IMG/VR virus record: IMGVR_UViG_3300037104_000796
Coordinates: 98,359-162,358 of that record
DNA length: 64,000 bases
Direction: 5' to 3' (one strand)
Origin: a virus
Shown here: in pieces, positions 1 through 64,000 of the stretch
Layout: the number at the start of each line of letters is the position of its first letter
Numbering within the stretch: the first letter of the stretch is position 1
Program-made: the position numbers and the translations under genes
Notes under the pieces: generated by a model
The model's input: only the letters and a program-made list of their open reading frames with translations
What the model was told of the DNA's origin: nothing
Database searches by the model: none

Positions 1-360
1 TGAATCTGTGTCCATATAAATTGTTAAAGTTTTTTCAGTTATTTTGTTTGCGTGTGTTATTCCAAGTGCTTCATGAAGTTTCTTATCTTTATGCCAAAAT
101 TCAAAGAAATATTCATCAATAGCTCTACTTGCGTATTTTGCCACATCTTGGCCTTGTAACGTAACTGCTTCAGCTACATTGACATTATAACATTCAAAAT
201 ATGCAGAACCTGTAGCCCCATAAACTGAGTTTATAAACACCTTAAGAGACTGCTCGAGACCATGATATTCTTCTTTTAAATTATTTAATTTTTGAATCTC
301 TTCTTCCAATTCTTCTATACTACAATTATAAGGATCTATAGTTGTTAATTTAAATTCCAT
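1..360 (-). CDS. Family B DNA polymerase, C-terminal part (partial, runs off window)
   Basis: This frame is open from an ATG at 360 to the window edge, 119 residues. It contains polymerase motif B (LKVFINSVYG, about residues 42-51) and motif C (YMDTDS, at the window edge), the palm and fingers signatures of family B polymerases such as T4 gp43. It lacks the exonuclease domain and motif A, which lie in a separate gene at 58156-59589. The two pieces meet between motif A and motif B. No intein sequence is visible at this N-terminus, so the halves probably associate non-covalently, as reported for the split gene 43 of some Aeromonas T4-like phages. A homing endonuclease gene starts divergently at 470. 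Confidence 0.9.
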   Translation of the reverse strand, partial: MEFKLTTIDPYNCSIEELEEEIQKLNNLKEEYHGLEQSLKVFINSVYGATGSAYFECYNVNVAEAVTLQGQDVAKYASRAIDEYFFEFWHKDKKLHEALGITHANKITEKTLTIYMDTDS

Positions 361-450
361 AATATATTTTATTTTTATATACACAAAAATTAATCAAGTT
401 TTAAATTTTGTTAATTATTTTAAATTAATGAAAAACTTTGTTCGTTGTTA

Positions 451-463
451 GATATATAAAATA
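451..463 (+). promoter_or_regulatory. Late-promoter-like element upstream of the 470 endonuclease gene
   Basis: GATATATAAAATA lies 7 nt before the ATG at 470. The same core precedes several endonuclease and leader-tagged genes in this window and resembles the T4 late promoter box TATAAATA. Confidence 0.5.
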
Positions 464-469
464 AAAACA

Positions 470-1531
470 ATGAACAAACAAAATGTAATAAGCGCTATCA
501 CTAAACATTTAAAAATTAATAATAAAATAATGGGCTTTAAATCTAAGAAAAATATTATTTTTATAAATTGGATAAATGATTATTTTAAAAATTCAGAAAT
601 AGCAACATCTAGTTTTTTAGAAAAAGTGTGGGTAATAACACACAACGATAATATAGAACATTGCGCTACTTGTGGAATTAAATCTGTTTTCGGAAATTTT
701 AATGTTGGTTATCGAAGTAAACATTGTAAAAAATGTGCATCTCCTGAGGGATATAGAAGATTAGCACAAAAAAGAAAAGAAGAATCTCCGGAAATAATAG
801 TTACAAAAAATTGTAAAGAGTGTGATATAATTTTTTCATATAAAACGCACAAATTAAATAACACAATAAATAAAGAATTTTGCTCTAAATCTTGTGCGGG
901 CATTTACAATCAGAATAATATGTCCGTAGAAACTATAAAAAATAAAAATGAGAAAACAAATAAAACCAATGTAGAAAAATATAAAGACCCGTGGGTAGTT
1001 AATTCAAAATATACACGAAATATAACAAAAGAAAAATTAGGTGTAGAATATCCATTTCAAGATCCAAAAATTATAAAAAAATGCAAAGATACATTATATG
1101 AAAATACCGGATATACAAATCCTCTCAAAAATCCTAAAACTCTTAAAAAGATGCTAAATACAAAAATAGAACGTTATGGAGATTTATTAATTCCTATGGC
1201 CAAATATAAAGATTTTAAAATGCCTTCAGGGAAAGTTGTTAAAGTTCAAGGAAATGAAAGCTACGGATTGAATATTCTTCTTGAAAAATATAATGAAACT
1301 GATATATTTGTTGGAAGAAAAAATATAGAAAACGAAATAGGACAAATACATTATATTGGAAAAGATCACAGACAACACATATACTATCCTGATATTTACA
1401 TTAAATCACAAAATAAAATATTTGAAGTTAAATCTAATTTCACATATAAAATTCATAAAGAAACTAATGAATTGAAAAAACAAGCCGTTTTAGAAAAAAA
1501 TATAGAATTTGAATTTATGATAATCAATTAA
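470..1531 (+). CDS. Putative homing endonuclease, PD-(D/E)XK-like C-terminus, zinc-finger N-terminus
   Basis: A 353-residue protein, one of three related genes here (others at 12250 and 48566). Paired cysteines at about residues 65-90 (CATCG, CKKC) and 115-142 (CKECD, CSKSC) suggest zinc-binding modules. The middle carries short repeats of the form Y-G-V-x-x-P-F-Q-D-P-K-I, probably DNA-contacting helices. The C-terminal domain has PD-x(9)-E-V-K (residues near 310-322), the pattern of a PD-(D/E)XK nuclease core. It sits against the C-terminal polymerase fragment on the opposite strand, consistent with a mobile endonuclease linked to that break. The function is inferred from motifs and context. 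Confidence 0.65.
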   Translation: MNKQNVISAITKHLKINNKIMGFKSKKNIIFINWINDYFKNSEIATSSFLEKVWVITHNDNIEHCATCGIKSVFGNFNVGYRSKHCKKCASPEGYRRLAQKRKEESPEIIVTKNCKECDIIFSYKTHKLNNTINKEFCSKSCAGIYNQNNMSVETIKNKNEKTNKTNVEKYKDPWVVNSKYTRNITKEKLGVEYPFQDPKIIKKCKDTLYENTGYTNPLKNPKTLKKMLNTKIERYGDLLIPMAKYKDFKMPSGKVVKVQGNESYGLNILLEKYNETDIFVGRKNIENEIGQIHYIGKDHRQHIYYPDIYIKSQNKIFEVKSNFTYKIHKETNELKKQAVLEKNIEFEFMIIN

Positions 1532-1887
1532 TTTATGTGATACTTTTCGCCCCACAATAATAAATATGTAAAGCCTTTATCATCTTCAAAAATTAATTTT
1601 TCACGAATATCATCATTAGAAGTATATCGAGTAATTATAAATATGTAATCTCTACCGTCGGCATCAAATGCGCCATATTCTGAACGACGTCTTTTAAACT
1701 TTCCAGATATTGTTTTGTAAATTAGCGAACTTAAAAATTCACGTACTTTATTATCATACTGATTTTCAATTTTCAAATCTTGAATATACTTCAAAATATC
1801 TATTTTTCCAATACCCATATCAGTGATAGGATCACTATCTTCTGTGAAGCCCATTCTTTCATCAATATGTTCTCTAACTAATTTCAT
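1528..1887 (-). CDS. Leader-tagged small protein with SDPIxDMGIG motif
   Basis: 119 residues. The N-terminus MKLVREHIDE fits a T4-like capsid-targeting leader ending in a hydrophobic-x-E protease site. It is followed by DSDPITDMGIG at about residues 17-27, a motif shared with the next five genes upstream. The rest has no recognisable domain. The start overlaps the stop of the upstream gene by one base (TAATG), and the gene is last in a tightly coupled series. I infer a head-internal or injected protein, because T4 internal proteins carry leaders of this kind that gp21 removes. Confidence 0.7.
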   Translation of the reverse strand: MKLVREHIDERMGFTEDSDPITDMGIGKIDILKYIQDLKIENQYDNKVREFLSSLIYKTISGKFKRRRSEYGAFDADGRDYIFIITRYTSNDDIREKLIFEDDKGFTYLLLWGEKYHIN

Positions 1888-2543
1888 TAAAAACCTCTTT
1901 CTTCAACTATAAATCTATAATCGAATTTCTTTTTAGATACTATCATGCGTCCATTGGTGCCTCCATAGAGTGTCGTATTTCCATGAGTTTTAAAATAGTC
2001 ACGGGATATATCCATTTGTTCTTTGTTGTTATATTTTTTAAAACGTAAATCTTTATAATTTGTGCCATATCGTATAACATTGTATATGACAATATATGAC
2101 TCTGGATAAAGTTTTAATCCTGAGTGCCACGATGTAAATTGGCCTGATTGATTTTTAGTTACTGCAAAACCCATTCTTTTGGCTTTAAGTACTGCACCGG
2201 GTTTGAGAGTTTCATATGAGAACCCGCCAATACCCATATCAGAAATGGGATCAGAATCTGCATCAGTAAAAGCTTCATCTAATCCAGGCCAACCACCATT
2301 TGGAGGTACATCATCTAAAGCATCTTCAGGTAATTCGTTAAAAATTTTCATCCAATCAAACGCAGGATATTTTTTATGGAATCTACGAATTATTTGTTCA
2401 TATTCATATTGAATATCATCTTCAGTTTTTGCAGCTCTTTTTAATTGTTTAATAAATTTAGACATAAGTCCTATTCCTAAATCTTGAATAGGATCAGATT
2501 CAGCTTTAAATTTCTCGTATAATTGTTCTCTAACTAATTTCAT
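1887..2543 (-). CDS. Leader-tagged protein with two SDPIxDMGIG modules
   Basis: 218 residues. The leader MKLVREQLYE is followed by ESDPIQDLGIG (residues 15-25). A second copy, LDEAFTDADSDPISDMGIG, lies at residues 88-106, itself preceded by an L-x-E/A protease-type site. The protein therefore looks like two units in tandem, possibly processed into two mature peptides or derived by gene fusion. Neither unit has a recognised enzymatic domain. It overlaps its upstream neighbour by ATGA. Confidence 0.7.
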   Translation of the reverse strand: MKLVREQLYEKFKAESDPIQDLGIGLMSKFIKQLKRAAKTEDDIQYEYEQIIRRFHKKYPAFDWMKIFNELPEDALDDVPPNGGWPGLDEAFTDADSDPISDMGIGGFSYETLKPGAVLKAKRMGFAVTKNQSGQFTSWHSGLKLYPESYIVIYNVIRYGTNYKDLRFKKYNNKEQMDISRDYFKTHGNTTLYGGTNGRMIVSKKKFDYRFIVEERGF

Positions 2544-2908
2544 TCTTCAATGAATATTTTTTTATCATCGTAAGGAATAGTGTAAGAAGCTTTTTCTTCA
2601 GTATCAAAAACACTTAATCCGTGTGAATCTTCATCAAATTCATTTATTTTACCAACATATATTGTGTATTTTCCCCAACCTTTTCCAGTTTTAATTGAAT
2701 CGTTTTTAACCACAAGCATCTGATTAAATTCGCCTGTTATATGTTTATTTAAGAGTGCATCTTTAAAAGTTTTAATGAAATTTTCACGATATTCTTTTTT
2801 TAATCGCGAACGTGTTCTTCCCGCATTAAAACCGCCGATTCCCATATCGTGAACGGGATCGCCTTCTTCACTAAATTTTTCGTATAAATATTCTCTTACT
2901 TTTTTCAT
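2540..2908 (-). CDS. Leader-tagged small protein with GDPVHDMGIG motif
   Basis: 122 residues. The leader MKKVREYLYE precedes KFSEEGDPVHDMGIG. The remainder is a small basic-then-acidic domain of unknown fold. It is coupled to both neighbours by 4-nt and 1-nt overlaps. Head localisation is inferred from the leader and from the five sibling genes in the same block. Confidence 0.7.
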   Translation of the reverse strand: MKKVREYLYEKFSEEGDPVHDMGIGGFNAGRTRSRLKKEYRENFIKTFKDALLNKHITGEFNQMLVVKNDSIKTGKGWGKYTIYVGKINEFDEDSHGLSVFDTEEKASYTIPYDDKKIFIEE

Positions 2909-3288
2909 TAGTCATCTATTTGATTATCTAATCCCGCTTTTCCACTTTTCATAGCTTCTTCAGGTGTATTCCATTTATATGGCCCATCTCCCATATAAGG
3001 TTCTCCAGTATCTGGAATTGCAATATAAAATGTTTTAACTATCGTTCCCTGTTTATCTCTTAATACTCCTAAAGCATTTACTTGTACAATTTTAAGATGA
3101 AGACTTCGATATTCAATTATGTCAATTATTTTTTCTTTAACCGGAAATTCATAAGCGCGCACACTCCAATCCCATTCATATTGTTTGTCCAATTTAGCCA
3201 TTTGAGCATCATGTCCAATCTCCATATCTTTTATAGGATCTGAATCTTCGGTAAAGCCTAATGCTTCATATATAAATTGTGCTCTCAT
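2908..3288 (-). CDS. Leader-tagged small protein with SDPIKDMEIG motif
   Basis: 126 residues. The leader is MRAQFIYE followed by ALGFTEDSDPIKDMEIG; I-Y-E/A matches the T4 prohead-protease rule (I or L)-x-E before a small residue. The mature part contains WDWSVRAYEFPVKEKIIDIIEYRS and a beta-rich stretch, but nothing I recognise. It starts in a TAATG overlap with the upstream stop. Confidence 0.7.
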   Translation of the reverse strand: MRAQFIYEALGFTEDSDPIKDMEIGHDAQMAKLDKQYEWDWSVRAYEFPVKEKIIDIIEYRSLHLKIVQVNALGVLRDKQGTIVKTFYIAIPDTGEPYMGDGPYKWNTPEEAMKSGKAGLDNQIDD

Positions 3289-3683
3289 TACTTTATAAGA
3301 TAATTTTCTTCAGGCAATACCCTGTAAATGTTAAATACTGCATCTCGTGAAGATGTTGCCTCGGCCTTTTTATCAAAAAAATATAATTCGGCTCCATTTA
3401 AATAGCTGTTATAATCATTTATAGTAAAAGTTATTCTATTAGTTTTTTTAAATGGCTTTTCTCTTACTGCTTTAACTTGTTCAAATATTCCAGAAATGAT
3501 TTTTCCTTTTAATGAATTTAAAAAAACTTGCCATTTATCACGTTTCTTTCCAAAATCTTTAATTTTATCATTTTGTATAGTTTTAAGAGCTTCTGTTTTA
3601 AAATTTACATTGCTTCCAATACTCATATCATGAACAGGGTCACTTACTTCATCAAACTTTTCAAATACAAATTGTGCTTTCAT
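3288..3683 (-). CDS. Leader-tagged small protein with SDPVHDMSIG motif
   Basis: 131 residues. The leader MKAQFVFE is followed by KFDEVSDPVHDMSIG. The remainder is lysine-rich, which would suit a DNA-associated internal head protein, but no fold is recognisable. The start overlaps the end of the 843-residue gene by ATGA, so the two are likely translationally coupled. Confidence 0.7.
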   Translation of the reverse strand: MKAQFVFEKFDEVSDPVHDMSIGSNVNFKTEALKTIQNDKIKDFGKKRDKWQVFLNSLKGKIISGIFEQVKAVREKPFKKTNRITFTINDYNSYLNGAELYFFDKKAEATSSRDAVFNIYRVLPEENYLIK

Positions 3684-6211
3684 TTCGGTATTTTGTATAT
3701 TTTATTTTTATACATTACTCTTAATCCACGCATTTTATTCTCATCCAAAATATCTGCATCTCCCTTAGGAACAAAAATCATAGAAGCATTTGCATATCTA
3801 TTGAATTTCACTAGAACAGTTTTTACTTGTCCTTCAGTTAAAGAATGCGTTAGACTTCCTGATTGATTTTCTTGTTCTATACTTTGCAATGCTATGTCAT
3901 ATCCTATTCCCATATCATGTATCGGGTCTGATTTTTCAGTAAACTTTTCATTAAGTTGTGGATAAAAATTATCCGGTTGCAACTCTTCTGCTAAGTTTTC
4001 TATTTCAGTTATCCTTTGAACTTCAATATTTACTTGAATGCTTTTATCTGTTCTTCTCGTTCCTTGATTAACACGAATTTGAATAACAACACTATAAAGA
4101 ATTTCTGCAGTAACAATATAATATTTTATTTCAAGTCCGGCGTTGTTATTTCCATCTTTTATGAAAATCTTTCCATCATAATCTTCATACGCTTTATTGT
4201 ATAAACTTACACCACCGTTTTGTGGAAATTTATGAATCTTAACTTTATTAGGATCGCCATCTTTATTCCCTTGAAATTTAAAGAATGCTGGATTTTGTCC
4301 TAAGCTCAAACTATACGCGGCCAAACTGATAAACATGTTATCTTCAGCAACTTTTTCTAAAAGATAATTTAACATCTTTAAAGATCCGTATTTTGCTTTT
4401 GCCGCTGTAGAATCACTAAATCCTTCAACTGTTCCTTCAAGTCGATAATTAAATGAATCGGCTTCTTTTAATTTTGATATATTTGTAGGAATTTTATTTC
4501 TTTGATTAATGATTTCGGTCATGAATCGTTCGGGAGTCCACGTTTGTTCTTCTTTTGTTAAATTATAACGATCAGACACTGTCTCGTGTTTTGAAATATA
4601 ACTCTTTCCTTTTCCACCTTGAGCAGTTTGTTCTTTTAATGAAATGGCTAATGCCAAAATATTTTGGTTTTCAGTTTCTAAATCATCTGCAAAAATATTA
4701 TTGTAATCGCCGAGTTTAAGTTGTTCAGTTTCTTTTTGTGCGGCTTCGGTCCAACGATCAAGAATTTCTTGTTTTTTGCCCGGTTTAACAAGCATCATAT
4801 CCATTGGATTCCATTTGTCTACTGCATTAGCAGCAAATCCGATTCCTTTAGCAGCTTCTTTTTTAATATCAGTAAAGAATTTATCACGATATATTTCCCA
4901 ATCTGAAAAATTTGTTTCTTTTAATTTCTTTCCAATTGACATTGCATTAAAAATACTGTTTACGAAAAGTAAATTGTATTTGTCGCCTTCTTGTGTTAAA
5001 GTTCTAAGAATATAATCAGTATCCTTTTCATCCATGCCTTTAATGCGATTATCAGTTATATCTTTAACAATTTTTTCAATCGTATTAAAATAATTGGCTT
5101 TCTTCTCTTCTTCTTTGCCGATTTTCTTAAATGGTTCATATTCTTCTTCTGTTTGGAAGAAATAAACAACCAAACCTTCTTTAAAAACTGTAGGAGTTTG
5201 CGTCATTTGACCACCTGAAGAAACACCGGAATATTTTACTCCGTATTTATTTCCATCTAATGTGTAAAGCAAACCTGGGAATTTTCCTGATACAGCTCCT
5301 GGCTGTCCGGGATAGACGAGTCTCATTGAACTTTTATCAAGGTCTAAATTAAATTCATCTGATACCTCAGTAAAGTCTTTTACGAATTGATCATCGGAAG
5401 TTTTTGCAATATTTTCAATACGTTTTCCTGTGCTATATTTGTATTTTGCAGGATATTTTTTTGCCACTTCTCTTAATAAAAATGTATTTCCGGTTCCTTT
5501 GGTATATAATTTGGAATCAACTTCATTTAATGATGGGTAAAATGGTTCATGAACGCTTTCATCACCAAGAGTTGCCATCTGCCATTGACGTTTTGATTTA
5601 TATTTAGGACTTTTTGAACCAAAACCATACGGCACTTCTTTTTTGCCTGCGCCTGGAGGAATTAAGTGTTTGATTTGTAATTCTTCTGGATGTCTTTCAT
5701 ATTTTTTATTATATTCATCAGGAGTAACAAATTTTTGAGTTTTTGCATCCGGGTGCCAATCTCCCCAAACTGGAAATATTGCATAATAATCATCATTAAC
5801 TGGTCTTGTGGGATATTTTTTAAGTTTTTTGAAATTTTTAGAAGGAACTTCTATTTTCCATTCACCATCGAAAAAGTCAACTTTTACTTCATCTTCTTGA
5901 AGTTTAATATTTAAATCTTGTAATACTTTTTTAAGCTTTTCTTTATTCTCGGGGAAATGCCAAAACGTTACGATTTTAAAATCAAAGAAAAGTCTTCCCG
6001 CATATTGACCACGACCATCACCATAATATTCTTCTGGATAATCATCAAGATATTTCATATCATCGTGTGTTGTTTGACGCTCACCGATAAGTAATTTTTC
6101 ATTGTAATAAGAAAAAGGCATCGTGTTCGTATCATCCCAGTCTATTGCACGATTCTTCTTTGGATCATATATTGAGTTTGGATTTTCGAATAATCGTGGG
6201 TATAATGACAT
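3680..6211 (-). CDS. Large virion-type protein with several prohead-protease-like sites and a C-terminal tagged module
   Basis: 843 residues, the first gene of the tagged block. It begins MSLYPRLFEN and has two more sites of the same style, FYPSLNE near residue 220 and FYPQLNE near residue 755. The last site is followed by KFTEKSDPIHDMGIG and a further 70 or so residues, so the final 90 residues look like one of the small tagged proteins joined to a large one. No catalytic motif is evident in the central region, which is hydrophilic. A polyprotein-like head protein processed at L-x-E sites is my inference; a structural or ejection protein without processing is the alternative. A late-promoter-like TATATAAA element lies just upstream. 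Confidence 0.6.
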   Translation of the reverse strand: MSLYPRLFENPNSIYDPKKNRAIDWDDTNTMPFSYYNEKLLIGERQTTHDDMKYLDDYPEEYYGDGRGQYAGRLFFDFKIVTFWHFPENKEKLKKVLQDLNIKLQEDEVKVDFFDGEWKIEVPSKNFKKLKKYPTRPVNDDYYAIFPVWGDWHPDAKTQKFVTPDEYNKKYERHPEELQIKHLIPPGAGKKEVPYGFGSKSPKYKSKRQWQMATLGDESVHEPFYPSLNEVDSKLYTKGTGNTFLLREVAKKYPAKYKYSTGKRIENIAKTSDDQFVKDFTEVSDEFNLDLDKSSMRLVYPGQPGAVSGKFPGLLYTLDGNKYGVKYSGVSSGGQMTQTPTVFKEGLVVYFFQTEEEYEPFKKIGKEEEKKANYFNTIEKIVKDITDNRIKGMDEKDTDYILRTLTQEGDKYNLLFVNSIFNAMSIGKKLKETNFSDWEIYRDKFFTDIKKEAAKGIGFAANAVDKWNPMDMMLVKPGKKQEILDRWTEAAQKETEQLKLGDYNNIFADDLETENQNILALAISLKEQTAQGGKGKSYISKHETVSDRYNLTKEEQTWTPERFMTEIINQRNKIPTNISKLKEADSFNYRLEGTVEGFSDSTAAKAKYGSLKMLNYLLEKVAEDNMFISLAAYSLSLGQNPAFFKFQGNKDGDPNKVKIHKFPQNGGVSLYNKAYEDYDGKIFIKDGNNNAGLEIKYYIVTAEILYSVVIQIRVNQGTRRTDKSIQVNIEVQRITEIENLAEELQPDNFYPQLNEKFTEKSDPIHDMGIGYDIALQSIEQENQSGSLTHSLTEGQVKTVLVKFNRYANASMIFVPKGDADILDENKMRGLRVMYKNKIYKIPK

Positions 6212-6224
6212 ATCGATACTTTAT

Positions 6225-6235
6225 TTTATATATTT
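6225..6235 (-). promoter_or_regulatory. Late-promoter-like element for the 843-residue gene block
   Basis: On the minus strand AAATATATAAA lies about 13 nt before the ATG at 6211 and would drive the tagged block from 6211 down to 1528. Confidence 0.45.
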
Positions 6236-6252
6236 AAGACAGGATAAACAAA

Positions 6253-6284
6253 AAAGCTCGATCATTTTAGTAATCGAGCTTTTA
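6253..6284 (-). terminator. Intrinsic terminator after the sliding clamp gene
   Basis: On the minus strand the arms AAGCTCGAT and ATCGAGCTT enclose a short loop and are followed by TTTTTTG. It lies just past the clamp stop codon. Confidence 0.75.
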
Positions 6285-6302
6285 AGTAGTAGAATTGTAT
6301 TG

Positions 6303-7079
6303 TTAATCTTTATCTTCTGCTTTTGATATAACTGTTGTGGTCTCGCTATCTTTTGAGATAAATACGAGTCTATCTTCTCCAAGATTGACATCATAATTTT
6401 CTACATCTAATGTTGAGAATTGATCTTTAAAAATACTTAATTCAGCTGTTGTAAGTTGTTTTTCTGCAATTACTCTTTCATATGCTTTTCCTGATACAAT
6501 AACTTCACCTTCTTTAAATGCTATTTGCATAAATCTATGGTCGTTATCCAAGCCATTAAGTGAATTGATATTTTCAAGAACTGCTTTCGGTAATTCGAAA
6601 CTTCCAATTGTTTGAATTGTTGCGATACTATCTACAAACAATTGATCGGGAATATATTTGAAAATATTTAATGAAGTACAATCAACATTCATTTTCAAAT
6701 TCTTATTTTTCAAAAGAATCTTTTCACCTGCATATTGAGTGTCTGCCTCGTTTATCATTTCCTGATATTCGATCGTTATTGTGAATTCGACATCATTAAA
6801 CTGATCCATAATTTTAATCAATCTTGGAATGTTGAATATACCAACTTTTACTCTTTTCGGATCTTTAGTTACTGTTGCTGCTAATCCTGCTTCATCAAAT
6901 TTAATTGAACTCATTTTTACTACAGAACGTTCTTCGTTATATGTCTTTGCGATGAACATTGATTTCTGTTGATCGATCTCTAAGAGTAATGAGTTGTCAA
7001 TCGTAGAAAATCTTTTGAGCCATCCTGTAAATGCTTTTACGTTTTTTGCTGTAAATTCTACTGTTTTTTTCGTAGCCAT
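6303..7079 (-). CDS. Sliding clamp (DNA polymerase processivity factor, T4 gp45/PCNA-like)
   Basis: 258 residues, close to the usual length for a trimeric phage or PCNA-type clamp. The sequence has the two-domain clamp character, with regularly spaced beta strands and the segment VEFTITIEYQEM in the middle. It would encircle DNA and tether the polymerase and, in T4-like phages, also couple late transcription to replication. The gene has its own terminator downstream and another hairpin upstream, so it may be a single-gene unit. I assign it from fold-level resemblance and context; I recognise no single diagnostic motif. Confidence 0.7.
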   Translation of the reverse strand: MATKKTVEFTAKNVKAFTGWLKRFSTIDNSLLLEIDQQKSMFIAKTYNEERSVVKMSSIKFDEAGLAATVTKDPKRVKVGIFNIPRLIKIMDQFNDVEFTITIEYQEMINEADTQYAGEKILLKNKNLKMNVDCTSLNIFKYIPDQLFVDSIATIQTIGSFELPKAVLENINSLNGLDNDHRFMQIAFKEGEVIVSGKAYERVIAEKQLTTAELSIFKDQFSTLDVENYDVNLGEDRLVFISKDSETTTVISKAEDKD

Positions 7080-7125
7080 GGTGTTAAAAATTATAATTTA
7101 TGTTTGTACAAGTATTATACATCTC

Positions 7126-7161
7126 AAAAGGAGGAAAGTTTTAAGCTTTCACTCCTTTATT
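7126..7161 (-). terminator. Hairpin between the 7183 gene and the clamp gene
   Basis: On the minus strand AAAGGAGTGAAAG and CTTTCCTCCTTT form a near-perfect stem around CTTAAAA. It lies 22 nt past the stop of the 7183 gene. The T-tract after it is short, so it may attenuate transcription rather than fully terminate it. Confidence 0.6.
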
Positions 7162-7182
7162 ATATTTTTAACAAAGTTTTAA

Positions 7183-7431
7183 TTATTTGTGTTTTTCTCG
7201 GTCATTGTTAGGTTCTTCCCAATCTACTTCATTTAAAGCTTCATTAATTACTTCTTGAAGTTCATCAAATTCAAATCCTACAACTGCCGCTTCATAAAAT
7301 AATTCTGTCAATTCCATTACTAAACCTTTGCGATCTTTTGCATCATATGATGATCCGCCATCTTCTTTATCACCTTCAAACCAATCTAAATCTGATTCGT
7401 TAAGTTTTTCTTTTACAAATTTACCTTTCAT
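7183..7431 (-). CDS. Small acidic leader-tagged protein
   Basis: 82 residues starting MKGKFVKEKLNESDLDWFEGD. The first eight residues fit the V-x-E leader seen on other proteins here, and KLNESDLD also occurs in the leader of the 38331 protein. The rest is acidic with an amphipathic helix (VINEALNEVDWEE). It lacks the DMGIG motif. No function is recognised. Confidence 0.6.
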   Translation of the reverse strand: MKGKFVKEKLNESDLDWFEGDKEDGGSSYDAKDRKGLVMELTELFYEAAVVGFEFDELQEVINEALNEVDWEEPNNDREKHK

Positions 7432-7467
7432 GTTTTCTTGATTATTTTCTTTTTAAGATTTATTTAT

Positions 7468-8907
7468 TTATTCATCATCTTCTTCAGAATTTTCATCATT
7501 TTCATCGTAAACATCTTGGCCATCCCAAATTGTAACATCATCTATTACTTCAATATCATCTGTTTCGAATAAGTTAACTACATTAGTTTTATGTCCGACT
7601 CCTCTAACAATAGTTGGGTCTGTATAAGCGTTATATGATTTTTCAGCTACCTTTAACTCTACTTCTTTATCCTTAAGTTTCTTTATTAACTCTTTTATTT
7701 CAATTTTAGTTGAAATTAACTCATCAGTAGTAAATTTTCGAGCTGTCATTCTCTCTAATCTTTCTTGAATTTCTTTCTCATAAGTCTTTAACCATGTGTC
7801 AATTTCAGCATTTGATCTTTTCTTAGCGAGTATAAAAGCGATAAACAATTCCTTTGCATAATTAAATGTAAGATCAAATTGAAGTTTATCACGTTCGTAT
7901 AAAGTATTTTTATGTTTAAGTCTTACAACTTGCCATTTATAATCTTCAAGATATTGTTCAATTGAATCATAAGTTAGTACTGTGCCGTCTTTTACAAATA
8001 CAAGATTTTCTGTAACTATAATCGAAAAGGCTTTATGAACAAATTTTTGAATATCTTCCCAATCTTTGTCACTGCGTCCTTTATAAATGATATCGATATT
8101 TACATTAACTTTTGAATTATCTTCAATACGAATAACTCCTTCGTATTTGTTAAAAAGATAATCAAATTTCTTTATTACAGATTCATATTTAAGAATTGGT
8201 GGAATTTCACGTATTAGCAATTTCTTCCCTTCAACCGCAACTTTTGAAGAAATTATCCACGATTTATCAATGTTTTTGTACTTTTCAATAGTTCCAGTGA
8301 ATCCTTCAAAATAAGGTTTTGCAGATTTACGAGTTCCAGCCAAAAAGTCTTTGATATCACTTAATTTACGTGGAAGTATTGTAGTTTTATAACCTACAGC
8401 GATACCAACAATGGGTGAAACAAGTCCTAATGGAATGTCTAACCACAATGGATCGTACGGCCCTTCCGGTTCTCTCGTAGTAAGGTAATTGTATTTGCCT
8501 AAGATACCATTGGTAGCAGAAGATAAACGCACCGAAGTGTATCGTGCTGCTGCAGGGGAGGGACTTACTTCTGTACCAAAAAATCCATCTCCTTCAAGAA
8601 TGCACATAGCATTTCCAAAAGGACGAGTCAATTTATTGATAGCTTTTTCAAGAGATGCATCACCGTGGTGATAACCATCCGAAATAACTTTCCCTACTAT
8701 AGTTAAAGTCTTTACATAATTTGTAGGAGTATTTTTGACGATATAGCGTTGAACTGGAGTCAACGCATCATAAAAGTTTGGAATCCCTCGAGATTCAAGA
8801 ACATACACAGCATAATCTCGGTATTTTGAATCAATAAACTTTGAGATTGGAAGTCGAATGATCTTTTCTTTACGTTTGGGTTTCGTTAAATCTTTTGATT
8901 TACGCAT
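7468..8907 (-). CDS. DNA topoisomerase II, DNA-cleavage (A) subunit, T4 gp52-like
   Basis: 479 residues, shorter than bacterial GyrA/ParC and close to the T4 medium subunit. The segment SPSPAAARYTSVRLS (about residues 115-129) contains the catalytic tyrosine in the A-ARYT-RLS context of type IIA topoisomerases. SRGIPNFYDALTPVQRYI corresponds to the conserved N-terminal R-(A/G)-(I/L)-P-x3-DGLKPVQRR region. It has a coiled-coil-like segment near residues 380-430 and an acidic tail. It would work with the ATPase subunit at 14839 to relax or decatenate phage DNA during replication. Confidence 0.92.
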   Translation of the reverse strand: MRKSKDLTKPKRKEKIIRLPISKFIDSKYRDYAVYVLESRGIPNFYDALTPVQRYIVKNTPTNYVKTLTIVGKVISDGYHHGDASLEKAINKLTRPFGNAMCILEGDGFFGTEVSPSPAAARYTSVRLSSATNGILGKYNYLTTREPEGPYDPLWLDIPLGLVSPIVGIAVGYKTTILPRKLSDIKDFLAGTRKSAKPYFEGFTGTIEKYKNIDKSWIISSKVAVEGKKLLIREIPPILKYESVIKKFDYLFNKYEGVIRIEDNSKVNVNIDIIYKGRSDKDWEDIQKFVHKAFSIIVTENLVFVKDGTVLTYDSIEQYLEDYKWQVVRLKHKNTLYERDKLQFDLTFNYAKELFIAFILAKKRSNAEIDTWLKTYEKEIQERLERMTARKFTTDELISTKIEIKELIKKLKDKEVELKVAEKSYNAYTDPTIVRGVGHKTNVVNLFETDDIEVIDDVTIWDGQDVYDENDENSEEDDE

Positions 8908-8916
8908 ATAACGCTT

Positions 8917-9192
8917 TTATTTTTGTTTTGGAAAAAGTGATGCATCAGCAAAACGAGAAAATCTATCTTTTGGTTCAGGCTGAGGTTCGCTTACTGAAAT
9001 ACTGAAATAAACTTCTTTCTTTTTATTGCCATCTGTAAGTGTTGCAAATTCTTCTTTTCGACCTGAATTAGGATTGCCTGACGCAAGTTGTGAACTAAGA
9101 GATTGAATCAATTCAATAGCCTCTTTGTTATTGAGTCTTACCATAAATCCGGGTGTTCCATCTTTAATCTTACTAAAATCAAATATTTCCAT
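8917..9192 (-). CDS. Conserved small phage protein, unknown function
   Basis: 91 residues, beginning MEIFDFSKIKDGTPGFMVRL. It contains a helical segment (AIELIQSLSSQLAS) followed by a strand-rich half (KKEVYFSISVSE). There is no catalytic motif and no export signal. It lies 10 nt upstream of the topoisomerase gene and is probably co-transcribed with it. Confidence 0.6.
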   Translation of the reverse strand: MEIFDFSKIKDGTPGFMVRLNNKEAIELIQSLSSQLASGNPNSGRKEEFATLTDGNKKKEVYFSISVSEPQPEPKDRFSRFADASLFPKQK

Positions 9193-9193
9193 G

Positions 9194-9406
9194 TTATTTT
9201 TGTTTAAGACAATTTTTTATAGTGTTGTTTGTATAAAATGCACATCCGGTTTTAAAATAGAGTCCGCATTCATCACATATTTTTTGACGATCTTTTTTAC
9301 CCCTTTTAACTTGTTTGGTTTCATCATAAGAAAAATCTTCGTTCCAATGTGATAATGGGCCTATATTGTCATTATCATCTTCTAACCAATGATCAAACCA
9401 ACCCAT
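9194..9406 (-). CDS. Small Cys-containing protein, possible zinc-binding
   Basis: 70 residues. The C-terminal half has CDECGLYFKTGC and a final CLKQK, enough for a small zinc site. The N-terminal half is acidic and Trp-rich (WFDHWLEDDNDN). Unknown function; only one base separates it from the next gene. Confidence 0.5.
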   Translation of the reverse strand: MGWFDHWLEDDNDNIGPLSHWNEDFSYDETKQVKRGKKDRQKICDECGLYFKTGCAFYTNNTIKNCLKQK

Positions 9407-9407
9407 C

Positions 9408-9533
9408 TTATTTCCAAATATATTCGATTAACATTTCTAGTAGCACTAGTCCTACCGTACCGACAATTATGCCAAAAACAATCCATTTGGTTTTATCAAG
9501 TTCAGGTTTAACTTCACTATATGATTTTTTCAT
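9408..9533 (-). CDS. 41-residue single-pass membrane protein
   Basis: A short frame starting at ATG 9533 encodes 41 residues. Residues 18-37 (IVFGIIVGTVGLVLLEMLIE) form one clear membrane span after a charged N-terminus MKKSYSEVKPELDKTK. Its start overlaps the stop of the upstream gene (TAATG), which supports translation. No function is assigned. Confidence 0.6.
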   Translation of the reverse strand: MKKSYSEVKPELDKTKWIVFGIIVGTVGLVLLEMLIEYIWK

Positions 9534-10102
9534 TATGCTAATTTTTTGCCTCTTAATAATTCTCTTAAAAAAAGATTTTTTTCGCCTCCTAAAAATTTAA
9601 CCCATTCAGGGTACCATTCAGGAAACATTATTTTAAGTTCTTCAGATGTTTTTCCTTTAAGCATTATGTAGTTTTGAGCTGGCATTTGTTCTGCAGCATC
9701 AACTGTCATTTTAACTTCAACGATAAAATCAAAAAAGTTAGGATAATTTTTGTAATCCCATACTCTTTCATCTGCAAGAAAACATACTGCAGTAAGAGCA
9801 TCATTGAGATCGGGTTCATAAAAACTTGATATGTCAATGTTATTTTTTTGTAAATTTTCCTGAATTTGATTCAATGTTCCAAACGGAAGCATGATCTCTT
9901 CATCAATTTTTGAATTTGTCGTTCCACCATTAAGAACTACCCAAGTCTTATCATCATCCATAAAGTGTATAAGTTCAGGACGAAGTTGGTGCGTGTACAC
10001 ATATTCCATGCCTGCGTGGCCTGCCTGTATCGCCTGTTGAATAGGTGAAATATTGTAGGGTACAAAAAAGTACATCCTATAAGCTAATCTTTTTTCTTCC
10101 AT
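9533..10102 (-). CDS. Conserved phage protein, weakly PTH2-like
   Basis: 189 residues. The N-terminal segment YFFVPYNISPIQQAIQAGHA resembles the start of the PTH2 peptidyl-tRNA hydrolase fold, where a strand is followed by a helix bearing Q-x-(A/G)-H. A true PTH2 gene lies nearby at 10774, so this may be a diverged relative, but I cannot identify a complete active site. The gene has a dyad/TATATT promoter element ending about 9 nt before its ATG, implying a very short or absent 5' leader. Confidence 0.45.
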   Translation of the reverse strand: MEEKRLAYRMYFFVPYNISPIQQAIQAGHAGMEYVYTHQLRPELIHFMDDDKTWVVLNGGTTNSKIDEEIMLPFGTLNQIQENLQKNNIDISSFYEPDLNDALTAVCFLADERVWDYKNYPNFFDFIVEVKMTVDAAEQMPAQNYIMLKGKTSEELKIMFPEWYPEWVKFLGGEKNLFLRELLRGKKLA

Positions 10103-10108
10103 AGTACT

Positions 10109-10157
10109 AATATAATCAATTTTTCTGACAAATAAAAATATTTGACCATTTATTTTA
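10109..10157 (-). promoter_or_regulatory. Dyad/TATATT promoter element (copy 1)
   Basis: On the minus strand a dyad CAAATATTTTTATTTG is followed by TC, then exactly 12 nt, then TATATT (plus-strand 10109-10114). The ATG at 10102 follows about 6 nt after TATATT, so transcripts may be nearly leaderless. Confidence 0.7.
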
Positions 10158-10632
10158 TGTCACGTCTAACTTTCATCAAAACCTTCCCAAGAAGATTAAG
10201 GCCATTCCAGTTCTTTTCGTCCAATATTCGATCATCGTCCCATTTTATTTTAACACCCCAAATTGGGTCAAAAGGAGTTCCTTCAACAAGAATTTTATTG
10301 CCAGTTTCCAGAAGTTGTTTTTTAAGTTTTGAACTTGATTCAAATTTAGCTCGTATAGCAATATACATAGAATTTTCACGATATTTTGACCATTCTTCTT
10401 CATTGTAATTCTTAACAGTTCTTCCTAAATCTTTTGCTGTTTTAGGATCACCACCGTATTGAACAATATTCAGAGCTGAATTCTCATCTTTAAAATGTTT
10501 TGCTTTTAAGTACATGAACAATTGTTCCGAATTTGTAAATATATGACCTTCATAAGGAATAGTCATGTCATTGGGAATCCAGTTCGATAGGTATGATCCC
10601 CAAAAATAAATGTGTGTATCAGTTATTCTCAT
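10150..10632 (-). CDS. NADAR-family N-glycosidase (YbiA/DUF1768-like)
   Basis: 160 residues, a full NADAR domain. Family signatures are visible in order: FWGSYLSNW near residue 10, the E-Q-x-x-M-x-x-K-A-K segment near 37-46, AKDLGRTV near 65, and IWGVKIKW plus GLNLLGKVLMKVR at the C-terminus. NADAR proteins cleave N-glycosidic bonds in riboflavin intermediates, and characterised members remove ADP-ribose from guanine in DNA, reversing DarT-type toxins. In a phage this makes an anti-defence role plausible, which is inference. It lies between the PTH2-like genes. Confidence 0.85.
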   Translation of the reverse strand: MRITDTHIYFWGSYLSNWIPNDMTIPYEGHIFTNSEQLFMYLKAKHFKDENSALNIVQYGGDPKTAKDLGRTVKNYNEEEWSKYRENSMYIAIRAKFESSSKLKKQLLETGNKILVEGTPFDPIWGVKIKWDDDRILDEKNWNGLNLLGKVLMKVRRDIK

Positions 10633-10777
10633 TTTTTTCTAATTTTTCTAATTGTTCTTTAAAAGAATGATATTGTTGGCAAAGTTGATGTGATGCATAA
10701 GCATTTCCTGCTTCAGCCATACATTCCCATGTTTCTTCAGTTTCTTTCATTGCTGCTTTTAATTCTTCTGTATTCAT
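10619..10777 (-). CDS. Small helical protein, unknown
   Basis: 52 residues if started at ATG 10777, which overlaps the stop of the PTH2 gene by ATGA. An upstream in-frame start at 10840 lies deep inside the PTH2 gene and is less likely. The sequence is helical and charged (MNTEELKAAMKETEETWECM). No domain is recognised. Confidence 0.55.
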   Translation of the reverse strand: MNTEELKAAMKETEETWECMAEAGNAYASHQLCQQYHSFKEQLEKLEKNENN

Positions 10778-11226
10778 AATAGTGTTAATTTTCCGGTTAT
10801 CGTGTCTATTTTTTCTGATGCGCAAGGTCCGATAGCGCATGCCGTTATTGTTATTTCTCCACCAAATTCAGTAAGTCCTTTATCCTCAATAAGAGAACAT
10901 GGAAGACCGGCAGCTTTTGCAGTTTGATAAATGTTAACCAATTCGGCAAGTGAATCAACACCAACTACGATTTTCTTGAACATTCCAGTCATCCATTCAT
11001 ACATTTCATCACCATTATCTCCAAGAGGAAGAGTTATTTTTAATTCTTTCTGTTTATAATTCAGTTCAATAGGACTGGCGTTTTCAATTGGTTTGTTCAA
11101 ATAATTTGGGTACATATAATTGAATATGACTGCCATAGAAGCGTGACTTCCTTGAGCCACCATTTTGCCTTTTCTCATATTTAAATCCTTTCGGAGTATT
11201 ATGACTTGTTTTACGTCTTTATTCAT
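10774..11226 (-). CDS. Peptidyl-tRNA hydrolase, PTH2 family
   Basis: 150 residues, the usual length of PTH2. It begins with the family pattern (KQVIILRKDLNMRKGKMVAQGSHA), including the conserved K-G-K-x-x-A-Q-x-x-H-A catalytic segment, and later has GLPCSLIEDKGLTEF and TITACAIGP, corresponding to the D-x-G-x-T-x-x and A-x-G-P motifs. The enzyme recycles peptidyl-tRNA dropped from stalled ribosomes, which could sustain translation in infected cells. It is coupled to genes on both sides. Confidence 0.9.
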   Translation of the reverse strand: MNKDVKQVIILRKDLNMRKGKMVAQGSHASMAVIFNYMYPNYLNKPIENASPIELNYKQKELKITLPLGDNGDEMYEWMTGMFKKIVVGVDSLAELVNIYQTAKAAGLPCSLIEDKGLTEFGGEITITACAIGPCASEKIDTITGKLTLL

Positions 11227-11615
11227 TAAAATAAGGGTTTTATATTTTTCTTTTGTTGTAATTGTAATAACTTTTCATCTTTATAATTCCATTCAGGAAC
11301 TTCAATGCCAATACTTTCTTGAATCCATTTGGCCACGATACGTCGGTGACAAAATTCTCCTGGGTCTTCCCAACATAGCAATACATTCTTATTAAACATA
11401 CTTAGAATTGTTTGTGGGTCTAATTTTCCAAGAGTATTTTCTCTATAAAGTTTTTCATATTCCTTTTGAGTCAATTGACCATTTTTAATTGCAAAAAAGA
11501 TATCCCTTTCGGGTTCAAGTGCTGGAAATCTTAGACCTGACCAATCAATTGGAGGATATAAACAAATGGCCACTCCCATTTCTCCTGTGTAATATTTAAA
11601 GCAACTTGTCTTCAT
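11226..11615 (-). CDS. DUF488-like protein
   Basis: 129 residues from ATG 11615 (an in-frame ATG at 11633 is possible). The C-terminal segment LLCWEDPGEFCHRRIVAKWI matches the DUF488 signature with its Cys-His-Arg cluster. The biochemical role of DUF488 is not established as far as I know. It overlaps the upstream gene slightly and touches the PTH2 start by TAATG. Confidence 0.65.
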   Translation of the reverse strand: MKTSCFKYYTGEMGVAICLYPPIDWSGLRFPALEPERDIFFAIKNGQLTQKEYEKLYRENTLGKLDPQTILSMFNKNVLLCWEDPGEFCHRRIVAKWIQESIGIEVPEWNYKDEKLLQLQQKKNIKPLF

Positions 11616-12237
11616 CAAAAGGTACTCCTGCAAGTTTCCATTTCATATCTTTGGCTCTTTCATTTTTCTCTAAACAATCCCAACAACATGTATAAACCCA
11701 ACCACGAGTTCTTCCTACGTTATTTGTTGTTCCACAAGTTTCACATGTTCTATAAGAAAGAGATTGAGCGTAATCAACCATGCCTTCAATAACTTTATCG
11801 CCGCCACTGTAATAGAAACAAAGCCCGCCAAATTTTTCTTTAATCTGATTTACAGATACTGTGATAGGAGTTTGTTTTTTTCTTGGGGCTTTATTGTAAA
11901 GCCATTCAGCAAAAGCAAAAAGTTTTTTCTTTTTGTAGTGTTTTCTGCGAAGATATGCCTGTAATTTCCACATCCACTTATATTGAAATTCATTGTCTCG
12001 ATTACGATTTTCATTTTCAAGGTGCCATTTAATATTAGCCATGAGTGTATCAAGAATAAGATACCAACCATTTCCTACTTCCATTCCGAACTGTATTGGT
12101 TCTACAATTTCTTTTTGTTTCGCTAAGTCTTTAACTTCTTCTATCATTGGTTTTTCTCCAATGTAAATTTTTTGCTTAGTGTGTGAAAAAAATTCTGGGT
12201 ATTTATTTAATAATTTTCTTTGTAGATTTGTGTCCAT
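11596..12237 (-). CDS. Conserved phage protein with C-terminal zinc-finger-like cysteines
   Basis: 213 residues. The region IQFGMEVGNGWYLILDTLMANI and the later IKEKFGGLCFYYSGGD form a pattern I associate with uncharacterised phage proteins. Near the end, CETCG and CCWDC can form a zinc ribbon. No enzymatic motif. It lies immediately downstream of the endonuclease gene at 12250. Confidence 0.55.
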   Translation of the reverse strand: MDTNLQRKLLNKYPEFFSHTKQKIYIGEKPMIEEVKDLAKQKEIVEPIQFGMEVGNGWYLILDTLMANIKWHLENENRNRDNEFQYKWMWKLQAYLRRKHYKKKKLFAFAEWLYNKAPRKKQTPITVSVNQIKEKFGGLCFYYSGGDKVIEGMVDYAQSLSYRTCETCGTTNNVGRTRGWVYTCCWDCLEKNERAKDMKWKLAGVPFDEDKLL

Positions 12238-12249
12238 ATTTATAAGTTT

Positions 12250-13146
12250 TTAATTAAGTTCAATGTAATTTTTATCAACTATCATAATATAATTAAATCC
12301 GGCAGTGATAGTAGCTTTTTTCTTTTCTTCTATTTGATTTATTCCTTGTAATTCAATTATCCAACTACTTTTTATTTCAACTATAAGATTTAATGATGGT
12401 ATGAAAAAATCTGAATAATAAACTTTATGCTTATCACCAACAACATATTTAATTGAAAGTCCTCTTTGTATGTCTGGATATTTATCATAATATTTTTCTA
12501 GAAAATCAAATTCAAATGTTCCCTGATACCAAATATTAGTATCTCTAAATTTTTTTATTTTATATCCAGATTTTTGAGCTTTTTCAAAAATTTCTTTATT
12601 TTGTATTGGATTTTTAACATTGTAGTTTTTGAAGCAAGTTTCTTCTTTCTTCTTTTTTATTTCATTAGATTGTGATATATTTTCTACACCATAATTTTTT
12701 AATAACGTGCCTTTTATTTTTTCCTTTATTTCTTCAGATTGCCACGGATTATCTACACCATAATGTTCTTTAAGTGTTTTTTTACAAGTTTCTTGATTCC
12801 AGCCATTAGGAACACATTTTAAAGAACAATATTGATTAGGCACACCTCTTGTAAATTTTACAGGCTTTCCGCAAGTTTTACATATTGGATTTCCATATTG
12901 TATAATGTAATTTTTCTCTCTCCATTTTGGGCCTTTATGCCCTACAGCAAAATCATGAAAAATATTATCTCGATATTCCGGTATTTCGTTGCAATATCCG
13001 CATTTACATATAGGCTTAATTCCGTTTAAAATATACTCTATATGATAGTCCAGTGGAGATAAATTATGACATTGTTTTAGATGATTATTAAATTTTCTTA
13101 AATCTAAAAATTCTTCATTACAAACTTTACATTCATTAGAATTCAT
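12250..13146 (-). CDS. Putative homing endonuclease, PD-(D/E)XK-like, zinc-finger N-terminus
   Basis: 298 residues, paralogue of the 470 and 48566 genes. It starts with a C2H2-like finger (CKVCNEEFLDLRKFNNHLKQCH), followed by CKCGYC and a CKTCG/CSLKC pair. The middle holds three or four repeats of the form Y-G-V-(D/E)-N-x-x-Q-S-(N/E)-E-I. The C-terminus has YYSDFFIPSLNLIVEIKSSW, a D-x(n)-E-I-K nuclease-like core. A late-promoter-like box lies just upstream, as for other mobile genes here. Confidence 0.7.
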   Translation of the reverse strand: MNSNECKVCNEEFLDLRKFNNHLKQCHNLSPLDYHIEYILNGIKPICKCGYCNEIPEYRDNIFHDFAVGHKGPKWREKNYIIQYGNPICKTCGKPVKFTRGVPNQYCSLKCVPNGWNQETCKKTLKEHYGVDNPWQSEEIKEKIKGTLLKNYGVENISQSNEIKKKKEETCFKNYNVKNPIQNKEIFEKAQKSGYKIKKFRDTNIWYQGTFEFDFLEKYYDKYPDIQRGLSIKYVVGDKHKVYYSDFFIPSLNLIVEIKSSWIIELQGINQIEEKKKATITAGFNYIMIVDKNYIELN

Positions 13147-13152
13147 TTTTAT

Positions 13153-13163
13153 TTTATATATCC
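13153..13163 (-). promoter_or_regulatory. Late-promoter-like element for the 12250 endonuclease gene
   Basis: On the minus strand GGATATATAAAATAAA runs to within a few nt of ATG 13146. Confidence 0.45.
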
Positions 13164-13213
13164 TATCTAATTCAAAATTGTAATGAATGCGGTGTTAAAT
13201 TTTTGTTAATGTT

Positions 13214-13528
13214 TTATTCAATACCCGCATGTAAGTGTTTCATTGATTTTTGTTTCTTTTCAAAAACATCTTCTATAGGAGTAGAAACATAATGTGAATC
13301 TTTTATATGTGAATATGGCTCTACATCTTCAATCTTTAACATAAAATTTCCATTCTTATCCCACCCACCGAAAGTTCCTATACTATAAAAATTAAATGGC
13401 ATTTGTACATAAAATTTCTTATTATATGTTTCAGATTTTTCGTATAATTCAACAATACGTTTAGCATCAAAATATTCCTTAAATGTTGGCGAAATTTTGT
13501 TAATTTGTTTAATTATTTTTTTATTCAT
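13214..13528 (-). CDS. Hypothetical protein
   Basis: 104 residues with a lysine-rich N-terminus (MNKKIIKQINKISPTFKEYF) and an aromatic middle. No known domain, signal peptide or membrane segment. It lies 6 nt downstream of the AAA+ ATPase gene and is probably co-transcribed with it. Confidence 0.5.
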   Translation of the reverse strand: MNKKIIKQINKISPTFKEYFDAKRIVELYEKSETYNKKFYVQMPFNFYSIGTFGGWDKNGNFMLKIEDVEPYSHIKDSHYVSTPIEDVFEKKQKSMKHLHAGIE

Positions 13529-13534
13529 AATATT

Positions 13535-14752
13535 TTAATTTCCGAAGCCTATTCGTTTTGTTTTTTTGGCATTTGAATTATTATCTGATCCGTAGTAATA
13601 AATATCTGCAAGAGACATCGGTTCTTTTACTTCTATTTCTCCGTTACCCAATTTAGCTAATAAGTTATGTGATTTAATAACGGAAAGTTTTTCAAAATTA
13701 TAGTTCATTAAAAGTCTTCCTTTACGAGTAAGAGCTTCATCGATATTCTTTTCTTTTGTATTGAAAGTTGCTACAATAGAGATATTCAAACAATCTGAAA
13801 GCAATCCATCAGTTAAGTTAAGAACATTTGATACTGCGCTACTTCTTCCACCATTTCCTCGTTTTTCAAGAACAGGTTCTGCATCTTCTATTATAAGAAT
13901 TGAATCATTATTCTTCATTAAAAATGGAATGAAAGCTGGATCAGTAATTGAATCCACCATGTCTGGAGATATAAAAATGATGTTCTTTTTAAGTTTTGAA
14001 GTAAGATAACGAATATAAGTTGTTTTGCCTGTTCCTGTTTCACCTGGCAAAATAACGAGATTTGTTTTATTCTTACTATTTAGTCCTTCGAGTATTCGCC
14101 CTGAAATTTCAGCGAATCCGTCATTATAATTTTCTTCCAGATCAACTTTTACTTTTTTAACGTTAAAGCCCATTTTATCATATCCATGATTTGTCTTATA
14201 AACAATATAGATTTTATTTTTAGGAACTTTAGGACGTTTGCTATTTTTAAGCAATCCAAAAAGTGTATATAAGAATGAATTGGGATCGTGATCGTCTTTA
14301 GGATCGTAATAAATAATACCTTTATCAGTTCCATCAACATACATCCACGTTTTCTCCGAGAATCCTATGAGCAATGATGTCACAACAGATTCGGTACTAT
14401 TTTGGAATGAGGTTTTGATATATGCTGTTGTGGGAATTTCATAATATTTGAACATATTTTTAATAAACAAATTAACATCAAATTGTTCAAATCTATATGT
14501 GTACGGATGAATCTTGTTATGTTTTTGGTAACAATAAACGTAATAGTTTAATTCTGAATATGCATCAACATAAGCTGCCTGACTATCTTCAGGGCATATT
14601 AAGGGATGTATATTAAAAAAGGGAATCTCTTTAACATCGGCAAATTTAAGCACTGGAATTTTTGAAATATCAAGCGCTACATTTTTCCAATCTTGTTCAT
14701 CTTCGATTATATTGCCCTCATCATCGTATTCATCATATTTTTCTAAGTTCAT
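13535..14752 (-). CDS. AAA+ ATPase
   Basis: 405 residues. The N-terminal 220 residues are an unassigned domain. The C-terminal half is an AAA+ module with Walker A GETGTGKTT (about residues 237-245), Walker B ILIIEDAE (about 285-292), a sensor-1-type VATFN, and the arginine-bearing segment EALTRKGRL. The arrangement recalls Bcs1/AAA-type unfoldases. Its position between the topoisomerase ATPase gene and small genes does not identify the substrate. Confidence 0.8.
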   Translation of the reverse strand: MNLEKYDEYDDEGNIIEDEQDWKNVALDISKIPVLKFADVKEIPFFNIHPLICPEDSQAAYVDAYSELNYYVYCYQKHNKIHPYTYRFEQFDVNLFIKNMFKYYEIPTTAYIKTSFQNSTESVVTSLLIGFSEKTWMYVDGTDKGIIYYDPKDDHDPNSFLYTLFGLLKNSKRPKVPKNKIYIVYKTNHGYDKMGFNVKKVKVDLEENYNDGFAEISGRILEGLNSKNKTNLVILPGETGTGKTTYIRYLTSKLKKNIIFISPDMVDSITDPAFIPFLMKNNDSILIIEDAEPVLEKRGNGGRSSAVSNVLNLTDGLLSDCLNISIVATFNTKEKNIDEALTRKGRLLMNYNFEKLSVIKSHNLLAKLGNGEIEVKEPMSLADIYYYGSDNNSNAKKTKRIGFGN

Positions 14753-14773
14753 ATCGTTTGATTGTTCGTTAAT

Positions 14774-14857
14774 TTATCTTAAAATATCAGGAGTTACATC
14801 AATACAATTATATCCCGGAATACGTATGTCTCCTTTTTTTATTTGCCCTCTAGCCAT
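14774..14857 (-). CDS. Possible 27-residue peptide overlapping the topoisomerase stop
   Basis: An ATG at 14857, inside the end of the topoisomerase B gene, opens a 27-codon frame (MARGQIKKGDIRIPGYNCI...) ending at 14774. It fills the only gap between the topoisomerase and AAA+ genes. No further support for translation is visible. Confidence 0.3.
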   Translation of the reverse strand: MARGQIKKGDIRIPGYNCIDVTPDILR

Positions 14858-16650
14858 ACTTTGCGTTTTTTAGCTGAATCACCAAACGCAATGTCTAAAA
14901 ATTTACTGGCACTTCTATCGTTTATAATTGAAAAAAGCGTTTTGTTTTCCATTACGTATTGCCAATCTTTTAATGAAAGTGATCCAAGTCCTTTCAAGTA
15001 TTTCACTCCTGAAACTTTATTTTTCGTGGAAAAATTTTGAAATTCTTCAAATGTAAAGAAATATTTTCTCTCTTTGCCTGCATCACATGAAACTAATGGA
15101 GTAATAATTCTATAAAGTCTTTTATCTTCAATGATTTGTGGGAACCATCGATGGAAAAAACTTATGATTAAAGAACTAATGTGTTGACCATCAGCATCCT
15201 CATCAGTCGCAATGATAATTTTATCATATACAGGAAGTTTTTTGTTTCCTGGCTCAATTTCAAGTATACTCATAATGTCTAACCATTCTACATTTCCAGT
15301 AAGATCAGATAACTTACGAGCATTTTTAACTTTTCCTTTAAGAGCATATATTGCATCAGTTTCAGAATCTCTGGCTTGTTTAACTGAACCTGCGGCAGAA
15401 AGCCCTTCTGTAATATAAATGTTTTGCTTAAATCTTGAAGCAGGACTAAACTTTTCTGAAATCTTACGTTTTGATTGTCTTCCAGCTTTTTTAATTTTAT
15501 TCATATTATCATTATGCATACGATCTTCAATAGCTTGCTCAATATTTCTAGCGATTGCAGATTTTTTCAACAGTTTCATTTGTTTATCCATGAAACGTTC
15601 TTTCATATCATCTTCAAGTTCCCAACGACCTGTTACAAGTTTGGTTTTGTTTTGATCTCCAAATCTCATAAGAGTTGATGGAACATTAAGAGATATCAGT
15701 GTTTCATAGAAATGGTGAGCCAAATTGTATTTAAAGTATTCATTAACCCAATCATTTACAACTTTCTGGTGTATTCCTGTGCATTGAGAACCGTTAATAA
15801 ATGACAATGAACAAGAATTTTCATACGCTTCCCAAAGATACATAGTGCCATAACTATTCGATACTACAACATGTTCCGTAGGGATAAATCCAGCTGTAAT
15901 AGGAACAGGTAATTCTTTTCCGTTTTTGATATAATATCCGTGAATGTTAAGTTTACTAATCACCGGATCGCTTTTTATCAAAAACGTTTTGTATGATAAA
16001 TATGTCGTAACAATATCAAAATCCCATTTGTAATCAGGAAACATTTCCTTTAAGGGGATGAAAGTAATTTTTGTTCCAAATTTATCTGATGGAACTTTCT
16101 TTCGTATTTCTTCATCAACAATTTTAAAGTTATCCCATTTAAATCTTACATAATGGGTTTTATTAACAGTCTCAATACTAAATGTTTCAGCTAAAATGTT
16201 AACAACTGCAGCACCTACGCCATGTGTTCCAAGAATGTTTGTGCTTGTATCAATAAAATTCGAACCTGCATGCAATTCTTCTAATGCCGTACGAACAACA
16301 TTCTTTTTCGTTTTAGGATGCTTTTTAGCAGCATTATGAAAACCAAGACCTTCATCAATTACAGTTACTTCATTATTGTCAAAATTGACTTTAACTGTAA
16401 TGTTTTTCATTTTCCCCTTACAACGTTTTGCTTCATCCAATGCGTTCTCTACTATTTCAACAAGAAGTTGCATAAAACCTGGCGACCATTTTTTCTCAGC
16501 TGCAATAAGCTTTCCGTCTATGATTAATGGAAGTTTTTCTTCTATGGGAGATATTTGGCCAATTTGTTGAGTAGGACGTAAACGAACAGATTCAAACGTA
16601 TTAAGAGCAATGATCTCTTTTGAGTTTTTCTGATCTATTTTTATTGGCAT
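14839..16650 (-). CDS. DNA topoisomerase II, ATPase (B) subunit, T4 gp39-like
   Basis: 603 residues. The N-terminal GHKL ATPase shows LVEIVENALDEAKRCKG, DEGLGFHN and GTHGVGAAVVN (ATP lid). The C-terminal TOPRIM domain shows ITEGLSAAGSVKQARD and the metal-binding IIATDEDADGQHISSL. Length matches the compact phage form without the extra C-terminal domain of bacterial GyrB. It acts with the 7468 product; the two subunit genes are about 6 kb apart on the same strand. Confidence 0.93.
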   Translation of the reverse strand: MPIKIDQKNSKEIIALNTFESVRLRPTQQIGQISPIEEKLPLIIDGKLIAAEKKWSPGFMQLLVEIVENALDEAKRCKGKMKNITVKVNFDNNEVTVIDEGLGFHNAAKKHPKTKKNVVRTALEELHAGSNFIDTSTNILGTHGVGAAVVNILAETFSIETVNKTHYVRFKWDNFKIVDEEIRKKVPSDKFGTKITFIPLKEMFPDYKWDFDIVTTYLSYKTFLIKSDPVISKLNIHGYYIKNGKELPVPITAGFIPTEHVVVSNSYGTMYLWEAYENSCSLSFINGSQCTGIHQKVVNDWVNEYFKYNLAHHFYETLISLNVPSTLMRFGDQNKTKLVTGRWELEDDMKERFMDKQMKLLKKSAIARNIEQAIEDRMHNDNMNKIKKAGRQSKRKISEKFSPASRFKQNIYITEGLSAAGSVKQARDSETDAIYALKGKVKNARKLSDLTGNVEWLDIMSILEIEPGNKKLPVYDKIIIATDEDADGQHISSLIISFFHRWFPQIIEDKRLYRIITPLVSCDAGKERKYFFTFEEFQNFSTKNKVSGVKYLKGLGSLSLKDWQYVMENKTLFSIINDRSASKFLDIAFGDSAKKRKVWLEGK

Positions 16651-16678
16651 ATAATTTTTGTATATTATATGAAGATTA

Positions 16679-16966
16679 TTAATTAAGTTTCATAGCATCT
16701 TCTGCGATTGCCTTCTCAATATTATCGAGAATATCTTCCTGTTGTTCTTTAGACAAAGCATTATATGCATCTCGTCTCTTTTTTCTTGCTTCTGCAGAAT
16801 AAGAAATTTCTGTTTGTTTAAGAATGTCAAAATAATTAACTACACCACCAAGAGTTATTAAAGATACAAAAAATCCAGGTGCTATCCAATTGTGATAAAA
16901 CATTACAGCTGCTATGATCACCATACCTATGATAGCAATCATATACAAAGTTTTTCCTAATTTCAT
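16679..16966 (-). CDS. Small membrane protein
   Basis: 95 residues with two membrane spans (about residues 7-25 and 30-45) and a charged cytoplasmic-type tail (EARKKRRDAYNALSKEQQEDI). Function unknown. It lies in a set of three small envelope genes (16679-17527). Confidence 0.6.
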   Translation of the reverse strand: MKLGKTLYMIAIIGMVIIAAVMFYHNWIAPGFFVSLITLGGVVNYFDILKQTEISYSAEARKKRRDAYNALSKEQQEDILDNIEKAIAEDAMKLN

Positions 16967-16967
16967 A

Positions 16968-17234
16968 TTATCGAGTTTCTTTAAAAGTTATTTCGCCTTC
17001 TAAAATTCCGCGTTTGCTTTTTTCTTTAAATAAAGATGTTTTTGGAATATCTGTTGATTCCATTGGAACGGTTAAATACCAAAGATTGTCATCTTTCCAT
17101 GTAACATTAACTAATTTTTCATTAGCTTTAAGTTCAATGGTCATTTTGCCACCATATTTTTTAACTCTTGTATTTTTGCATGAAGTAAAAGAAACAAGAC
17201 TAATAATTGCAAGTAAAATAAAAATTCTTTTCAT
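16968..17234 (-). CDS. Small lipoprotein
   Basis: 88 residues. A signal peptide ends in the lipobox VSFTSC (Cys near residue 19). The mature part is about 70 residues and beta-rich, with VTWKDDNLWYLTVPM. Bacteroidota-type lipoproteins of this size are often found on prophages, but I know no function. The stop/start junction with 17234 is a one-base overlap. Confidence 0.7.
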   Translation of the reverse strand: MKRIFILLAIISLVSFTSCKNTRVKKYGGKMTIELKANEKLVNVTWKDDNLWYLTVPMESTDIPKTSLFKEKSKRGILEGEITFKETR

Positions 17235-17527
17235 TATTTGATAGGTTTAAGTTGTTTGTATGTTTCAATATTTTCTAGGGCATCGGAACGGTGCGAATCC
17301 CAATCATAACTTCTGGTAATTTCACCACTATATTTGCTACTCCAAAAAGGAGACCATCCAAAAATAATATGAAGCATTTCGGGTCTGTAAAAAGTGATTG
17401 TTCCTTTTTTCTTTTCAGCTACGCGAAAAGCTGCTGTTGCAGGGAACCATTTAAGCCAAACGATAAAGGCTGCAAAAAATAATGCAATGCCTATAATTAC
17501 GAGTATTGATGCGAGTGTTTCTGACAT
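17234..17527 (-). CDS. Small membrane protein
   Basis: 97 residues with an N-terminal membrane span (about residues 8-25, ILVIIGIALFFAAFIVWL) and a soluble tail rich in aromatic residues. Unknown function; grouped with the lipoprotein gene and the 16679 membrane gene. Confidence 0.6.
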   Translation of the reverse strand: MSETLASILVIIGIALFFAAFIVWLKWFPATAAFRVAEKKKGTITFYRPEMLHIIFGWSPFWSSKYSGEITRSYDWDSHRSDALENIETYKQLKPIK

Positions 17528-17557
17528 GTTTTTATGTGTTAATGGGTTTATATTGTA

Positions 17558-17577
17558 GAGAGACCCGAAGGTCTCTC
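17558..17577 (-). terminator. Hairpin with UUCG tetraloop
   Basis: GAGAGACC-TTCG-GGTCTCTC forms a perfect 8-bp stem with the very stable UUCG loop. It follows the DUF932 stop at 17593 by about 15 nt. There is no T-tract on the minus strand, so it may protect or process mRNA rather than end transcription by itself. Confidence 0.65.
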
Positions 17578-17592
17578 GTATTTTCTTGTGAA

Positions 17593-18453
17593 TTACTGAG
17601 CCAATTCAGGTGTCATATATGATTCAGCTATTTCCCAAAGTTTCTTATTGAAATCGATATGGCGAGCTGCATTATTGATACCTCTTGGTTTTGTCCTACG
17701 ACCGTTCATTGTCTGACGATCAAATTCACCTTTTACAAGTCTTTCCTGTATAACATTGAATATCGTCCAAAGGTCTTCCTTTGCATCTTCTCCACGAAGT
17801 GGTTCAACTATCTGTGAAGGTTTTATGATAAAAGTGGCTTTCTTCATGTCTATCGTTCCGTCTTCTTTTACGAAAACGTGAGGTTCTCTGGCTGCAACTG
17901 CTTTTATAACGAACATTTCTCTTTCGTCTTGATTCAATTTAACCTGCTGCATTTCCTCAATATGTGAACCAATAGTGTTGTACTGATTAGCAACAACTTC
18001 CATGAGTTGTTTAAGTTCAGTCATATCGATACCTACGTGACGTAATCTTACTGATGTGAACATACCTGGCATTGCGACTACAAGTCCGTTGGTACAAACC
18101 AGACGGAAAAGACCCATGTGAATTTGTGCGTTTGACATTCCATTATGGGAGTTGTCGAGAACAATCTGAGGTTTAACCTTATCAGATCTGAGGTCCATGA
18201 AGCCAAGTTTGGGATTCGTTAAACGAACCATGTGGCGAGCGTAAGGGCCTGTACCATTTTGTCTGGCGTATGTCGGATTCCATCCGAGTAATTCAAATGC
18301 GTTAAGTAAATCGAGGGTTGGTACGAATGAGTACCTGGGAGAAACTTTTGGGCTTTCATGGGCTGAAAAAGCAGCCGGAGCATAGTTACGAATTTCATCA
18401 ATAGATGCTACCTTGTAACCGATACTGGTAATTGGATTGACTTGAGTTGTCAT
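17593..18453 (-). CDS. DUF932 family protein
   Basis: 286 residues. The core IVLDNSHNGMSNAQIHMGLFRLVCTNGLVV is typical of DUF932, a family common on phages and plasmids whose biochemical role I do not know. The remainder also fits that family in length. The gene has its own dyad/TATATT promoter and a tetraloop hairpin after it, so it is probably a single-gene transcription unit. Confidence 0.8.
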   Translation of the reverse strand: MTTQVNPITSIGYKVASIDEIRNYAPAAFSAHESPKVSPRYSFVPTLDLLNAFELLGWNPTYARQNGTGPYARHMVRLTNPKLGFMDLRSDKVKPQIVLDNSHNGMSNAQIHMGLFRLVCTNGLVVAMPGMFTSVRLRHVGIDMTELKQLMEVVANQYNTIGSHIEEMQQVKLNQDEREMFVIKAVAAREPHVFVKEDGTIDMKKATFIIKPSQIVEPLRGEDAKEDLWTIFNVIQERLVKGEFDRQTMNGRRTKPRGINNAARHIDFNKKLWEIAESYMTPELAQ

Positions 18454-18485
18454 AATGTGAGTGATAAATTAATTTCTATAATACT

Positions 18486-18535
18486 AATATAATAAAATAA
18501 TCCGACAAATAAAAATATTTGACGGATTATTTTCA
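18486..18535 (-). promoter_or_regulatory. Dyad/TATATT promoter element (copy 2)
   Basis: This is the most symmetrical copy: on the minus strand AATAATCCGTCAAATA and TATTTGTCGGATTATT form 16-bp arms with one mismatch, then 12 nt separate GTC from TATATT. The hairpin could also terminate the upstream gene. Confidence 0.75.
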
Positions 18536-18553
18536 GATTTTTGTTTTTAATAA

Positions 18554-19759
18554 TTAAAGGGCGGCTATGTCGGTTGCTATTAAAGCCTCGTTGTATATTT
18601 TAAAATTGGTTATAGTTCCATTATAATTCATATACGAGTCTCCATCATTGCCAACATATACACCGTATGATGCTACTTCTACTCCTGATGATGCTGATGA
18701 AATTAATGCTCCATCGACATAAAGAGACATAATAGAACCGTCATAGCTTATAACTACTTTGTGTTTTCCGTTCCAAACTGTAGAATTTGCATAAACAACT
18801 TCCGTTACATTAGTTACCGAAGGTACACCTGTTGCACCGACTTGATATCTCTTATATGAAATTCCGCTTGTAGATAATTCTAATTTTATACAACCATTTC
18901 CAGCATCATTAAAATTATGTCCACCAGGACTAACTCCACCTTCGTCAGTAACTACTGTAAGTAAAGCTGCTTTAAGACTTCCTGCAGACCCATTATTTAA
19001 ATCTCTATTAATATGATTTCCGGCAGTTTCATAAGTAAATGATACTGAAAATCTATTACGACCTCTGAAAAGACCGCTATATGTTGAAAGAATAGAAGCT
19101 GGTGTTGTTGATGTGTACATTGTCTGTACGGCAGGTTGAGTAATAACAACTGATAATGTAGCAGTTTGTTGTTTGCTATCAGTAACGGTAACTAAATATG
19201 TTCCTGCATGTAAATTATTAAAAGTACAACCTGAACCTACTATTAAGGTACCTGCAGTTATGACTCCAACTGCATCAGTAGACGTATATGCATAAGGATA
19301 TGTACCAGTGTTAACTCTGACTTCCAAAGAACCTGTTTTTAAATTATAAATGTCAACATTAACCTGTTTTTGAAGATAAATTGCTAATGGTGTAATAACT
19401 GCAACAAATGGTGGCACTACCACATCTTGAGAAGCTACTGTACCTTTACTGTCTTTAACAGTTATTGTATATGTTCCAGCTGATAAATTAACGAATTTAG
19501 GGAATTCCATTGTCGCAAAGTCGGCAGTTCCTATTTTATAGGTATAAGGTTCAACTCCAGAAGAAACAACAATAGAAATGATTTCGTTAGTTCCATTATA
19601 AATGGCTGTATTGGTTAAAGTTGCCGTAAAAATAACGGGGGTAGCAGGAGTAACAACCGCTGGAGGTTCAGACGGCGTAATAACCGGGTCCATGTCGGTA
19701 GGTTTTGAACATGACGCAAATAATAAACTCATCAATAATAAAAATCCAAATTTTTTCAT
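18554..19759 (-). CDS. Surface lipoprotein with SprB-like repeats and LamG-type domain
   Basis: 401 residues. The lipobox LLFASC follows a short signal peptide. Two repeats with G-T-Y-x-(I/V)-T-V-x-D-S-K (near residues 93 and 187) match SprB-type repeats of Bacteroidota adhesins. The C-terminal 170 residues have the concanavalin/LamG pattern, including the segment VVISYDGSIMSLYVDGALI. It would be exported to the cell surface during infection, or form a virion-associated adhesin. A surface-modifying or superinfection-exclusion role is inference. Confidence 0.7.
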   Translation of the reverse strand: MKKFGFLLLMSLLFASCSKPTDMDPVITPSEPPAVVTPATPVIFTATLTNTAIYNGTNEIISIVVSSGVEPYTYKIGTADFATMEFPKFVNLSAGTYTITVKDSKGTVASQDVVVPPFVAVITPLAIYLQKQVNVDIYNLKTGSLEVRVNTGTYPYAYTSTDAVGVITAGTLIVGSGCTFNNLHAGTYLVTVTDSKQQTATLSVVITQPAVQTMYTSTTPASILSTYSGLFRGRNRFSVSFTYETAGNHINRDLNNGSAGSLKAALLTVVTDEGGVSPGGHNFNDAGNGCIKLELSTSGISYKRYQVGATGVPSVTNVTEVVYANSTVWNGKHKVVISYDGSIMSLYVDGALISSASSGVEVASYGVYVGNDGDSYMNYNGTITNFKIYNEALIATDIAAL

Positions 19760-19797
19760 TTTTTTAATTTTAATTGTTTTTTTTAATGTTATAGATA

Positions 19798-19846
19798 AAT
19801 ATAATCATTATTTCTGACAAATAAAAATTTTTGATGGATTATTTTA
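19798..19846 (-). promoter_or_regulatory. Dyad/TATATT promoter element (copy 3)
   Basis: TTTGTC is followed by 12 nt and TATATT on the minus strand, about 39 nt before the lipoprotein ATG at 19759. Confidence 0.7.
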
Positions 19847-19854
19847 ACAATTTC

Positions 19855-20091
19855 TTAATTATTTTTATAAATATTTTCTTGATGTACAAGGAGTGTATTA
19901 TGCGGGCTTTTACCTGTATGAAACTTTAGACACTGAGGACACTTGTAAGCCACCTGTTTGTGTATAAATTTAGGGTTTTGGTTCATTCTTTTGGCCCAGT
20001 TTACGGCTTCCTCGAAGATCGAGAATGTTTTCTTGGGCCGGCCTGTAGCTTTGCTTATGCATTGCCTTACGGGATTAGAACAACTTTGCAT
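19855..20091 (-). CDS. Small zinc-ribbon-like protein
   Basis: 78 residues. YKCPQCLKFHTGK contains C-x-x-C followed by a histidine; together with two N-terminal cysteines (SCSNPVRQC) it may bind zinc. The segment KTFSIFEEAVNWAKRMN is helical. Similar small proteins occur in Bacteroidota phages, with no known role. Confidence 0.55.
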   Translation of the reverse strand: MQSCSNPVRQCISKATGRPKKTFSIFEEAVNWAKRMNQNPKFIHKQVAYKCPQCLKFHTGKSPHNTLLVHQENIYKNN

Positions 20092-20092
20092 A

Positions 20093-20842
20093 TTATTTTT
20101 CGTTTCTAATTGCTTCTATTAACATTTCTCTTGTTTTTGTTTCGTAGTGTGTTACTACGAATCTATCTGCAAATAACATTCGTTGTTCTGACGTGAATTT
20201 GTAGTTAAATTCAGTTTCATATTCTTGCATATAAATTTCAGGAGTAATAGATGTACCGGCGTTCTGGAATTTTTTTATTCTTTGATTAAATGATGCTGTT
20301 GTCATTAATGTACATGCAAATTTTAAAAGATATTTCTGCATATCTTCATAAGTATTAATTTTTTTAGTGTATACAAGATATGCTCCATTTACGCCTATAT
20401 CAGTTCTTCCTCCAAAATGGTCGGCTGTTTTAGCCCCATGAGGAATAGGGATATTAAGTATACTATTTATTGAATATTCTTTTGTATCTGATATATCATA
20501 AGGATAATGACGTATATCATAAAATATGCCGCTTAGGATTTGCTTAATAGTACGTCCTTTGGCAATATTATCTCGTATTTGATCAATTGAAGAATTCAAA
20601 TTTATAAGAATTTTCTCGTGTTGCATTTGAGTAATAATTTTTTTATCCTCAACTTTTATATCGTCAGCTTCTTTTTTAGCTGCAGCTTTATTGAGTTTAT
20701 TCTGAGCCCATACTTCTTTTTGTGCTATCCAAGCTTTTGCTTTTTCAGCTTTTTTAGCATCTCGTTTTTCTTTATCAATCCTACGTATTTCTTTACGTTG
20801 TGCAACTTCTAATTTGTGTAATTCCCTTTCACTTTTAGTCAT
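20093..20842 (-). CDS. Hypothetical protein with long N-terminal coiled coil
   Basis: 249 residues. Residues 1-75 are a highly charged helix rich in Lys, Glu and Ala, likely a coiled coil. The C-terminal part is a mixed domain with HFGGRTDIGVNGAYLVYT. No known domain is recognised. It is driven by a dyad/TATATT element and shares its transcript with the 19855 gene. Confidence 0.55.
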   Translation of the reverse strand: MTKSERELHKLEVAQRKEIRRIDKEKRDAKKAEKAKAWIAQKEVWAQNKLNKAAAKKEADDIKVEDKKIITQMQHEKILINLNSSIDQIRDNIAKGRTIKQILSGIFYDIRHYPYDISDTKEYSINSILNIPIPHGAKTADHFGGRTDIGVNGAYLVYTKKINTYEDMQKYLLKFACTLMTTASFNQRIKKFQNAGTSITPEIYMQEYETEFNYKFTSEQRMLFADRFVVTHYETKTREMLIEAIRNEK

Positions 20843-20882
20843 TTTCTTTAGTTTTAAATGATTTAATTACTATTACAATACA

Positions 20883-20930
20883 AATATAATCATTTTTCTG
20901 ATATAAAAAAATATTTATGCCATTATTTTC
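20883..20930 (-). promoter_or_regulatory. Dyad/TATATT promoter element (copy 4, 11-nt spacing)
   Basis: A weaker dyad (ATAAATATTTTTTTATAT) precedes TATATTTG, which matches the Bacteroidota -7 consensus TAnnTTTG. Spacing is 11 nt instead of 12. Confidence 0.6.
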
Positions 20931-20932
20931 AT

Positions 20933-21364
20933 TTATTTACGTAACGGGCTTATTAATTTATGCGGTCTGATGGTATTTTTTAACGTAGTTTTTATCAATG
21001 CATCTATCTCGGGAATATGAGCGAGTATAACATTAAAGAACTTAGTTGCATATTCACCAAAATCCTCAGCATATAATTGTCTATCGATCGGGTAGCCAAT
21101 AACTTCATCCATCCTATCCGTTAAGATATCTGCCAAATAATCATGAACTTTCATTGTGCATTCATTTACATTATAAGTATCTTCATGTCTTGGAGTTCCT
21201 TCACACAAAATGAAATTGCATAAAGCTGTTGAAATACCTATATGAATATCAGCTCTTTCAGAACCATCAAATCTTCCTTTAGAGTTACACATCATATATC
21301 TGATGCAATAAAAGTCCAAAAGATAATGGAGCATCCAGATTTCTCTCTTTGTTAAATTTTTCAT
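20933..21364 (-). CDS. Hypothetical protein
   Basis: 143 residues from ATG 21364 (MKNLTKREIWMLHYLL). A longer frame to 21511 is open, but it would run through a dyad/TATATT promoter, so 21364 is the sensible start. The protein is helical with no domain I know. Confidence 0.55.
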   Translation of the reverse strand: MKNLTKREIWMLHYLLDFYCIRYMMCNSKGRFDGSERADIHIGISTALCNFILCEGTPRHEDTYNVNECTMKVHDYLADILTDRMDEVIGYPIDRQLYAEDFGEYATKFFNVILAHIPEIDALIKTTLKNTIRPHKLISPLRK

Positions 21365-21385
21365 GATAATTTTAATTCTATAGCA

Positions 21386-21434
21386 AATATAACAAAAATA
21401 CTTGACAAATAAAAATATTTTGGCCGTTATTTTA
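21386..21434 (-). promoter_or_regulatory. Dyad/TATATT promoter element (copy 5)
   Basis: CAAAATATTTTTATTTGTC is followed by 12 nt and TATATTTGC on the minus strand, 22 nt before ATG 21364. It sets the true start of that gene. Confidence 0.7.
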
Positions 21435-21435
21435 T

Positions 21436-21450
21436 GAATATATACAAAAA
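21436..21450 (+). promoter_or_regulatory. Late-promoter-like element for the plus-strand tagged gene
   Basis: GAATATATACAAAAA lies 11 nt before ATG 21462 and resembles the box upstream of the other tagged genes. Confidence 0.4.
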
Positions 21451-21461
21451 GAAGCATTTTT

Positions 21462-21914
21462 ATGCATGCACGACTTATAAATGAGAAATTTACTGAACAA
21501 TCTGATCCCATTCAGGATATGGGTTTGGGTTTGAAAAACAATCCTAAAATTCTTTTGCCTATGGTTATTAAAAAGCTAAAGGAATTTGGAATTAATGCCG
21601 AAGTCAAAAAATCTTTTGAATTTGGTAATGGCCACTACGAAATTTACGTAAATGGAAATTCCGATGATGAAGTTTTGGAGGTTCAATATTTTTATTCTAC
21701 TGATAAAGCTGCTCATGAAGAAGGTTGGAAAGGTGGATTCGCATTATCTGATGATGGTGGAGCTGATTTATGTAAAGTTTCGCATGATCCAATGGTGTCT
21801 ATAAAAGTTTTACTGAAAAGAAAATATGGAACTAAAGCAAAAATTGCAAAATATATTGACAAAGCTGAAAAGAAAATAGCATTTTTAAAAGAAGTAGAAA
21901 AAATAATAGATTAA
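21462..21914 (+). CDS. Leader-tagged small protein with SDPIQDMGLG motif (plus strand)
   Basis: 150 residues. It begins MHARLINE followed by KFTEQSDPIQDMGLG, the same leader-plus-motif layout as the block at 1528-6211, but 15 kb away and on the opposite strand. The mature part has a lysine-rich C-terminal helix and no recognised fold. The gene is followed 3 nt later by the SiaC-like gene, so the two are probably co-expressed. Confidence 0.7.
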   Translation: MHARLINEKFTEQSDPIQDMGLGLKNNPKILLPMVIKKLKEFGINAEVKKSFEFGNGHYEIYVNGNSDDEVLEVQYFYSTDKAAHEEGWKGGFALSDDGGADLCKVSHDPMVSIKVLLKRKYGTKAKIAKYIDKAEKKIAFLKEVEKIID

Positions 21915-21917
21915 GAT

Positions 21918-22310
21918 ATGATACTCCCAGGAAACGAATCAAAAACACTCCCTATAATTATCTATGAAGAAATGAGGGGAACAATAGTAATAAAAGGTAG
22001 ATCAATTTCTCCAGAAGTAGAAAGTTATTTCGCTGATTTTACGCCTTATCTAGATGAATGCGTATCAAAAAATCCCATGGATTTGAAAATAGATATTGAT
22101 CTCGAGTATTTCAATACCAAAACTGCTAAAATCATGATTAAAATGCTTGACACACTTAAAAAAGTAGTAGAGACAGGTTTTAAAGTTGATGTAACGTGGT
22201 TTTACGAAGCAGATGATGAAGATATGTATGACGCAGGATTAGATTATGAAGAACTATCAAAATTAAAATTCAATTTTGTTGAAAAACCAAGCACAGAAAA
22301 ACCCGATTAA
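21918..22310 (+). CDS. SiaC/DUF1987-family regulatory protein
   Basis: 130 residues. Family signatures are clear: IKGRSISPEVESYF near residue 26, LEYFNTKTAK near 60, and VTWFYEADDEDMYDAGLDYEEL near 90-111. In Pseudomonas aeruginosa SiaC is a phosphoswitch protein that binds the diguanylate cyclase SiaD and is acted on by SiaA/SiaB; the phosphorylated Thr lies in the YxNT region, and a Thr is present here. Kinase, phosphatase and cyclase genes are absent from the window, so any partner must be elsewhere in the phage or in the host. Confidence 0.85.
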   Translation: MILPGNESKTLPIIIYEEMRGTIVIKGRSISPEVESYFADFTPYLDECVSKNPMDLKIDIDLEYFNTKTAKIMIKMLDTLKKVVETGFKVDVTWFYEADDEDMYDAGLDYEELSKLKFNFVEKPSTEKPD

Positions 22311-22325
22311 CTCGGGTTTTTGTTT
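22297..22325. terminator. Bidirectional terminator between convergent genes
   Basis: AAAAACCCG-ATTAACT-CGGGTTTTT overlaps the SiaC-like stop codon and lies just beyond the stop of the 22325 gene on the other strand. A and T tracts on both sides allow termination in both directions. Confidence 0.85.
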
Positions 22326-22600
22326 TATTCTGCATCTATATTTTGTGCATATTCAAAATTCATGAAATATTCTCGCTTATCAAGCAATTGATTTAGAATG
22401 TTATGATCTTCTATTCCAAACTGAGACATAAAATAATCATAAAGATCGCCATCTGTACTATTTTCATCATTTTCTAATGAAGATACTATATTGTACCAAG
22501 GCAAGCTTGGATTTTTTGTTGTTATGTCTTCATACCAAGCAACAAATTCGTCTACTGTCATTCGTGGGTACATACTTTCATTTACTAATTTTGCTTTCAT
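22325..22600 (-). CDS. Leader-tagged small acidic protein
   Basis: 91 residues beginning MKAKLVNE then SMYPRMTVDEF. The V-N-E/S step fits the leader rule, but the DMGIG motif is missing. The body is acidic and helical. It lies immediately downstream of the tagged methyltransferase-like gene. Confidence 0.6.
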   Translation of the reverse strand: MKAKLVNESMYPRMTVDEFVAWYEDITTKNPSLPWYNIVSSLENDENSTDGDLYDYFMSQFGIEDHNILNQLLDKREYFMNFEYAQNIDAE

Positions 22601-22616
22601 AATGTGTAAGTTTCTT

Positions 22617-23480
22617 TTAGTATATATTCACCTTTATAAATTCTTTAAACATCTTTACACTAAGATATTGAGTCGTGGTTGAGCGAGATTTTATTTCTTC
22701 ATAGTGTTTATCACGAAACGTTGAGAGAAATTTCTCGAATTTTGGGCGTAACTTTTCATCAAGAAGATTAACACCTAAGCTAACTTCAAATTGAGGCTCT
22801 TTTGAAACGTTGCCAACTGCATATCCATAAGCAGCAATGTAATACTGCCAGTGTTCATCAATCATACGTGAAAGATGATACTCTTTGATCGAAAAGTCTT
22901 TATCGATTCTTGCATCAGTTGTGTCATAACTGTTTCTTGGTGAGATGCTTTGATACACGTTAACACAAGTTTTGACTTTTTGTGAAAGTCCTCCACGATC
23001 TTTAGCTCCAGTGAATGTGATCTTTCCAAGCTGATCACTCTTAATCAGTTGAAGTGTTGGAACAGGATGCTTAACGTTGTAGAAGTACACAGGAGAGATG
23101 AAAACGACGTAATCTCCAAGTTCTGAAGCTTTCTTAGCGAAAGCAAGCCAGAGCTTACTGCCAGTGCCGTAAGGAGGTCCGGTGATAATGAGACGACCAC
23201 GTTTGTAGGTCATCGGATTGTTATGAAGAAAGTCTTGCTTTTTAATTTTGGGATCGTCGGGATCAAGATCGTAATAGTGTACAGGAATGTTCAATTCGTG
23301 TGAGAGTTTGTCAAGATAGGGCCCGAATGCTAGATCACCTGCTGCGGGTTCTACGATGTCTGTAAGTTTATCAAGAGGGATATACTGACGTACCATTTCG
23401 AACACATGATCAAGAAGCTCAGGTGGAGCATAGTATTTGTCCATTGTGTTAACTGCTTCGAATACAAATTGAGCTTTCAT
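22617..23480 (-). CDS. Leader-tagged DNA methyltransferase-like protein
   Basis: 287 residues. After the leader MKAQFVFE/A the protein has YYAPPELLDHVFEMV, then VEPAAGDLAFGPYL (SAM-binding motif I), YDLDPDD (motif II acidic residues) and IITGPPYGTGS, a variant of the catalytic (D/N)PPY motif of adenine-N6 methyltransferases with Gly in the first position. The target-recognition part is short. The leader suggests packaging into the head and delivery with the DNA; whether it still methylates is unknown because the N/D of motif IV is replaced. Confidence 0.7.
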   Translation of the reverse strand: MKAQFVFEAVNTMDKYYAPPELLDHVFEMVRQYIPLDKLTDIVEPAAGDLAFGPYLDKLSHELNIPVHYYDLDPDDPKIKKQDFLHNNPMTYKRGRLIITGPPYGTGSKLWLAFAKKASELGDYVVFISPVYFYNVKHPVPTLQLIKSDQLGKITFTGAKDRGGLSQKVKTCVNVYQSISPRNSYDTTDARIDKDFSIKEYHLSRMIDEHWQYYIAAYGYAVGNVSKEPQFEVSLGVNLLDEKLRPKFEKFLSTFRDKHYEEIKSRSTTTQYLSVKMFKEFIKVNIY

Positions 23481-23586
23481 ACAAGGTTTGTTTTATTTAT
23501 CTTTAACTTTACATTAACTATTTTAACAAAACCCTAACACTCAAGTTCATATAACTTAAGTACTTAAGCAACTCGGAATGTATACT

Positions 23587-24093
23587 CTATACTGTGTATC
23601 TCTTTACAAAATTTCCCAAATAACTTTGATTTTCCCTCAAATATTGTTCGATAAAGAAATATCTACTTGAGTTTCCCTCTTCTTCAGATACTCTTAATAT
23701 GGGTTTATTAACATTCAAACATTCACGAAATCTATCTGTATTGATAAAAATCAATTCTGAAGGATTATCCGGAATATTGAAGATGATGAACATTGATTTT
23801 GAATCATCTAATGTATTTTTGAGATTATTGTCGTATAAAGTAAAAGATTTTGCCCACTTTACATCAATCGCAATACTTTCAATAATTCTTCCTTCACTAT
23901 TTCGAAAAGGCTTGCTGCCTTCTTTAAAAGTTATTATGTAGTCAAATTTTTCTTTCATATCCTGATAACGTGAAGCTGGCATAACTTCTACTTCGTATCC
24001 TTGAGATTGAAAAAGTCTTCTAACTTTATGAGCTATAAACGGTTGTTGTCGAATACCATCTCGTTTATGCTGGTTGCTTCCATACATATTCAT
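23587..24093 (-). CDS. Hypothetical protein, possible PD-(D/E)XK-like fold
   Basis: 168 residues. The segment FDYIITFKE followed about 20 residues later by SIAIDVKWAKS gives a D...D-V-K pattern compatible with a small PD-(D/E)XK nuclease core. The evidence is weak. It overlaps the downstream 24090-family gene by 4 nt and has no visible promoter in the 100-nt gap upstream of it. Confidence 0.4.
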   Translation of the reverse strand: MNMYGSNQHKRDGIRQQPFIAHKVRRLFQSQGYEVEVMPASRYQDMKEKFDYIITFKEGSKPFRNSEGRIIESIAIDVKWAKSFTLYDNNLKNTLDDSKSMFIIFNIPDNPSELIFINTDRFRECLNVNKPILRVSEEEGNSSRYFFIEQYLRENQSYLGNFVKRYTV

Positions 24094-24365
24094 TTTTTTC
24101 GTAATTTAGGTGATGCCGGCATACCTGCAGCCGACAAATATATTTCCGTCAGGAACTTTTGCATGTTAGCCAATTGGTATATATTGCCTGCAGTTAATGT
24201 GTACTGGAATGCCTTCTCTTTAGACACGGATGTATCTGGATTGTAAAGGATACGTTTCAATTCATGCTTCAATTGTTCAAGACTATACTTATTAATGTTG
24301 ATAATAATAGGTTCCAATTGTTTACCTACTGCCATGCTACTTTCAATTCGTGTTAAATCTCTCAT
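24090..24365 (-). CDS. Hypothetical small helical protein
   Basis: 91 residues, mostly helical (YSLEQLKHELKRIL, ITAG-type turns). No recognised domain. It is upstream of and overlaps the 23587 gene by ATGA, and is preceded by a hairpin-TATATT element. Confidence 0.5.
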   Translation of the reverse strand: MRDLTRIESSMAVGKQLEPIIININKYSLEQLKHELKRILYNPDTSVSKEKAFQYTLTAGNIYQLANMQKFLTEIYLSAAGMPASPKLRKK

Positions 24366-24396
24366 AATACATATTTTATGTTACATATTTATTGTA

Positions 24397-24437
24397 AATA
24401 TAACAACAAAAACCCAATAAGAAAAACTTATTGGGTT
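24397..24437 (-). promoter_or_regulatory. Hairpin plus TATATT element (variant copy 6)
   Basis: On the minus strand AACCCAATAAG-TTTTT-CTTATTGGGTT is followed by TTTGTTGT and TATATTTAC. Here the stem has a different sequence and no GTC, so it looks more like a terminator for the lipoprotein gene fused to a -7 box for the next. Confidence 0.65.
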
Positions 24438-24455
24438 AAATGTTTGTTAATTTAT

Positions 24456-25436
24456 TTAGTTGAGCGTAATATCTATTTGATGAACTGTAACGTTAACATC
24501 TGCGGAAGTAATAGTTTGGCTATCATACCATCCTAATTTCGTTGTATGCAATGTTATTTTTGATGCTTTACCTGGCATACCAAATTCGGATGCTGGAACA
24601 GTAAGTGTAATTACACTACCATTAACACCGGGAGAAGATGATGAAGGAGCTTCTGTAATAGTTATAACAACCTCACCAAAAACTTTCTTATCAGTACCAA
24701 AATAAAGAGGAAGGTCTCCTGTATTATTAGGAACTGTTACAGTTGTTGATACTGCAGCACCATATAATATGTCAGAAAAATCAAGAGCACCAGTTACACC
24801 AGTTGTGTTTGGGCCGGTTGCAGTTGATAATGTGCTTAATTCAGTTCCAGCAATATTGACAGGTTTTAAATCAAATTTTACAGTAATTGTAAGATTTGCA
24901 CCGGGGAGTTTTGTTAATGCTTCAGTATTAATTGTGAAGAAATCACCAAGTCTTTTACCAACAACTGTTAAAGGAAAATGTGCCTGTGTTGGATTAAAAT
25001 CAAGAACGCCAAGATAATTGATGCGACCATCACTATCTTTTGTTTCCATAACTAATCTTACAGGTTCTGCCGGGGTTAAGTTAGAATAAACAGCCTGATT
25101 AGCTCCAAATACAATAGGGTTATTGCTTGGCGTGCTCCACCAAATATTAGCAGCAGAACCATTAAGAAATTCCAAACCTTTTACAAGAGCAAAAGCTTGA
25201 TTGCCATAAAATGGAGAATTAATAGCATACATAATCCAATTACGTGTAACGGCTGCGGGAGCTTCAAATGGTCCGAGAGATTTAGAGATGCTTACGTTCG
25301 CGTCTTGAGCAAGAAATGAACCATTAACTGTTCCAACATATTGTGTTGATGGATTAAGGTCAGTTTTCTTGCAATTAGTTAGTCCTACCAACATAACTGT
25401 TGCGATTAAAATAAAAAGAAATTTAATGTTTTTCAT
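24456..25436 (-). CDS. Lipoprotein, unknown function
   Basis: 326 residues. The signal peptide ends in VGLTNC (Cys near residue 22) followed by KK. The mature protein is beta-rich, with many Thr, Val and Pro residues, and contains no domain I recognise. It opens a series of exported proteins ending at 29386. A surface role is inferred from the signal only. Confidence 0.65.
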   Translation of the reverse strand: MKNIKFLFILIATVMLVGLTNCKKTDLNPSTQYVGTVNGSFLAQDANVSISKSLGPFEAPAAVTRNWIMYAINSPFYGNQAFALVKGLEFLNGSAANIWWSTPSNNPIVFGANQAVYSNLTPAEPVRLVMETKDSDGRINYLGVLDFNPTQAHFPLTVVGKRLGDFFTINTEALTKLPGANLTITVKFDLKPVNIAGTELSTLSTATGPNTTGVTGALDFSDILYGAAVSTTVTVPNNTGDLPLYFGTDKKVFGEVVITITEAPSSSSPGVNGSVITLTVPASEFGMPGKASKITLHTTKLGWYDSQTITSADVNVTVHQIDITLN

Positions 25437-25482
25437 GTTTGTGATTTTTTGTTAATAATGTTAATATTTAAATGTAATAGTA

Positions 25483-25522
25483 AATATAACAATAAAACTC
25501 GACAAATAAAAATCTGTCGAGT
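25483..25522 (-). promoter_or_regulatory. Dyad/TATATT promoter element with GC-closed stem (copy 7)
   Basis: CTCGACAGATTTTTATTTGTCGAG is a stem-loop whose second arm carries TTTGTC, followed by 12 nt and TATATTTAC. It probably terminates the 25543 gene and starts the 24456 gene. Confidence 0.7.
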
Positions 25523-25542
25523 TAAATGTTTGTTAAAGTATG

Positions 25543-26055
25543 TTATTTTTTAACTGTTGCTGATGTAGTTGAAATTACACTACCTAAAGCTGACTCAAGA
25601 CCTTTTTTATCTATAGGAGTATCATATGTAAGAGTTACAACATTGTTTGTGTTTTCAACAATAGTAGTAAATCCTGAAATATAATATCGTGGGTCCTCGA
25701 TCTTATATTGAATTATTATAGGATCATTAGATGGCAAAACTTTAAGAGATATTTTGATTTTAGTAATGCTTGCATCCACTACAGTTTTAGCTGTTATTCC
25801 TCCGGCAGGGGCAATTTTATCAAATTTATCGGTTCTCACTATTGACGAACCAACATAGCAATCAACCCAAACTTCATATACTGAATTATCAAGGAGTGGG
25901 TCACCACCTTGATTAGGAACTAAAGGCATGTTGTTGGCAATTTGATATGTTGTAGTTGTAACTTTTTCTTTGCCTCCACAGGAATTTAATCCGATAGTCA
26001 TAATTATTACTGCAAATATTGCAAGTAATGTTCTCAAAAATGTTAATTTTTTCAT
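25543..26055 (-). CDS. Lipoprotein, unknown function
   Basis: 170 residues with a long signal peptide ending TIGLNSC (Cys near residue 26), then GGKEK. The mature part is beta-rich. It lies between the PEGA proteins and the 24456 lipoprotein and is likely in the same exported-protein programme. Confidence 0.65.
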   Translation of the reverse strand: MKKLTFLRTLLAIFAVIIMTIGLNSCGGKEKVTTTTYQIANNMPLVPNQGGDPLLDNSVYEVWVDCYVGSSIVRTDKFDKIAPAGGITAKTVVDASITKIKISLKVLPSNDPIIIQYKIEDPRYYISGFTTIVENTNNVVTLTYDTPIDKKGLESALGSVISTTSATVKK

Positions 26056-26094
26056 TTAATTTGTTTTGTTTTTAGATTTGTAATTGATTTATTT

Positions 26095-26970
26095 TTATTT
26101 TACGTCGTAACTTTCAGGAAGTCCGAGTTTTTCTTTTAATTTTTTGTTATAAGCCTGTGCATCTTTATTAGCCACATCAGGAGAGTAATAATGAGCTGGT
26201 TTCTTTTTATCAGAATTCATTATCATCATATATGATACTGTTCCTGCAGCTATACATCCTGTGAGAACACCTATTTCAAATCCACCTGCTGTAGTTCCTG
26301 CTTGGTGTAAGAATGGTTTCTTAACAAGCATATCTGCTATTAATGTACCACCTATAAGTAAACTACCTAAAAATACGCCTGCTCCAATATTTGTCATTTT
26401 TGTTATTCTAGCATTATCAGCAGCATTTCTTTGTAATATTGGCTGATTTCCTGCTAAAGTAGCTAAACTCATTTCACTTATTTCTTTAACACCACCTTGA
26501 ATAATCTTAAAATCAGATACTTGGTTTGTAACAGTATTAGAACTACTATAACCGTAATATCCGTAATAACCTGGGTACATTGAGCTTTTTCCTGTAGTTG
26601 TGCTTACATTTTTGGTTGAGAAAACAACTTCTAGTTTAGAGTTATTATATTCTTGACGTTGAGGAGTTTTTGCTTCCATCACTTTTTCTTGTACCTGACC
26701 AGTATTTTTAATAAGAACTGTAGTTGTTTCTCCAGCTTTTATTTCTACTAAGTCACCATATACACTTACAGTTCCAAGAAGTACTTTAAGATAATGACTT
26801 CCAACTGGTACAGCTTTGATTTCTTTCACATCTGTTCCTTGTTTTGCATCATCAAGATATACAGAGATTCCGGTCAATTCAGAAAAGACTTTAAGCGTGC
26901 CGGTTTTCGTCTGACTGAACAGAGAAAGACTTAAAATCATTAATAATAAAATACTTGCTAATTTTTTCAT
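26095..26970 (-). CDS. PEGA-domain exported protein
   Basis: 291 residues from ATG 26970 (MKKLASILLLMILSLSLFSQ, a cleavable signal peptide). Residues 20-95 are a PEGA-type beta domain (GTLKVFSELTGISVYLDD...VPVGSHYLKV). The C-terminal half has two membrane spans (about residues 195-215 and 225-250) and a short tail. A longer frame to 27036 adds only a lysine-rich segment overlapping the upstream gene and is unlikely. It is a paralogue of the next gene over the first 90 residues. Confidence 0.75.
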   Translation of the reverse strand: MKKLASILLLMILSLSLFSQTKTGTLKVFSELTGISVYLDDAKQGTDVKEIKAVPVGSHYLKVLLGTVSVYGDLVEIKAGETTTVLIKNTGQVQEKVMEAKTPQRQEYNNSKLEVVFSTKNVSTTTGKSSMYPGYYGYYGYSSSNTVTNQVSDFKIIQGGVKEISEMSLATLAGNQPILQRNAADNARITKMTNIGAGVFLGSLLIGGTLIADMLVKKPFLHQAGTTAGGFEIGVLTGCIAAGTVSYMMIMNSDKKKPAHYYSPDVANKDAQAYNKKLKEKLGLPESYDVK

Positions 26971-26998
26971 TTGTTTAATTTGTTTAATTTGTTTGTTT

Positions 26999-28018
26999 TT
27001 AATATTGATAATTGTTAATTTTGATTTTTTTGTCATGTGCTTCCTTTAATAAAGGCGCATATTCATATCCGACTCCTACTACCATAGCTTTTGTATATGC
27101 TATCATTAAAGTTGCTACGTTTCCATTTGGAATTATCCAAGCTGTTTTTATAGTAGCTTGATGTTTTTTTATTGCTTCAACTTCACGTCCATCACCATCT
27201 TTATAGCCTCCAGTAAAATCTCTTTGAATTGTTGTAGGTTGTCCGTAAGTGGATAATAACGTTTCATTTATTTCATTATAGTCGGATACTGGTATGCTAA
27301 GTTTATCAACTTTTTGTTGAACTAAATCTATAGCAACATATCCTACGATAATATTGAATAATTTGTCATCGAGTAATCGAATTTCAAGAAAAAATGGTTT
27401 CTGAGTATTGTTATCCATAGAAAAGGTTATAAATCCCTTTCCTTGACCAATGTATACACCACCAAGTTGATTAATTATGAGATTACTAGCAGTGACTCTA
27501 TCCATTCCCCAAGCTAATCCGAAAATACCATCCATATCAGGAGATAATTTTCCATCTACTTGCCCTATATTAATGACTTGACCAATATCAGTCAACAGTT
27601 CTTCTTTAGGCACATATGAATCAGGTTCGTCAGTAGGTGGATCAATCTTAATAGAATTAGAATTAGGATTATAAGTAACCACTCCTGTATTTTCCTCTTG
27701 TTTTGCAATTGGCTTTACAATTGGTTTTTCACCCGTTTTGTTACTAACTCCTTTAATAAGAACAGTAGTAACTTCACCAATTTTTATTTCAACGATTTCA
27801 CCATAAATAGCAGTACCATTTGATAAAGCTTTAAGATAATGGCTTCCAACTATAACATTGGTTATTACTTTTGTGCCATCTTCCTGTTTTACTTCATCAA
27901 GATATAAAACAGTGCCGGGCACTTCGGTAAAAATTTTAAGTGTGCCCGTTTTGGCCTGGCCAAATAAGACAGACACACTTAATAATACCAATGCCAAAAA
28001 ACATAACGTTTTCTTCAT
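26999..28018 (-). CDS. PEGA-domain exported protein (paralogue)
   Basis: 339 residues with signal peptide MKKTLCFLALVLLSVSVLFGQ. Residues 20-95 form a PEGA domain closely related to the neighbouring gene (GTLKIFTEVPGTVLYLDE...VGSHYLKALS). The C-terminal half (GIFGLAWGMDRVTASNLI...) is a separate domain, possibly the DUF family that follows many Bacteroidota signal peptides. PEGA domains bind or decorate surface polysaccharides and S-layers in other proteins, so an envelope role is likely. Confidence 0.75.
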   Translation of the reverse strand: MKKTLCFLALVLLSVSVLFGQAKTGTLKIFTEVPGTVLYLDEVKQEDGTKVITNVIVGSHYLKALSNGTAIYGEIVEIKIGEVTTVLIKGVSNKTGEKPIVKPIAKQEENTGVVTYNPNSNSIKIDPPTDEPDSYVPKEELLTDIGQVINIGQVDGKLSPDMDGIFGLAWGMDRVTASNLIINQLGGVYIGQGKGFITFSMDNNTQKPFFLEIRLLDDKLFNIIVGYVAIDLVQQKVDKLSIPVSDYNEINETLLSTYGQPTTIQRDFTGGYKDGDGREVEAIKKHQATIKTAWIIPNGNVATLMIAYTKAMVVGVGYEYAPLLKEAHDKKIKINNYQY

Positions 28019-28037
28019 TTGTGTTTGTTTTTAAAAA

Positions 28038-28394
28038 TTAATTACATTTTGAACATGAAGAATAACCACCTGCATGACATGCATCAGCAGATGAAAAACA
28101 TTTATTACCACCTCTCCAAGGTGTACTACCACTGCAACCATTATTGCAACCAGTGCCACCGCCGCCACCGCCGCCAGCACAACAGTATACGCCGGCAGCG
28201 CCTGAACTACAGCCAGAACCTCCGCTATGTGATGGAGAACCACCACCCGGACAAGAATAACAACTGCCATCGTTACCAGCTAATTCGCCAGTGCCGCAAA
28301 CAGGTTCGCATCCAACAAGACCCCAAATAGTAAAAGCTGATAATATCAGTCCTAAACTAAATGTTACTAAAATTTTTAATAATTTTGTTTTCAT
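28038..28394 (-). CDS. Cys/Gly-rich lipoprotein
   Basis: 118 residues. A signal peptide ends in the lipobox WGLVGC; the mature protein has twelve further cysteines and long Gly/Ser runs (including CCAGGGGGGGTGC). An even cysteine number suits up to six disulfides. No known toxin or peptide family is recognised. It sits 33 nt downstream of the MauE-thioredoxin gene, which could supply disulfide chemistry; the link is inference. Confidence 0.65.
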   Translation of the reverse strand: MKTKLLKILVTFSLGLILSAFTIWGLVGCEPVCGTGELAGNDGSCYSCPGGGSPSHSGGSGCSSGAAGVYCCAGGGGGGGTGCNNGCSGSTPWRGGNKCFSSADACHAGGYSSCSKCN

Positions 28395-28426
28395 TTTTTT
28401 GATTTGTTTAATTTATTTTTGTTTAT

Positions 28427-29386
28427 TTATTTATTGTTTATATTTGCTATTACGCTTTCGAATACGAAAGGAGATGAGAGTTGTCCAGATGCAACTATTT
28501 TTATTGTATCATGTTCCACATAGAATGCAGTTGGATAAGTGAATGTTAGTTTATCCATTGCATTAGAACTTAATATAGTGACAGGAAAATCCTGTTTAAA
28601 TTTATCTTCAAAAATAAGTCTATCTTTATCATTTCCTACTGTTAATATTATAACACTGTCAACAACATTAGTTTTAATGAAACTCCTTAAATTTTCAATT
28701 GAGTTCCAACAATAAGGACATGTGTATGAAAAACAGAAAATTAAATATGTACTATCTTTTGATGTTTGAACATATTTATTGAATTCTGTGTTTTTGATAT
28801 TTTGGTTTTTCATTTTCATTTCTGGTTCTTCAACATTGATAAACCTGGTTGTTTGTGCAAATAATGGAGAAGAAGTTGTCTTACCTGATATAAAAGTAAA
28901 AATAATCAAAGACGATATAAGTATATATTTTTTCCAACTTGGAGTAATTCTACATCTCAGAGTTTTAGGATATAATTGCCATACACTCAATGACATTATT
29001 ATCAATATAACATTGCGAATAAATGAAAATAAAGGTGGAAAGTTTGTGTTTTTGATAGCCCCAAAACATCCACAATCATTAATTCCATGTGCAAAGTGTG
29101 CATAAGCAAATAATGCGGTAAACACTACCAACATACCGAGTGAAATTATTGAATCTCTTTCAGGATTAACTAATAAAAGTAATGAGAATCCTAATAGTAT
29201 TTCAAATAAAATAATTACGGGAGCTAATGGAGCAAATAATCCCAATCCATATTGTCCGATAAGAGCAGTAAATGCAGCTACATCAATAGCCTTTCCGATT
29301 CCTGAAAAAATGAATATCGCTCCAATCATGATTGAAATAACATTCAAAGTTTTCTTATCAAAAATACTTTTAAGAAATGTGTTCAT
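28427..29386 (-). CDS. MauE/DoxX-type membrane protein fused to a thioredoxin-like domain
   Basis: 319 residues. The N-terminal half has about five membrane spans with the MauE/DoxX motif NDCGCFG near residue 113. The C-terminal half is periplasmic and thioredoxin-like, with active-site CPYC in FSYTCPYCWNS. In Bacteroidota similar proteins pass electrons across the membrane to exported thiol proteins. Next to it is the Cys-rich lipoprotein gene. This is an unusual cargo for a phage. Confidence 0.8.
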   Translation of the reverse strand: MNTFLKSIFDKKTLNVISIMIGAIFIFSGIGKAIDVAAFTALIGQYGLGLFAPLAPVIILFEILLGFSLLLLVNPERDSIISLGMLVVFTALFAYAHFAHGINDCGCFGAIKNTNFPPLFSFIRNVILIIMSLSVWQLYPKTLRCRITPSWKKYILISSLIIFTFISGKTTSSPLFAQTTRFINVEEPEMKMKNQNIKNTEFNKYVQTSKDSTYLIFCFSYTCPYCWNSIENLRSFIKTNVVDSVIILTVGNDKDRLIFEDKFKQDFPVTILSSNAMDKLTFTYPTAFYVEHDTIKIVASGQLSSPFVFESVIANINNK

Positions 29387-29415
29387 TTGTATGTATTTAA
29401 TGTAATTTAATGTAA

Positions 29416-30081
29416 TTATGATTCGTCAATTATTTTTTTCAAGTCTGATGCAGCAAGTTCAATGTTATTGTAAACATCAATAATCATATCAGAGTTAAAC
29501 ACTTTGCGTGTAAATTTTGAAGATTTAACACCTTGATCATGACCAGTATCGAATGCATCTACAATTGTTTTGTAAGTTGCTTCAAGAAGACCATCGTTAA
29601 CATTATCAGGAATCCCTGCACTTCTTAAAACATGTGTGTATTTTCTTTTAAAGTCCATAAGACTTACAAGGCGTACATATCCATCTGCACTTACGTATTT
29701 ATATTCAAAGGGTTTAACATTTAGTACTTGAGGACGATTATTTTTTGGGCATTCTTTGTAATAAGGATCGCCCCAATCATTTTTCCTATAAATCATCTTT
29801 TTAAGAAGACGCTCATATTCAATGATTTCTTTTGCAATTTTAACCGTGCCTCTTGCAGGGTCTTTAACTACCCATATAAGTTGTGCTTCGGCTGTGGATG
29901 CTGGAATTACAAATACGCGTTTAAACATAATTTTTTTAACCGATGATAAGAAAATATCGTTCCAATAGTTTGGAAGTATTTCTGATAAAGGCCCAAATAT
30001 GTTTTTACGGTTGATATATTTTCCGCTTACTTTTACAACGAAAGCTTCAACTTTCTTTTGATAATTCTGGTCTGTTAACAT
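29416..30081 (-). CDS. Hypothetical protein
   Basis: 221 residues, soluble, with mixed helix and strand. Segments of note are RVFVIPASTAEAQLIWVVKDPARG and a helical C-terminus. No catalytic motif or known domain. The start overlaps the upstream gene by 35 nt; a later start is possible. Confidence 0.5.
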   Translation of the reverse strand: MLTDQNYQKKVEAFVVKVSGKYINRKNIFGPLSEILPNYWNDIFLSSVKKIMFKRVFVIPASTAEAQLIWVVKDPARGTVKIAKEIIEYERLLKKMIYRKNDWGDPYYKECPKNNRPQVLNVKPFEYKYVSADGYVRLVSLMDFKRKYTHVLRSAGIPDNVNDGLLEATYKTIVDAFDTGHDQGVKSSKFTRKVFNSDMIIDVYNNIELAASDLKKIIDES

Positions 30082-30298
30082 ATTCTTTGTTTTTAAAAAT
30101 TTCCATTACTATTTCTGTAGCACAGTCGAGACAAAATAAATTTTCTACTGTGCCCTTTTCATTTTTTAATAAATTTTGCTTAATTATCTTGCGACATTTA
30201 TGACATAAAAAAGCTCCACGACCACCATTGAATTTGATGATAGGCTTTAACTTTTTATTAGTCAAAGGGTTACATAATAATTTTTTTATCTTATACAT
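30047..30298 (-). CDS. Small zinc-finger-like protein
   Basis: 83 residues. CHKCRK and FCLDCATE provide two C-x-x-C pairs about 25 residues apart, as in a zinc ribbon. The N-terminus is strongly basic. Probably nucleic-acid-binding. It overlaps its upstream neighbour by 8 nt. Confidence 0.55.
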   Translation of the reverse strand: MYKIKKLLCNPLTNKKLKPIIKFNGGRGAFLCHKCRKIIKQNLLKNEKGTVENLFCLDCATEIVMEIFKNKEYVNRPELSKES

Positions 30299-30662
30299 AA
30301 GATTCGAATTTATTTCCCTGCATGTCGTATCCTACCAATGTGATGCTATCTAAATAACATTTGTCTTGGTAGTCATTTTGTGGGTCATTAGGCACATTGT
30401 CATATGCGTTGGCCATTTCTTTATTGTATTCTTCAAGTATTTCATCATATTTCATTTCACTTTCCAAAACGGTTTTAAGATTTTGATAAAATTCAATTTG
30501 AGTTTTTATTTCACCAAGGTGCTTTTCATACTCTGAAAATGGAAAAGGCATTAAGAATTCTTGTGGGTGTTCGGTATCAGCATCTCCACCAGCAAACATT
30601 ACAAATATGTAAAAATTGTTGGCTCTGCTTTTTTCTTTAAGGGTAAATTTAATAGTTCTCAT
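30291..30662 (-). CDS. Hypothetical protein
   Basis: 123 residues with a beta N-terminus (TIKFTLKEKSRANNFYIFVMFAGG) and acidic helical centre. No recognised domain. It overlaps the upstream gene by ATGA. Confidence 0.5.
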   Translation of the reverse strand: MRTIKFTLKEKSRANNFYIFVMFAGGDADTEHPQEFLMPFPFSEYEKHLGEIKTQIEFYQNLKTVLESEMKYDEILEEYNKEMANAYDNVPNDPQNDYQDKCYLDSITLVGYDMQGNKFESYV

Positions 30663-30964
30663 TTATATTCAAAATTTAATTCATCAATTTTTTTCCAAAA
30701 GCTTAAATCCCATTGTTTTTCAACGGCTTCTTTATCGGCAATAAGTGTTTGTCCATGTAACAATCCAAATACATTATCATGTCCAAGCCAATAAATTTCA
30801 TCACCTTCTCGAAAACTTTTTTTAAAAATAGTCCAAATTAATTTAGACGGATCTAAACGTTCTCTGTGATGTCCTGTTTTATCATAAAGAAAAAGAAGAT
30901 TACGATTTTCAATAATCTCTCTTTCTCGTTTCCAATGTTTAACGTAATGTACTATTCCGAACAT
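30659..30964 (-). CDS. Hypothetical protein, first gene of a coupled set
   Basis: 101 residues, with FREGDEIYWLGHDNVFGLLHG in the middle suggesting a small beta-barrel. No function is recognised. It is preceded by a dyad/TATATT element and followed by overlapping genes down to 29416. Confidence 0.5.
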   Translation of the reverse strand: MFGIVHYVKHWKREREIIENRNLLFLYDKTGHHRERLDPSKLIWTIFKKSFREGDEIYWLGHDNVFGLLHGQTLIADKEAVEKQWDLSFWKKIDELNFEYK

Positions 30965-30983
30965 ATTTTATTTTGTTTAATAC

Positions 30984-31030
30984 AATATAATCAATTTTCT
31001 TGACACTAAAAAATTTTATGCCATTTATTT
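30984..31030 (-). promoter_or_regulatory. Dyad/TATATT promoter element (copy 8)
   Basis: AGTGTC replaces TTTGTC, but 12 nt still separate it from TATATT, and the flank ATGGCATAAAATTTTTT is shared with copy 12. Confidence 0.65.
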
Positions 31031-31717
31031 TTTATTTTTTTGTTTTGCTAATCGTATGTTTCTTTTATGTTCTTCTGTTCTTGGTGGTTTTTTCTTTCCA
31101 ATTAATTTTTTACTTAAATTGTCTTTATGCGTTTGTGATAGTGGCTTATCTTTTTTCGCATCTACCATTTTTTGACGAGATTCTTCAAAGATGTTATGTT
31201 TTTTTCCTTTTTGTTGTATTTGTTTCTGTTTTATATGTTCATTGTATTTTTGTGTTCCATCTTCAATACCATATTTTTCAATCCAAACATCCTTTAGTTT
31301 TCTTCCTTTCATTTTTGAAGGGAGTCCCTTTAAAGATTGACTTCTTAATTCACGCGTTATTTTCGATACAAATCTTCCTTGTTCAGATTTACTTATTTTA
31401 TCTTTTGTATCTTGAGAATGACAGCCATTAACACCGATACCACCCTTAGGACTAATATTATACCCATTTGGTGTTAACGTATTGTATTGAATGATATATT
31501 TTGATTGAGCATTAAATGCTTCTAATTTTGTATTAAATGTTTCTAAAATTATCTTTTTAAAATTTCTTCGAGTGTATTTTTTAATAGCAGCTTTTATTAA
31601 ATTTCCGCTACCTAAGTAATACCAGTGTTTATCGATATTATTTGTAACAGAATCACCAATATATTGTTTTCCGTTAACTAAATTCGTTGTTACGTAAACA
31701 TAAAAAACTTGTGCCAT
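31025..31717 (-). CDS. GIY-YIG homing endonuclease
   Basis: 230 residues. The N-terminal GIY-YIG domain (about residues 5-95) shows FYVYVTTNLVNGKQYIGDS, YLGSGNLIKAAIKKY and YNISPKGGIG. The C-terminal half has NUMOD3-like DNA-binding repeats of the S-x-x-T-R-E-x-x-S-x-x-x-K-G style. It lies next to the C-terminal RNA ligase fragment. A free-standing mobile gene. Confidence 0.85.
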   Translation of the reverse strand: MAQVFYVYVTTNLVNGKQYIGDSVTNNIDKHWYYLGSGNLIKAAIKKYTRRNFKKIILETFNTKLEAFNAQSKYIIQYNTLTPNGYNISPKGGIGVNGCHSQDTKDKISKSEQGRFVSKITRELRSQSLKGLPSKMKGRKLKDVWIEKYGIEDGTQKYNEHIKQKQIQQKGKKHNIFEESRQKMVDAKKDKPLSQTHKDNLSKKLIGKKKPPRTEEHKRNIRLAKQKNKK

Positions 31718-31727
31718 ACTTTTTTAA

Positions 31728-31738
31728 TTATATATTCG
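31728..31738 (-). promoter_or_regulatory. Late-promoter-like element for the 31025 endonuclease
   Basis: GAATATATAAT lies about 11 nt before ATG 31717 on the minus strand. Confidence 0.45.
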
Positions 31739-31767
31739 TAGTAAGCACAAGTTTTTACCTTAATCAA

Positions 31768-32020
31768 TTATTTTCCTTTATTGAGATCATAAGTTCTTGA
31801 TTTCGCTTTAAACGATAATCTGTTGAATTGAGCACGAGTAATTCGTACACCAACTGGCATAGTTCCTCTTGCAACATATACAAATCCTTCAATCAATTGA
31901 GCTGGATTCAATACTGAGTATGTAACGTCTGCTTCTTTAAGAAGATCGATTGCATTTTCTGGAAGAGTGTAATTGTCATCCAAAATAGGAACTGTTTCTA
32001 AACCTATTTCATTAATTAAC
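31768..32020 (-). pseudogene. RNA ligase (DRB0094-type) fragment D: C-terminal part
   Basis: The minus-strand frame reads LINEIGLETVPILDD and ends RLSFKAKSRTYDLNKGK; S-F-K is the motif V lysine of the nucleotidyltransferase ligase fold. It begins abruptly at an inverted repeat at 32017-32025, with no good start codon (first candidate TTG at 31983). It matches directly onto the end of fragment C if the intervening 2 kb is reversed: the codons for D-K-F-V-Q-L join to I-N-E-I-G in frame. Confidence 0.85.
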
Positions 32021-32025
32021 TGAAC
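32017..32025 (+). repeat. Inversion-end repeat, left copy
   Basis: TAACTGAAC, exact inverted copy at 34046-34054. Ligase reading frames on both strands end or change at this point. Confidence 0.8.
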
Positions 32026-32240
32026 CAGAACGTGAAGTTATCAAGGCTAAAATGGCTGAAATCTCTAAATTAAATACTCGTCCAGAATTCGAATTCCTTC
32101 GTGCTGTTAAATTTCACATCAAAACTCGTAGAATTTTAGGTGAAATATCATGTGGCATAGTATTTCCTATTTCAATCTTAAACAAAATTGGTAAAATATC
32201 TGAAAAGGACGGAAAACTTTTCTTGGAATTGGATATATAA
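32021..32240 (+). pseudogene. RNA ligase fragment B: N-terminal middle part
   Basis: The plus-strand frame EPEREVIKAKMAEISKLN continues to RPEFEFLRAV and RRILGEISCGIVFPISIL, matching the segment between the N-terminal domain and the adenylation motif in DRB0094-type RNA ligases. It ends at LELDI-stop. An ATG at 32052 could start a 62-residue product. Its missing upstream part is fragment A on the other strand. A GIY-YIG gene follows 12 nt later. Confidence 0.8.
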
Positions 32241-32246
32241 TATAAA
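32232..32246 (+). promoter_or_regulatory. Late-promoter-like element for the 32253 endonuclease
   Basis: GATATATAATATAAA overlaps the end of ligase fragment B and precedes ATG 32253 by 6 nt. Confidence 0.45.
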
Positions 32247-32252
32247 AACATT

Positions 32253-33059
32253 ATGAATACTAGGAGAGGTTACATCTATGTGATACTAAATAAAATAAAT
32301 GGAAAGTATTACTATGGAAAAACTTTTAACATAAAAAACAGATGGAATAAACATATTTTTAATGCTAATAAAAAAATTAATAGACACCTTTATGACGCAA
32401 TGAATCATTATGGATATGAAAATTTTTCTATACATCAAATAAGTGAAATAATTGAAAATAAAGATATAATAACTAAAAAATTAAATGAATTAGAAACATC
32501 TTTTATATCATTAACAAATGCGCAAGACTCTAATTTTGGATATAATATGTCAAAAGGCGGTGATGGAGGATATTTAGGTGAAGAGGCCGTAGAAAAAATG
32601 GCTGCAAAAAAACGAGGAGTTGCATTATCTAAAGAACATAAAGATAATATTGGAAAAGGAAATAAAGGAAAAAATAAAGATAAACATCGAACTGAAGAAG
32701 AAAAACAACATTTAAGTAATTTGTACGAAGGAAAAACTTATGAAGAAATATACGGAGAAGAAACTGCAAAATTAAAAAAAGAACACGCCAGCAAAACCAT
32801 GAAAGGAAGAAAACGAAAACCTTTTTCAAAAAAATGGAAAGAAAATATCGGAAAGGCTTCGGCAGAACGTTTTAAAAAACAAAGAGAATTAAAAATATCA
32901 TCTATAGATACTGATGAAATAGAGAATTTATTAAAAAACAACATAAAGTCTAATGAAATACCAAATATATTTAAAGTTGATATACGCATGCTTAACTTTA
33001 TATTTATAAAAAAATATGGTATGACATTATACAAATATTCGCAAACAATGAAAAAATGA
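32253..33059 (+). CDS. GIY-YIG homing endonuclease with NUMOD3-like repeats
   Basis: 268 residues. The GIY-YIG domain begins RGYIYVILNKINGKYYYGKTF (Y-x9-Y-x-G) with the catalytic Arg in IKNRWNKHI. Between residues 115 and 210 are repeats rich in S-K-E-H-K-x-N-I-G. A C-terminal helix-turn-helix-like segment follows. It separates ligase fragments B and C. Confidence 0.85.
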   Translation: MNTRRGYIYVILNKINGKYYYGKTFNIKNRWNKHIFNANKKINRHLYDAMNHYGYENFSIHQISEIIENKDIITKKLNELETSFISLTNAQDSNFGYNMSKGGDGGYLGEEAVEKMAAKKRGVALSKEHKDNIGKGNKGKNKDKHRTEEEKQHLSNLYEGKTYEEIYGEETAKLKKEHASKTMKGRKRKPFSKKWKENIGKASAERFKKQRELKISSIDTDEIENLLKNNIKSNEIPNIFKVDIRMLNFIFIKKYGMTLYKYSQTMKK

Positions 33060-33063
33060 AATC

Positions 33064-33480
33064 ATGAAAAAACTATCTTTATTACTAATTTTAATATCAC
33101 TGGGAATATTTTTTAATTCATGTAATAATAACAATCGTGAATTAAAAGCTTATATGAAAAAAGCTGCAATTGAATATGATGCAAAAATTAATCCCCTTAA
33201 AAAAGGAATGGATAGGACACAAAAAGATATTGATTCTTGCTTAAATTCTTGGACTGTTTATGATAACAATAAAGATATTCTTAATATGACTGAAAAAGAA
33301 TTTAAGAAATATACAATTATTAAAGAAGAAAGAGAAAAATTCGTAGATAATCTTTTCACAAAATTTGATAGTTTAAAACATGAAATTGAAAAAATATCTC
33401 CTGAGTATTTTTTAACAACCGAAGAAATAACGGAAATACATTATAAAGCAAAAGAGATGGTAAGACAATTATCAAAATAA
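33064..33480 (+). CDS. Small lipoprotein
   Basis: 138 residues. The signal peptide ends LGIFFNSC (Cys near residue 20), followed by NNNN. The mature part is a charged helical domain, probably coiled coil. It lies in the inverted segment between ligase fragments and may have been carried with the endonuclease gene or have been there earlier. Confidence 0.65.
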   Translation: MKKLSLLLILISLGIFFNSCNNNNRELKAYMKKAAIEYDAKINPLKKGMDRTQKDIDSCLNSWTVYDNNKDILNMTEKEFKKYTIIKEEREKFVDNLFTKFDSLKHEIEKISPEYFLTTEEITEIHYKAKEMVRQLSK

Positions 33481-33487
33481 GTAAAAT

Positions 33488-34075
33488 ATGAAACAATTAA
33501 TAGAATTATACGACGGAGTCGATCTTACTGATATACTTGGTGTTATTCAGTATGTTGCGCCGGACCCAGCAATTATGGGTGGAGATGCTGCTGGAACTCT
33601 TACAGGTGTTGGTCTTCTTATTTCTGATGAAGAAAGATTGGAAAACCTTAATGCCAAATACGAAGTTATGAGATTATTTCAGTACTACAAAACTGAAAAA
33701 CTTGAAGGAACTTCTTTCACAGCATATTTAAAAGATGGAAAATTTGGAGTTTGCGGTCGTACTGTTGACTTCCAAGTTCCTGATGAAGATGATCCTTTTG
33801 AAGGATTGAACTCTTACTGGAAAACTGCAATAAGATTTGGTATGGAAGAAAAATTGAGAACTATTTGGGTTCTTTCGGATGATGAATCTGATCTTTTTGC
33901 TCATAAGTTAGATAACATTGCCATCCAAGGCGAACTCATTGGAGAAGGCATTCAGGGTAACATTTACAAACTTAAAGGACAAGTGGTTAAGTTTTACAAT
34001 GCTTTTTACATTGACAAACAAGAATATATGCCTTTCGATAAATTCGTTCAGTTACTTTTGACATTTGCTTGTTAA
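33488..34075 (+). pseudogene. RNA ligase fragment C: adenylation domain core
   Basis: 195 codons. EKLEGTSFTAYLK holds the motif I nucleophile Lys (K-x-x-G), FGVCGRTVDF fits motif Ia/III, and IQGELIGEGIQGNIYKLKG fits motif IV. The frame carries its own ATG (MKQLIELYDGVDLTDILG). After the inverted repeat at 34046 the last seven codons (LLTFAC) are foreign, read from the opposite strand of fragment A. Motif V is missing and lies in fragment D. Confidence 0.85.
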
Positions 34076-34319
34076 GAGCTCTCCATTCTTCTTTCTTTTC
34101 AACAGTCAATCCATCAGGCATAATTGAGTCTGTCTCGACATATACGCATAAATCTCCGATCTTAAAATCCTTTTTCTTTACTACAACCCACCAGCCACGA
34201 ACTCTAGCGTGTTCAATATTATCAGCACCGACAATAGGCTTAATTTCTTCTATACGAGCGATAGTTGCTAATTTTCGAATATCAGCAGTTTCATTAGTTA
34301 AATTTATATTTTCTGTCAT
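33987..34319 (-). pseudogene. RNA ligase fragment A: N-terminal domain
   Basis: Residues 1-90 read IRKLATIARIEEIKPIVGADN and WWVVVKKKDFKIGDLCVYVETDSIMP, the conserved N-terminus of DRB0094-type RNA ligases. At the inverted repeat the frame passes into reversed fragment C and ends after about 20 foreign residues (RIYRKAYILVCQCKKHCKT). Reversal of the segment would instead continue it to fragment B in frame (SKVTE-PEREV). Confidence 0.85.
34046..34054 (-). repeat. Inversion-end repeat, right copy
   Basis: GTTCAGTTA on the plus strand, the exact reverse complement of 32017-32025; together they bound the RNA ligase inversion. Confidence 0.8.
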
Positions 34320-35032
34320 ATCTTTTTGTGTTTGCAGTTATCACCATGAAATTGTTTATATGGGCTTGGCTGTGTTAATTTTCCGCACCATTCACATTGT
34401 ATTTTTGGAATATTTTTATGGGATTCACTTAATTTGCTAATAATTTTCTCTGTACGTTCGTAAGATGTATGGGCCGAATTTAGACTAATTTTATTTTTCC
34501 ATTCAATAAGTTTTTTATCAGCAATTTCTTTCCCGTATTTATCTACCCATATATTATATGCATTTGTGCCGAACATTCCGTTTTTTTCTCCAGAGGTTTT
34601 TTTATTTTGTTTTCTTGTAAAAGAAATTTTGTCAATCGATTCTTTTTTATGTTTTTTATCAAACATTGGATTTTTATCGCCATTATGATCAACATTTTCT
34701 TTTTGTTCTGGCGTCCATTTGTAACCTATGCATCCTCGACCTCCTAAATTAAGATTATATCCGCCTTCGCTTACATGAGAATGAAAATATTTTATCCAAA
34801 ATTGTTCTTTTTCACTCCAATCGATTAAGTCGATATATTCTATAATTCCCATTATAAAATTATCGGGTTTATATTTTTTAATTGCTGCATCTAATGTTTT
34901 ACTGCTCCCATAATATTTGTCTTTGTCAAATTCTTTATTTGAAGCGTGAAAGCCTACATAACATTTTTTGTTTATCATGTTTTTAATCATGTAAATAAAA
35001 TGATATTTATATGCGCTTTCTACATTAATCAT
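34316..35032 (-). CDS. GIY-YIG homing endonuclease
   Basis: 238 residues. KYHFIYMIKNMINKKCYVGFH opens a GIY-YIG domain, followed by KYYGSSKTLDAAIKKY and YNLNLGGRG. NUMOD3-like repeats and a C-terminal zinc site (CEWCGK, CKHKK) follow. It overlaps the start of the RNA ligase by ATGA, so a third mobile gene flanks this ligase. Confidence 0.85.
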   Translation of the reverse strand: MINVESAYKYHFIYMIKNMINKKCYVGFHASNKEFDKDKYYGSSKTLDAAIKKYKPDNFIMGIIEYIDLIDWSEKEQFWIKYFHSHVSEGGYNLNLGGRGCIGYKWTPEQKENVDHNGDKNPMFDKKHKKESIDKISFTRKQNKKTSGEKNGMFGTNAYNIWVDKYGKEIADKKLIEWKNKISLNSAHTSYERTEKIISKLSESHKNIPKIQCEWCGKLTQPSPYKQFHGDNCKHKKI

Positions 35033-35247
35033 TTACTTTTTCTTCCATGTTTTTTAACAATAATGGTTCCTTCTAATTTATGCCAATCACGTTGACATAC
35101 GTTGTGTGTTCCACCAGACCAATCACCTTCGAGTTCAACTTGGTCAGGTTTGACTCGTAATCCAACGACTAAGAAAGTTTCATTCCCGTGATAAATATCC
35201 GGGTGACAAACTTGGTCGTATAATTCAATTTTATTTTTGTTTCCCAT
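35029..35247 (-). CDS. Hypothetical small protein
   Basis: 72 residues from ATG 35247 (MGNKNKIELYDQVCHPDIY). The longer open frame to 35304 is embedded in the upstream gene. The sequence suggests a small beta-barrel (LVVGLRVKPDQVELEGDW). Unknown function. Confidence 0.5.
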   Translation of the reverse strand: MGNKNKIELYDQVCHPDIYHGNETFLVVGLRVKPDQVELEGDWSGGTHNVCQRDWHKLEGTIIVKKHGRKSK

Positions 35248-35509
35248 CGTCTTGGTAATATGCTTTGTAATTATATGGATCGTATATGTTTTTGGCTTTA
35301 ACATATTCCCAAGGACAAATACTCATTTCACTTTCCTGAGGACTTAATAATTTAAGTTTTGCACATTCAGCAGGAGGATTGTTTTTGATATTAATTACTG
35401 CGTAATCTACTTCGTATAAATACGAACCATCCATCCTTGATTTTCCTAATGCGTTAAATCTTGGATCGTTGATGGGCTTTTTAACTGAAATTACTGCGTT
35501 GTGATTCAT
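35231..35509 (-). CDS. Hypothetical protein
   Basis: 92 residues, no recognised domain. It contains two cysteines far apart and is aromatic at the C-terminus. It overlaps the downstream gene by 17 nt. Confidence 0.5.
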   Translation of the reverse strand: MNHNAVISVKKPINDPRFNALGKSRMDGSYLYEVDYAVINIKNNPPAECAKLKLLSPQESEMSICPWEYVKAKNIYDPYNYKAYYQDDGKQK

Positions 35510-35510
35510 A

Positions 35511-35714
35511 TTAAATTTCGATTAGTGAGTTTTCCGGCAATTCAAAAAATGGGGTTTCATCGAGTTTGTCAGATACAGGAATTCCGTTGAATCCTATGCA
35601 TCCGTAGGTGTACCCACTGTAATAATAAACAGTCTCACCTTCTTTATATGTTCTTTCAAGCCACGGACATTCCTTCTTGGTAACATCTCGTGTAAGTCTG
35701 TATTTTCTCATCAT
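35511..35714 (-). CDS. Hypothetical small protein
   Basis: 67 residues, beginning MMRKYRLTRDVTKKECPWLERTYKEG, likely a single beta-rich domain. Overlaps the upstream gene by ATGA. Confidence 0.5.
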   Translation of the reverse strand: MMRKYRLTRDVTKKECPWLERTYKEGETVYYYSGYTYGCIGFNGIPVSDKLDETPFFELPENSLIEI

Positions 35715-35956
35715 AATATTGTATCTATGTTAAGATTTTCAATCACATTGTCATCAATAATTTGAATGATTTCATTAATCTTTAACATATCAACTCCATC
35801 ATAACGTTCATAAGTCATAATAAGATCATTCTTATCTTTGCAGTATACTGGAAAATCATCCCAATCAAAAGTATCACATACTGAAATGATAAATTGACAT
35901 TTTTTTTCTTTTGCCGTTTTAATCCAGCGATCGACATCTTCTCTACCTACTGCCAT
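35711..35956 (-). CDS. Hypothetical small protein
   Basis: 81 residues. The N-terminus MAVGREDVDRWIKTAKEKKCQFIISVCDTFDWDDFPVYC is of a kind I have seen in uncharacterised phage genes. No catalytic residues can be pointed to. Confidence 0.5.
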   Translation of the reverse strand: MAVGREDVDRWIKTAKEKKCQFIISVCDTFDWDDFPVYCKDKNDLIMTYERYDGVDMLKINEIIQIIDDNVIENLNIDTIL

Positions 35957-35976
35957 GATTTTACGTATTAAAATCG

Positions 35977-36168
35977 TTATTTCTTTTTAGGATTGTTTAT
36001 TGACTCAATCTCTTTATTGATACGAGTTTTGTCACCTTCTGTTAAGGGTATCATCTTAGAAGTTGTTTTGCCATCAACTTTTTCTGGTTTTGTTCCTCTT
36101 AACAATTCTGCTTCTAATAAGCCTTTAGCACTTGCTCTTCTGTTTCTAATTCCTAATGCGCCTTTCAT
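35977..36168 (-). CDS. Hypothetical small basic protein
   Basis: 63 residues, lysine- and arginine-rich (MKGALGIRNRRASAKGLLEAELLRG). It may bind nucleic acid. There is no other indication of function. Confidence 0.45.
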   Translation of the reverse strand: MKGALGIRNRRASAKGLLEAELLRGTKPEKVDGKTTSKMIPLTEGDKTRINKEIESINNPKKK

Positions 36169-36185
36169 ATTTTATGTTTTAGTGA

Positions 36186-36482
36186 TTAAAGTTCAATAAT
36201 TTCCCATTCATCTAATGGAACGTTTATAGTTTTATCAAAATTATATTGATCTTTATAGGCCGGAATTGGCGAATAAGGTTCAATTTTAAAATGCTTTATA
36301 AGAGCCTGTTCTCTTTTTGAAGTTCCTTTTGACCACTGCAATAAAACTCTTACACCGTGTTCAACCCATTTAAGTGAAGGCTTTTTATCATATATTTTTC
36401 CATTAATAGAAAAGTTTCCTGTTCCTCTTGATGGTGTAAAAAACAATCCAGTCGGTTTGTGTAAAATTTTGTAGACTTTCAT
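36186..36482 (-). CDS. Hypothetical protein
   Basis: 98 residues from ATG 36482 (MKVYKILHKPTGLFFTPSRG). A longer frame from 36503 would start inside the TATATT box of the promoter, so it is rejected. The protein is basic and likely cytoplasmic. Confidence 0.55.
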   Translation of the reverse strand: MKVYKILHKPTGLFFTPSRGTGNFSINGKIYDKKPSLKWVEHGVRVLLQWSKGTSKREQALIKHFKIEPYSPIPAYKDQYNFDKTINVPLDEWEIIEL

Positions 36483-36502
36483 ATTATAAGTTTTATAAAG
36501 CA

Positions 36503-36550
36503 AATATAAACAAAATACCTGACATAAAAAAATATTTATGGACTTATTTT
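36503..36550 (-). promoter_or_regulatory. Dyad/TATATT promoter element (copy 9)
   Basis: ATAAATATTTTTTTATGTC is followed by 12 nt and TATATTTG, 21 nt before ATG 36482. Confidence 0.7.
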
Positions 36551-36981
36551 CAAATTATTCTAAACGTTTTGGTCTCGTTAACAGGCCAGAAATATTTTCC
36601 ATCATTAAATCCTTCGTCGCCTGGAAATTTAGGAAGATAGAATTCTTTGTCCTTTTCAATTAAGCGTGCACGCATGGCTCTATGAAAGTTTTTATCACCT
36701 ACCCACCACGGATCTTCATTTTGATGATCAACATCATATTTTATCATTGTGTTTTTGTACCCGCGTCTTACCCATTCGTCAATACAGCAATTTGTGTAAT
36801 ATTTAAGAGAATTGGTGTAGCCCACCCACATTTTAACTGCTGGGTGATTTTGCCATCTTGCCGGTTTTCCTTCAAGAATGTCGACGATTTGTCGAGCTTC
36901 AACTCGTTGTTTTCCTAAACGTTTCATATCCAAAGATTGTACACTTCGGATAAAATTAGGGTACGGAAGAAAAGTTTGCAT
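36550..36981 (-). CDS. Pyrimidine-dimer glycosylase-related (MSMEG_6728-like) protein
   Basis: 143 residues. MQTFLPYPNFIRSVQSLDMKRLGKQRVEARQIV and NHPAVKMWVGYTNSLKYY are characteristic of the MSMEG_6728-like family, which relates to T4 endonuclease V-type (Pyr_excise) proteins. Whether it acts on UV photoproducts is untested. It has its own hairpin-TATATT promoter. Confidence 0.65.
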   Translation of the reverse strand: MQTFLPYPNFIRSVQSLDMKRLGKQRVEARQIVDILEGKPARWQNHPAVKMWVGYTNSLKYYTNCCIDEWVRRGYKNTMIKYDVDHQNEDPWWVGDKNFHRAMRARLIEKDKEFYLPKFPGDEGFNDGKYFWPVNETKTFRII

Positions 36982-37004
36982 TTAAGAGATGTTTTGTGTA
37001 AGCT

Positions 37005-37041
37005 AATATAATCAAAAAGCCTGATTTAAAAAAATCAGGCG
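37005..37041 (-). promoter_or_regulatory. Hairpin plus TATATT element (variant copy 10)
   Basis: GCCTGATT-TTTTTAA-ATCAGGC with TTTTTGAT then TATATTAG. The TC of the second arm keeps the 12-nt distance to TATATT. It is a probable terminator of the 37065 gene and promoter of the 36550 gene. Confidence 0.7.
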
Positions 37042-37064
37042 TGTTAAATGTTTGTTAAAGAATG

Positions 37065-37508
37065 TTATAACAATTCTTGTGATCCGCCCCATGATTTTTT
37101 AAAATCACGATCATCACGATTAAAATCATCACCATTAAATTCTTCACCGGCTTCGTCGTTTGTATCTTCAGCAGATTCTTCATCATCTTCGTCTTCATCC
37201 TCGTCTTCCCAATCATCAGAACCTTCTCTTACCATTCCCCATTCATCTGAGAAATCAGTATAATCAACTTCCAATTCATCCAATATTTCTTCTACTTCAC
37301 CTGGGAAATATCCTTCTTCATCTTTATCACGATTTGTAAGTCCTGTTATTTCATTCCAATTAGTATCAATAAATGATGCCAAATCTGAGGGGCTAACATC
37401 GCCCAAATCTCTAATTTCGTATTCTCCTACAAATAGTTTTGCCCAATAATTTTGTACAAAATTCATTTTTGCAGCATCCGATATTTCATTTATAACTTTT
37501 GCTCTCAT
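37065..37508 (-). CDS. Leader-tagged highly acidic protein
   Basis: 147 residues. The leader MRAKVINE is followed by a mixed domain, then a long Asp/Glu run (WEDEDEDEDDEESAED, residues 100-120) and a short basic end. Very acidic head-internal proteins are known in T4-like phages. Last gene of a coupled set from 39916. Confidence 0.6.
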   Translation of the reverse strand: MRAKVINEISDAAKMNFVQNYWAKLFVGEYEIRDLGDVSPSDLASFIDTNWNEITGLTNRDKDEEGYFPGEVEEILDELEVDYTDFSDEWGMVREGSDDWEDEDEDEDDEESAEDTNDEAGEEFNGDDFNRDDRDFKKSWGGSQELL

Positions 37509-37526
37509 ATCATTAATTTATTTTAA

Positions 37527-37871
37527 TTACACTACAAGAATTTCATCGTATGGTATGCCCAATTCATTGGCTACTTCAGCTATGATTTTTTCCCCTATCT
37601 TTCCAATTTCATCAGAATCGATATTGCCTAAGCCCTTTTCAACAACGTCAGGTTCCCAACCTTGTTCAACTACTTTCATCCACCAAATATTTCTGCAATC
37701 TTCAATAGTCTCTTCGTCATTTGAATCATTCCAAGGAAGATAATCTTTAAATACTTTTTCCATTTTTGCTTTCCATGCTCTATAAATTTGTGCATGATAT
37801 CTTTGATAAAAAGCACGAACTTTTTTGTCGGCTGAATATTCATCTAAAGCTTCTTTAACTAATTTTTTCAT
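37527..37871 (-). CDS. Leader-tagged small protein
   Basis: 114 residues beginning MKKLVKEALDEYSADKKVRAF. V-K-E/A fits the leader rule. The helical body shows no known domain. Its start overlaps the nucleotidyltransferase stop by ATGA. Confidence 0.6.
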   Translation of the reverse strand: MKKLVKEALDEYSADKKVRAFYQRYHAQIYRAWKAKMEKVFKDYLPWNDSNDEETIEDCRNIWWMKVVEQGWEPDVVEKGLGNIDSDEIGKIGEKIIAEVANELGIPYDEILVV

Positions 37872-38329
37872 ATCGATATTTTATTTTTAATTCCTCTTAA
37901 TTCGGGTTCTTTCCAAGTCATTTCCATTGCGTTGAAAATTTCTTCCTCATTTTCTCCTGCAATGAATTCGCGGGTTTCTCTATCATACAAGCCTTTTTGA
38001 TTTAAAAGCATTCCTTTGCGTTTTGCTTTGGCTCTCATTATGATGTTAAATTCCTGAGGTCCTGTTAAAAACAAAAGCATTGCACCAAAATTCTCAGGAT
38101 CAGTTCTGTAAATATCAACTTGTTCACCATCAATAGTGTAACGAGTAATATCTTTGCCTTTAACAAAAGCTACTTGGCCTGGAATCATTGGAACTTTTTC
38201 TCCCATATACACAACATCCAAGTCATGCAAATCCTCTTTTTTTCCACGTCTTGCAGAACCTGCAATGTAGAAATTATCATCTATTGATTTAAGATAATCA
38301 AAAATTTTGTGAGCTTTTTCTGCATTCAT
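37868..38329 (-). CDS. DNA polymerase beta-type nucleotidyltransferase (PolX-like C-terminal domain)
   Basis: 153 residues from ATG 38329 (MNAEKAHKIFDYL); the next upstream ATG at 38359 overlaps the previous gene. IAGSARRGKKEDLHDLDVVY is the G-S-x-R-R-G...D-x-D catalytic motif, and GEQVDIY carries the third acidic residue. FLTGPQEFNIIMRAKAKRKG fits the PolX palm/thumb. It would add nucleotides to a DNA or RNA end; with the CCA-adding-like gene two genes upstream it suggests an end-repair or tRNA-repair set. Confidence 0.8.
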   Translation of the reverse strand: MNAEKAHKIFDYLKSIDDNFYIAGSARRGKKEDLHDLDVVYMGEKVPMIPGQVAFVKGKDITRYTIDGEQVDIYRTDPENFGAMLLFLTGPQEFNIIMRAKAKRKGMLLNQKGLYDRETREFIAGENEEEIFNAMEMTWKEPELRGIKNKISI

Positions 38330-38330
38330 C

Positions 38331-38714
38331 TTAAAATGATTTAGCGTTTTCTTTACCACAAATTAATTTTGCAATAATATATTCTTTGCTTAAAGAATCA
38401 GGAAGACCTTCTCCATCATCGTCGTTGAATTCAGTTTCAAAGAAATCTGCATAATCACCTAAATCTTCATAAGAAAGTTCTGTTTTAGGCGATTCCAGAA
38501 TTTCTTGAATTCCCGCATCGATATGTTCTAACATGTCTTCCAATGTCATATCATATGCATCTGGATTGAATTCATCACCCATAGCTGCAACTTCAGAACC
38601 ATCTGGTGTTGACATACAAAACATACTGTCATCATATTTATCGGGCTTTGGAATTGATTTTAGAATTTTATCTAAATCAGATTCATTTAAACTTTCTTTT
38701 ACTAATTTTTTCAT
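38331..38714 (-). CDS. Leader-tagged acidic protein
   Basis: 127 residues, beginning MKKLVKESLNESDLDKILKS. The leader V-K-E/S is identical in style to the 53357 protein. The body is acidic (GDEFNPDAYDMTLEDMLEHID). It overlaps the CCA-type gene by ATGA and is followed two bases later by the PolX-like gene. Confidence 0.6.
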   Translation of the reverse strand: MKKLVKESLNESDLDKILKSIPKPDKYDDSMFCMSTPDGSEVAAMGDEFNPDAYDMTLEDMLEHIDAGIQEILESPKTELSYEDLGDYADFFETEFNDDDGEGLPDSLSKEYIIAKLICGKENAKSF

Positions 38715-39916
38715 AACGTTTCTAAATATTTTAATGTTTCATTTTTATTCTTCCAATCAAATTTATTCATCAATGCGTCTTTATACATCATACTCATAAT
38801 GTTTCCAACTTCTTCATTCTTAACACCAAATTTGTCCATGATATCATTACCATTAACCGGGATATCACCTAATTTCATTGGTATTTTTCCTGCTTTCATT
38901 TCCTTAATAACTTTCCAAGCTGTTTCAGGCATAACTAATGCATCTTTAAGTGAAGGAGCGGTTCTTAACATCTGGAACACATTCCATTTCGTTTCTGCTT
39001 CAGATTTTTTCATACCTGGCGCAAAATCAATGAATTTGCCAAAATAAGCTTCCAAAGTTTGTAATGCTTTAATTATAACAAATTCACCTTTAAGTCTTTG
39101 TTTGTAAAACTGTGAAGGCGTTACTCCACCAAGAACTCCAAGTATGTAGTAGAAAGAAACTTCATCTAATCCTTCAAAATCTGAAAAATCAGTGTTTATG
39201 AATTTTTTTCCAAACAAAGCTTTATCCATATCACTTTTGTGCATACATTCAAACGCAATCTTTGTGCTTCCGTTTTTATGAAGTATTTTTTGAAATTCTT
39301 CAAGTATACGTTCTCCAGATATTTCTTTAAGCAAATTAGCATTTTTCTTCATTAACTGAAGTGTATTTGGCTCAATATCAAAACGGAATCTTGCTGTAAA
39401 CTGTATAGCACGAACCATACGAAGTGCATCTTCAACAAATGCATTCTTATCAGTTGCTCTAAGTATTTTAGCTTGTAAATCTTTACGACCATTAAATGGG
39501 TCAAGGATTTCATTTGTTTTAACGTTAACAGCTATTGAGTTAACTGTAAAATCTCTACGTTTCAAGTCATCAACTATAGTAACACCTTCTGTGGAAATTT
39601 CGAATCCTTTGTGTCCTGTACCTATTTTTCTATCTACTCTTGGAACTGCAATATCAAAATCTTCTCCTGCGTGATATGTAGGACGAAATTTAATTACAGA
39701 AAATGATTGACCAACAATACTTGTTTTTCCGTAATGTCTTAACAATTCTTTAATATCATCTATTCCTAAGCCGGTAACAACAATATCTATATCCTTAGGA
39801 GATTTATTCATGAATGCATCACGAACACAACCTCCAACAATATATACATTACCTTTTCTTAAAAGAATTTTGATCCAATCTTGAGAACGAAGATCATTTA
39901 TGAGATTTTTTACCAT
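38711..39916 (-). CDS. CCA-adding enzyme/poly(A) polymerase-type nucleotidyltransferase
   Basis: 401 residues. The head domain shows VYIVGGCVRDAFMNKSPKDIDIVV (D-x-D catalytic), RKIGTGHKGFEIST and RRDFTVNSIAVN; the neck shows ILRATDKNAFVEDALRMVRAIQF. These are class II CCA-adding or poly(A) polymerase family features. It could repair 3' ends of tRNAs cleaved by host defence. It has its own dyad/TATATT promoter and heads the transcript down to 37065. Confidence 0.88.
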   Translation of the reverse strand: MVKNLINDLRSQDWIKILLRKGNVYIVGGCVRDAFMNKSPKDIDIVVTGLGIDDIKELLRHYGKTSIVGQSFSVIKFRPTYHAGEDFDIAVPRVDRKIGTGHKGFEISTEGVTIVDDLKRRDFTVNSIAVNVKTNEILDPFNGRKDLQAKILRATDKNAFVEDALRMVRAIQFTARFRFDIEPNTLQLMKKNANLLKEISGERILEEFQKILHKNGSTKIAFECMHKSDMDKALFGKKFINTDFSDFEGLDEVSFYYILGVLGGVTPSQFYKQRLKGEFVIIKALQTLEAYFGKFIDFAPGMKKSEAETKWNVFQMLRTAPSLKDALVMPETAWKVIKEMKAGKIPMKLGDIPVNGNDIMDKFGVKNEEVGNIMSMMYKDALMNKFDWKNKNETLKYLETL

Positions 39917-39944
39917 TAAGTCTTTTGTTTATTTATCTTTATCT

Positions 39945-39992
39945 AATATAACAAAAAAATCCGACAAATAAAAATATTTGACGGATTATTTT
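39945..39992 (-). promoter_or_regulatory. Dyad/TATATT promoter element (copy 11)
   Basis: ATAATCCGTCAAATATTTTTATTTGTCGGAT is followed by 12 nt (from GTC) and TATATTAG, nearly identical to copy 2. Confidence 0.75.
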
Positions 39993-40013
39993 TGAGGGGT
40001 TTGTTTGGGGTGT

Positions 40014-40319
40014 TTATTCGTCTGATCTTGGAGGAAATAAGTAATGTTCCTTCTTAATTAAGTTTCTATTGGTTACTTTAACCAATATGTATATTTCATT
40101 TTCATTCATTTCAACTATTTTTCCTTGAGCACCATACTCAGAAGCAATTCGTACTTCGTCTCCAGATTTTACTGATTTACGAAATTTCTTTATCTTTAGA
40201 GAGGTTGAAATGTTTTGCCATACGATAAAGCCTATGCCTATCACACATATTGCGATTAATACCCACATTAAAATAGCAATAGTTTCAGGTGTTTGATTTT
40301 TTAAAAATTTTTCTATCAT
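40014..40319 (-). CDS. Membrane-anchored small protein with SH3-like domain
   Basis: 101 residues with one membrane span (about residues 15-35) and a C-terminal beta-barrel (KSGDEVRIASEYGAQGKIVEM) recalling YajC-like or KOW folds. Function unknown. It lies downstream of the PAP2 gene. Confidence 0.5.
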   Translation of the reverse strand: MIEKFLKNQTPETIAILMWVLIAICVIGIGFIVWQNISTSLKIKKFRKSVKSGDEVRIASEYGAQGKIVEMNENEIYILVKVTNRNLIKKEHYLFPPRSDE

Positions 40320-40327
40320 GATTTTTA

Positions 40328-40909
40328 TTATTTGATTATGTGTATTTTGTGTACTAAATAAGATGAACCAATTCCAATTAATGCTCCTCCAATAACATCA
40401 GAAGGGTAGTGTGCTCCAAGTTCCATTCGTGAATAACCTACACTTCCGGCCCAAATATAAGCTGGTGCGGCAACATACCATTTAGGATATTGCATACTAA
40501 GTGAAGTTGCTAATGAAAATGCGATTGAAGTATGTCCGGAAGGAAATGAAGGGTCTTTAATAGATTTATATGTATGATTAACAATAATTCCGGGATATTT
40601 ATTGAAAGGTCTTTCTCTTTTAACAGTATATTTTAATCCCATTGTAAATCCTGTTGTAATTGCTACTCCAGCAAATGCTTCGCATCCATTACGAGTTAAG
40701 GTTCTATTTTTAGCTATTAAACCGGCTAAAGCCATTCCAGCAGGAACTCCAAAAGATATAATTGCATCAGAATTTGAGATAAATCTAAAAAAATGATCCT
40801 GATATCTCGGTTGAGTGGAATTAATGTGCTTTAAAATATTCACATCAATATTTTGAGAAAACAAGGATATTGGGACTAATAAAAAAAGCAATATAATAAA
40901 TTTTTTCAT
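40328..40909 (-). CDS. PAP2-family membrane phosphatase
   Basis: 193 residues with an N-terminal signal/anchor. All three acid phosphatase motifs are present: K-x6-RP in KRERPFNKYP, PSGHTS, and SRMELGAHYPSD. PAP2 enzymes remove phosphate from lipids such as undecaprenyl pyrophosphate or phosphatidic acid. In a phage it may act on envelope lipids or lipid A; the substrate cannot be told from sequence. Confidence 0.85.
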   Translation of the reverse strand: MKKFIILLFLLVPISLFSQNIDVNILKHINSTQPRYQDHFFRFISNSDAIISFGVPAGMALAGLIAKNRTLTRNGCEAFAGVAITTGFTMGLKYTVKRERPFNKYPGIIVNHTYKSIKDPSFPSGHTSIAFSLATSLSMQYPKWYVAAPAYIWAGSVGYSRMELGAHYPSDVIGGALIGIGSSYLVHKIHIIK

Positions 40910-40917
40910 CTTCGAAT

Positions 40918-41385
40918 TTAATATTTAGTTGTCCACTTTGGATCGGGTAAGTAGTTATTTTTCTCGCACGATAATAAATAAGTGTATAATTGTTCCCATT
41001 CTACTTCAGGATTAAATCCGGCTTTATCATCAAGCATTATGTTACAATAAAATTTCTTTTCATAAAATCCGAAATTTCCATTTTTGGAACTTATTCCAGG
41101 ATTTTCATTAACTCCATCAAAAAATATTTCATCTTCTTTGAATTTTTCCACGTATTCTTCAATCTCATGTGGAAATGACGAAGTCCAAAGAATCATTTTT
41201 ATGTCAGGTCTTTTTGTTAAAAGTTGAAGAGTTTTCTTGGCATAAGGATAATATTCTGCAGGCCAGGAAACATCTTTATAATTTGGCTTTACGATTGTTC
41301 CGTGTAGATCAATTGCCCAATACGTTTCATACCATTCCTTTTTAAAGGAGTTTGCAAACATTTTTTGTATGTAATCTATCATCAT
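40918..41385 (-). CDS. HAD-like hydrolase with DxHGT motif
   Basis: 155 residues. WAIDLHGTIV is HAD motif I, with His in place of the usual second Asp; MILWTSS fits motif II; IMLDDKAGF fits motif IV. The altered motif I makes phosphatase activity uncertain. Neighbours are a PAP2 phosphatase and a membrane protein. Confidence 0.7.
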   Translation of the reverse strand: MMIDYIQKMFANSFKKEWYETYWAIDLHGTIVKPNYKDVSWPAEYYPYAKKTLQLLTKRPDIKMILWTSSFPHEIEEYVEKFKEDEIFFDGVNENPGISSKNGNFGFYEKKFYCNIMLDDKAGFNPEVEWEQLYTYLLSCEKNNYLPDPKWTTKY

Positions 41386-41401
41386 ACTAATGATGCGGGT
41401 A

Positions 41402-41641
41402 TTAAAAGATTATGAGTAAACAAGCAAGTAATGTGCTAAAAATAACTATATGTTCAAATATAGCTGCAAACAATAAAATTATTTGTACTTTAGGTTTTCT
41501 TGTCGAATAAAGCATCTCCATAGCATCAATTACCTTTTGATCTTTCTTTTGAATTCGTATAAAACTTATTGTCCAAGAACCAATTTTCCACGCATAAATT
41601 ATGAGTGAAAAGATTAAGCCAATTAATAAGAGGGTCTTCAT
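41402..41641 (-). CDS. Small membrane protein
   Basis: 79 residues with two membrane spans (about residues 3-24 and 53-76). No known family. Starts in a TATGA overlap with the 58-residue gene upstream. Confidence 0.55.
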   Translation of the reverse strand: MKTLLLIGLIFSLIIYAWKIGSWTISFIRIQKKDQKVIDAMEMLYSTRKPKVQIILLFAAIFEHIVIFSTLLACLLIIF

Positions 41642-41814
41642 ATTTTTGTAATTATCTGTAATGCAAGTGCGTGATGCTTTTCAGGAATTTTACTGAAATC
41701 GTATACACAATCATAAGGAATATTCATAAATCCGACAATATTATGTTGTCTTCGAATTGTAACAGTTTGATTTGATATAATTGTCAATTTTTCGGATGAG
41801 TCTAAAGTTATCAT
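41638..41814 (-). CDS. 58-residue hypothetical protein
   Basis: A short frame from ATG 41814 fills the gap between the ligase C-terminal gene and the 41402 gene and ends in an overlap with the next start. It begins MITLDSSEKLTIISNQTVTI. No domain is recognised. Confidence 0.5.
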   Translation of the reverse strand: MITLDSSEKLTIISNQTVTIRRQHNIVGFMNIPYDCVYDFSKIPEKHHALALQIITKI

Positions 41815-41817
41815 ATT

Positions 41818-42600
41818 TTAGTTTTTATATGTTCCGTAAGTTACAATTTTTACTCCTTTTTTCTCTGCAGCTTTCATTTTACTGGAGGTTGAATTCAAAT
41901 CATCAGTTATAAGGAAGTTACAATTTTTGTCTGTAACTGATACTTCAACCAAGTTTGGGAATTTTGTTATGAACTCCTCTTTTGTTTTGAATCCGAATGC
42001 TTTGGGTGAGCCAGTCATACAAACGTATATAGTTCCGGCTACTTCCTTTTTATCTTCGGGTTTATCAATCGTTATACCGAGTGATTCGAGTTCACTTACA
42101 AAATATTTGATATTTGATACTATTTCAGGTTCCTGAAGTTTTCTTACAAGTGCTTTTTCAATAGAAGCATAATCAGGAGTTAATCCACAATACTCTCTAG
42201 CTGCTTGTTCAGAAACTTTTCTTCCAATACCATCATATCCTTGAATAAGAATAACCTGAGAATATTTAAGAGATTTGATATTTTTGAAAGCATTTACGAA
42301 AATTTCTTCTGAACGTGAACCCATTGGGATTCCGTATTTCAACATGTTGATGTTATTCTGATTCTTAAGAACCCAAACCATAAGATCGTACATGTTATAA
42401 AAATCCTGAGCAAATGGTTCAATTGTTTTTCCACCAATTCCTTTAAGATCGAGTACTCCAACTGCAGCTCCTAATTTACGAGCGATTCTTCCTTCACAAT
42501 TTTTATTGTTACACATAAGGTGTATGCCATCAAATGTAAGAGGTTCTCCACATGCAGGACATACTGAAGGCATATATTTTTGTAATTCTTTATCTATCAT
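41818..42600 (-). CDS. NAD-dependent DNA ligase, C-terminal part (zinc finger, HhH, BRCT)
   Basis: 260 residues. CPACGEPL and CNNKNCEGRI form the four-Cys zinc finger; VLDLKGIGGKTIEPF and YDGIGRKVSEQAA are helix-hairpin-helix elements; the last 80 residues are a BRCT domain. In bacterial LigA these follow the OB fold in one chain. Here they start at their own ATG with a dyad/TATATT promoter, so the two halves are separate genes and must assemble as a complex. Confidence 0.9.
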   Translation of the reverse strand: MIDKELQKYMPSVCPACGEPLTFDGIHLMCNNKNCEGRIARKLGAAVGVLDLKGIGGKTIEPFAQDFYNMYDLMVWVLKNQNNINMLKYGIPMGSRSEEIFVNAFKNIKSLKYSQVILIQGYDGIGRKVSEQAAREYCGLTPDYASIEKALVRKLQEPEIVSNIKYFVSELESLGITIDKPEDKKEVAGTIYVCMTGSPKAFGFKTKEEFITKFPNLVEVSVTDKNCNFLITDDLNSTSSKMKAAEKKGVKIVTYGTYKN

Positions 42601-42625
42601 AATAATTTATTTTAATTGTATAGTA

Positions 42626-42673
42626 AATATAACAATAATTTCTGACACTAAGAAATATTTTGCCATTTATTTT
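42626..42673 (-). promoter_or_regulatory. Dyad/TATATT promoter element (copy 12) between ligase halves
   Basis: AGTGTC, 12 nt, TATATTTACTATACAATTAAA. The last 20 or so bases are identical to copy 14, suggesting recombination or duplication of a promoter when the gene was divided. Confidence 0.7.
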
Positions 42674-43335
42674 TTAATAATTTTTCCTATTCCCAACTCC
42701 CAGCCATTATCTAAATAATAATTAAGATTTTCTTTTTTAATCATTTTACGTTTTTCATCCGAATGAACCCATATTCGTTCTTTTGTAGCTTTTCCACTAC
42801 ACCAAGATTTTTTTTGTTCTGGCGTAAGCTTATATCCTACATGAGATTTCGAAAGTTGATCTATATGTTCTTTTGAAAATTTTAATCGTCCCAATTTCCA
42901 TCCATTATGTAAAAAATCTTGTAAATTTTCTGGGCAAATCGTTATATTTTTTTCGCCATTATTTATCCATTTACGGAGTTTAGCTTTATTGCTTATTTGT
43001 TTAACTATTTGATTATAATTTGGATGAAAAGTTAGGCCATTATATTGTTTTTCAATATTATAACCACTTTTTATAGAATCATAAAAATCAATATAATAGT
43101 CTTCTCGATCTTTTAATGTTTTTTTATCTGAAGGAAGTACTTCAATTATTTCTTTTTTGAAATTTTCAACACCATATTTTCGAATAGCATTATAAAATTT
43201 TGTTCCACTTCCCAATTTTGCATTTACTATATGTGATCCCCATCTTTTATAAATATTTACACTACAACCTACATATTTTTTATCATTTACGATATTTGTC
43301 CATAAGTAAATTCCTGAAATGATTTCCTTTTTCAT
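42667..43335 (-). CDS. GIY-YIG homing endonuclease dividing the DNA ligase gene
   Basis: 222 residues. SGIYLWTNIVNDKKYVGCSVNIYKRW is the GIY-YIG core with catalytic Arg; the C-terminal half has NUMOD-like segments with repeated W-x-x-N-G motifs (KWINNGEKNITICPENL). It separates LigA domains Ia-OB (43381) from the zinc finger onward (41818). Confidence 0.85.
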   Translation of the reverse strand: MKKEIISGIYLWTNIVNDKKYVGCSVNIYKRWGSHIVNAKLGSGTKFYNAIRKYGVENFKKEIIEVLPSDKKTLKDREDYYIDFYDSIKSGYNIEKQYNGLTFHPNYNQIVKQISNKAKLRKWINNGEKNITICPENLQDFLHNGWKLGRLKFSKEHIDQLSKSHVGYKLTPEQKKSWCSGKATKERIWVHSDEKRKMIKKENLNYYLDNGWELGIGKIIKK

Positions 43336-43344
43336 AACAATTTT

Positions 43345-43357
43345 AATTTATATATTC
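43345..43357 (-). promoter_or_regulatory. Late-promoter-like element for the 42667 endonuclease
   Basis: GAATATATAAATT lies 9 nt before ATG 43335 on the minus strand. Confidence 0.45.
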
Positions 43358-43380
43358 TTTTATGAAGCAGGAGATATCAT

Positions 43381-44538
43381 CTATTCAGGGGACAGTGGTG
43401 TAAAAGAAGTGCCATCTAAAGAAATTATTTTTTGTATAGCCGGAATTATATCACCGCGTTTACATATACTAACAAAAGTTCCTTCCGTTATTTTATTTCT
43501 AAGTATATATCCAGCGTTATATCCAGAAGCTCTTTTAACTGAGGTTCCAGCTAACTGTACGGGTTTCAACTTTACAACTGGGGTTAATTCGCCGGTTTTT
43601 CCAAGATTCCATTCAATTCCGATAACTGGAGTGACTGCTTCTTCAGGAACAAATTTGATTGCGATTGCCCATTCGGGATCGTGATCATTTTCACCAAGCT
43701 GTTCTCTGAATTCAACTGGAAGAGCAAAAACGATTCCATCCAACTGGAATTCGAAGTTTTCACGTAAACCTTCCATGTATTTAACTGAAGACATGTAGTC
43801 TTTTACAGTTGCACGTATTTTTGTAGAATGGGTGTGTCCGAAGATAGGATAATCATAGGTAAGTTCATCCAAATAATGAATTTCCTGAGGTTTTCCATTG
43901 ATAAGGAAAAGAAGAGGAACGAGGGTAAGGTCACCAACTTTTTCAACACTGTAATCATCTTTACCAAGAATACCTGCAACGATATTACGAGCGTTTGCAA
44001 ATTCGGCAGCATATTTCTTTTGGAATGTTGATTTAAGCATTACACATTCACAACGTATTTCTATAATTTCTGTAGTATGTTCTGGAATTGGGAAACTTGC
44101 TGGCAAATGTTTTCTGAATCTATCTGAAATGTCTTTTCCAACTTTTCCATCACCTCTTGTAAGAACTGATTCAAGTTTGCCATCACGATAAACTATATTG
44201 ACACTACTACCATCAAATTTGGGTGTATAGTACATGTATTCGAATTTAGCATTAACTGATGCTTCTCTTTTTGAAAGCCAAGTACTGAATTCTGCTTCAC
44301 GGTAGTTTGTAACACCTTTTTCAGATTCAGTTTGGAATTTTGCTAAAGATTTTAAAGGAGTGGGATGTGGAAAGTCAAAATCTTTTCTTTTTGAACCGAC
44401 CTGTTCAATTACCTTTGAACCAGCGTCTTTAAGTTCTTTTTCGATAACATCAAAAGCGGCATCTGACATAATCGGATGACCTTCATAATAGGCAACTTTG
44501 GCCTTAAGATATTGGGTTTCGAGATTCAATATATTCAT
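43381..44538 (-). CDS. NAD-dependent DNA ligase, N-terminal part (Ia, adenylation, OB)
   Basis: 385 residues. Domain Ia has YYEGHPIMSDAAFDVIEKEL; the adenylation motif is TPKFDGSSVNIVY with the nucleophile Lys in K-F-D-G; TRGDGKVGKDIS and VVKLKPVQLAGTSVKRAS follow, then the OB fold ending in CKRGDIIPAIQK. It stops at LSPE, just before the zinc finger would begin. Its own dyad/TATATT promoter precedes it. Confidence 0.9.
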   Translation of the reverse strand: MNILNLETQYLKAKVAYYEGHPIMSDAAFDVIEKELKDAGSKVIEQVGSKRKDFDFPHPTPLKSLAKFQTESEKGVTNYREAEFSTWLSKREASVNAKFEYMYYTPKFDGSSVNIVYRDGKLESVLTRGDGKVGKDISDRFRKHLPASFPIPEHTTEIIEIRCECVMLKSTFQKKYAAEFANARNIVAGILGKDDYSVEKVGDLTLVPLLFLINGKPQEIHYLDELTYDYPIFGHTHSTKIRATVKDYMSSVKYMEGLRENFEFQLDGIVFALPVEFREQLGENDHDPEWAIAIKFVPEEAVTPVIGIEWNLGKTGELTPVVKLKPVQLAGTSVKRASGYNAGYILRNKITEGTFVSICKRGDIIPAIQKIISLDGTSFTPLSPE

Positions 44539-44561
44539 ATAATATCTAATTTGATAGTACT

Positions 44562-44610
44562 AATATAATCAATTTTTCTGACAAATAAAAATTTTTGATG
44601 GATTAATTTT
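44562..44610 (-). promoter_or_regulatory. Dyad/TATATT promoter element (copy 13)
   Basis: CAAAAATTTTTATTTGTCAGAAAAATTGATTATATTAGTAC, almost identical to copy 1, 24 nt before the ligase ATG at 44538. Confidence 0.7.
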
Positions 44611-45034
44611 CAAAAATATGCTTTTGTGATAACTCGGGAATAGCTGAAAAGTTCTTTTCATCTTCAAGTTGTTTTTTAGCTTCTTTTTCAAATTTCTTAG
44701 CCATTTCACCCATAACATTCATTAAAGCTGTAAGTGATTCCGTTATAACAGGATCATTAAATATTTCACGTAATTCAATTTGTACACGCATTCTTCCAAT
44801 AAAATAGAGTTCGAGAATAGTTTTATCATATTCTACAATACCCGCGTCTTTTAAAAGGAGTATGATTTTGTTAATTTGAGGATGCGAAAATATCCTGTCA
44901 TCACCGTGTTTAACACCGTATATAATATCATTGGCAAATCTCTTCATTCCTTCAGAAGGTTCTTCTGTGCGAGGAGCTTCTTTGTCAAACCAAAAATTTA
45001 AAAGTTGAATGAAAAGTTCTGTTGACGGTTCCAT
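44603..45034 (-). CDS. Hypothetical helical protein
   Basis: 143 residues from ATG 45034 (MEPSTELFIQLLNFWF). An open extension to 45082 lies inside the promoter. Mostly helical, with a charged C-terminus; no domain is recognised. Confidence 0.55.
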   Translation of the reverse strand: MEPSTELFIQLLNFWFDKEAPRTEEPSEGMKRFANDIIYGVKHGDDRIFSHPQINKIILLLKDAGIVEYDKTILELYFIGRMRVQIELREIFNDPVITESLTALMNVMGEMAKKFEKEAKKQLEDEKNFSAIPELSQKHIFEN

Positions 45035-45059
45035 ATTACTTATGTTTAATTGTATAGTA

Positions 45060-45108
45060 AATATAACAAAAATACTTGACAAATAAAAATATTTACGGAA
45101 CTATTTAA
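45060..45108 (-). promoter_or_regulatory. Dyad/TATATT promoter element (copy 14)
   Basis: GTAAATATTTTTATTTGTC, 12 nt, TATATTTACTATACAATTAAA; it precedes the gene starting at 45034 by about 25 nt. Confidence 0.7.
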
Positions 45109-45115
45109 CAGAAAT

Positions 45116-45982
45116 TTAACAAATTATGTCGTTTCCATAACCAGCTTTAAGGTTATGACCATCAAAAACTAACGATTCATGAATATCTGACGGTTTACAG
45201 GTATTTTTGGTGTATACTCGAATAATATTTTCAAATTTCTTAGGGATGTAAAAATAGTTATGGCAAACACACATATCTTTATATTTTAATGTTTTTACCT
45301 GATTAAATCTTTTACTTTGCAAATTCATATCTCTAAAATCAATAAATTGATCAAGACAATATTGATTTATGGGCATAAGAGAAATAAAGCCTACAGAATT
45401 GGCTCCTATTTTTCTGGCCTTTTCTAAATACGCGTACGCGCGGGCCTTGCTGTCAATGTAACCTTTTATTAAATTACAACTTAAATGTATCATATCAGGA
45501 ATCTCTTCATTCCATTTTTTAATCTCATTGGCTGAAATGCTATTAAATCCTAATATTTCGTTGTTGATTTTGTCGATATAATGATGCCTGCTTAATGATA
45601 TGTTGTCCATACGAATATCATCTGTTAAAACTTTGTTAAGGTGATATCCATTTGAGTTTAAAACAAAAAACGAATTAGGACAGATTTGCGCGGCTATGTC
45701 TACTACTTTTCGGAACTTTTTGTAATCAAGTGTAGGTTCTCCACCAGTAAAAGCTATTTTGTTTATTCGAATTTTTTCTTTAAGTCCTTTTAAGACTATA
45801 GCAAACTTGAGTTCGTCAAAAAAGGCTGCATCATTTTGAAATTCACAGAATTTACAACTAGCGTTACAGCCTTTAAATCTTACGTATAAATTTATGTAGG
45901 GTTCTTTTATTTCCTGAGGTTCATTATCATACAACTGACAATAATGAGTTCGTAAAGAAATTTCCTTTCCAAACAGTTCCAT
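45116..45982 (-). CDS. Radical SAM enzyme
   Basis: 288 residues. VRFKGCNASCKFCEF holds the C-x3-C-x2-C cluster and TGGEPTL the SAM-binding GGE motif. The C-terminus has further cysteines (CVCH, CKPSD), which may bind an auxiliary cluster. It is shorter than MoaA but similar in layout to QueE- or MoaA-like proteins; no QueC, QueD or Moa genes are in the window. The gene upstream (46001) encodes a Cys-rich small protein and may be its substrate, which is speculative. Confidence 0.8.
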   Translation of the reverse strand: MELFGKEISLRTHYCQLYDNEPQEIKEPYINLYVRFKGCNASCKFCEFQNDAAFFDELKFAIVLKGLKEKIRINKIAFTGGEPTLDYKKFRKVVDIAAQICPNSFFVLNSNGYHLNKVLTDDIRMDNISLSRHHYIDKINNEILGFNSISANEIKKWNEEIPDMIHLSCNLIKGYIDSKARAYAYLEKARKIGANSVGFISLMPINQYCLDQFIDFRDMNLQSKRFNQVKTLKYKDMCVCHNYFYIPKKFENIIRVYTKNTCKPSDIHESLVFDGHNLKAGYGNDIIC

Positions 45983-46000
45983 TAATTTTATTTTTAGAGA

Positions 46001-46357
46001 TTAACAACCCGGTGTTGAATATCCGCCTCCACAACTACCGCTACTACCACGCATATTTTTTCTTGCTTGTGTTGCGCAATTTTCCGGTTCTCCACAGCCT
46101 GAAGCCGGCATAAATGTAGAGTGTGGTCGTTTAAGAGATTTCACAGGCGAAGTTACAGTTTTAGCTCTACTTCCGATAGTTGCTCTTTTAATTTTATTAG
46201 CTCTAACAAAATTCATTACTAAATCAAAATCTACATCACCCTTGCCAAGTAATACGTCAATCTGCGCGAAGAATTTATTTGCTTGTTCTGCTTCATCATA
46301 AGCTTCTTTACAGTAATCCCAAAGATTTTGAAGACTCTTTTTGGTTATTTCTTTCAT
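46001..46357 (-). CDS. Small protein with helical N-terminus and Cys/Gly-rich C-terminus
   Basis: 118 residues. Residues 1-55 are helical and acidic; the last 35 hold five cysteines (GCGEPENC, SCGGGYSTPGC). This leader-plus-core layout, 18 nt from a radical SAM gene, resembles ribosomal peptide precursors, but ordinary phage structural proteins can also have such tails. There is no signal peptide. Confidence 0.5.
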   Translation of the reverse strand: MKEITKKSLQNLWDYCKEAYDEAEQANKFFAQIDVLLGKGDVDFDLVMNFVRANKIKRATIGSRAKTVTSPVKSLKRPHSTFMPASGCGEPENCATQARKNMRGSSGSCGGGYSTPGC

Positions 46358-46393
46358 GATATTTTTTATTTTATTTATTCAGGAAAAATTATG

Positions 46394-47068
46394 TTAATGT
46401 TGAGTTTGTAATTCGTTTATTTGATTCTGTAAATTTGTTAAAATTTTCAAAAGTGATAATCCATTAATTATTACATTGCCATCTGCTTGTATTAAAAATG
46501 AATATTCGTTATAATTTCCTGATGTTATTCCTAAAATTGGGCGGTTTGTTAATTTAGTTCCACCAAAATTTCTTCCATCTAAAATGATCAATGGAATATT
46601 TGAAGAAACATCGTTTCCGGCTACTCCAACGAAATATAGGCCAGCATCCTTTTCATCACTTCCTATTCCTATAATCTCAGGAACAAACCCATGTGTTGTT
46701 CCGTTTCCCATTGAGAATCCATACGAACCATCACCCACATGAAAAGCTGTAATTATTGTATTTGCGGGTACAGCAATATCTACTTTATAATTATGTAATG
46801 GTTGACGTCCTAATCCGATTCTTCCTTTGTCGTAATATATATCTGTACCGATGAACTGATTATTCACCAAAATATTAAGACTGAGATCAATATCTAACCA
46901 TCTTATACTTCCATCAAGTTGTCTTATAAGTGTTTGGGGTTTAAAACCTTGATCATAAACAGGAACAAATTCTTTAAAAGAAAGTATTGAATTATCATTA
47001 TCAACAATAATTTGTGTTAATAAAATATTGTCATTATTGTTCATTTGTTTGTTCATTTGTTTGTTCAT
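46394..47068 (-). CDS. Probable virion fibre or decoration protein
   Basis: 224 residues. The sequence is beta-rich with many Gly/Asn turns (DGSYGFSMGNGTTHGFVPEII) and ends in a short trimeric coiled coil (LLKILTNLQNQINELQTQH), typical of tail-fibre or capsid-fibre C-terminal regions. It starts within tandem 12-bp repeats shared with the upstream gene; several ATGs (MNKQMNKQMNNN) are possible. Confidence 0.55.
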   Translation of the reverse strand: MNKQMNKQMNNNDNILLTQIIVDNDNSILSFKEFVPVYDQGFKPQTLIRQLDGSIRWLDIDLSLNILVNNQFIGTDIYYDKGRIGLGRQPLHNYKVDIAVPANTIITAFHVGDGSYGFSMGNGTTHGFVPEIIGIGSDEKDAGLYFVGVAGNDVSSNIPLIILDGRNFGGTKLTNRPILGITSGNYNEYSFLIQADGNVIINGLSLLKILTNLQNQINELQTQH

Positions 47069-47834
47069 TTGGCTGTTCTCCTGTTGAATCGGTCTTTTTA
47101 AGACGAGGTTTCTTTATAGCTTTGGCCCAATCCTTTATTATTTTATTTATGTTGGTGCAAATCTCGTAATCTTCTTTAGTTTGAAATTTATTCAAAATGG
47201 TTTGTAAAAAAAGGTTAACTTTTAACGTTTCAATAATTATTACAGCCTTTTTGTCGGCATATATAGTAAATGGCTCTTTTTCTTGTTTATTTTCGTTAAT
47301 GTAGTTATAAGTTCTTTGACAAAATTTGTAAAATTCGTCATGTGTATAAAATTCTTTTGTTTGATCATCAGGATTATATGTGAACAAAATTCTTTTATCA
47401 TCTGTAGCTCCTAAAGTAACTAACTGAGGAAGATGATCAGCTTTACTTGTATATTCTTCAGAATGACTAAATTCATTCATAATGTTTCCGGCAACATCAT
47501 CAATTACCTTTTTCATCATTACTATAAATTCATCATAACTTTTATACAAAATATTATCAGTAGCATTCCAATTAGGATTAATTTCGGAATCATGGATAAA
47601 CAAGGCATGAGAGAAAACAGATTCTCTGACAATATCCGATACAATTCTATTATATTCTGTTGGATCGCTATTGCCTTCACCAAATATACACCAAGTATTA
47701 ATTAAATTAGGAATACGTACAGTTTTTATTCCTGCGAATTCTGTGAATAACTTCACAAGTTCCTCTTCCGTAAAAACTAATTTAGCGGGTCTATAATCTT
47801 CCGTAATTCCGTTTGAATATAGTAATGCTCCCAT
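47034..47834 (-). CDS. Hypothetical protein with NEQT repeat tail
   Basis: 266 residues, cytoplasmic-looking, ending in NEQTNEQTNEQ encoded by 12-bp repeats that also encode the start of the next gene in another frame. The body has no recognised domain. Confidence 0.55.
   Translation of the reverse strand: MGALLYSNGITEDYRPAKLVFTEEELVKLFTEFAGIKTVRIPNLINTWCIFGEGNSDPTEYNRIVSDIVRESVFSHALFIHDSEINPNWNATDNILYKSYDEFIVMMKKVIDDVAGNIMNEFSHSEEYTSKADHLPQLVTLGATDDKRILFTYNPDDQTKEFYTHDEFYKFCQRTYNYINENKQEKEPFTIYADKKAVIIIETLKVNLFLQTILNKFQTKEDYEICTNINKIIKDWAKAIKKPRLKKTDSTGEQPNEQTNEQTNEQ
47039..47070. repeat. 12-bp tandem repeat (2.7 copies) spanning an overlap of two genes
   Basis: GTTCATTTGTTT is repeated on the plus strand. 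On the minus strand it encodes NEQT in one gene and NKQM in the next. Confidence 0.8.
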
Positions 47835-47835
47835 A

Positions 47836-48081
47836 TTATACTTTTTTTGGTAATTGACTTAATTCAAATTTAATATCTGTTATAAGTCTTTCAATTAATT
47901 CTAATTCTGCATCACGATGATATATGTTTTTAAGCGCTTCGCTCCAAACTTGAAATTTTATGCGTAATAAATTTCCGTCATAATAAATAGAACAAGTTCC
48001 CACTCCGATATTACCGGCCATCTCTTTCATTTGAATATCATGACCCGGAAAGGCTTTTTTTAATTTTTTTACTACGTCCAT
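47836..48081 (-). CDS. Hypothetical small protein
   Basis: 81 residues with a lysine-rich start (MDVVKKLKKAFPGHDIQMKEM) and helical end. Unknown; one base separates it from the 47034 gene. Confidence 0.5.
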   Translation of the reverse strand: MDVVKKLKKAFPGHDIQMKEMAGNIGVGTCSIYYDGNLLRIKFQVWSEALKNIYHRDAELELIERLITDIKFELSQLPKKV

Positions 48082-48090
48082 ATTTTTCTT

Positions 48091-48579
48091 TTATTTTTCA
48101 AATCTTTTTCTTGCAGCATCTGTGATAAAAATGTATTCTGCTTTGCCAATAAAATCATCTAATGTTTTAGCATTACAATAACTCATTGCCGATCTTAAAT
48201 AATCTTTAAAGTTTTCTGTCCATTGTTCTAATGTGTATTCAACTTTTTGATATTTTGTAATTCCTTCAGCCGTTACTAAATCTGTCTTTCCCCATTTTCT
48301 TTGTACTGCTTTGGTACTCATACCTCTGTATTTCTTTTTAATTGGGAATCCCCATCTCCAGAGTAATCCAGCCGTTTTATTATTTATTCGCATTTTCCAG
48401 AGATAATTAAATCCCGCTGATTCGATGGATTTATTAAATGTTGATCCAATCATCACATAATCTGAGTTATGAACAATAATTCCGTTGACATTATACGAAT
48501 GATTATCTTCTACTTCTAAATCATACACATTGCCTGAATATGTATAAATTTTTTTTGATTTAATTTCAATTAATTTCAT
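48091..48579 (-). CDS. Split intein C-terminal part fused to IMPDH/GMP reductase C-terminal part
   Basis: 162 residues. Residues 1-38 are an intein C-fragment: VYDLEVEDNHSYNVNGIIVHN is block F plus G with terminal His-Asn. The C-extein starts with Ser (SDYVMIGSTFNKSIESAG) and continues with KKYRGMSTKAVQRKWGK and SAMSYCNAKTLDDFIG, the C-terminal catalytic-flap region of IMP dehydrogenase/GMP reductase. Trans-splicing with the 49698 product would restore the enzyme, joining LALG to SDYV. Confidence 0.9.
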   Translation of the reverse strand: MKLIEIKSKKIYTYSGNVYDLEVEDNHSYNVNGIIVHNSDYVMIGSTFNKSIESAGFNYLWKMRINNKTAGLLWRWGFPIKKKYRGMSTKAVQRKWGKTDLVTAEGITKYQKVEYTLEQWTENFKDYLRSAMSYCNAKTLDDFIGKAEYIFITDAARKRFEK

Positions 48580-49714
48580 ATTTTATACTTTTAGTTTTTT
48601 TATCGATAACTTTAATTTCATAAAAATATCCAGCTTCTTTAGCATATTTTTGTTTTAATAATATATTTTTTAAATATTTTTCCTGGGATGTCCATTCGCT
48701 TTTAACTTCTATAATTTTATTTTGTGATTTTAAAAATATATCAGGAATATGATAATGTTCTTTTTCATTTTCATCTTTCCATTTTATTTTAGGACAATCT
48801 AAATTAGTTAATATATCATTTTCATTTATTTCTGATTTAATTAAAATATCTAACATTATATTTTCATACCCTAACACATAAGTTATTCTGCCTGATTTAA
48901 ATTTATATTCTTTAATTTTAAAACTATTTCTAAATATTTTATTCTGAATTATATTACTTTGAAATCCGTATTCACAATTATATAATTCTAACATTTTTTC
49001 TTTTGAACGTTTAATACAAATATCTAATAAAAATGCATTTTTTACTCCATATTTAGTAATCATAATATTTTCAACCTTTTCTTTTATTAACCGAGTTTGC
49101 CATGGATATTCTACTCCATAATTTTTAAGAGAAGTTTGAATTTTTTTATTTTTTATTTCATCTGATTTACTCGGATTATCTACACCGAAATGTTTTAAAC
49201 ACGTTTGTTTATATTTTTTCTGATTATTAAAATTTTCATCGCCATATCTTTCTTTTTTAGTTTTTTTACTTTTTTGTTTAATTTCATTAGATTGAAAAAT
49301 ATTTGTAGATACATCGTATTTTTTTAATAAAATTGTTTTACATTCGTTTGTAGCTAAATACGATGTAACACCAAATTTTTTTATACACGTTTCTTTTTGT
49401 TTTTTTGAATTATTATATTTTTCATCTCCATATTTTTCTTTTTTTGTTTGTTTTCTTTTTTTCTCATCAGCAAACGCTGCTTTAAACCCATATTTAGTAA
49501 TGCACGTTTCTTCTATTTTTTTTCTTATAATTGGAGATTTTTGTATTTCTGATTGAGTTTTTTTGGGGATATTATATTTTTTAAAATAATATTCTATATT
49601 TCCTCTTGAAACATCTAATTCTTTTTCAATCATACTGATTGAATATTCTTTAACTAAATATAAATGTTTTAAAATTTCTTCAGATAATTCTTTTCTTTTA
49701 CGATAGTTTTTCAT
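48566..49714 (-). CDS. Endonuclease gene between split-intein halves
   Basis: 382 residues, paralogue of the 470 and 12250 genes but without their N-terminal zinc fingers: it opens with a helix-turn-helix-like segment (ISMIEKELDVSRGNIEYYFKKY). The middle has at least seven repeats containing Y-G-(V/D/F) and a variable N-x-x-K/Q-S-N-E-I. The C-terminus has IPDIFLKSQNKIIEVKSEW, the PD...E-V-K nuclease core. It overlaps both intein genes by 14-17 nt. The layout matches published 'fractured genes'. Confidence 0.75.
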   Translation of the reverse strand: MKNYRKRKELSEEILKHLYLVKEYSISMIEKELDVSRGNIEYYFKKYNIPKKTQSEIQKSPIIRKKIEETCITKYGFKAAFADEKKRKQTKKEKYGDEKYNNSKKQKETCIKKFGVTSYLATNECKTILLKKYDVSTNIFQSNEIKQKSKKTKKERYGDENFNNQKKYKQTCLKHFGVDNPSKSDEIKNKKIQTSLKNYGVEYPWQTRLIKEKVENIMITKYGVKNAFLLDICIKRSKEKMLELYNCEYGFQSNIIQNKIFRNSFKIKEYKFKSGRITYVLGYENIMLDILIKSEINENDILTNLDCPKIKWKDENEKEHYHIPDIFLKSQNKIIEVKSEWTSQEKYLKNILLKQKYAKEAGYFYEIKVIDKKTKSIKYEIN

Positions 49715-50795
49715 GTAATTTTTTAAATAATTTTAGATATAATATATATATCTTTGAAAAAATATTTTTAAAATACATTTGCATACGGTGCGGTAAATTG
49801 ATATTTTTTTCTATTAATAAATAATCTGAATTTAAATCTTCTGCTGCAATCCATTCAGCATATTTATCGATATTTTTTTCAGTAACTAAATCTTTATGTT
49901 TTTTATGAATTACATAATAATGATGATTATTTGTAGAAAAAATTCCATTTATAGAAATAATATCTTTATTATTTTCATATTTAAATTTATTAATAACTTT
50001 TTTGTATTCGCCCGTGTGCGTATAAACAATTTCGCCGACATTGATATTTTGAATTTGTTTAAATCCATTTTTAGTATACACTAATGTTGAAGGAAGAAAA
50101 CATCCAAGAGCTAATGCCTTTATTATATCTGCATAGTTTTTCATTCCACCATCAGTAACTATCTTTGTAGTAATACCATATTGTTTTCTAAGACTATAAC
50201 ACTCTGATATTAAAGAACCCAGTGGATAATTTATTGAAACATTAGCTGCTGTAGTGCATCCTGCGCCAGTTCCAACACTACATCTTACATAATCGGCACC
50301 AGCCATGCCAAGATTTATAAAGGTTTCTGGGTTGGCCACATTGCCAATCATAAGATTACAAGTAGGCGCATATTTTTTTATTTGCTTAACAATATCTATA
50401 AGTTTAATCATGTGTCCATTGGCTATATCAATAAGAATATTAGGATAGCTGTAAAATGGATCTCTTACGTAATCACCGTGTAAAGTAATTTTATCTAAAA
50501 TTTTTAGTTGTTCTTCAATTTCTGATAAACTAAATGATTGAAAATAAAGTGGCGAACCAACTAAAAATTTTTTAACTAATCCACGTGGAATACAAGGAAT
50601 TATTCCCTGTTGAATATATTTTGTATAATTTTGTCCTGAAACAACAGTATCCATTGGAGAAGCCATCAAAGGCAATCTTGCTCCATACGTAAAATCTGAT
50701 TCTATTTGGCATTCTTTTCTACTGCTGATTTCACTTTGTTCACTCGGAATCAAAACGATATCGTTTAAATCCCATTTCAGTTTTTCTATATTCAT
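49698..50795 (-). CDS. IMPDH/GMP reductase N-terminal part fused to split intein N-terminal part
   Basis: 365 residues from ATG 50795 (MNIEKLKWDLNDIVLIP). Residues 1-231 are the TIM-barrel of the IMP dehydrogenase/GMP reductase family, with MASPMDTVV, GNVANPETF, SVGTGAGCTTAA (catalytic loop Cys near 180) and IVTDGGMKNYADI. Residue 232 is the intein Cys1 (CFLPSTLVY), followed by intein block B (NNHHYYVIHK) and an N-fragment of 134 residues. No CBS domains are present. The insertion lies just after the K-A-L-A-L-G strand, in the phosphate-binding part. Confidence 0.9.
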   Translation of the reverse strand: MNIEKLKWDLNDIVLIPSEQSEISSRKECQIESDFTYGARLPLMASPMDTVVSGQNYTKYIQQGIIPCIPRGLVKKFLVGSPLYFQSFSLSEIEEQLKILDKITLHGDYVRDPFYSYPNILIDIANGHMIKLIDIVKQIKKYAPTCNLMIGNVANPETFINLGMAGADYVRCSVGTGAGCTTAANVSINYPLGSLISECYSLRKQYGITTKIVTDGGMKNYADIIKALALGCFLPSTLVYTKNGFKQIQNINVGEIVYTHTGEYKKVINKFKYENNKDIISINGIFSTNNHHYYVIHKKHKDLVTEKNIDKYAEWIAAEDLNSDYLLIEKNINLPHRMQMYFKNIFSKIYILYLKLFKKLHEKLS

Positions 50796-50863
50796 ACTAT
50801 TTTTGTTATTATATGTATAAAACATTATACAGTTTTTGTCATATAATTAATAAATACACTTTT

Positions 50864-51508
50864 ATGGAATTAATTCATTACGTTTATATAACTACAAACA
50901 TTATAAATGGCAAACAATATGTTGGTGATCGTTCATGTTTATGTGATCCAAATGAAGACAAATACTTAGGAAGTGGAAGACCATATTTCAAAAATGCTTT
51001 GAGAGAGTATGGAAAGGAAAATTTTAAAAAGAAAATTTTAGAATTATTGCCAACACGTATAGATGCTTTTAATGCACAGGAAAAATATATTCAAAAATAC
51101 AATACATTAGTTCCTAACGGGTATAATATTAGTCCTAAAGGTGGCCACAATGTTATCAATTCAATGTCTAAAGAAACAAGAAACAAAATTAGTGTGAAAA
51201 AGAAAGAATTGTTTAAAGATAAAATGAAACATCCTATGTTTCATAAAGGATATTTAATATCAGGAGAAAACAATGGAATGTATGGAAAAAATCATTCGTC
51301 TGATTCTATTCAAAAAATAAAAAATTCCAAGAAAAATATATCTGAAGAAACAAAGAAAAAACTAAGAGGGCCTAAATCTATGGAATGCAGAAAAAATATG
51401 TCAAAATCTGCTAAAGGAAGAATTTCTCCTAGAAAAGGCGTAACACTTTCAAAAGAAATTAGAGATAAAATTAGTAAGGGCTTACGATTACGTAATCATA
51501 AATATTAA
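50864..51508 (+). CDS. GIY-YIG homing endonuclease (plus strand)
   Basis: 214 residues from ATG 50864 (MELIHYVYITTNIINGKQYVGDRS). GIY-YIG core, YLGSGRPYFKNALREYG and YNISPKGG are present, with NUMOD3-like repeats in the last 80 residues. It is divergent from the fractured IMPDH gene and shares the short intergenic region with it. Confidence 0.85.
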   Translation: MELIHYVYITTNIINGKQYVGDRSCLCDPNEDKYLGSGRPYFKNALREYGKENFKKKILELLPTRIDAFNAQEKYIQKYNTLVPNGYNISPKGGHNVINSMSKETRNKISVKKKELFKDKMKHPMFHKGYLISGENNGMYGKNHSSDSIQKIKNSKKNISEETKKKLRGPKSMECRKNMSKSAKGRISPRKGVTLSKEIRDKISKGLRLRNHKY

Positions 51509-52575
51509 ATTTGATCTGCTTCTATATTTTCAAGGTCTCTTCCTTTATCTATTATACCTTTGGGTTTGACTTTAGTTTTTATAGGTTGTTCTTTTATATG
51601 CTGGCCAATATTTTGCATTCTATTTGCGGGGATTTTGAATTCTGCACCACCCGGTCCTTTAGCGAAGAAACTGCCTGTAGTTGGGTCTTCTCCAGTTATT
51701 TCAACTTCTACATTTTCTCCTTTTCTATTCAAATAATTTCTCTTATCACCTACTTGTAAATAATCGCCTTCTTCATTATTTGACTTTTGAATTCTATTTT
51801 CTTTTTCAGCAAATTCAGGTTCTTCTGATAATTCCCATCCTCTACCCATACGTTTTAATTCTTTGATAACTTCTTTAGGAACCATTTCAATATCTCTTGA
51901 AGCTCCTGTTTTTGCATTAACAAAATGATACATCATTGTTTGATCAGTACTTTCGATAGGTTTAACCTTTTCAACATGTGCCACTGGTTGTTTTGTATCA
52001 ATATCTACAGGATTACCATCAATATCAAGTTCTGGTTGATCAACTTCACCTGGTTCTGTGATAGGCTGTTCAACAGGTTGTTCAATAGGTTGTTCTGTTG
52101 GTTCTTCTGAAGGAATTTCCTCACCTTTAGGTTTAATAGCTACATCACCACCTTCTGGTTTATCTTTAACCATGATAACTGGCTTTCCTGTTTCTTCATC
52201 TTTGTCCAAAACAATTTCTTTACTACGTTGAGATACACTTCGCCAATCTTTTTTCTCAAGATCGTAAAATGTAGCTACTTTTTTAGATGAAGGACGAATT
52301 CCTTGTGGGTGTTGTGATTGCGGCACATATTTCATAAGTGTTGTCCCACGAGCCGGTCTTACTTCGCCATCTAACTTAATAAATTGAAAATTAATAATTT
52401 TTTTATGCAATAAAGATCGTAATTCGGGAACTGTAATTGGCTGTCCATATAGCAATTTTTCACATAAAAGATTATCGTATAAATAGTTAACAATCCATCT
52501 ATCTTCTAACGATTCACATATTCTATTTTCAAATAAAATTTCCGATATAGTATTTTTTATAAGTAATTCAGTCAT
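51505..52575 (-). CDS. Probable virion or SH3-like domain protein
   Basis: 356 residues. MTELLIKNTISEILFE ends in L-F-E, compatible with a protease-processed leader. Residues 60-115 (LDGEVRPARGTTLMKYVP...DWRSVSQ) resemble a small DUF2693-like SH3 domain. A proline- and glutamate-rich linker (EQPIEQPVEQPITEPGEV) follows, then a second beta-rich domain with VQVGDKRNYLNRKGENVEVEI-like character. A structural role is likely but unproven. Confidence 0.5.
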   Translation of the reverse strand: MTELLIKNTISEILFENRICESLEDRWIVNYLYDNLLCEKLLYGQPITVPELRSLLHKKIINFQFIKLDGEVRPARGTTLMKYVPQSQHPQGIRPSSKKVATFYDLEKKDWRSVSQRSKEIVLDKDEETGKPVIMVKDKPEGGDVAIKPKGEEIPSEEPTEQPIEQPVEQPITEPGEVDQPELDIDGNPVDIDTKQPVAHVEKVKPIESTDQTMMYHFVNAKTGASRDIEMVPKEVIKELKRMGRGWELSEEPEFAEKENRIQKSNNEEGDYLQVGDKRNYLNRKGENVEVEITGEDPTTGSFFAKGPGGAEFKIPANRMQNIGQHIKEQPIKTKVKPKGIIDKGRDLENIEADQI

Positions 52576-53304
52576 CTATTTGTTTATTTTTAATCCTTTA
52601 TTCCAAGGAATTTTTCTTTTACCAACTATATATAGTTTTTCTTTAATTTTAGGTCTTTGCATTGCCAGTATTGTGTTAGCACTTATTTTATCTTTTGTAT
52701 ATTGAGACATATTTAATTTAGATATACGCATATTTTCTATCCATTCTTTATATTTTTTATTTCCTTCAATTTCTCCGTATCTTTTTATAAAAATATCTTT
52801 CTTTGATACACCCTTTTGTTTTTTAATAATTTTTTCTATTGTTTCAGAAGATACATCGTGTCCTAATAATGCTTTGTTTCTTTTTTCTTTTGTATCTTTA
52901 GATTGAGGTTTTCTAAATTTTGCTTTATCTCTCATTAACTGTTTTGATTCTTCTGAATGTGTTCTATCTCCATTACAGGTTCCTCCATCCCAACATACAT
53001 TATATCCACCTTGAGATATATGAGTTTTATATAATCGTATATAATATCCTTGTTTATCTCCTGCTTCTTTTCTTGTATCACATATTTCTAATACTTTTTT
53101 AGTAAAATTTCTTCTACCATATTTTAATTTAGCTATTCTAATTTCTCTTCCGCTTCCTAGATATCTATCTTTTTCTGGTTCGATAAATGTACTTCTGTCA
53201 CCTACATACTGCTGTCCGGTAATATTATTTGTCGTTAAATATACATAATGATAAAGTTTATTAACTACATCAGCATTTTCTATAGATTCTCTTACCAGTT
53301 TCAT
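52576..53304 (-). CDS. GIY-YIG homing endonuclease with a capsid-targeting-like leader
   Basis: 242 residues. The first 16 residues (MKLVRESIENADVVNK) copy the leader of tagged proteins here, while LYHYVYLTTNNITGQQYVGDRS starts the GIY-YIG domain; the other GIY-YIG genes begin within a few residues of that point. NUMOD3-like repeats follow. If functional, the leader would place a homing endonuclease inside the head. It ends one base before the ATG of the 51505 gene. Confidence 0.8.
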   Translation of the reverse strand: MKLVRESIENADVVNKLYHYVYLTTNNITGQQYVGDRSTFIEPEKDRYLGSGREIRIAKLKYGRRNFTKKVLEICDTRKEAGDKQGYYIRLYKTHISQGGYNVCWDGGTCNGDRTHSEESKQLMRDKAKFRKPQSKDTKEKRNKALLGHDVSSETIEKIIKKQKGVSKKDIFIKRYGEIEGNKKYKEWIENMRISKLNMSQYTKDKISANTILAMQRPKIKEKLYIVGKRKIPWNKGLKINK

Positions 53305-53310
53305 ATAAGT

Positions 53311-53319
53311 TATATATTC
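53311..53319 (-). promoter_or_regulatory. Late-promoter-like element for the tagged GIY-YIG gene
   Basis: GAATATATAAC lies 6 nt before ATG 53304 on the minus strand. Confidence 0.45.
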
Positions 53320-53328
53320 TCAAAACAA

Positions 53329-53350
53329 AAGCTCTAATTTCTTAGAGCTT
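53329..53350 (-). terminator. Intrinsic terminator after the 53357 gene
   Basis: AAGCTCTAAG-AAAT-TAGAGCTT followed by TTGTTTTG on the minus strand. Confidence 0.75.
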
Positions 53351-53356
53351 CATTTT

Positions 53357-53974
53357 TTATTTTTGTTTGTGTTTTTCTTTTTCCATATTCAACATAACTC
53401 TTTCTAATGCTGTTTCAATATCAGGAAATCTTCCCATAAGATTCTGTTTAAGACTTTTAGAATTTAATTTATCTGGATTGCTATCAACATATTTTAAAAA
53501 TGCTTTAAGTTGTTCATCTTTTGTTTTTCCATAGCCTATTCGATACCCTTGTACATAATGACCTTTATTTTTCGGATCCATTTCATACCAATTTTTAACT
53601 GTATCATTCGAATCCATTCCGTACCAAACTTTTCTTAAAGAAATTGGATCTTCCCAATTTGTATACGTAAATGTATATCGGATTTCTTCAACAATTGCCG
53701 GCCATTTTAATTGATCATATGACATTATCATAGGATAATACACTGTGAGAGAAATATATGGTGTTTTGTTTTTATTAATTCCAAATTCATAACCTTTTTC
53801 TTTCGCAAACGCTTGTATCTTTTTTATATCTTCAGCATTTTCACCTGTTGAAAGTTTACGTGGTGTGTATTTTGGATTTGTTGTTCCAAAAGTATAATGT
53901 TGTTTGTAATCATCTCCGAATACACTATCCATTTCATTATCTTCGTTTAAAGATTCTTTAACTAATTTTACCAT
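53357..53974 (-). CDS. Leader-tagged protein
   Basis: 205 residues beginning MVKLVKESLNEDNEMDSVFGDD. The leader is V-K-E/S. The body contains aromatic and acidic stretches and ends in a lysine-rich tail. No known domain. A late-promoter-like box precedes it and a terminator follows. Confidence 0.6.
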   Translation of the reverse strand: MVKLVKESLNEDNEMDSVFGDDYKQHYTFGTTNPKYTPRKLSTGENAEDIKKIQAFAKEKGYEFGINKNKTPYISLTVYYPMIMSYDQLKWPAIVEEIRYTFTYTNWEDPISLRKVWYGMDSNDTVKNWYEMDPKNKGHYVQGYRIGYGKTKDEQLKAFLKYVDSNPDKLNSKSLKQNLMGRFPDIETALERVMLNMEKEKHKQK

Positions 53975-53989
53975 ATTGCCTATTTTGTT

Positions 53990-53998
53990 TTATATATC
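53990..53998 (-). promoter_or_regulatory. Late-promoter-like element for the 53357 gene
   Basis: GATATATAAAACAAAATAGG lies 15 nt before ATG 53974. Confidence 0.45.
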
Positions 53999-54000
53999 TC

Positions 54001-57000
54001 TTAGCATTTTGAATAAGAGCAACTATCGCAATGAACACATGCTTCTTCTCTTATCATATTTCCCCCACATTCTGGACATTTTTCCTGAAGTACTTCAGTT
54101 TCTACATATTTTCCTAAAATTCTTCTACATACAGAACTAAATCCTGTAATGTTTTCATCAACCTTTTTAGCTACATGAACAATATGCTCAATTGGAGCTC
54201 TGTGTCGAAGCAACATGCTCAAGAAAATAGTGTGTGCTTTTTGCTCTATTTTATCTGAAGCTAATTGAAGATTTTCGATTTCAAATTCGTGATTAACAAA
54301 TTTATAATGACCCTTTTTAACTTTAATAATTCTGCCATCAGTATTTTTATCCATAGGCGGATTTTCAAATGCAAATATTTCATAAGGTTTTCTTGTATCT
54401 TTATACAAACCTACAATTACTGCATATTTGATTCCATTGGCTGTGGCAACATAGTAATCAGCTTTTAATTCTCTAGGCCTCTTCAAAGCATTCACAGGTG
54501 TAAAATCATCTTCTTCTTTTTTATTCGTTAACAATACTCCTTGTCTTGAACCCTCTCGGTAAATTGTACAACCTTTACAACCTGACTTCCATGCCTGAAA
54601 ATAAATTTTGTTTACTTCTTCAATTGAAATATTTTGAGGTAAGTTGTGTGTTACTGAAATACTATGATCTATCCATTTTTGAATTACACCTTGCATATTA
54701 ACTTTTTCCATATAATCAATAGTATGTGACTCAGAACCTGCCCAAGGAGATTCTGCAACTAATTTAGTTACAGTTTCATCAGATAATAATTCCATCATTT
54801 TAAGAACATCATCTGTAGATTTTTCTTGGAAATTTTCAAATAAATGAACTTTTGTGTTTTTAGCCCAATTAATAAATTCAGGGTGAAATACATTGTATTC
54901 TTGCCAACAATCACCATTCTCATCTTTATAATCTACTTTAACTCCGGCCTCACTCGGATTTATTTTTCTTCTTCTTTTGTAATAACATTTAAAGACAGGT
55001 TCAATGCCCGAAGTTGTTCTTGCTAATATAGCAAGTGATCCTGTAGGCGCTATAGATAAAGTAGCAATGTTTCGTCTTCCATATCGTAAATAGTCATTGT
55101 ACTCTTGTGTAGTAAAATGATTGCTAATTACTCGAATAATAAAAGGATTTTGTGATTCTTTATCTGCATTCCAAATTGGAAAGCAACCTCTTTCTTTTGC
55201 AAGTTGAACCGATTCTCTATATGAATTAACAGCAATAGTTTCAAATACTTTATCAATAATAAGTGTAGCATCCTTTGTCCCGTATCTAACTCCAAGTTTT
55301 GCGAGCATATCGCCCAATCCAAGAACTCCGATACCTGTTCTTCTTCCTTTGTTTAAAACTTCAAGAACTTTTGTCCATACATTTAATTCTGTTCTCTTTA
55401 ACTCTGGATCTTCAGGATCACTTTTTATTTTTTTAATAATATCCTTTATCTTTTCTTCTTCCAGTGACACGAGATCATCCATGATTCTTTGCGTAAATCG
55501 AATTACCTCAGTTAATAAAGCATAATCGATCTTTGCTTTGTCCGTATACGGATCTTTCACCATGTTACTTAGATTCATTGAACCAAGACGACATGAATCA
55601 TAAGGTGATAGTGGCACTTCCCCACAATTTTTGATAGAAATACCTGATGATGTAATAAATAAAGGATCGACATTAGCAGTTATAACGTTATAATTGTGAT
55701 TATCGTCTACTGTTAAATTGTATACATCTTCGTATCCGTAAAATTCTACTGATACAACTTTATGATTATTAACTACTTGATTTTTAAAATTATCAAATGA
55801 AGTAAACCTAAAATTATTAGCGATATTTTGAGGATAACCATGTTCTTCAGCATATTTTCTCCAGTCACTTCTAATAAATTTTCCTTTTTGAAGAAAAAGT
55901 TCTTTTGCGCCTTGTAATATTTGCGCGTTTGTAACGGGAATATATGTATGATTTTTTTCACCTGGATGTGACGCAAATTTAAACTTTGATTCTTTACTCA
56001 TTTTATAATAAGGATTTTTGTCTCCTCTCATTCGTGCAGCGTGAAATTCAATATGTTCTTTACGCAACATTTTTTGTAAATTCTCAGGTCTATCATTTTT
56101 ATTGTTAAAATCATAATGATGTATAGAATATAATTTATGATCTACATTTTCATCTTGATTATAAAACCCATAAATTAAGTGATACTGTCTTCTATTTCTA
56201 AATGCGCCGCCAATCATTTTAGCGCCAGTTCTTGCGATTTGTCTATAACCATTTGACGCAAATGAATAAAAAGGAACAAGAGATTCACCTGGAGTTAAAT
56301 CTTTTAATTGTTTGTAATTAAGTTTTGATGTTAAAATTTGGTGATCTGGAGTCGCAATAAGTTCTGAACCATCATCTAATTTTAATTTCCATACTTCAAC
56401 ATTTTTCTTTGTTAATCTGGGTTCTCTTCCCCATTTAATTTCAGTTTGTCCAGTTTCAGGATTTGATGAATAAACAGGAACGTCTTTTCCTTCTTCAGTT
56501 AACTGTTTTATTGATACTGCGTTTCTTCCGTCTGCAACCGCAATAAGTGTATCACCGACAACACAAGGATTTGTTCCTTTAGTTGTAAAGCCATCAGACG
56601 CGTAACAATCTGCTGGTGATTCTTTAATAATGTTGTCCCAAAATAATACGCCGGGTTCAGCAGTTTTGTGCGCTTGTTTGATTAACAAATCCCATACTTC
56701 ACGCGCCTTAACTTTCATTATGTATGAACCATCTTCGCGTTTGTATAATTTGTTGTATACAAGTTGATCAAGAATAAGAGGTTGATCATTTTGAACTGGC
56801 CAACGAAGAATGTAATCTGCATCACCTTCTACAGCTTTCATAAATTCGTCTGTCACTTTCACAGACACATTGGCGCCTGTTACTTTTGTGAGATCATCCT
56901 TTTTAACAATGAATTGTTTTATATCAGGGTGATTGATATGCATACTGAGCATTAAAGCTCCTCTTCTACCATCTTGTGCAACCTCACGAGTTGAATGTGA

Positions 57001-57495
57001 ATAGCGATCCATAAAAGACACAGCACCTGTTGAAGTTTGCGCAGCATTATTTACTTCAGCTTGGGATGGTCTGAGATTTTCAAGAGTTATACCTACTCCA
57101 CCTCTACGTTTCATAAGTTGAACCATAGATTCGTCAATATTGAATATGGCACCATAAGAATCTGCTCCATTATCAATGAAAAAGCAATTTCCTAATGATG
57201 ATACTTGATGTTTATTTCCAAGACCAAATAAAATTGAGCCTCCGGGAATAAAGTATTTAAAGTGTTCTAAATGTTTTTGTATTGTTTCTTTTGGCAAAGG
57301 ATTAGGAAATTTAAGTTCCATTCGATAAAATTCATCGATCATTCTCTGAATTGTTTCTGTGGGGTGTCCTTCTTCCCATTTGCCATTCTTTTTGAGTGCG
57401 TACTTTTTTGCCCACACGTCGGAGGCGAGAGAATCGTTTTCGAAGTATGTTAAGCCTGCACTTATTAAATCTTTTTCGTTATATTCTTTTTCCAT
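54001..57495 (-). CDS. nrdJ: Ribonucleotide reductase, class II (AdoCbl-dependent, NrdJ), with intein
   Basis: 1164 residues in total. N-terminal PGGSILFGLG, SSLGNCFFI and RGGVGITLENL; mid GTGVLGLGDML-like TGIGVLGLGDML and SIAPTGSLAILARTTSGIEPVF; then KGCTIYREGSRQGVL; a C-terminal TSCPD-type domain and a four-Cys zinc site (CPECGG, CVHCDSCSYSKC) as in NrdJ. An intein of about 313 residues occupies positions 311-623. Removing it joins TNP to CGEVPL, so the enzyme's thiyl-radical cysteine (N-x-C-x-E) is the first residue after the intein. It reduces ribonucleotides to supply dNTPs. Confidence 0.93.
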   Translation of the reverse strand: MEKEYNEKDLISAGLTYFENDSLASDVWAKKYALKKNGKWEEGHPTETIQRMIDEFYRMELKFPNPLPKETIQKHLEHFKYFIPGGSILFGLGNKHQVSSLGNCFFIDNGADSYGAIFNIDESMVQLMKRRGGVGITLENLRPSQAEVNNAAQTSTGAVSFMDRYSHSTREVAQDGRRGALMLSMHINHPDIKQFIVKKDDLTKVTGANVSVKVTDEFMKAVEGDADYILRWPVQNDQPLILDQLVYNKLYKREDGSYIMKVKAREVWDLLIKQAHKTAEPGVLFWDNIIKESPADCYASDGFTTKGTNPCVVGDTLIAVADGRNAVSIKQLTEEGKDVPVYSSNPETGQTEIKWGREPRLTKKNVEVWKLKLDDGSELIATPDHQILTSKLNYKQLKDLTPGESLVPFYSFASNGYRQIARTGAKMIGGAFRNRRQYHLIYGFYNQDENVDHKLYSIHHYDFNNKNDRPENLQKMLRKEHIEFHAARMRGDKNPYYKMSKESKFKFASHPGEKNHTYIPVTNAQILQGAKELFLQKGKFIRSDWRKYAEEHGYPQNIANNFRFTSFDNFKNQVVNNHKVVSVEFYGYEDVYNLTVDDNHNYNVITANVDPLFITSSGISIKNCGEVPLSPYDSCRLGSMNLSNMVKDPYTDKAKIDYALLTEVIRFTQRIMDDLVSLEEEKIKDIIKKIKSDPEDPELKRTELNVWTKVLEVLNKGRRTGIGVLGLGDMLAKLGVRYGTKDATLIIDKVFETIAVNSYRESVQLAKERGCFPIWNADKESQNPFIIRVISNHFTTQEYNDYLRYGRRNIATLSIAPTGSLAILARTTSGIEPVFKCYYKRRRKINPSEAGVKVDYKDENGDCWQEYNVFHPEFINWAKNTKVHLFENFQEKSTDDVLKMMELLSDETVTKLVAESPWAGSESHTIDYMEKVNMQGVIQKWIDHSISVTHNLPQNISIEEVNKIYFQAWKSGCKGCTIYREGSRQGVLLTNKKEEDDFTPVNALKRPRELKADYYVATANGIKYAVIVGLYKDTRKPYEIFAFENPPMDKNTDGRIIKVKKGHYKFVNHEFEIENLQLASDKIEQKAHTIFLSMLLRHRAPIEHIVHVAKKVDENITGFSSVCRRILGKYVETEVLQEKCPECGGNMIREEACVHCDSCSYSKC
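55627..56565 (-). mobile_element. Intein with HNH endonuclease domain inside nrdJ
   Basis: Intein residues 311-623 of the host protein. Block A is CVVGDTLIAVADG, block B is IATPDHQILT, block F is VYNLTVDDNHNYNV; the C-terminus ends SIKN followed by Cys, with Lys where His is usual before the terminal Asn. The insert between has DHKLYSIHHYDFNNKNDRPENL and KEHIEFHA, an HNH-type nuclease motif, so it may still be mobile. Confidence 0.85.
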
Positions 57496-57514
57496 TAGAA
57501 AAATTTATTTTTGT

Positions 57515-58084
57515 TTAGTGTACATTAATTTTAGTTGCATTATTGTTTCCGAGTAATTTTTTTGCAATTTTTTGTTTTGTAATATCACTTGCGTGTTTTC
57601 CTTCGCGGGATTTACGCATTCTTTCTCTTGTGATTTCAGAAATTACGATATTTTTTCGGTTTTCTAATTGTTCTTTTGATAATTTTTTCCCCGTCAAATG
57701 CTGTTTATGTTCTTCAGATAAATGCCTTCCTGTTAAAGTATTTTTAATTTTTTCTCGTATTTCATCAGGTCTAGGTATTGTATGTAATAATTCTTTATCA
57801 TATGCATAATCTCTTGACGACACTCTATAATTTAACTTTTTACTAAAAGTCATTCTATGAAATGCGCAGGCAATTTTATAATTACCTTTGTAAATATACG
57901 TTAATAATTTATGACAAATGTAGTGTTCTCTGGCGGTTAATAGAACTAAATTTTCTTTACTGTTTGTTCCGCCCACACATATCGGAATGATGTGGTGATT
58001 TTCATTATAATGTTTTTCATGTTTGATTCTATTTTCCGATTTTGCTCGGGTAATAATATCATCATAAACTTTATTATAATTCAT
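57515..58084 (-). CDS. HNH homing endonuclease with NUMOD3-like repeats
   Basis: 189 residues. HHIIPICVGGTNSKENLVLLTAREH.ICHKLL (about residues 30-62) is an HNH core. From residue 110 there are repeats of the L-T-G-R-H-L-S-E-E-H-K type, which recognise DNA in phage homing enzymes. It lies between nrdJ and the N-terminal polymerase gene, near both interrupted genes. Confidence 0.85.
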   Translation of the reverse strand: MNYNKVYDDIITRAKSENRIKHEKHYNENHHIIPICVGGTNSKENLVLLTAREHYICHKLLTYIYKGNYKIACAFHRMTFSKKLNYRVSSRDYAYDKELLHTIPRPDEIREKIKNTLTGRHLSEEHKQHLTGKKLSKEQLENRKNIVISEITRERMRKSREGKHASDITKQKIAKKLLGNNNATKINVH

Positions 58085-58155
58085 TTTAGATAGGAAATTT
58101 TATTTTGTTTGTTTATTTATACAATTTTAATTTTCTTTAACAGACATATTTCGCG

Positions 58156-59589
58156 TTAAAGAACCGCTTGTTTTTTCCTTTCCACAAGTATATGCTGGAG
58201 TGTATCTGCCTCTTTTTCAGCATCTAAAGATACTTTCTTTGCTTCTTTTCTTTGTTTATAATATTGAGTTAAGATTTCAGCTATAAGTGGTTCATACGAA
58301 GAATCAAAGACACTTCCACTTGCAGTTTTTATTTCATCTTTTGTTGGAATATGATTTTTATCTTTGAATTTAAAATTTTCTACTGAAAGTTTAAACTGTC
58401 TCATGATTGAAGGATAAAGAGACGCAAAGTCAAAAGATGCCACCCATTCATATAAGTTGGGATCGGGTTCGAAAACAAAAGCTCCTTCAAAACTTTCCCT
58501 TTCTTTACGATCTTCTCTTTTTGGAAAAACTTGTCCTCTTAAATATGCAAATCTCGTTAAAGTTGCTTCCAACATTTGAATTGGAGAAAATGCAGTCATA
58601 CCTTCAACTCTTGTGATATTTGCTAATCCTAAGAAAGTACCCATTGTTTTAAGTTTCGTATTTAACATGTGAACAATGACACTATCGATTCCACTGTAAT
58701 AAACAAATTGTGTATAATCTTTGTTATACAATTCTTGAAGTGTTCCTGGATATTTAACTTTATTAAGTCCTAATGCAGATTCTGCTACAAAATCTAATGT
58801 ATCATTTTCTTTTACTTCAACAGTTCTATCCCATTTCTGGTAGATTGCCATGTAGTCAACAATAAGTTTATGTTGAGGTAATTGAATATGCACATCTGAA
58901 TTTTTTTCTTTAATTTTAAAATCAAACCATTGTCCTGTTGGAGAAATCCATGAAACATCCATATTAAGTTTCTTACATCTATTCATAATGTATCTCCAAT
59001 CATATCCCCAAAAGTTCCAGCCCGAAATAAGTGGATTTGGTTTTACATAATTCATAAGAAAGTCATAAATCATATCTGCTTCATTCGCATGATATTTGTA
59101 AATGAATTGCCAAGTTTGTCCAAACTTTTTAACGTGTTCATTTATTTTATCTCCAATTTCACCACATTCTTGCCCTGTTAAAGGTTTACTTCCTAAAACT
59201 GTTATGTAAGGATATTGTGCAAATGAGATTGCAGTTATTCTATTTCTAGCATTATCAGGATCGGCAAAGCCTTCGTCCGTTACTTCTACTTCAATATCTG
59301 CTGCTGAGAAAATAGGCATATTCGGTTCAAACAGATGCTTTACGTTTTCTTCGCCAGCATCCATAAAGAATTCTTGAATACGATGTCTATTAATGAATTG
59401 TGTAGGTACTTTTCTAACGGGTCTAAAATCCCAAGATTGTAACCCTGGAATGCCTCTTCCTCTTTGATCATACATATAAATGTATTGATGATTTGAAGGA
59501 ATTGTTAATTGTGAAAATCCTAAAGTTCCATCTTTCTTTATGTATGATATGATAAGTTTGCCTTGCCTCTGTTCAATACTAATCACCAT
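58156..59589 (-). CDS. Family B DNA polymerase, N-terminal part (exonuclease and motif A)
   Basis: 477 residues. The start MVISIEQRQGKLIISYIKKDG is a proper polymerase N-terminus. The exonuclease motifs are FSAADIEVEV (Exo I), ISGWNFWGYDWRYI (Exo II) and YYSGIDSVIV (Exo III), followed by polymerase motif A (FDFASLYPSIM). It stops after HILVERKKQAVL, within the fingers before motif B. The rest of the enzyme is at 1-360, 58 kb away on the same strand. No intein sequence is present at the break. Confidence 0.92.
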   Translation of the reverse strand: MVISIEQRQGKLIISYIKKDGTLGFSQLTIPSNHQYIYMYDQRGRGIPGLQSWDFRPVRKVPTQFINRHRIQEFFMDAGEENVKHLFEPNMPIFSAADIEVEVTDEGFADPDNARNRITAISFAQYPYITVLGSKPLTGQECGEIGDKINEHVKKFGQTWQFIYKYHANEADMIYDFLMNYVKPNPLISGWNFWGYDWRYIMNRCKKLNMDVSWISPTGQWFDFKIKEKNSDVHIQLPQHKLIVDYMAIYQKWDRTVEVKENDTLDFVAESALGLNKVKYPGTLQELYNKDYTQFVYYSGIDSVIVHMLNTKLKTMGTFLGLANITRVEGMTAFSPIQMLEATLTRFAYLRGQVFPKREDRKERESFEGAFVFEPDPNLYEWVASFDFASLYPSIMRQFKLSVENFKFKDKNHIPTKDEIKTASGSVFDSSYEPLIAEILTQYYKQRKEAKKVSLDAEKEADTLQHILVERKKQAVL

Positions 59590-60307
59590 TTTTATACCTC
59601 CATTTAAATTTTTTGTGTGTATTTCTTTTTCCTTTTAAACAGGCACATATATTGGTGCCTAAAAATCCCGCATTACTTGCTGCATTAATTGATGGCCATT
59701 CATTAATTATATTATCATTTATATCTAATTGAATTATAGGTTTTGAATGTGCTAATGCCGTTTTTTCAATCCATTGTTTATATCGTTTAATTCCTTCATC
59801 TTCTCCATATATTTTAATCATTTCTGACTTAAGAGTTTTTCCTTTTCTATTTTTCTCTATATATGATATAAAATTACAGTTTTCTCCAGAATTTGTTCCT
59901 AAATGAGATTGCCTATTTTTTTCTTTAAATTCTGTAGATCGTTTTCTTCCTGTTAAAGTTTTACGTATTTTATTTATTACTTCTAATGTTGGAGAACCAC
60001 CTTCTCCACCCAAAGTCATATTATAACCATGTTCTTTTAAATATGTTTTGTCCTCTTTTATCCAATATTTTTCACGTTCACCTAAAATCTTTTTAAGTTG
60101 GTGATTATTTTCAGCAAAATGTTTTTCGATTATTTTCCACATAAAATTATCAAAACCATATTTTCTGATAGCGGTATAAAATAATGTTGTTTTTCCAGCA
60201 TAGGCATTTCTATAATGCGTTTGCTTACGATTATCAAAATTTAAACTAAACCCGTAATATTTTTTATTAGAGGGCGACGTCGCACAATAAATTATGCCTT
60301 CGATCAT
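59579..60307 (-). CDS. GIY-YIG homing endonuclease
   Basis: 242 residues. MIEGIIYCATSPSNKKYYGFSLNFDNRKQTHY carries the GIY-YIG pattern with the catalytic Arg; YNMTLGGEGG and TLTGRKRSTEFKEKNRQSH (NUMOD3-like) follow. The C-terminal 50 residues (IQLDINDNIINEWPSINAAS) form a NUMOD1-type module. It overlaps the start of the polymerase gene by 11 nt. Confidence 0.85.
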   Translation of the reverse strand: MIEGIIYCATSPSNKKYYGFSLNFDNRKQTHYRNAYAGKTTLFYTAIRKYGFDNFMWKIIEKHFAENNHQLKKILGEREKYWIKEDKTYLKEHGYNMTLGGEGGSPTLEVINKIRKTLTGRKRSTEFKEKNRQSHLGTNSGENCNFISYIEKNRKGKTLKSEMIKIYGEDEGIKRYKQWIEKTALAHSKPIIQLDINDNIINEWPSINAASNAGFLGTNICACLKGKRNTHKKFKWRYKNGD

Positions 60308-60322
60308 AATTGTACTTTTGTT

Positions 60323-60333
60323 TATTATATAGG
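60323..60333 (-). promoter_or_regulatory. Possible late-promoter-like element for the 59579 endonuclease
   Basis: CCTATATAATA lies 15 nt before ATG 60307; it matches the shared core less well than the other copies. Confidence 0.35.
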
Positions 60334-60383
60334 TTGAGACAACAAAAGTTCAACTTTGAGTGTTAAACTTTGTTTAATGTTTT

Positions 60384-60794
60384 TTAAAGTTGTGCGTCGT
60401 ATAGCACTATTTCCGAGGAGAATTGAACAATGTTTTTCACCATATCTTCAATTGTATCAAAATGAAACATTGGAATTCCTTTTTCTTTGCAGAATGCTTC
60501 TTCCTGATCTGCCCCAGGACTTGGAATTTCTACACCGAAATTATCTTTTGGATGTAATCTGATGGCCATATCGCAATTTTCTAACCAAGGGAGATCGATT
60601 TCACCAACCCAATCAATATTAAGATTTACATCCATATCATCGTGTTGTTGATGCACAAAATAATGATAAACCGGCATATAAGGATTAAATCCTAACATTA
60701 ATAAATGATAGCAAGCATCCATTTGGAGTTGCACATTTTGTTCTTTATCACCACTTGTGAATGGTGAAGCGATGTAAATTTTTGTTTTCCTCAT
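60384..60794 (-). CDS. Nucleoside 2-deoxyribosyltransferase-like protein (DUF4406)
   Basis: 136 residues. KIYIASPFTSGDKEQNVQLQMDACYHLLMLGFNPYMPVY and the C-terminal PSPGADQEEAFCKEKGIPMF match the deoxyribosyltransferase-like fold, with the acidic catalytic segment E-E near residue 110. It would recycle or exchange nucleobases. It lies in a nucleotide-metabolism cluster with dUTPase. Confidence 0.75.
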   Translation of the reverse strand: MRKTKIYIASPFTSGDKEQNVQLQMDACYHLLMLGFNPYMPVYHYFVHQQHDDMDVNLNIDWVGEIDLPWLENCDMAIRLHPKDNFGVEIPSPGADQEEAFCKEKGIPMFHFDTIEDMVKNIVQFSSEIVLYDAQL

Positions 60795-60798
60795 GAAA

Positions 60799-61056
60799 TT
60801 AAGAGTTTAGCTGTATAGGTTTTTTATCAAGTTCTTCTAATATTATAACGCCTAATCCTTTAAGAGTTTCAAATGCTAATTTAACATTTGTGGGCGCATG
60901 TCCATAAGATGATTCGTTGTATTCCAATGTGACTTTAAGCATAGTTTGAAGTGCATATTGTGTTAAGCTATTATCAATTGAAAGTCCGCCAGGTAAATTT
61001 GCTTGACTGGCATACTTTATTGATAATTGTTGAAGTTTGTCAAGATCGATTTTCAT
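60799..61056 (-). CDS. Hypothetical small helical protein
   Basis: 85 residues from ATG 61056 (MKIDLDKLQQLSIKYASQ). The longer frame from 61122 lies within the dUTPase end. No domain is recognised. Sits between dUTPase and the deoxyribosyltransferase-like gene. Confidence 0.5.
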   Translation of the reverse strand: MKIDLDKLQQLSIKYASQANLPGGLSIDNSLTQYALQTMLKVTLEYNESSYGHAPTNVKLAFETLKGLGVIILEELDKKPIQLNS

Positions 61057-61066
61057 TTTTTTAAAT

Positions 61067-61582
61067 TTATTTTTGATTTGAAGAGCCAAATCCATCAGCT
61101 CCACGCGTGGTTGTTCTATCATAAAATGATGAGGGTATTAAATTTTCGAATATTTCTATTTCTGATGTAAATATTGGCGTTTCTAAAAATTGCAATATTT
61201 TTTGTCCCGGAATAATTTCGCATGATCCATGTCCTGTATAAATAAGACTTATGTGTATTTCTCCTTGATATTCATAGTCAACAACTTGAGCTCCAAATAT
61301 AAGACCTAATTTTGTAGCTACTCCTGATTTATTGCATGCTATTAATGCTCTGTCATGATCGAACATTTGACAATATATGCCTGAAGGAATTAGAACTCTT
61401 TGGCCCGGTTCAAGAACGATATTAAAATTTGAAATATAAACGTCAGGATTTTTAGCTTTAAGATCATTTACAAAATCAGATGTAAACTCGGGCACATAAA
61501 AATCAATACCCGCGTCAAAACGATTCGCGCGACTTGGAGATTTTACTACTCTTGTCTTTAAAAATTTAATTGTTGCTGCCAT
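61067..61582 (-). CDS. dut: dUTPase (trimeric type)
   Basis: 171 residues. RANRFDAGIDFYVPE is motif 1, followed by GQRVLIPSGIY (2), CNKSGVATKLGLIFGAQVVDYEYQGEI (3, with the catalytic Tyr region), GQKILQFLE (4) and a C-terminal RGADGFGSS (5). It converts dUTP to dUMP, lowering uracil in phage DNA and supplying dTMP precursors. Confidence 0.92.
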   Translation of the reverse strand: MAATIKFLKTRVVKSPSRANRFDAGIDFYVPEFTSDFVNDLKAKNPDVYISNFNIVLEPGQRVLIPSGIYCQMFDHDRALIACNKSGVATKLGLIFGAQVVDYEYQGEIHISLIYTGHGSCEIIPGQKILQFLETPIFTSEIEIFENLIPSSFYDRTTTRGADGFGSSNQK

Positions 61583-61639
61583 ATAATTTACTTTATTGTT
61601 TAAATTGTAGTAATTATATTGACAAAGAATTAAAAAGTT

Positions 61640-61858
61640 TTAAGCGTCACATTCTAATTTTGATTTTTCGCTAAAAGCGATTGCTACAGCTTGTTTTTGA
61701 CCTTTTTTGGTTTTTGGAACTTTCTTATCTGATTTTCCTATGTGTTGATCACCTTCTTTCCAGTGATGCATAACTTTAGAAAATTTCTTTTCACCTTTGG
61801 ATGGTTTTTTGGCTTCGAATAAAAATTCGTCTAAATTTGTATTAACGAGGTTTTTCAT
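61640..61858 (-). CDS. Basic protein with FLFE/A site and DUF6496-like C-terminus
   Basis: 72 residues. The N-terminal MKNLVNTNLDEFLFE/AKK ends in a L-F-E/A step like the T4 prohead protease site. The C-terminal part (KVMHHWKEGDQHIGKSDKKVPKTKKGQ then QAVAIAFSEK) resembles DUF6496. It is very basic and small, as expected for an internal head protein. Confidence 0.65.
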   Translation of the reverse strand: MKNLVNTNLDEFLFEAKKPSKGEKKFSKVMHHWKEGDQHIGKSDKKVPKTKKGQKQAVAIAFSEKSKLECDA

Positions 61859-62072
61859 GATCAGTTTTATTTTTATTTTTTAAATATTGTTCACGAGTAA
61901 TATAATGTACGCCGCCGGGACGATTCTTATAGTGAATTACATCTGAACCGTGTTTATAGTGAATACCACCGGGTCTTGTTTTATATTTAGGTTTTATGTA
62001 TGTTAATTTTATTAAAACCGCAACAACAGCAATAAAAACACATACTAATATAATAAGAGTTTTAACAGTCAT
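61842..62072 (-). CDS. Small single-pass membrane protein with GG-VHY repeats
   Basis: 76 residues. One membrane span (about residues 4-24) is followed by near-repeats (RPGGIHYKHGSDVIHYKNRPGGVHYI). Function unknown. Its end overlaps the start of the basic tagged gene. Confidence 0.55.
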   Translation of the reverse strand: MTVKTLIILVCVFIAVVAVLIKLTYIKPKYKTRPGGIHYKHGSDVIHYKNRPGGVHYITREQYLKNKNKTDHEKPR

Positions 62073-62077
62073 TTATT

Positions 62078-63205
62078 TTATTTATTTTCGTTTATCTTTT
62101 GAACAAATTCATCTAATGTAATTATTTGGTGTTCAAACTTTTGCTGCTTCATAGCATTTTGATTTCCTTTACTTTTCTTTTTCTTAAATGGAGTTGCAGC
62201 TCCAACTTTTTTAGCCATTGCCATTCCTAGTTTATCGTAAGGATTGATGTTATCTTCTTCAAGTTTTTTCTTTCTTTTCCTTTTGGCTTCTTGAGTATAA
62301 GGCTTTTTGTTGATTTTATTATCCCATCTATCTCCTGAACCAACTTTACCAGGGCCCGGAGGAACGGCACTACCCATTCCTGGCGTATTCATTGGTGTAG
62401 ACATTGGGGCACTAACGCCACCCATATCTTCTTTTACCAATTTATTTGGACTAAATTTGTTAAAATATTGTTTTGCGATCATAGATGTTATCCTTTCGTA
62501 TTCTTTTTTTAAATCTTTATACACTCGTGAATTTGGTCTTATTTCGTTCCCAAAAACATTTCGTTTAAGTCTTTTTGGTTTGGTTTGTAATTCACGCATT
62601 ATATTTTGATATTGCTTTTTTAGTTTTATTAAATCTGTCAATGATAAACCATTATAATCACTTACATGCCCTTCGACTAATCTTGTTTTAATACCTTGAA
62701 TACCTGCAGCTATTGCAATATTTTTAGGATCATCGTCAAAGAATACAACTTTATTATATTGTTTAGTCATTTTCGTAAGGATTTTTCGTTTTTCTTCAGA
62801 TATATCGATTTTTCCTGCATCATCACCTATAGTGATAATATGTTTCATATCAATATCTATACCATGTTGTTTAAGATACTCATATATAGCTGACTTAACA
62901 TGCATAGATCGTGCTGTAAGAATAAAAATAGTTGAATTGCTTTTGCCCGTTTTAATAGCATCGCTTATATTTTTCATTACAGGCCACATTTTATATCTTT
63001 TTGCATTTAGAATCATCTCATCATTCTTAAAATCTTTAAAATCAAATTTATCATGAGGACCATGTTTGTAAAAATTAAATTCTTTAGATGTCAATGATCG
63101 GTAGAAGGCACCGTTACGATAAACGTGGATTTTAGCTTCAGTTTTAACTAATGTTTCGTCAAAATCGAAACAATAAGCCTTTTGTTTTATTTTATTTGTT
63201 GTCAT
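62078..63205 (-). CDS. HAD-like phosphatase domain fused to a virion-type tail
   Basis: 375 residues from ATG 63205, overlapping the stop of the GIY-YIG gene by ATGA. The N-terminal HAD domain has AYCFDFDETLV (motif I), FILTARS (II) and VVFFDDDPKN (IV). Around residue 260 the sequence changes to NKLVKEDMGGVSAPMSTPMN and a Met/Pro/Gly-rich linker, then a lysine-rich region ending LDEFVQKINENK. The V-K-E site and linker recall T4-like head proteins; a HAD enzyme joined to a head segment is unusual. Confidence 0.65.
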   Translation of the reverse strand: MTTNKIKQKAYCFDFDETLVKTEAKIHVYRNGAFYRSLTSKEFNFYKHGPHDKFDFKDFKNDEMILNAKRYKMWPVMKNISDAIKTGKSNSTIFILTARSMHVKSAIYEYLKQHGIDIDMKHIITIGDDAGKIDISEEKRKILTKMTKQYNKVVFFDDDPKNIAIAAGIQGIKTRLVEGHVSDYNGLSLTDLIKLKKQYQNIMRELQTKPKRLKRNVFGNEIRPNSRVYKDLKKEYERITSMIAKQYFNKFSPNKLVKEDMGGVSAPMSTPMNTPGMGSAVPPGPGKVGSGDRWDNKINKKPYTQEAKRKRKKKLEEDNINPYDKLGMAMAKKVGAATPFKKKKSKGNQNAMKQQKFEHQIITLDEFVQKINENK

Positions 63206-63822
63206 ATCAGTACTGTCCAATTTTTATGGTGATTTCGTTTTCCTTTTATAACGGGCGTAAAACAATTTCCACCAGTATGTTCTCGTTGTGCTAAATCGAA
63301 TTTACAACCTTCGAATATTTCTCCTGTTTTTAAATTGTAAAATTTGTATATAGTAGAATCAAAATGTGAATTACTTTTTCCAACCCCACATTTTTTCTCT
63401 TTTTTGGTTTTTGACATATTTTCTCGTGATTCTTTTGTATGTTTAATTCCATACATACCGTTATTACATCCTTTAGCGATATTTCTTTCAATACGTACTT
63501 TACTCATTAATTTTTTAGATGCTTCTGAAAATATTTTTCTAATTCCACCTTCGCCACCATCAGTTAAATTATAGCCATTTGGGTATTTTGTATGTTTTTC
63601 ATTAATCCAGAAAATTTCTCTTTCTTCCCAATTAACATCATCACCTAATATTTCTAATATTTCTCGTTTAAAATTTTTACGACCGTATTTTTTTATTGCG
63701 CATTTAATTAATTGACCGCTGCCTAAATATCTATCCGTTTCTAAATTTTCAGTTGAATGATATCCGACATAGCATGTGTTGTTTATTAAATTTTTTGTTA
63801 AATAAATTATTTTAGAGCGCAT
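63202..63822 (-). CDS. GIY-YIG homing endonuclease
   Basis: 206 residues. KIIYLTKNLINNTCYVGYHST and RYLGSGQLIKCAIKKYG give the GIY-YIG core; YNLTDGGEGG, one NUMOD3-like repeat, and a NUMOD1-like C-terminus (KFYNLKTGEIFEGCKFD) follow. A late-promoter-like box precedes it. Confidence 0.85.
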   Translation of the reverse strand: MRSKIIYLTKNLINNTCYVGYHSTENLETDRYLGSGQLIKCAIKKYGRKNFKREILEILGDDVNWEEREIFWINEKHTKYPNGYNLTDGGEGGIRKIFSEASKKLMSKVRIERNIAKGCNNGMYGIKHTKESRENMSKTKKEKKCGVGKSNSHFDSTIYKFYNLKTGEIFEGCKFDLAQREHTGGNCFTPVIKGKRNHHKNWTVLI

Positions 63823-63832
63823 TATGTGTTTT

Positions 63833-63845
63833 ATTTTATATATTC
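63833..63845 (-). promoter_or_regulatory. Late-promoter-like element for the 63202 endonuclease
   Basis: GAATATATAAAAT lies 10 nt before ATG 63822 and directly follows the terminator hairpin of the upstream gene. Confidence 0.5.
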
Positions 63846-63850
63846 AAAAC

Positions 63851-63877
63851 AAAAGGGACAGAATATTCTGTCCCTTT
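63851..63877 (-). terminator. Intrinsic terminator after the window-edge gene
   Basis: AAAGGGACAGAATATTCTGTCCCTTTTGTTTT is a perfect palindromic stem followed by a T-rich stretch on the minus strand. Confidence 0.85.
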
Positions 63878-63898
63878 GAGTTGTTATGTATTAAATTC

Positions 63899-64000
63899 TT
63901 AGTAAGATTCTTTAACTTCTTTATCTTCAACTTTGGTTTCATCTTTGTCGCCAATGCCTGAAAAATCGATTTCGTCATCGCCAACTTCTTCTTCACCTTC
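63899..64000 (-). CDS. Acidic C-terminus of an unidentified protein (partial)
   Basis: The last 33 codons of a gene extending beyond the window: EGEEEVGDDEIDFSGIGDKD and KVEDKEVKESY before a TAA at 63899. Such an acidic tail would suit a single-stranded-DNA-binding protein, but the body is not visible, so no name is given. Confidence 0.6.
   Translation of the reverse strand, partial: EGEEEVGDDEIDFSGIGDKDETKVEDKEVKESY

Follow-up and report, generated by a model that had tools for sequence, protein, structure and literature searches.

A 2038-bp inversion in a phage RNA ligase gene that was probably already divided by a homing endonuclease insert

Four ligase fragments and their closest described counterparts

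Phage enzyme genes that are divided into two ORFs by an endonuclease gene lodged inside them are known from Aeh1 nrdA/mobE, T4 gene 60/mobA and Aeromonas phage 25 gene 43/seg (PMC2988022), and for Aeh1 and phage 25 the gene halves reassemble into an active enzyme (PMC2988022). The locus described here, which lies within a 64,000-nt stretch of viral DNA (the window), shares with these precedents the presence of an endonuclease gene inside a conserved enzyme gene, resulting in two ORFs, but differs from them in that the host gene is an RNA ligase, the cut falls between two domains, in a linker, and both halves were subsequently disrupted by an inversion. DRB0094 (DraRnl) and Naegleria gruberi RNA ligase provide the protein template: as in the window, an N-terminal OB domain (PF21189) is followed by a C-terminal nucleotidyltransferase domain (PF09414) with motifs I, IV and V, whereas the window gene has been split in two and then inverted, with no single ORF encoding a ligase. 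Invertons and intragenic phase-variable inversions, of the Hin/Gin type or as in Bacteroidales, also resemble the locus in that a segment bordered by inverted repeats switches a coding frame when inverted; in contrast to these, the window repeat measures only 9 bp and lacks conservation, a recombinase was not detected and nothing points to the presence of two orientations.

The original prediction had assigned four fragments, A to D, to one DRB0094-type ligase. Their positions are as follows, with identities given relative to the ligase of a related virus (G003, IMGVR_UViG_3300031999_000026):

34055..34319, minus strand: fragment A, 5' end of the ligase gene, first part of the OB-fold module (PF21189, E = 8.7e-21; 62% amino acid identity)
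32021..32240, plus strand: fragment B, completing the N-terminal OB-fold module begun in A, to which it joins in frame (66% amino acid identity)
33488..34054, plus strand: fragment C, carrying the nucleotidyltransferase domain and, in it, motif I KLEG (PF09414, E = 3.3e-11; 64% amino acid identity)
31768..32016, minus strand: fragment D, 3' end of the ligase gene with motifs IV (EGFVYV) and V (SFKAKS), continues C in frame when flipped (71% amino acid identity; its DNA matches G003 on the same strand as the flanks do)

All four pieces are open, and the composite of A+B plus C+D amounts to 424 codons with no stops or frameshifts. The PF21189 match reached E = 5e-25 for A+B and the PF09414 match E = 3.1e-16 for C+D, and the KLEG, EGFVYV and SFKAKS elements align with invariant columns of the RNA_ligase nucleotidyltransferase domain. 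A+B and C+D each align end to end with contiguous ligases, the best being that of G003 (65%), and the best solved-structure matches of the intact G003 ligase are the Naegleria Rnl entries 5cot and 6vt3. Judging from these domains and motifs, the ancestral gene was an RNA ligase of the Deinococcus DRB0094/Naegleria Rnl type. The assignment of all four fragments to a ligase was thereby upheld; their union into one ligase was not, in that flipping the interval back yields two ORFs, of 162 and 271 aa. In the present orientation no ligase can be made, as had been foreseen, because motif I lies on the plus strand (in C) and motifs IV and V on the minus strand (in D). ORF A runs past the break to 33987 and ORF C to 34075, thereby including 19 and 7 unrelated residues, respectively. 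A second intact ligase was not found on the 162-kb contig, where PF09414 matched once only.

End points and polarity of the inversion

The rearranged interval and the repeats at its borders are:

32017..34054: inverted segment of 2038 bp, on the strand opposite to the flanks relative to G003, both joins in frame once flipped
32017..32025, plus strand: left break point, with the 9-bp inverted repeat TAACTGAAC
34046..34054, minus strand: right copy of the 9-bp inverted repeat at the break

Reverse-complementing 32017-34054 joins A and B in frame to give 162 aa (...SKVTE|PEREV...) and C and D in frame to give 271 aa (...DKFVQL|INEIG...), confirming both predicted joins. The two copies of the 9-bp repeat were located where they had been proposed, one on either strand, and the inversion with its end points was borne out by this frame restoration together with the DNA comparison with G003, in which G003 matches window positions 31750-31995 and 34055-34178 on one strand but 33527-34027 on the opposite strand.

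Close relatives among viral contigs, a set from which near-identical records may be left out, were not retrieved by single-protein scans with C, A+B or the products of two neighbouring genes, the tRNA nucleotidyltransferase and a 221-aa protein. Using the topoisomerase gene as query, we obtained four fragments of related viruses (72-84% identity), G003 being one of them. Its ligase is contiguous (405 aa, 65% identical to composite residues 8-424), has no insert and is flanked by homologues of window 29416-30081 and 37868-38359. Colinearity with G003 is broken only for the inverted piece, and the remaining contig is colinear with all four relatives. Since the syntenic G003 ligase is contiguous and C lies on the strand opposite to A and D in the window, the inverted state is the derived one. 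Both restored joins are nearly lossless, being 1 and 2 codons shorter than in G003. Of 139 related loci drawn from viruses and genomes, 129 show one continuous segment, and only the locus described here has its ligase divided between the two strands; among the genomes compared, the inversion is present in one only. The composite differs from the G003 ligase by a dN of about 0.27 at saturated dS, with the neighbouring genes at a dN of 0.13-0.47. Because 424 codons are still open and this dN falls within the range of the neighbouring genes, the inversion, and any loss of the ligase, would be recent relative to the divergence from G003.

The break repeats are exactly 9 bp long and the matching bases stop sharply outside. 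For random point pairs 2029 bp apart in this window, the chance of encountering a 9-bp inverted repeat is 0.3% within ±10 nt and 1.4% within ±20 nt; as this chance is so small, the repeat at the break points is probably meaningful, with microhomology having guided the inversion. We nevertheless attach modest weight to nine matching bases as evidence for microhomology. A third copy of TAACTGAAC, at 15381, is situated inside the topoisomerase gene and looks like a chance occurrence.

The endonuclease insert and other interrupted genes

The interval between B and C, and the two outer flanks of the ligase, are occupied by the following genes:

32253..33059, plus strand: GIY-YIG homing endonuclease gene between B and C (PF01541, E = 6.6e-11; phrog_314 homing endonuclease, E = 5.5e-25)
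33064..33480, plus strand: small ORF belonging to the insert, with a lipoprotein-like signal MKKLSLLLILISLGIFFNSC (no Pfam family; PHROG matches weak only)
31025..31717, minus strand: GIY-YIG/SegE-like endonuclease gene directly downstream of D (PF19835, E = 1.2e-5; phrog_314, E = 3.1e-33)
34316..35032, minus strand: GIY-YIG endonuclease gene directly upstream of the ligase (phrog_314, E = 1.1e-27), its stop overlapping the ligase start codon

The insert separating B from C measures 1.25 kb and falls within the linker that connects the OB domain to the nucleotidyltransferase domain, so that a GIY-YIG gene now lies between ORFs that are contiguous in G003. As the endonuclease gene and the lipoprotein-like ORF both lie between B and C, the state before the inversion comprised two genes, of 162 and 271 aa, rather than one; the original prediction overlooked that the gene had already been split by the insert. 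A locus in L136 (JAIPIH010000043.1, 166-2191) displays the same layout as the window locus before inversion, with ORFs for the OB module, the GIY-YIG endonuclease and the nucleotidyltransferase following one another on the same strand. This distant contig is binned as Cloacimonadota and phage-like by look. The cut is in the same variable linker in the window and in L136, just before a conserved D-(T/S)-(D/E)-ILG stretch, and within the sampled set the endonucleases of the two inserts match each other best (44% over 103 aa).

A group I intron was considered as the nature of the insert and discarded: 30500-35500 gave no Rfam match, and each of the two new ORFs possesses a start or stop of its own. 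Nor does the ligase seem to be a general endonuclease hot spot, as only L136 and G003 of the 139 loci have an adjoining endonuclease. In G003 (L165, 8451-9278), the gene directly downstream of the ligase is a different putative homing endonuclease, HNH-like by look, at the place where the window has a GIY-YIG gene.

The phage lineage is rich in such interrupting elements, since the NAD-dependent DNA ligase, PolB, IMPDH and RNR genes of the window show interruptions similar to that of the RNA ligase; the contig has 11 GIY-YIG matches. A GIY-YIG gene at 42667-43335 apparently interrupts the NAD-dependent DNA ligase (41818-44538), with the adenylation and OB domains in 43381-44538 and what looks like the C-terminal part, devoid of a Pfam match, in 41818-42600. 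At 58156-60307, a family B DNA polymerase piece ends early and adjoins a GIY-YIG gene, and the ribonucleotide reductase at 54001-57495 carries an in-frame intein splicing domain. The IMPDH/GMP reductase gene (48091-50825) consists of two pieces separated by the gene for a DUF7487 protein; the C-terminal piece bears an intein splicing domain, and the arrangement resembles published fractured genes with split inteins. Furthermore, the orientation of a SiaC-like gene at 21918-22310 is opposite to that in the G004 fragment (L174, 15475-15861), the neighbour's orientation being kept; the ends of this gene in the window share no inverted repeat of at least 7 bp.

Origin of the inversion and fate of the ligase

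We consider it probable that two successive events shaped the locus, an endonuclease-associated split followed by a one-off 2038-bp inversion between chance 9-bp repeats that left a pseudogene. A GIY-YIG homing endonuclease gene and the lipoprotein-like ORF would first have been inserted into the linker that joins the OB and nucleotidyltransferase domains, leaving the ligase encoded by two ORFs that could plausibly still have worked as two polypeptides. Then, in one recent and conservative event, the 2038-bp stretch bounded by 9-bp inverted repeats that happened to be present in either half would have been inverted, separating motif I from motifs IV/V by strand and turning the gene into a pseudogene. 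Double-strand breaks introduced by the three neighbouring endonucleases might perhaps have helped the inversion, which is conjecture on our part. Of the three options offered in the original prediction, namely a reversible switch, a one-off mutation and an assembly artefact, the one-off event fits best, the switch found no support and assembly error is unlikely.

The artefact would be an amplification or library product, either a chimera from multiple-displacement amplification or a long-read mis-joining, the real phage having the flipped-back split gene. Chimeras arising during amplification are typically inversions at short microhomologies, and the four fully open fragments as well as the occurrence of the inversion in no second genome would be in line with such an origin. 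Against this stands that the two junctions are reciprocal, use the same repeat pair and cost at most 1-2 codons, so that two matching chimeras would have to dominate the reads; for this reason, an amplification chimera is less likely than a real inversion. Short-read assemblers, moreover, use k-mers far longer than a 9-bp repeat, identity here being confined to the repeat itself, and the colinearity of the rest of the contig with the four relatives points the same way. On balance, we regard an artefact as unlikely.

A programmed reversible switch (inverton) turning the RNA ligase on and off, perhaps as phase-variable tRNA repair countering host anticodon nucleases, would account for the inverted repeats at both ends, the clean in-frame restoration and the undecayed pieces, as expected of a live switch. 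We nonetheless judge it very improbable. The repeat is only 9 bp long with identity ending sharply outside, and inverted pairs of this length are abundant, the A+T-rich window having 1064 inverted 9-mer pairs spaced 1.5-2.5 kb. Conserved inverted-repeat sites as known from invertons were not found, as neither strand of the G003 ligase gene contains TAACTGAAC, at the equivalent sites or elsewhere. The linear 162-kb record, which may be incomplete, gave no PF00239 (Resolvase) or PF00589 (Phage_integrase) match indicative of a serine or tyrosine recombinase, with a host enzyme or a missing genome part as a possible source. Moreover, the invertible stretch holds the endonuclease insert that the close relative G003 lacks. 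A 20-mer of the other-orientation junction was not found in viral contigs, a weak result given that near-identical records may be left out. The commonness of such pairs, the absence of the motif from G003 and the lack of a detected recombinase together favor a one-off event over a programmed switch. That the segment is an active switch toggling a two-polypeptide RNA ligase in RNA-repair counter-defence, by means of a host recombinase or one from an unsampled part of the phage, we hold to be exceedingly doubtful.

Equally hard to accept is that the present arrangement is functional, with C and A serving as truncated proteins in a new role or B and D being made from new starts: all pieces are open and an ATG is present within ORF B at 32052, but C is devoid of motifs IV and V, D is devoid of motif I, and A and C read into short unrelated tails.

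We infer that a one-off, microhomology-based inversion took place in a real phage genome and that the ligase has since been lost. The inversion most likely shows that the ligase is dispensable; it may be so because it is also absent from the partly colinear G004 fragment, which matches the window on both sides of the locus. A series of events in one phage gene would thereby come into view, from a whole ligase, as in G003, to one split at a domain boundary, as in the window before the flip and separately in L136, and on to one broken by the flip. The OB/nucleotidyltransferase linker, split in two distant contigs, makes this a candidate for a natural two-piece RNA ligase.
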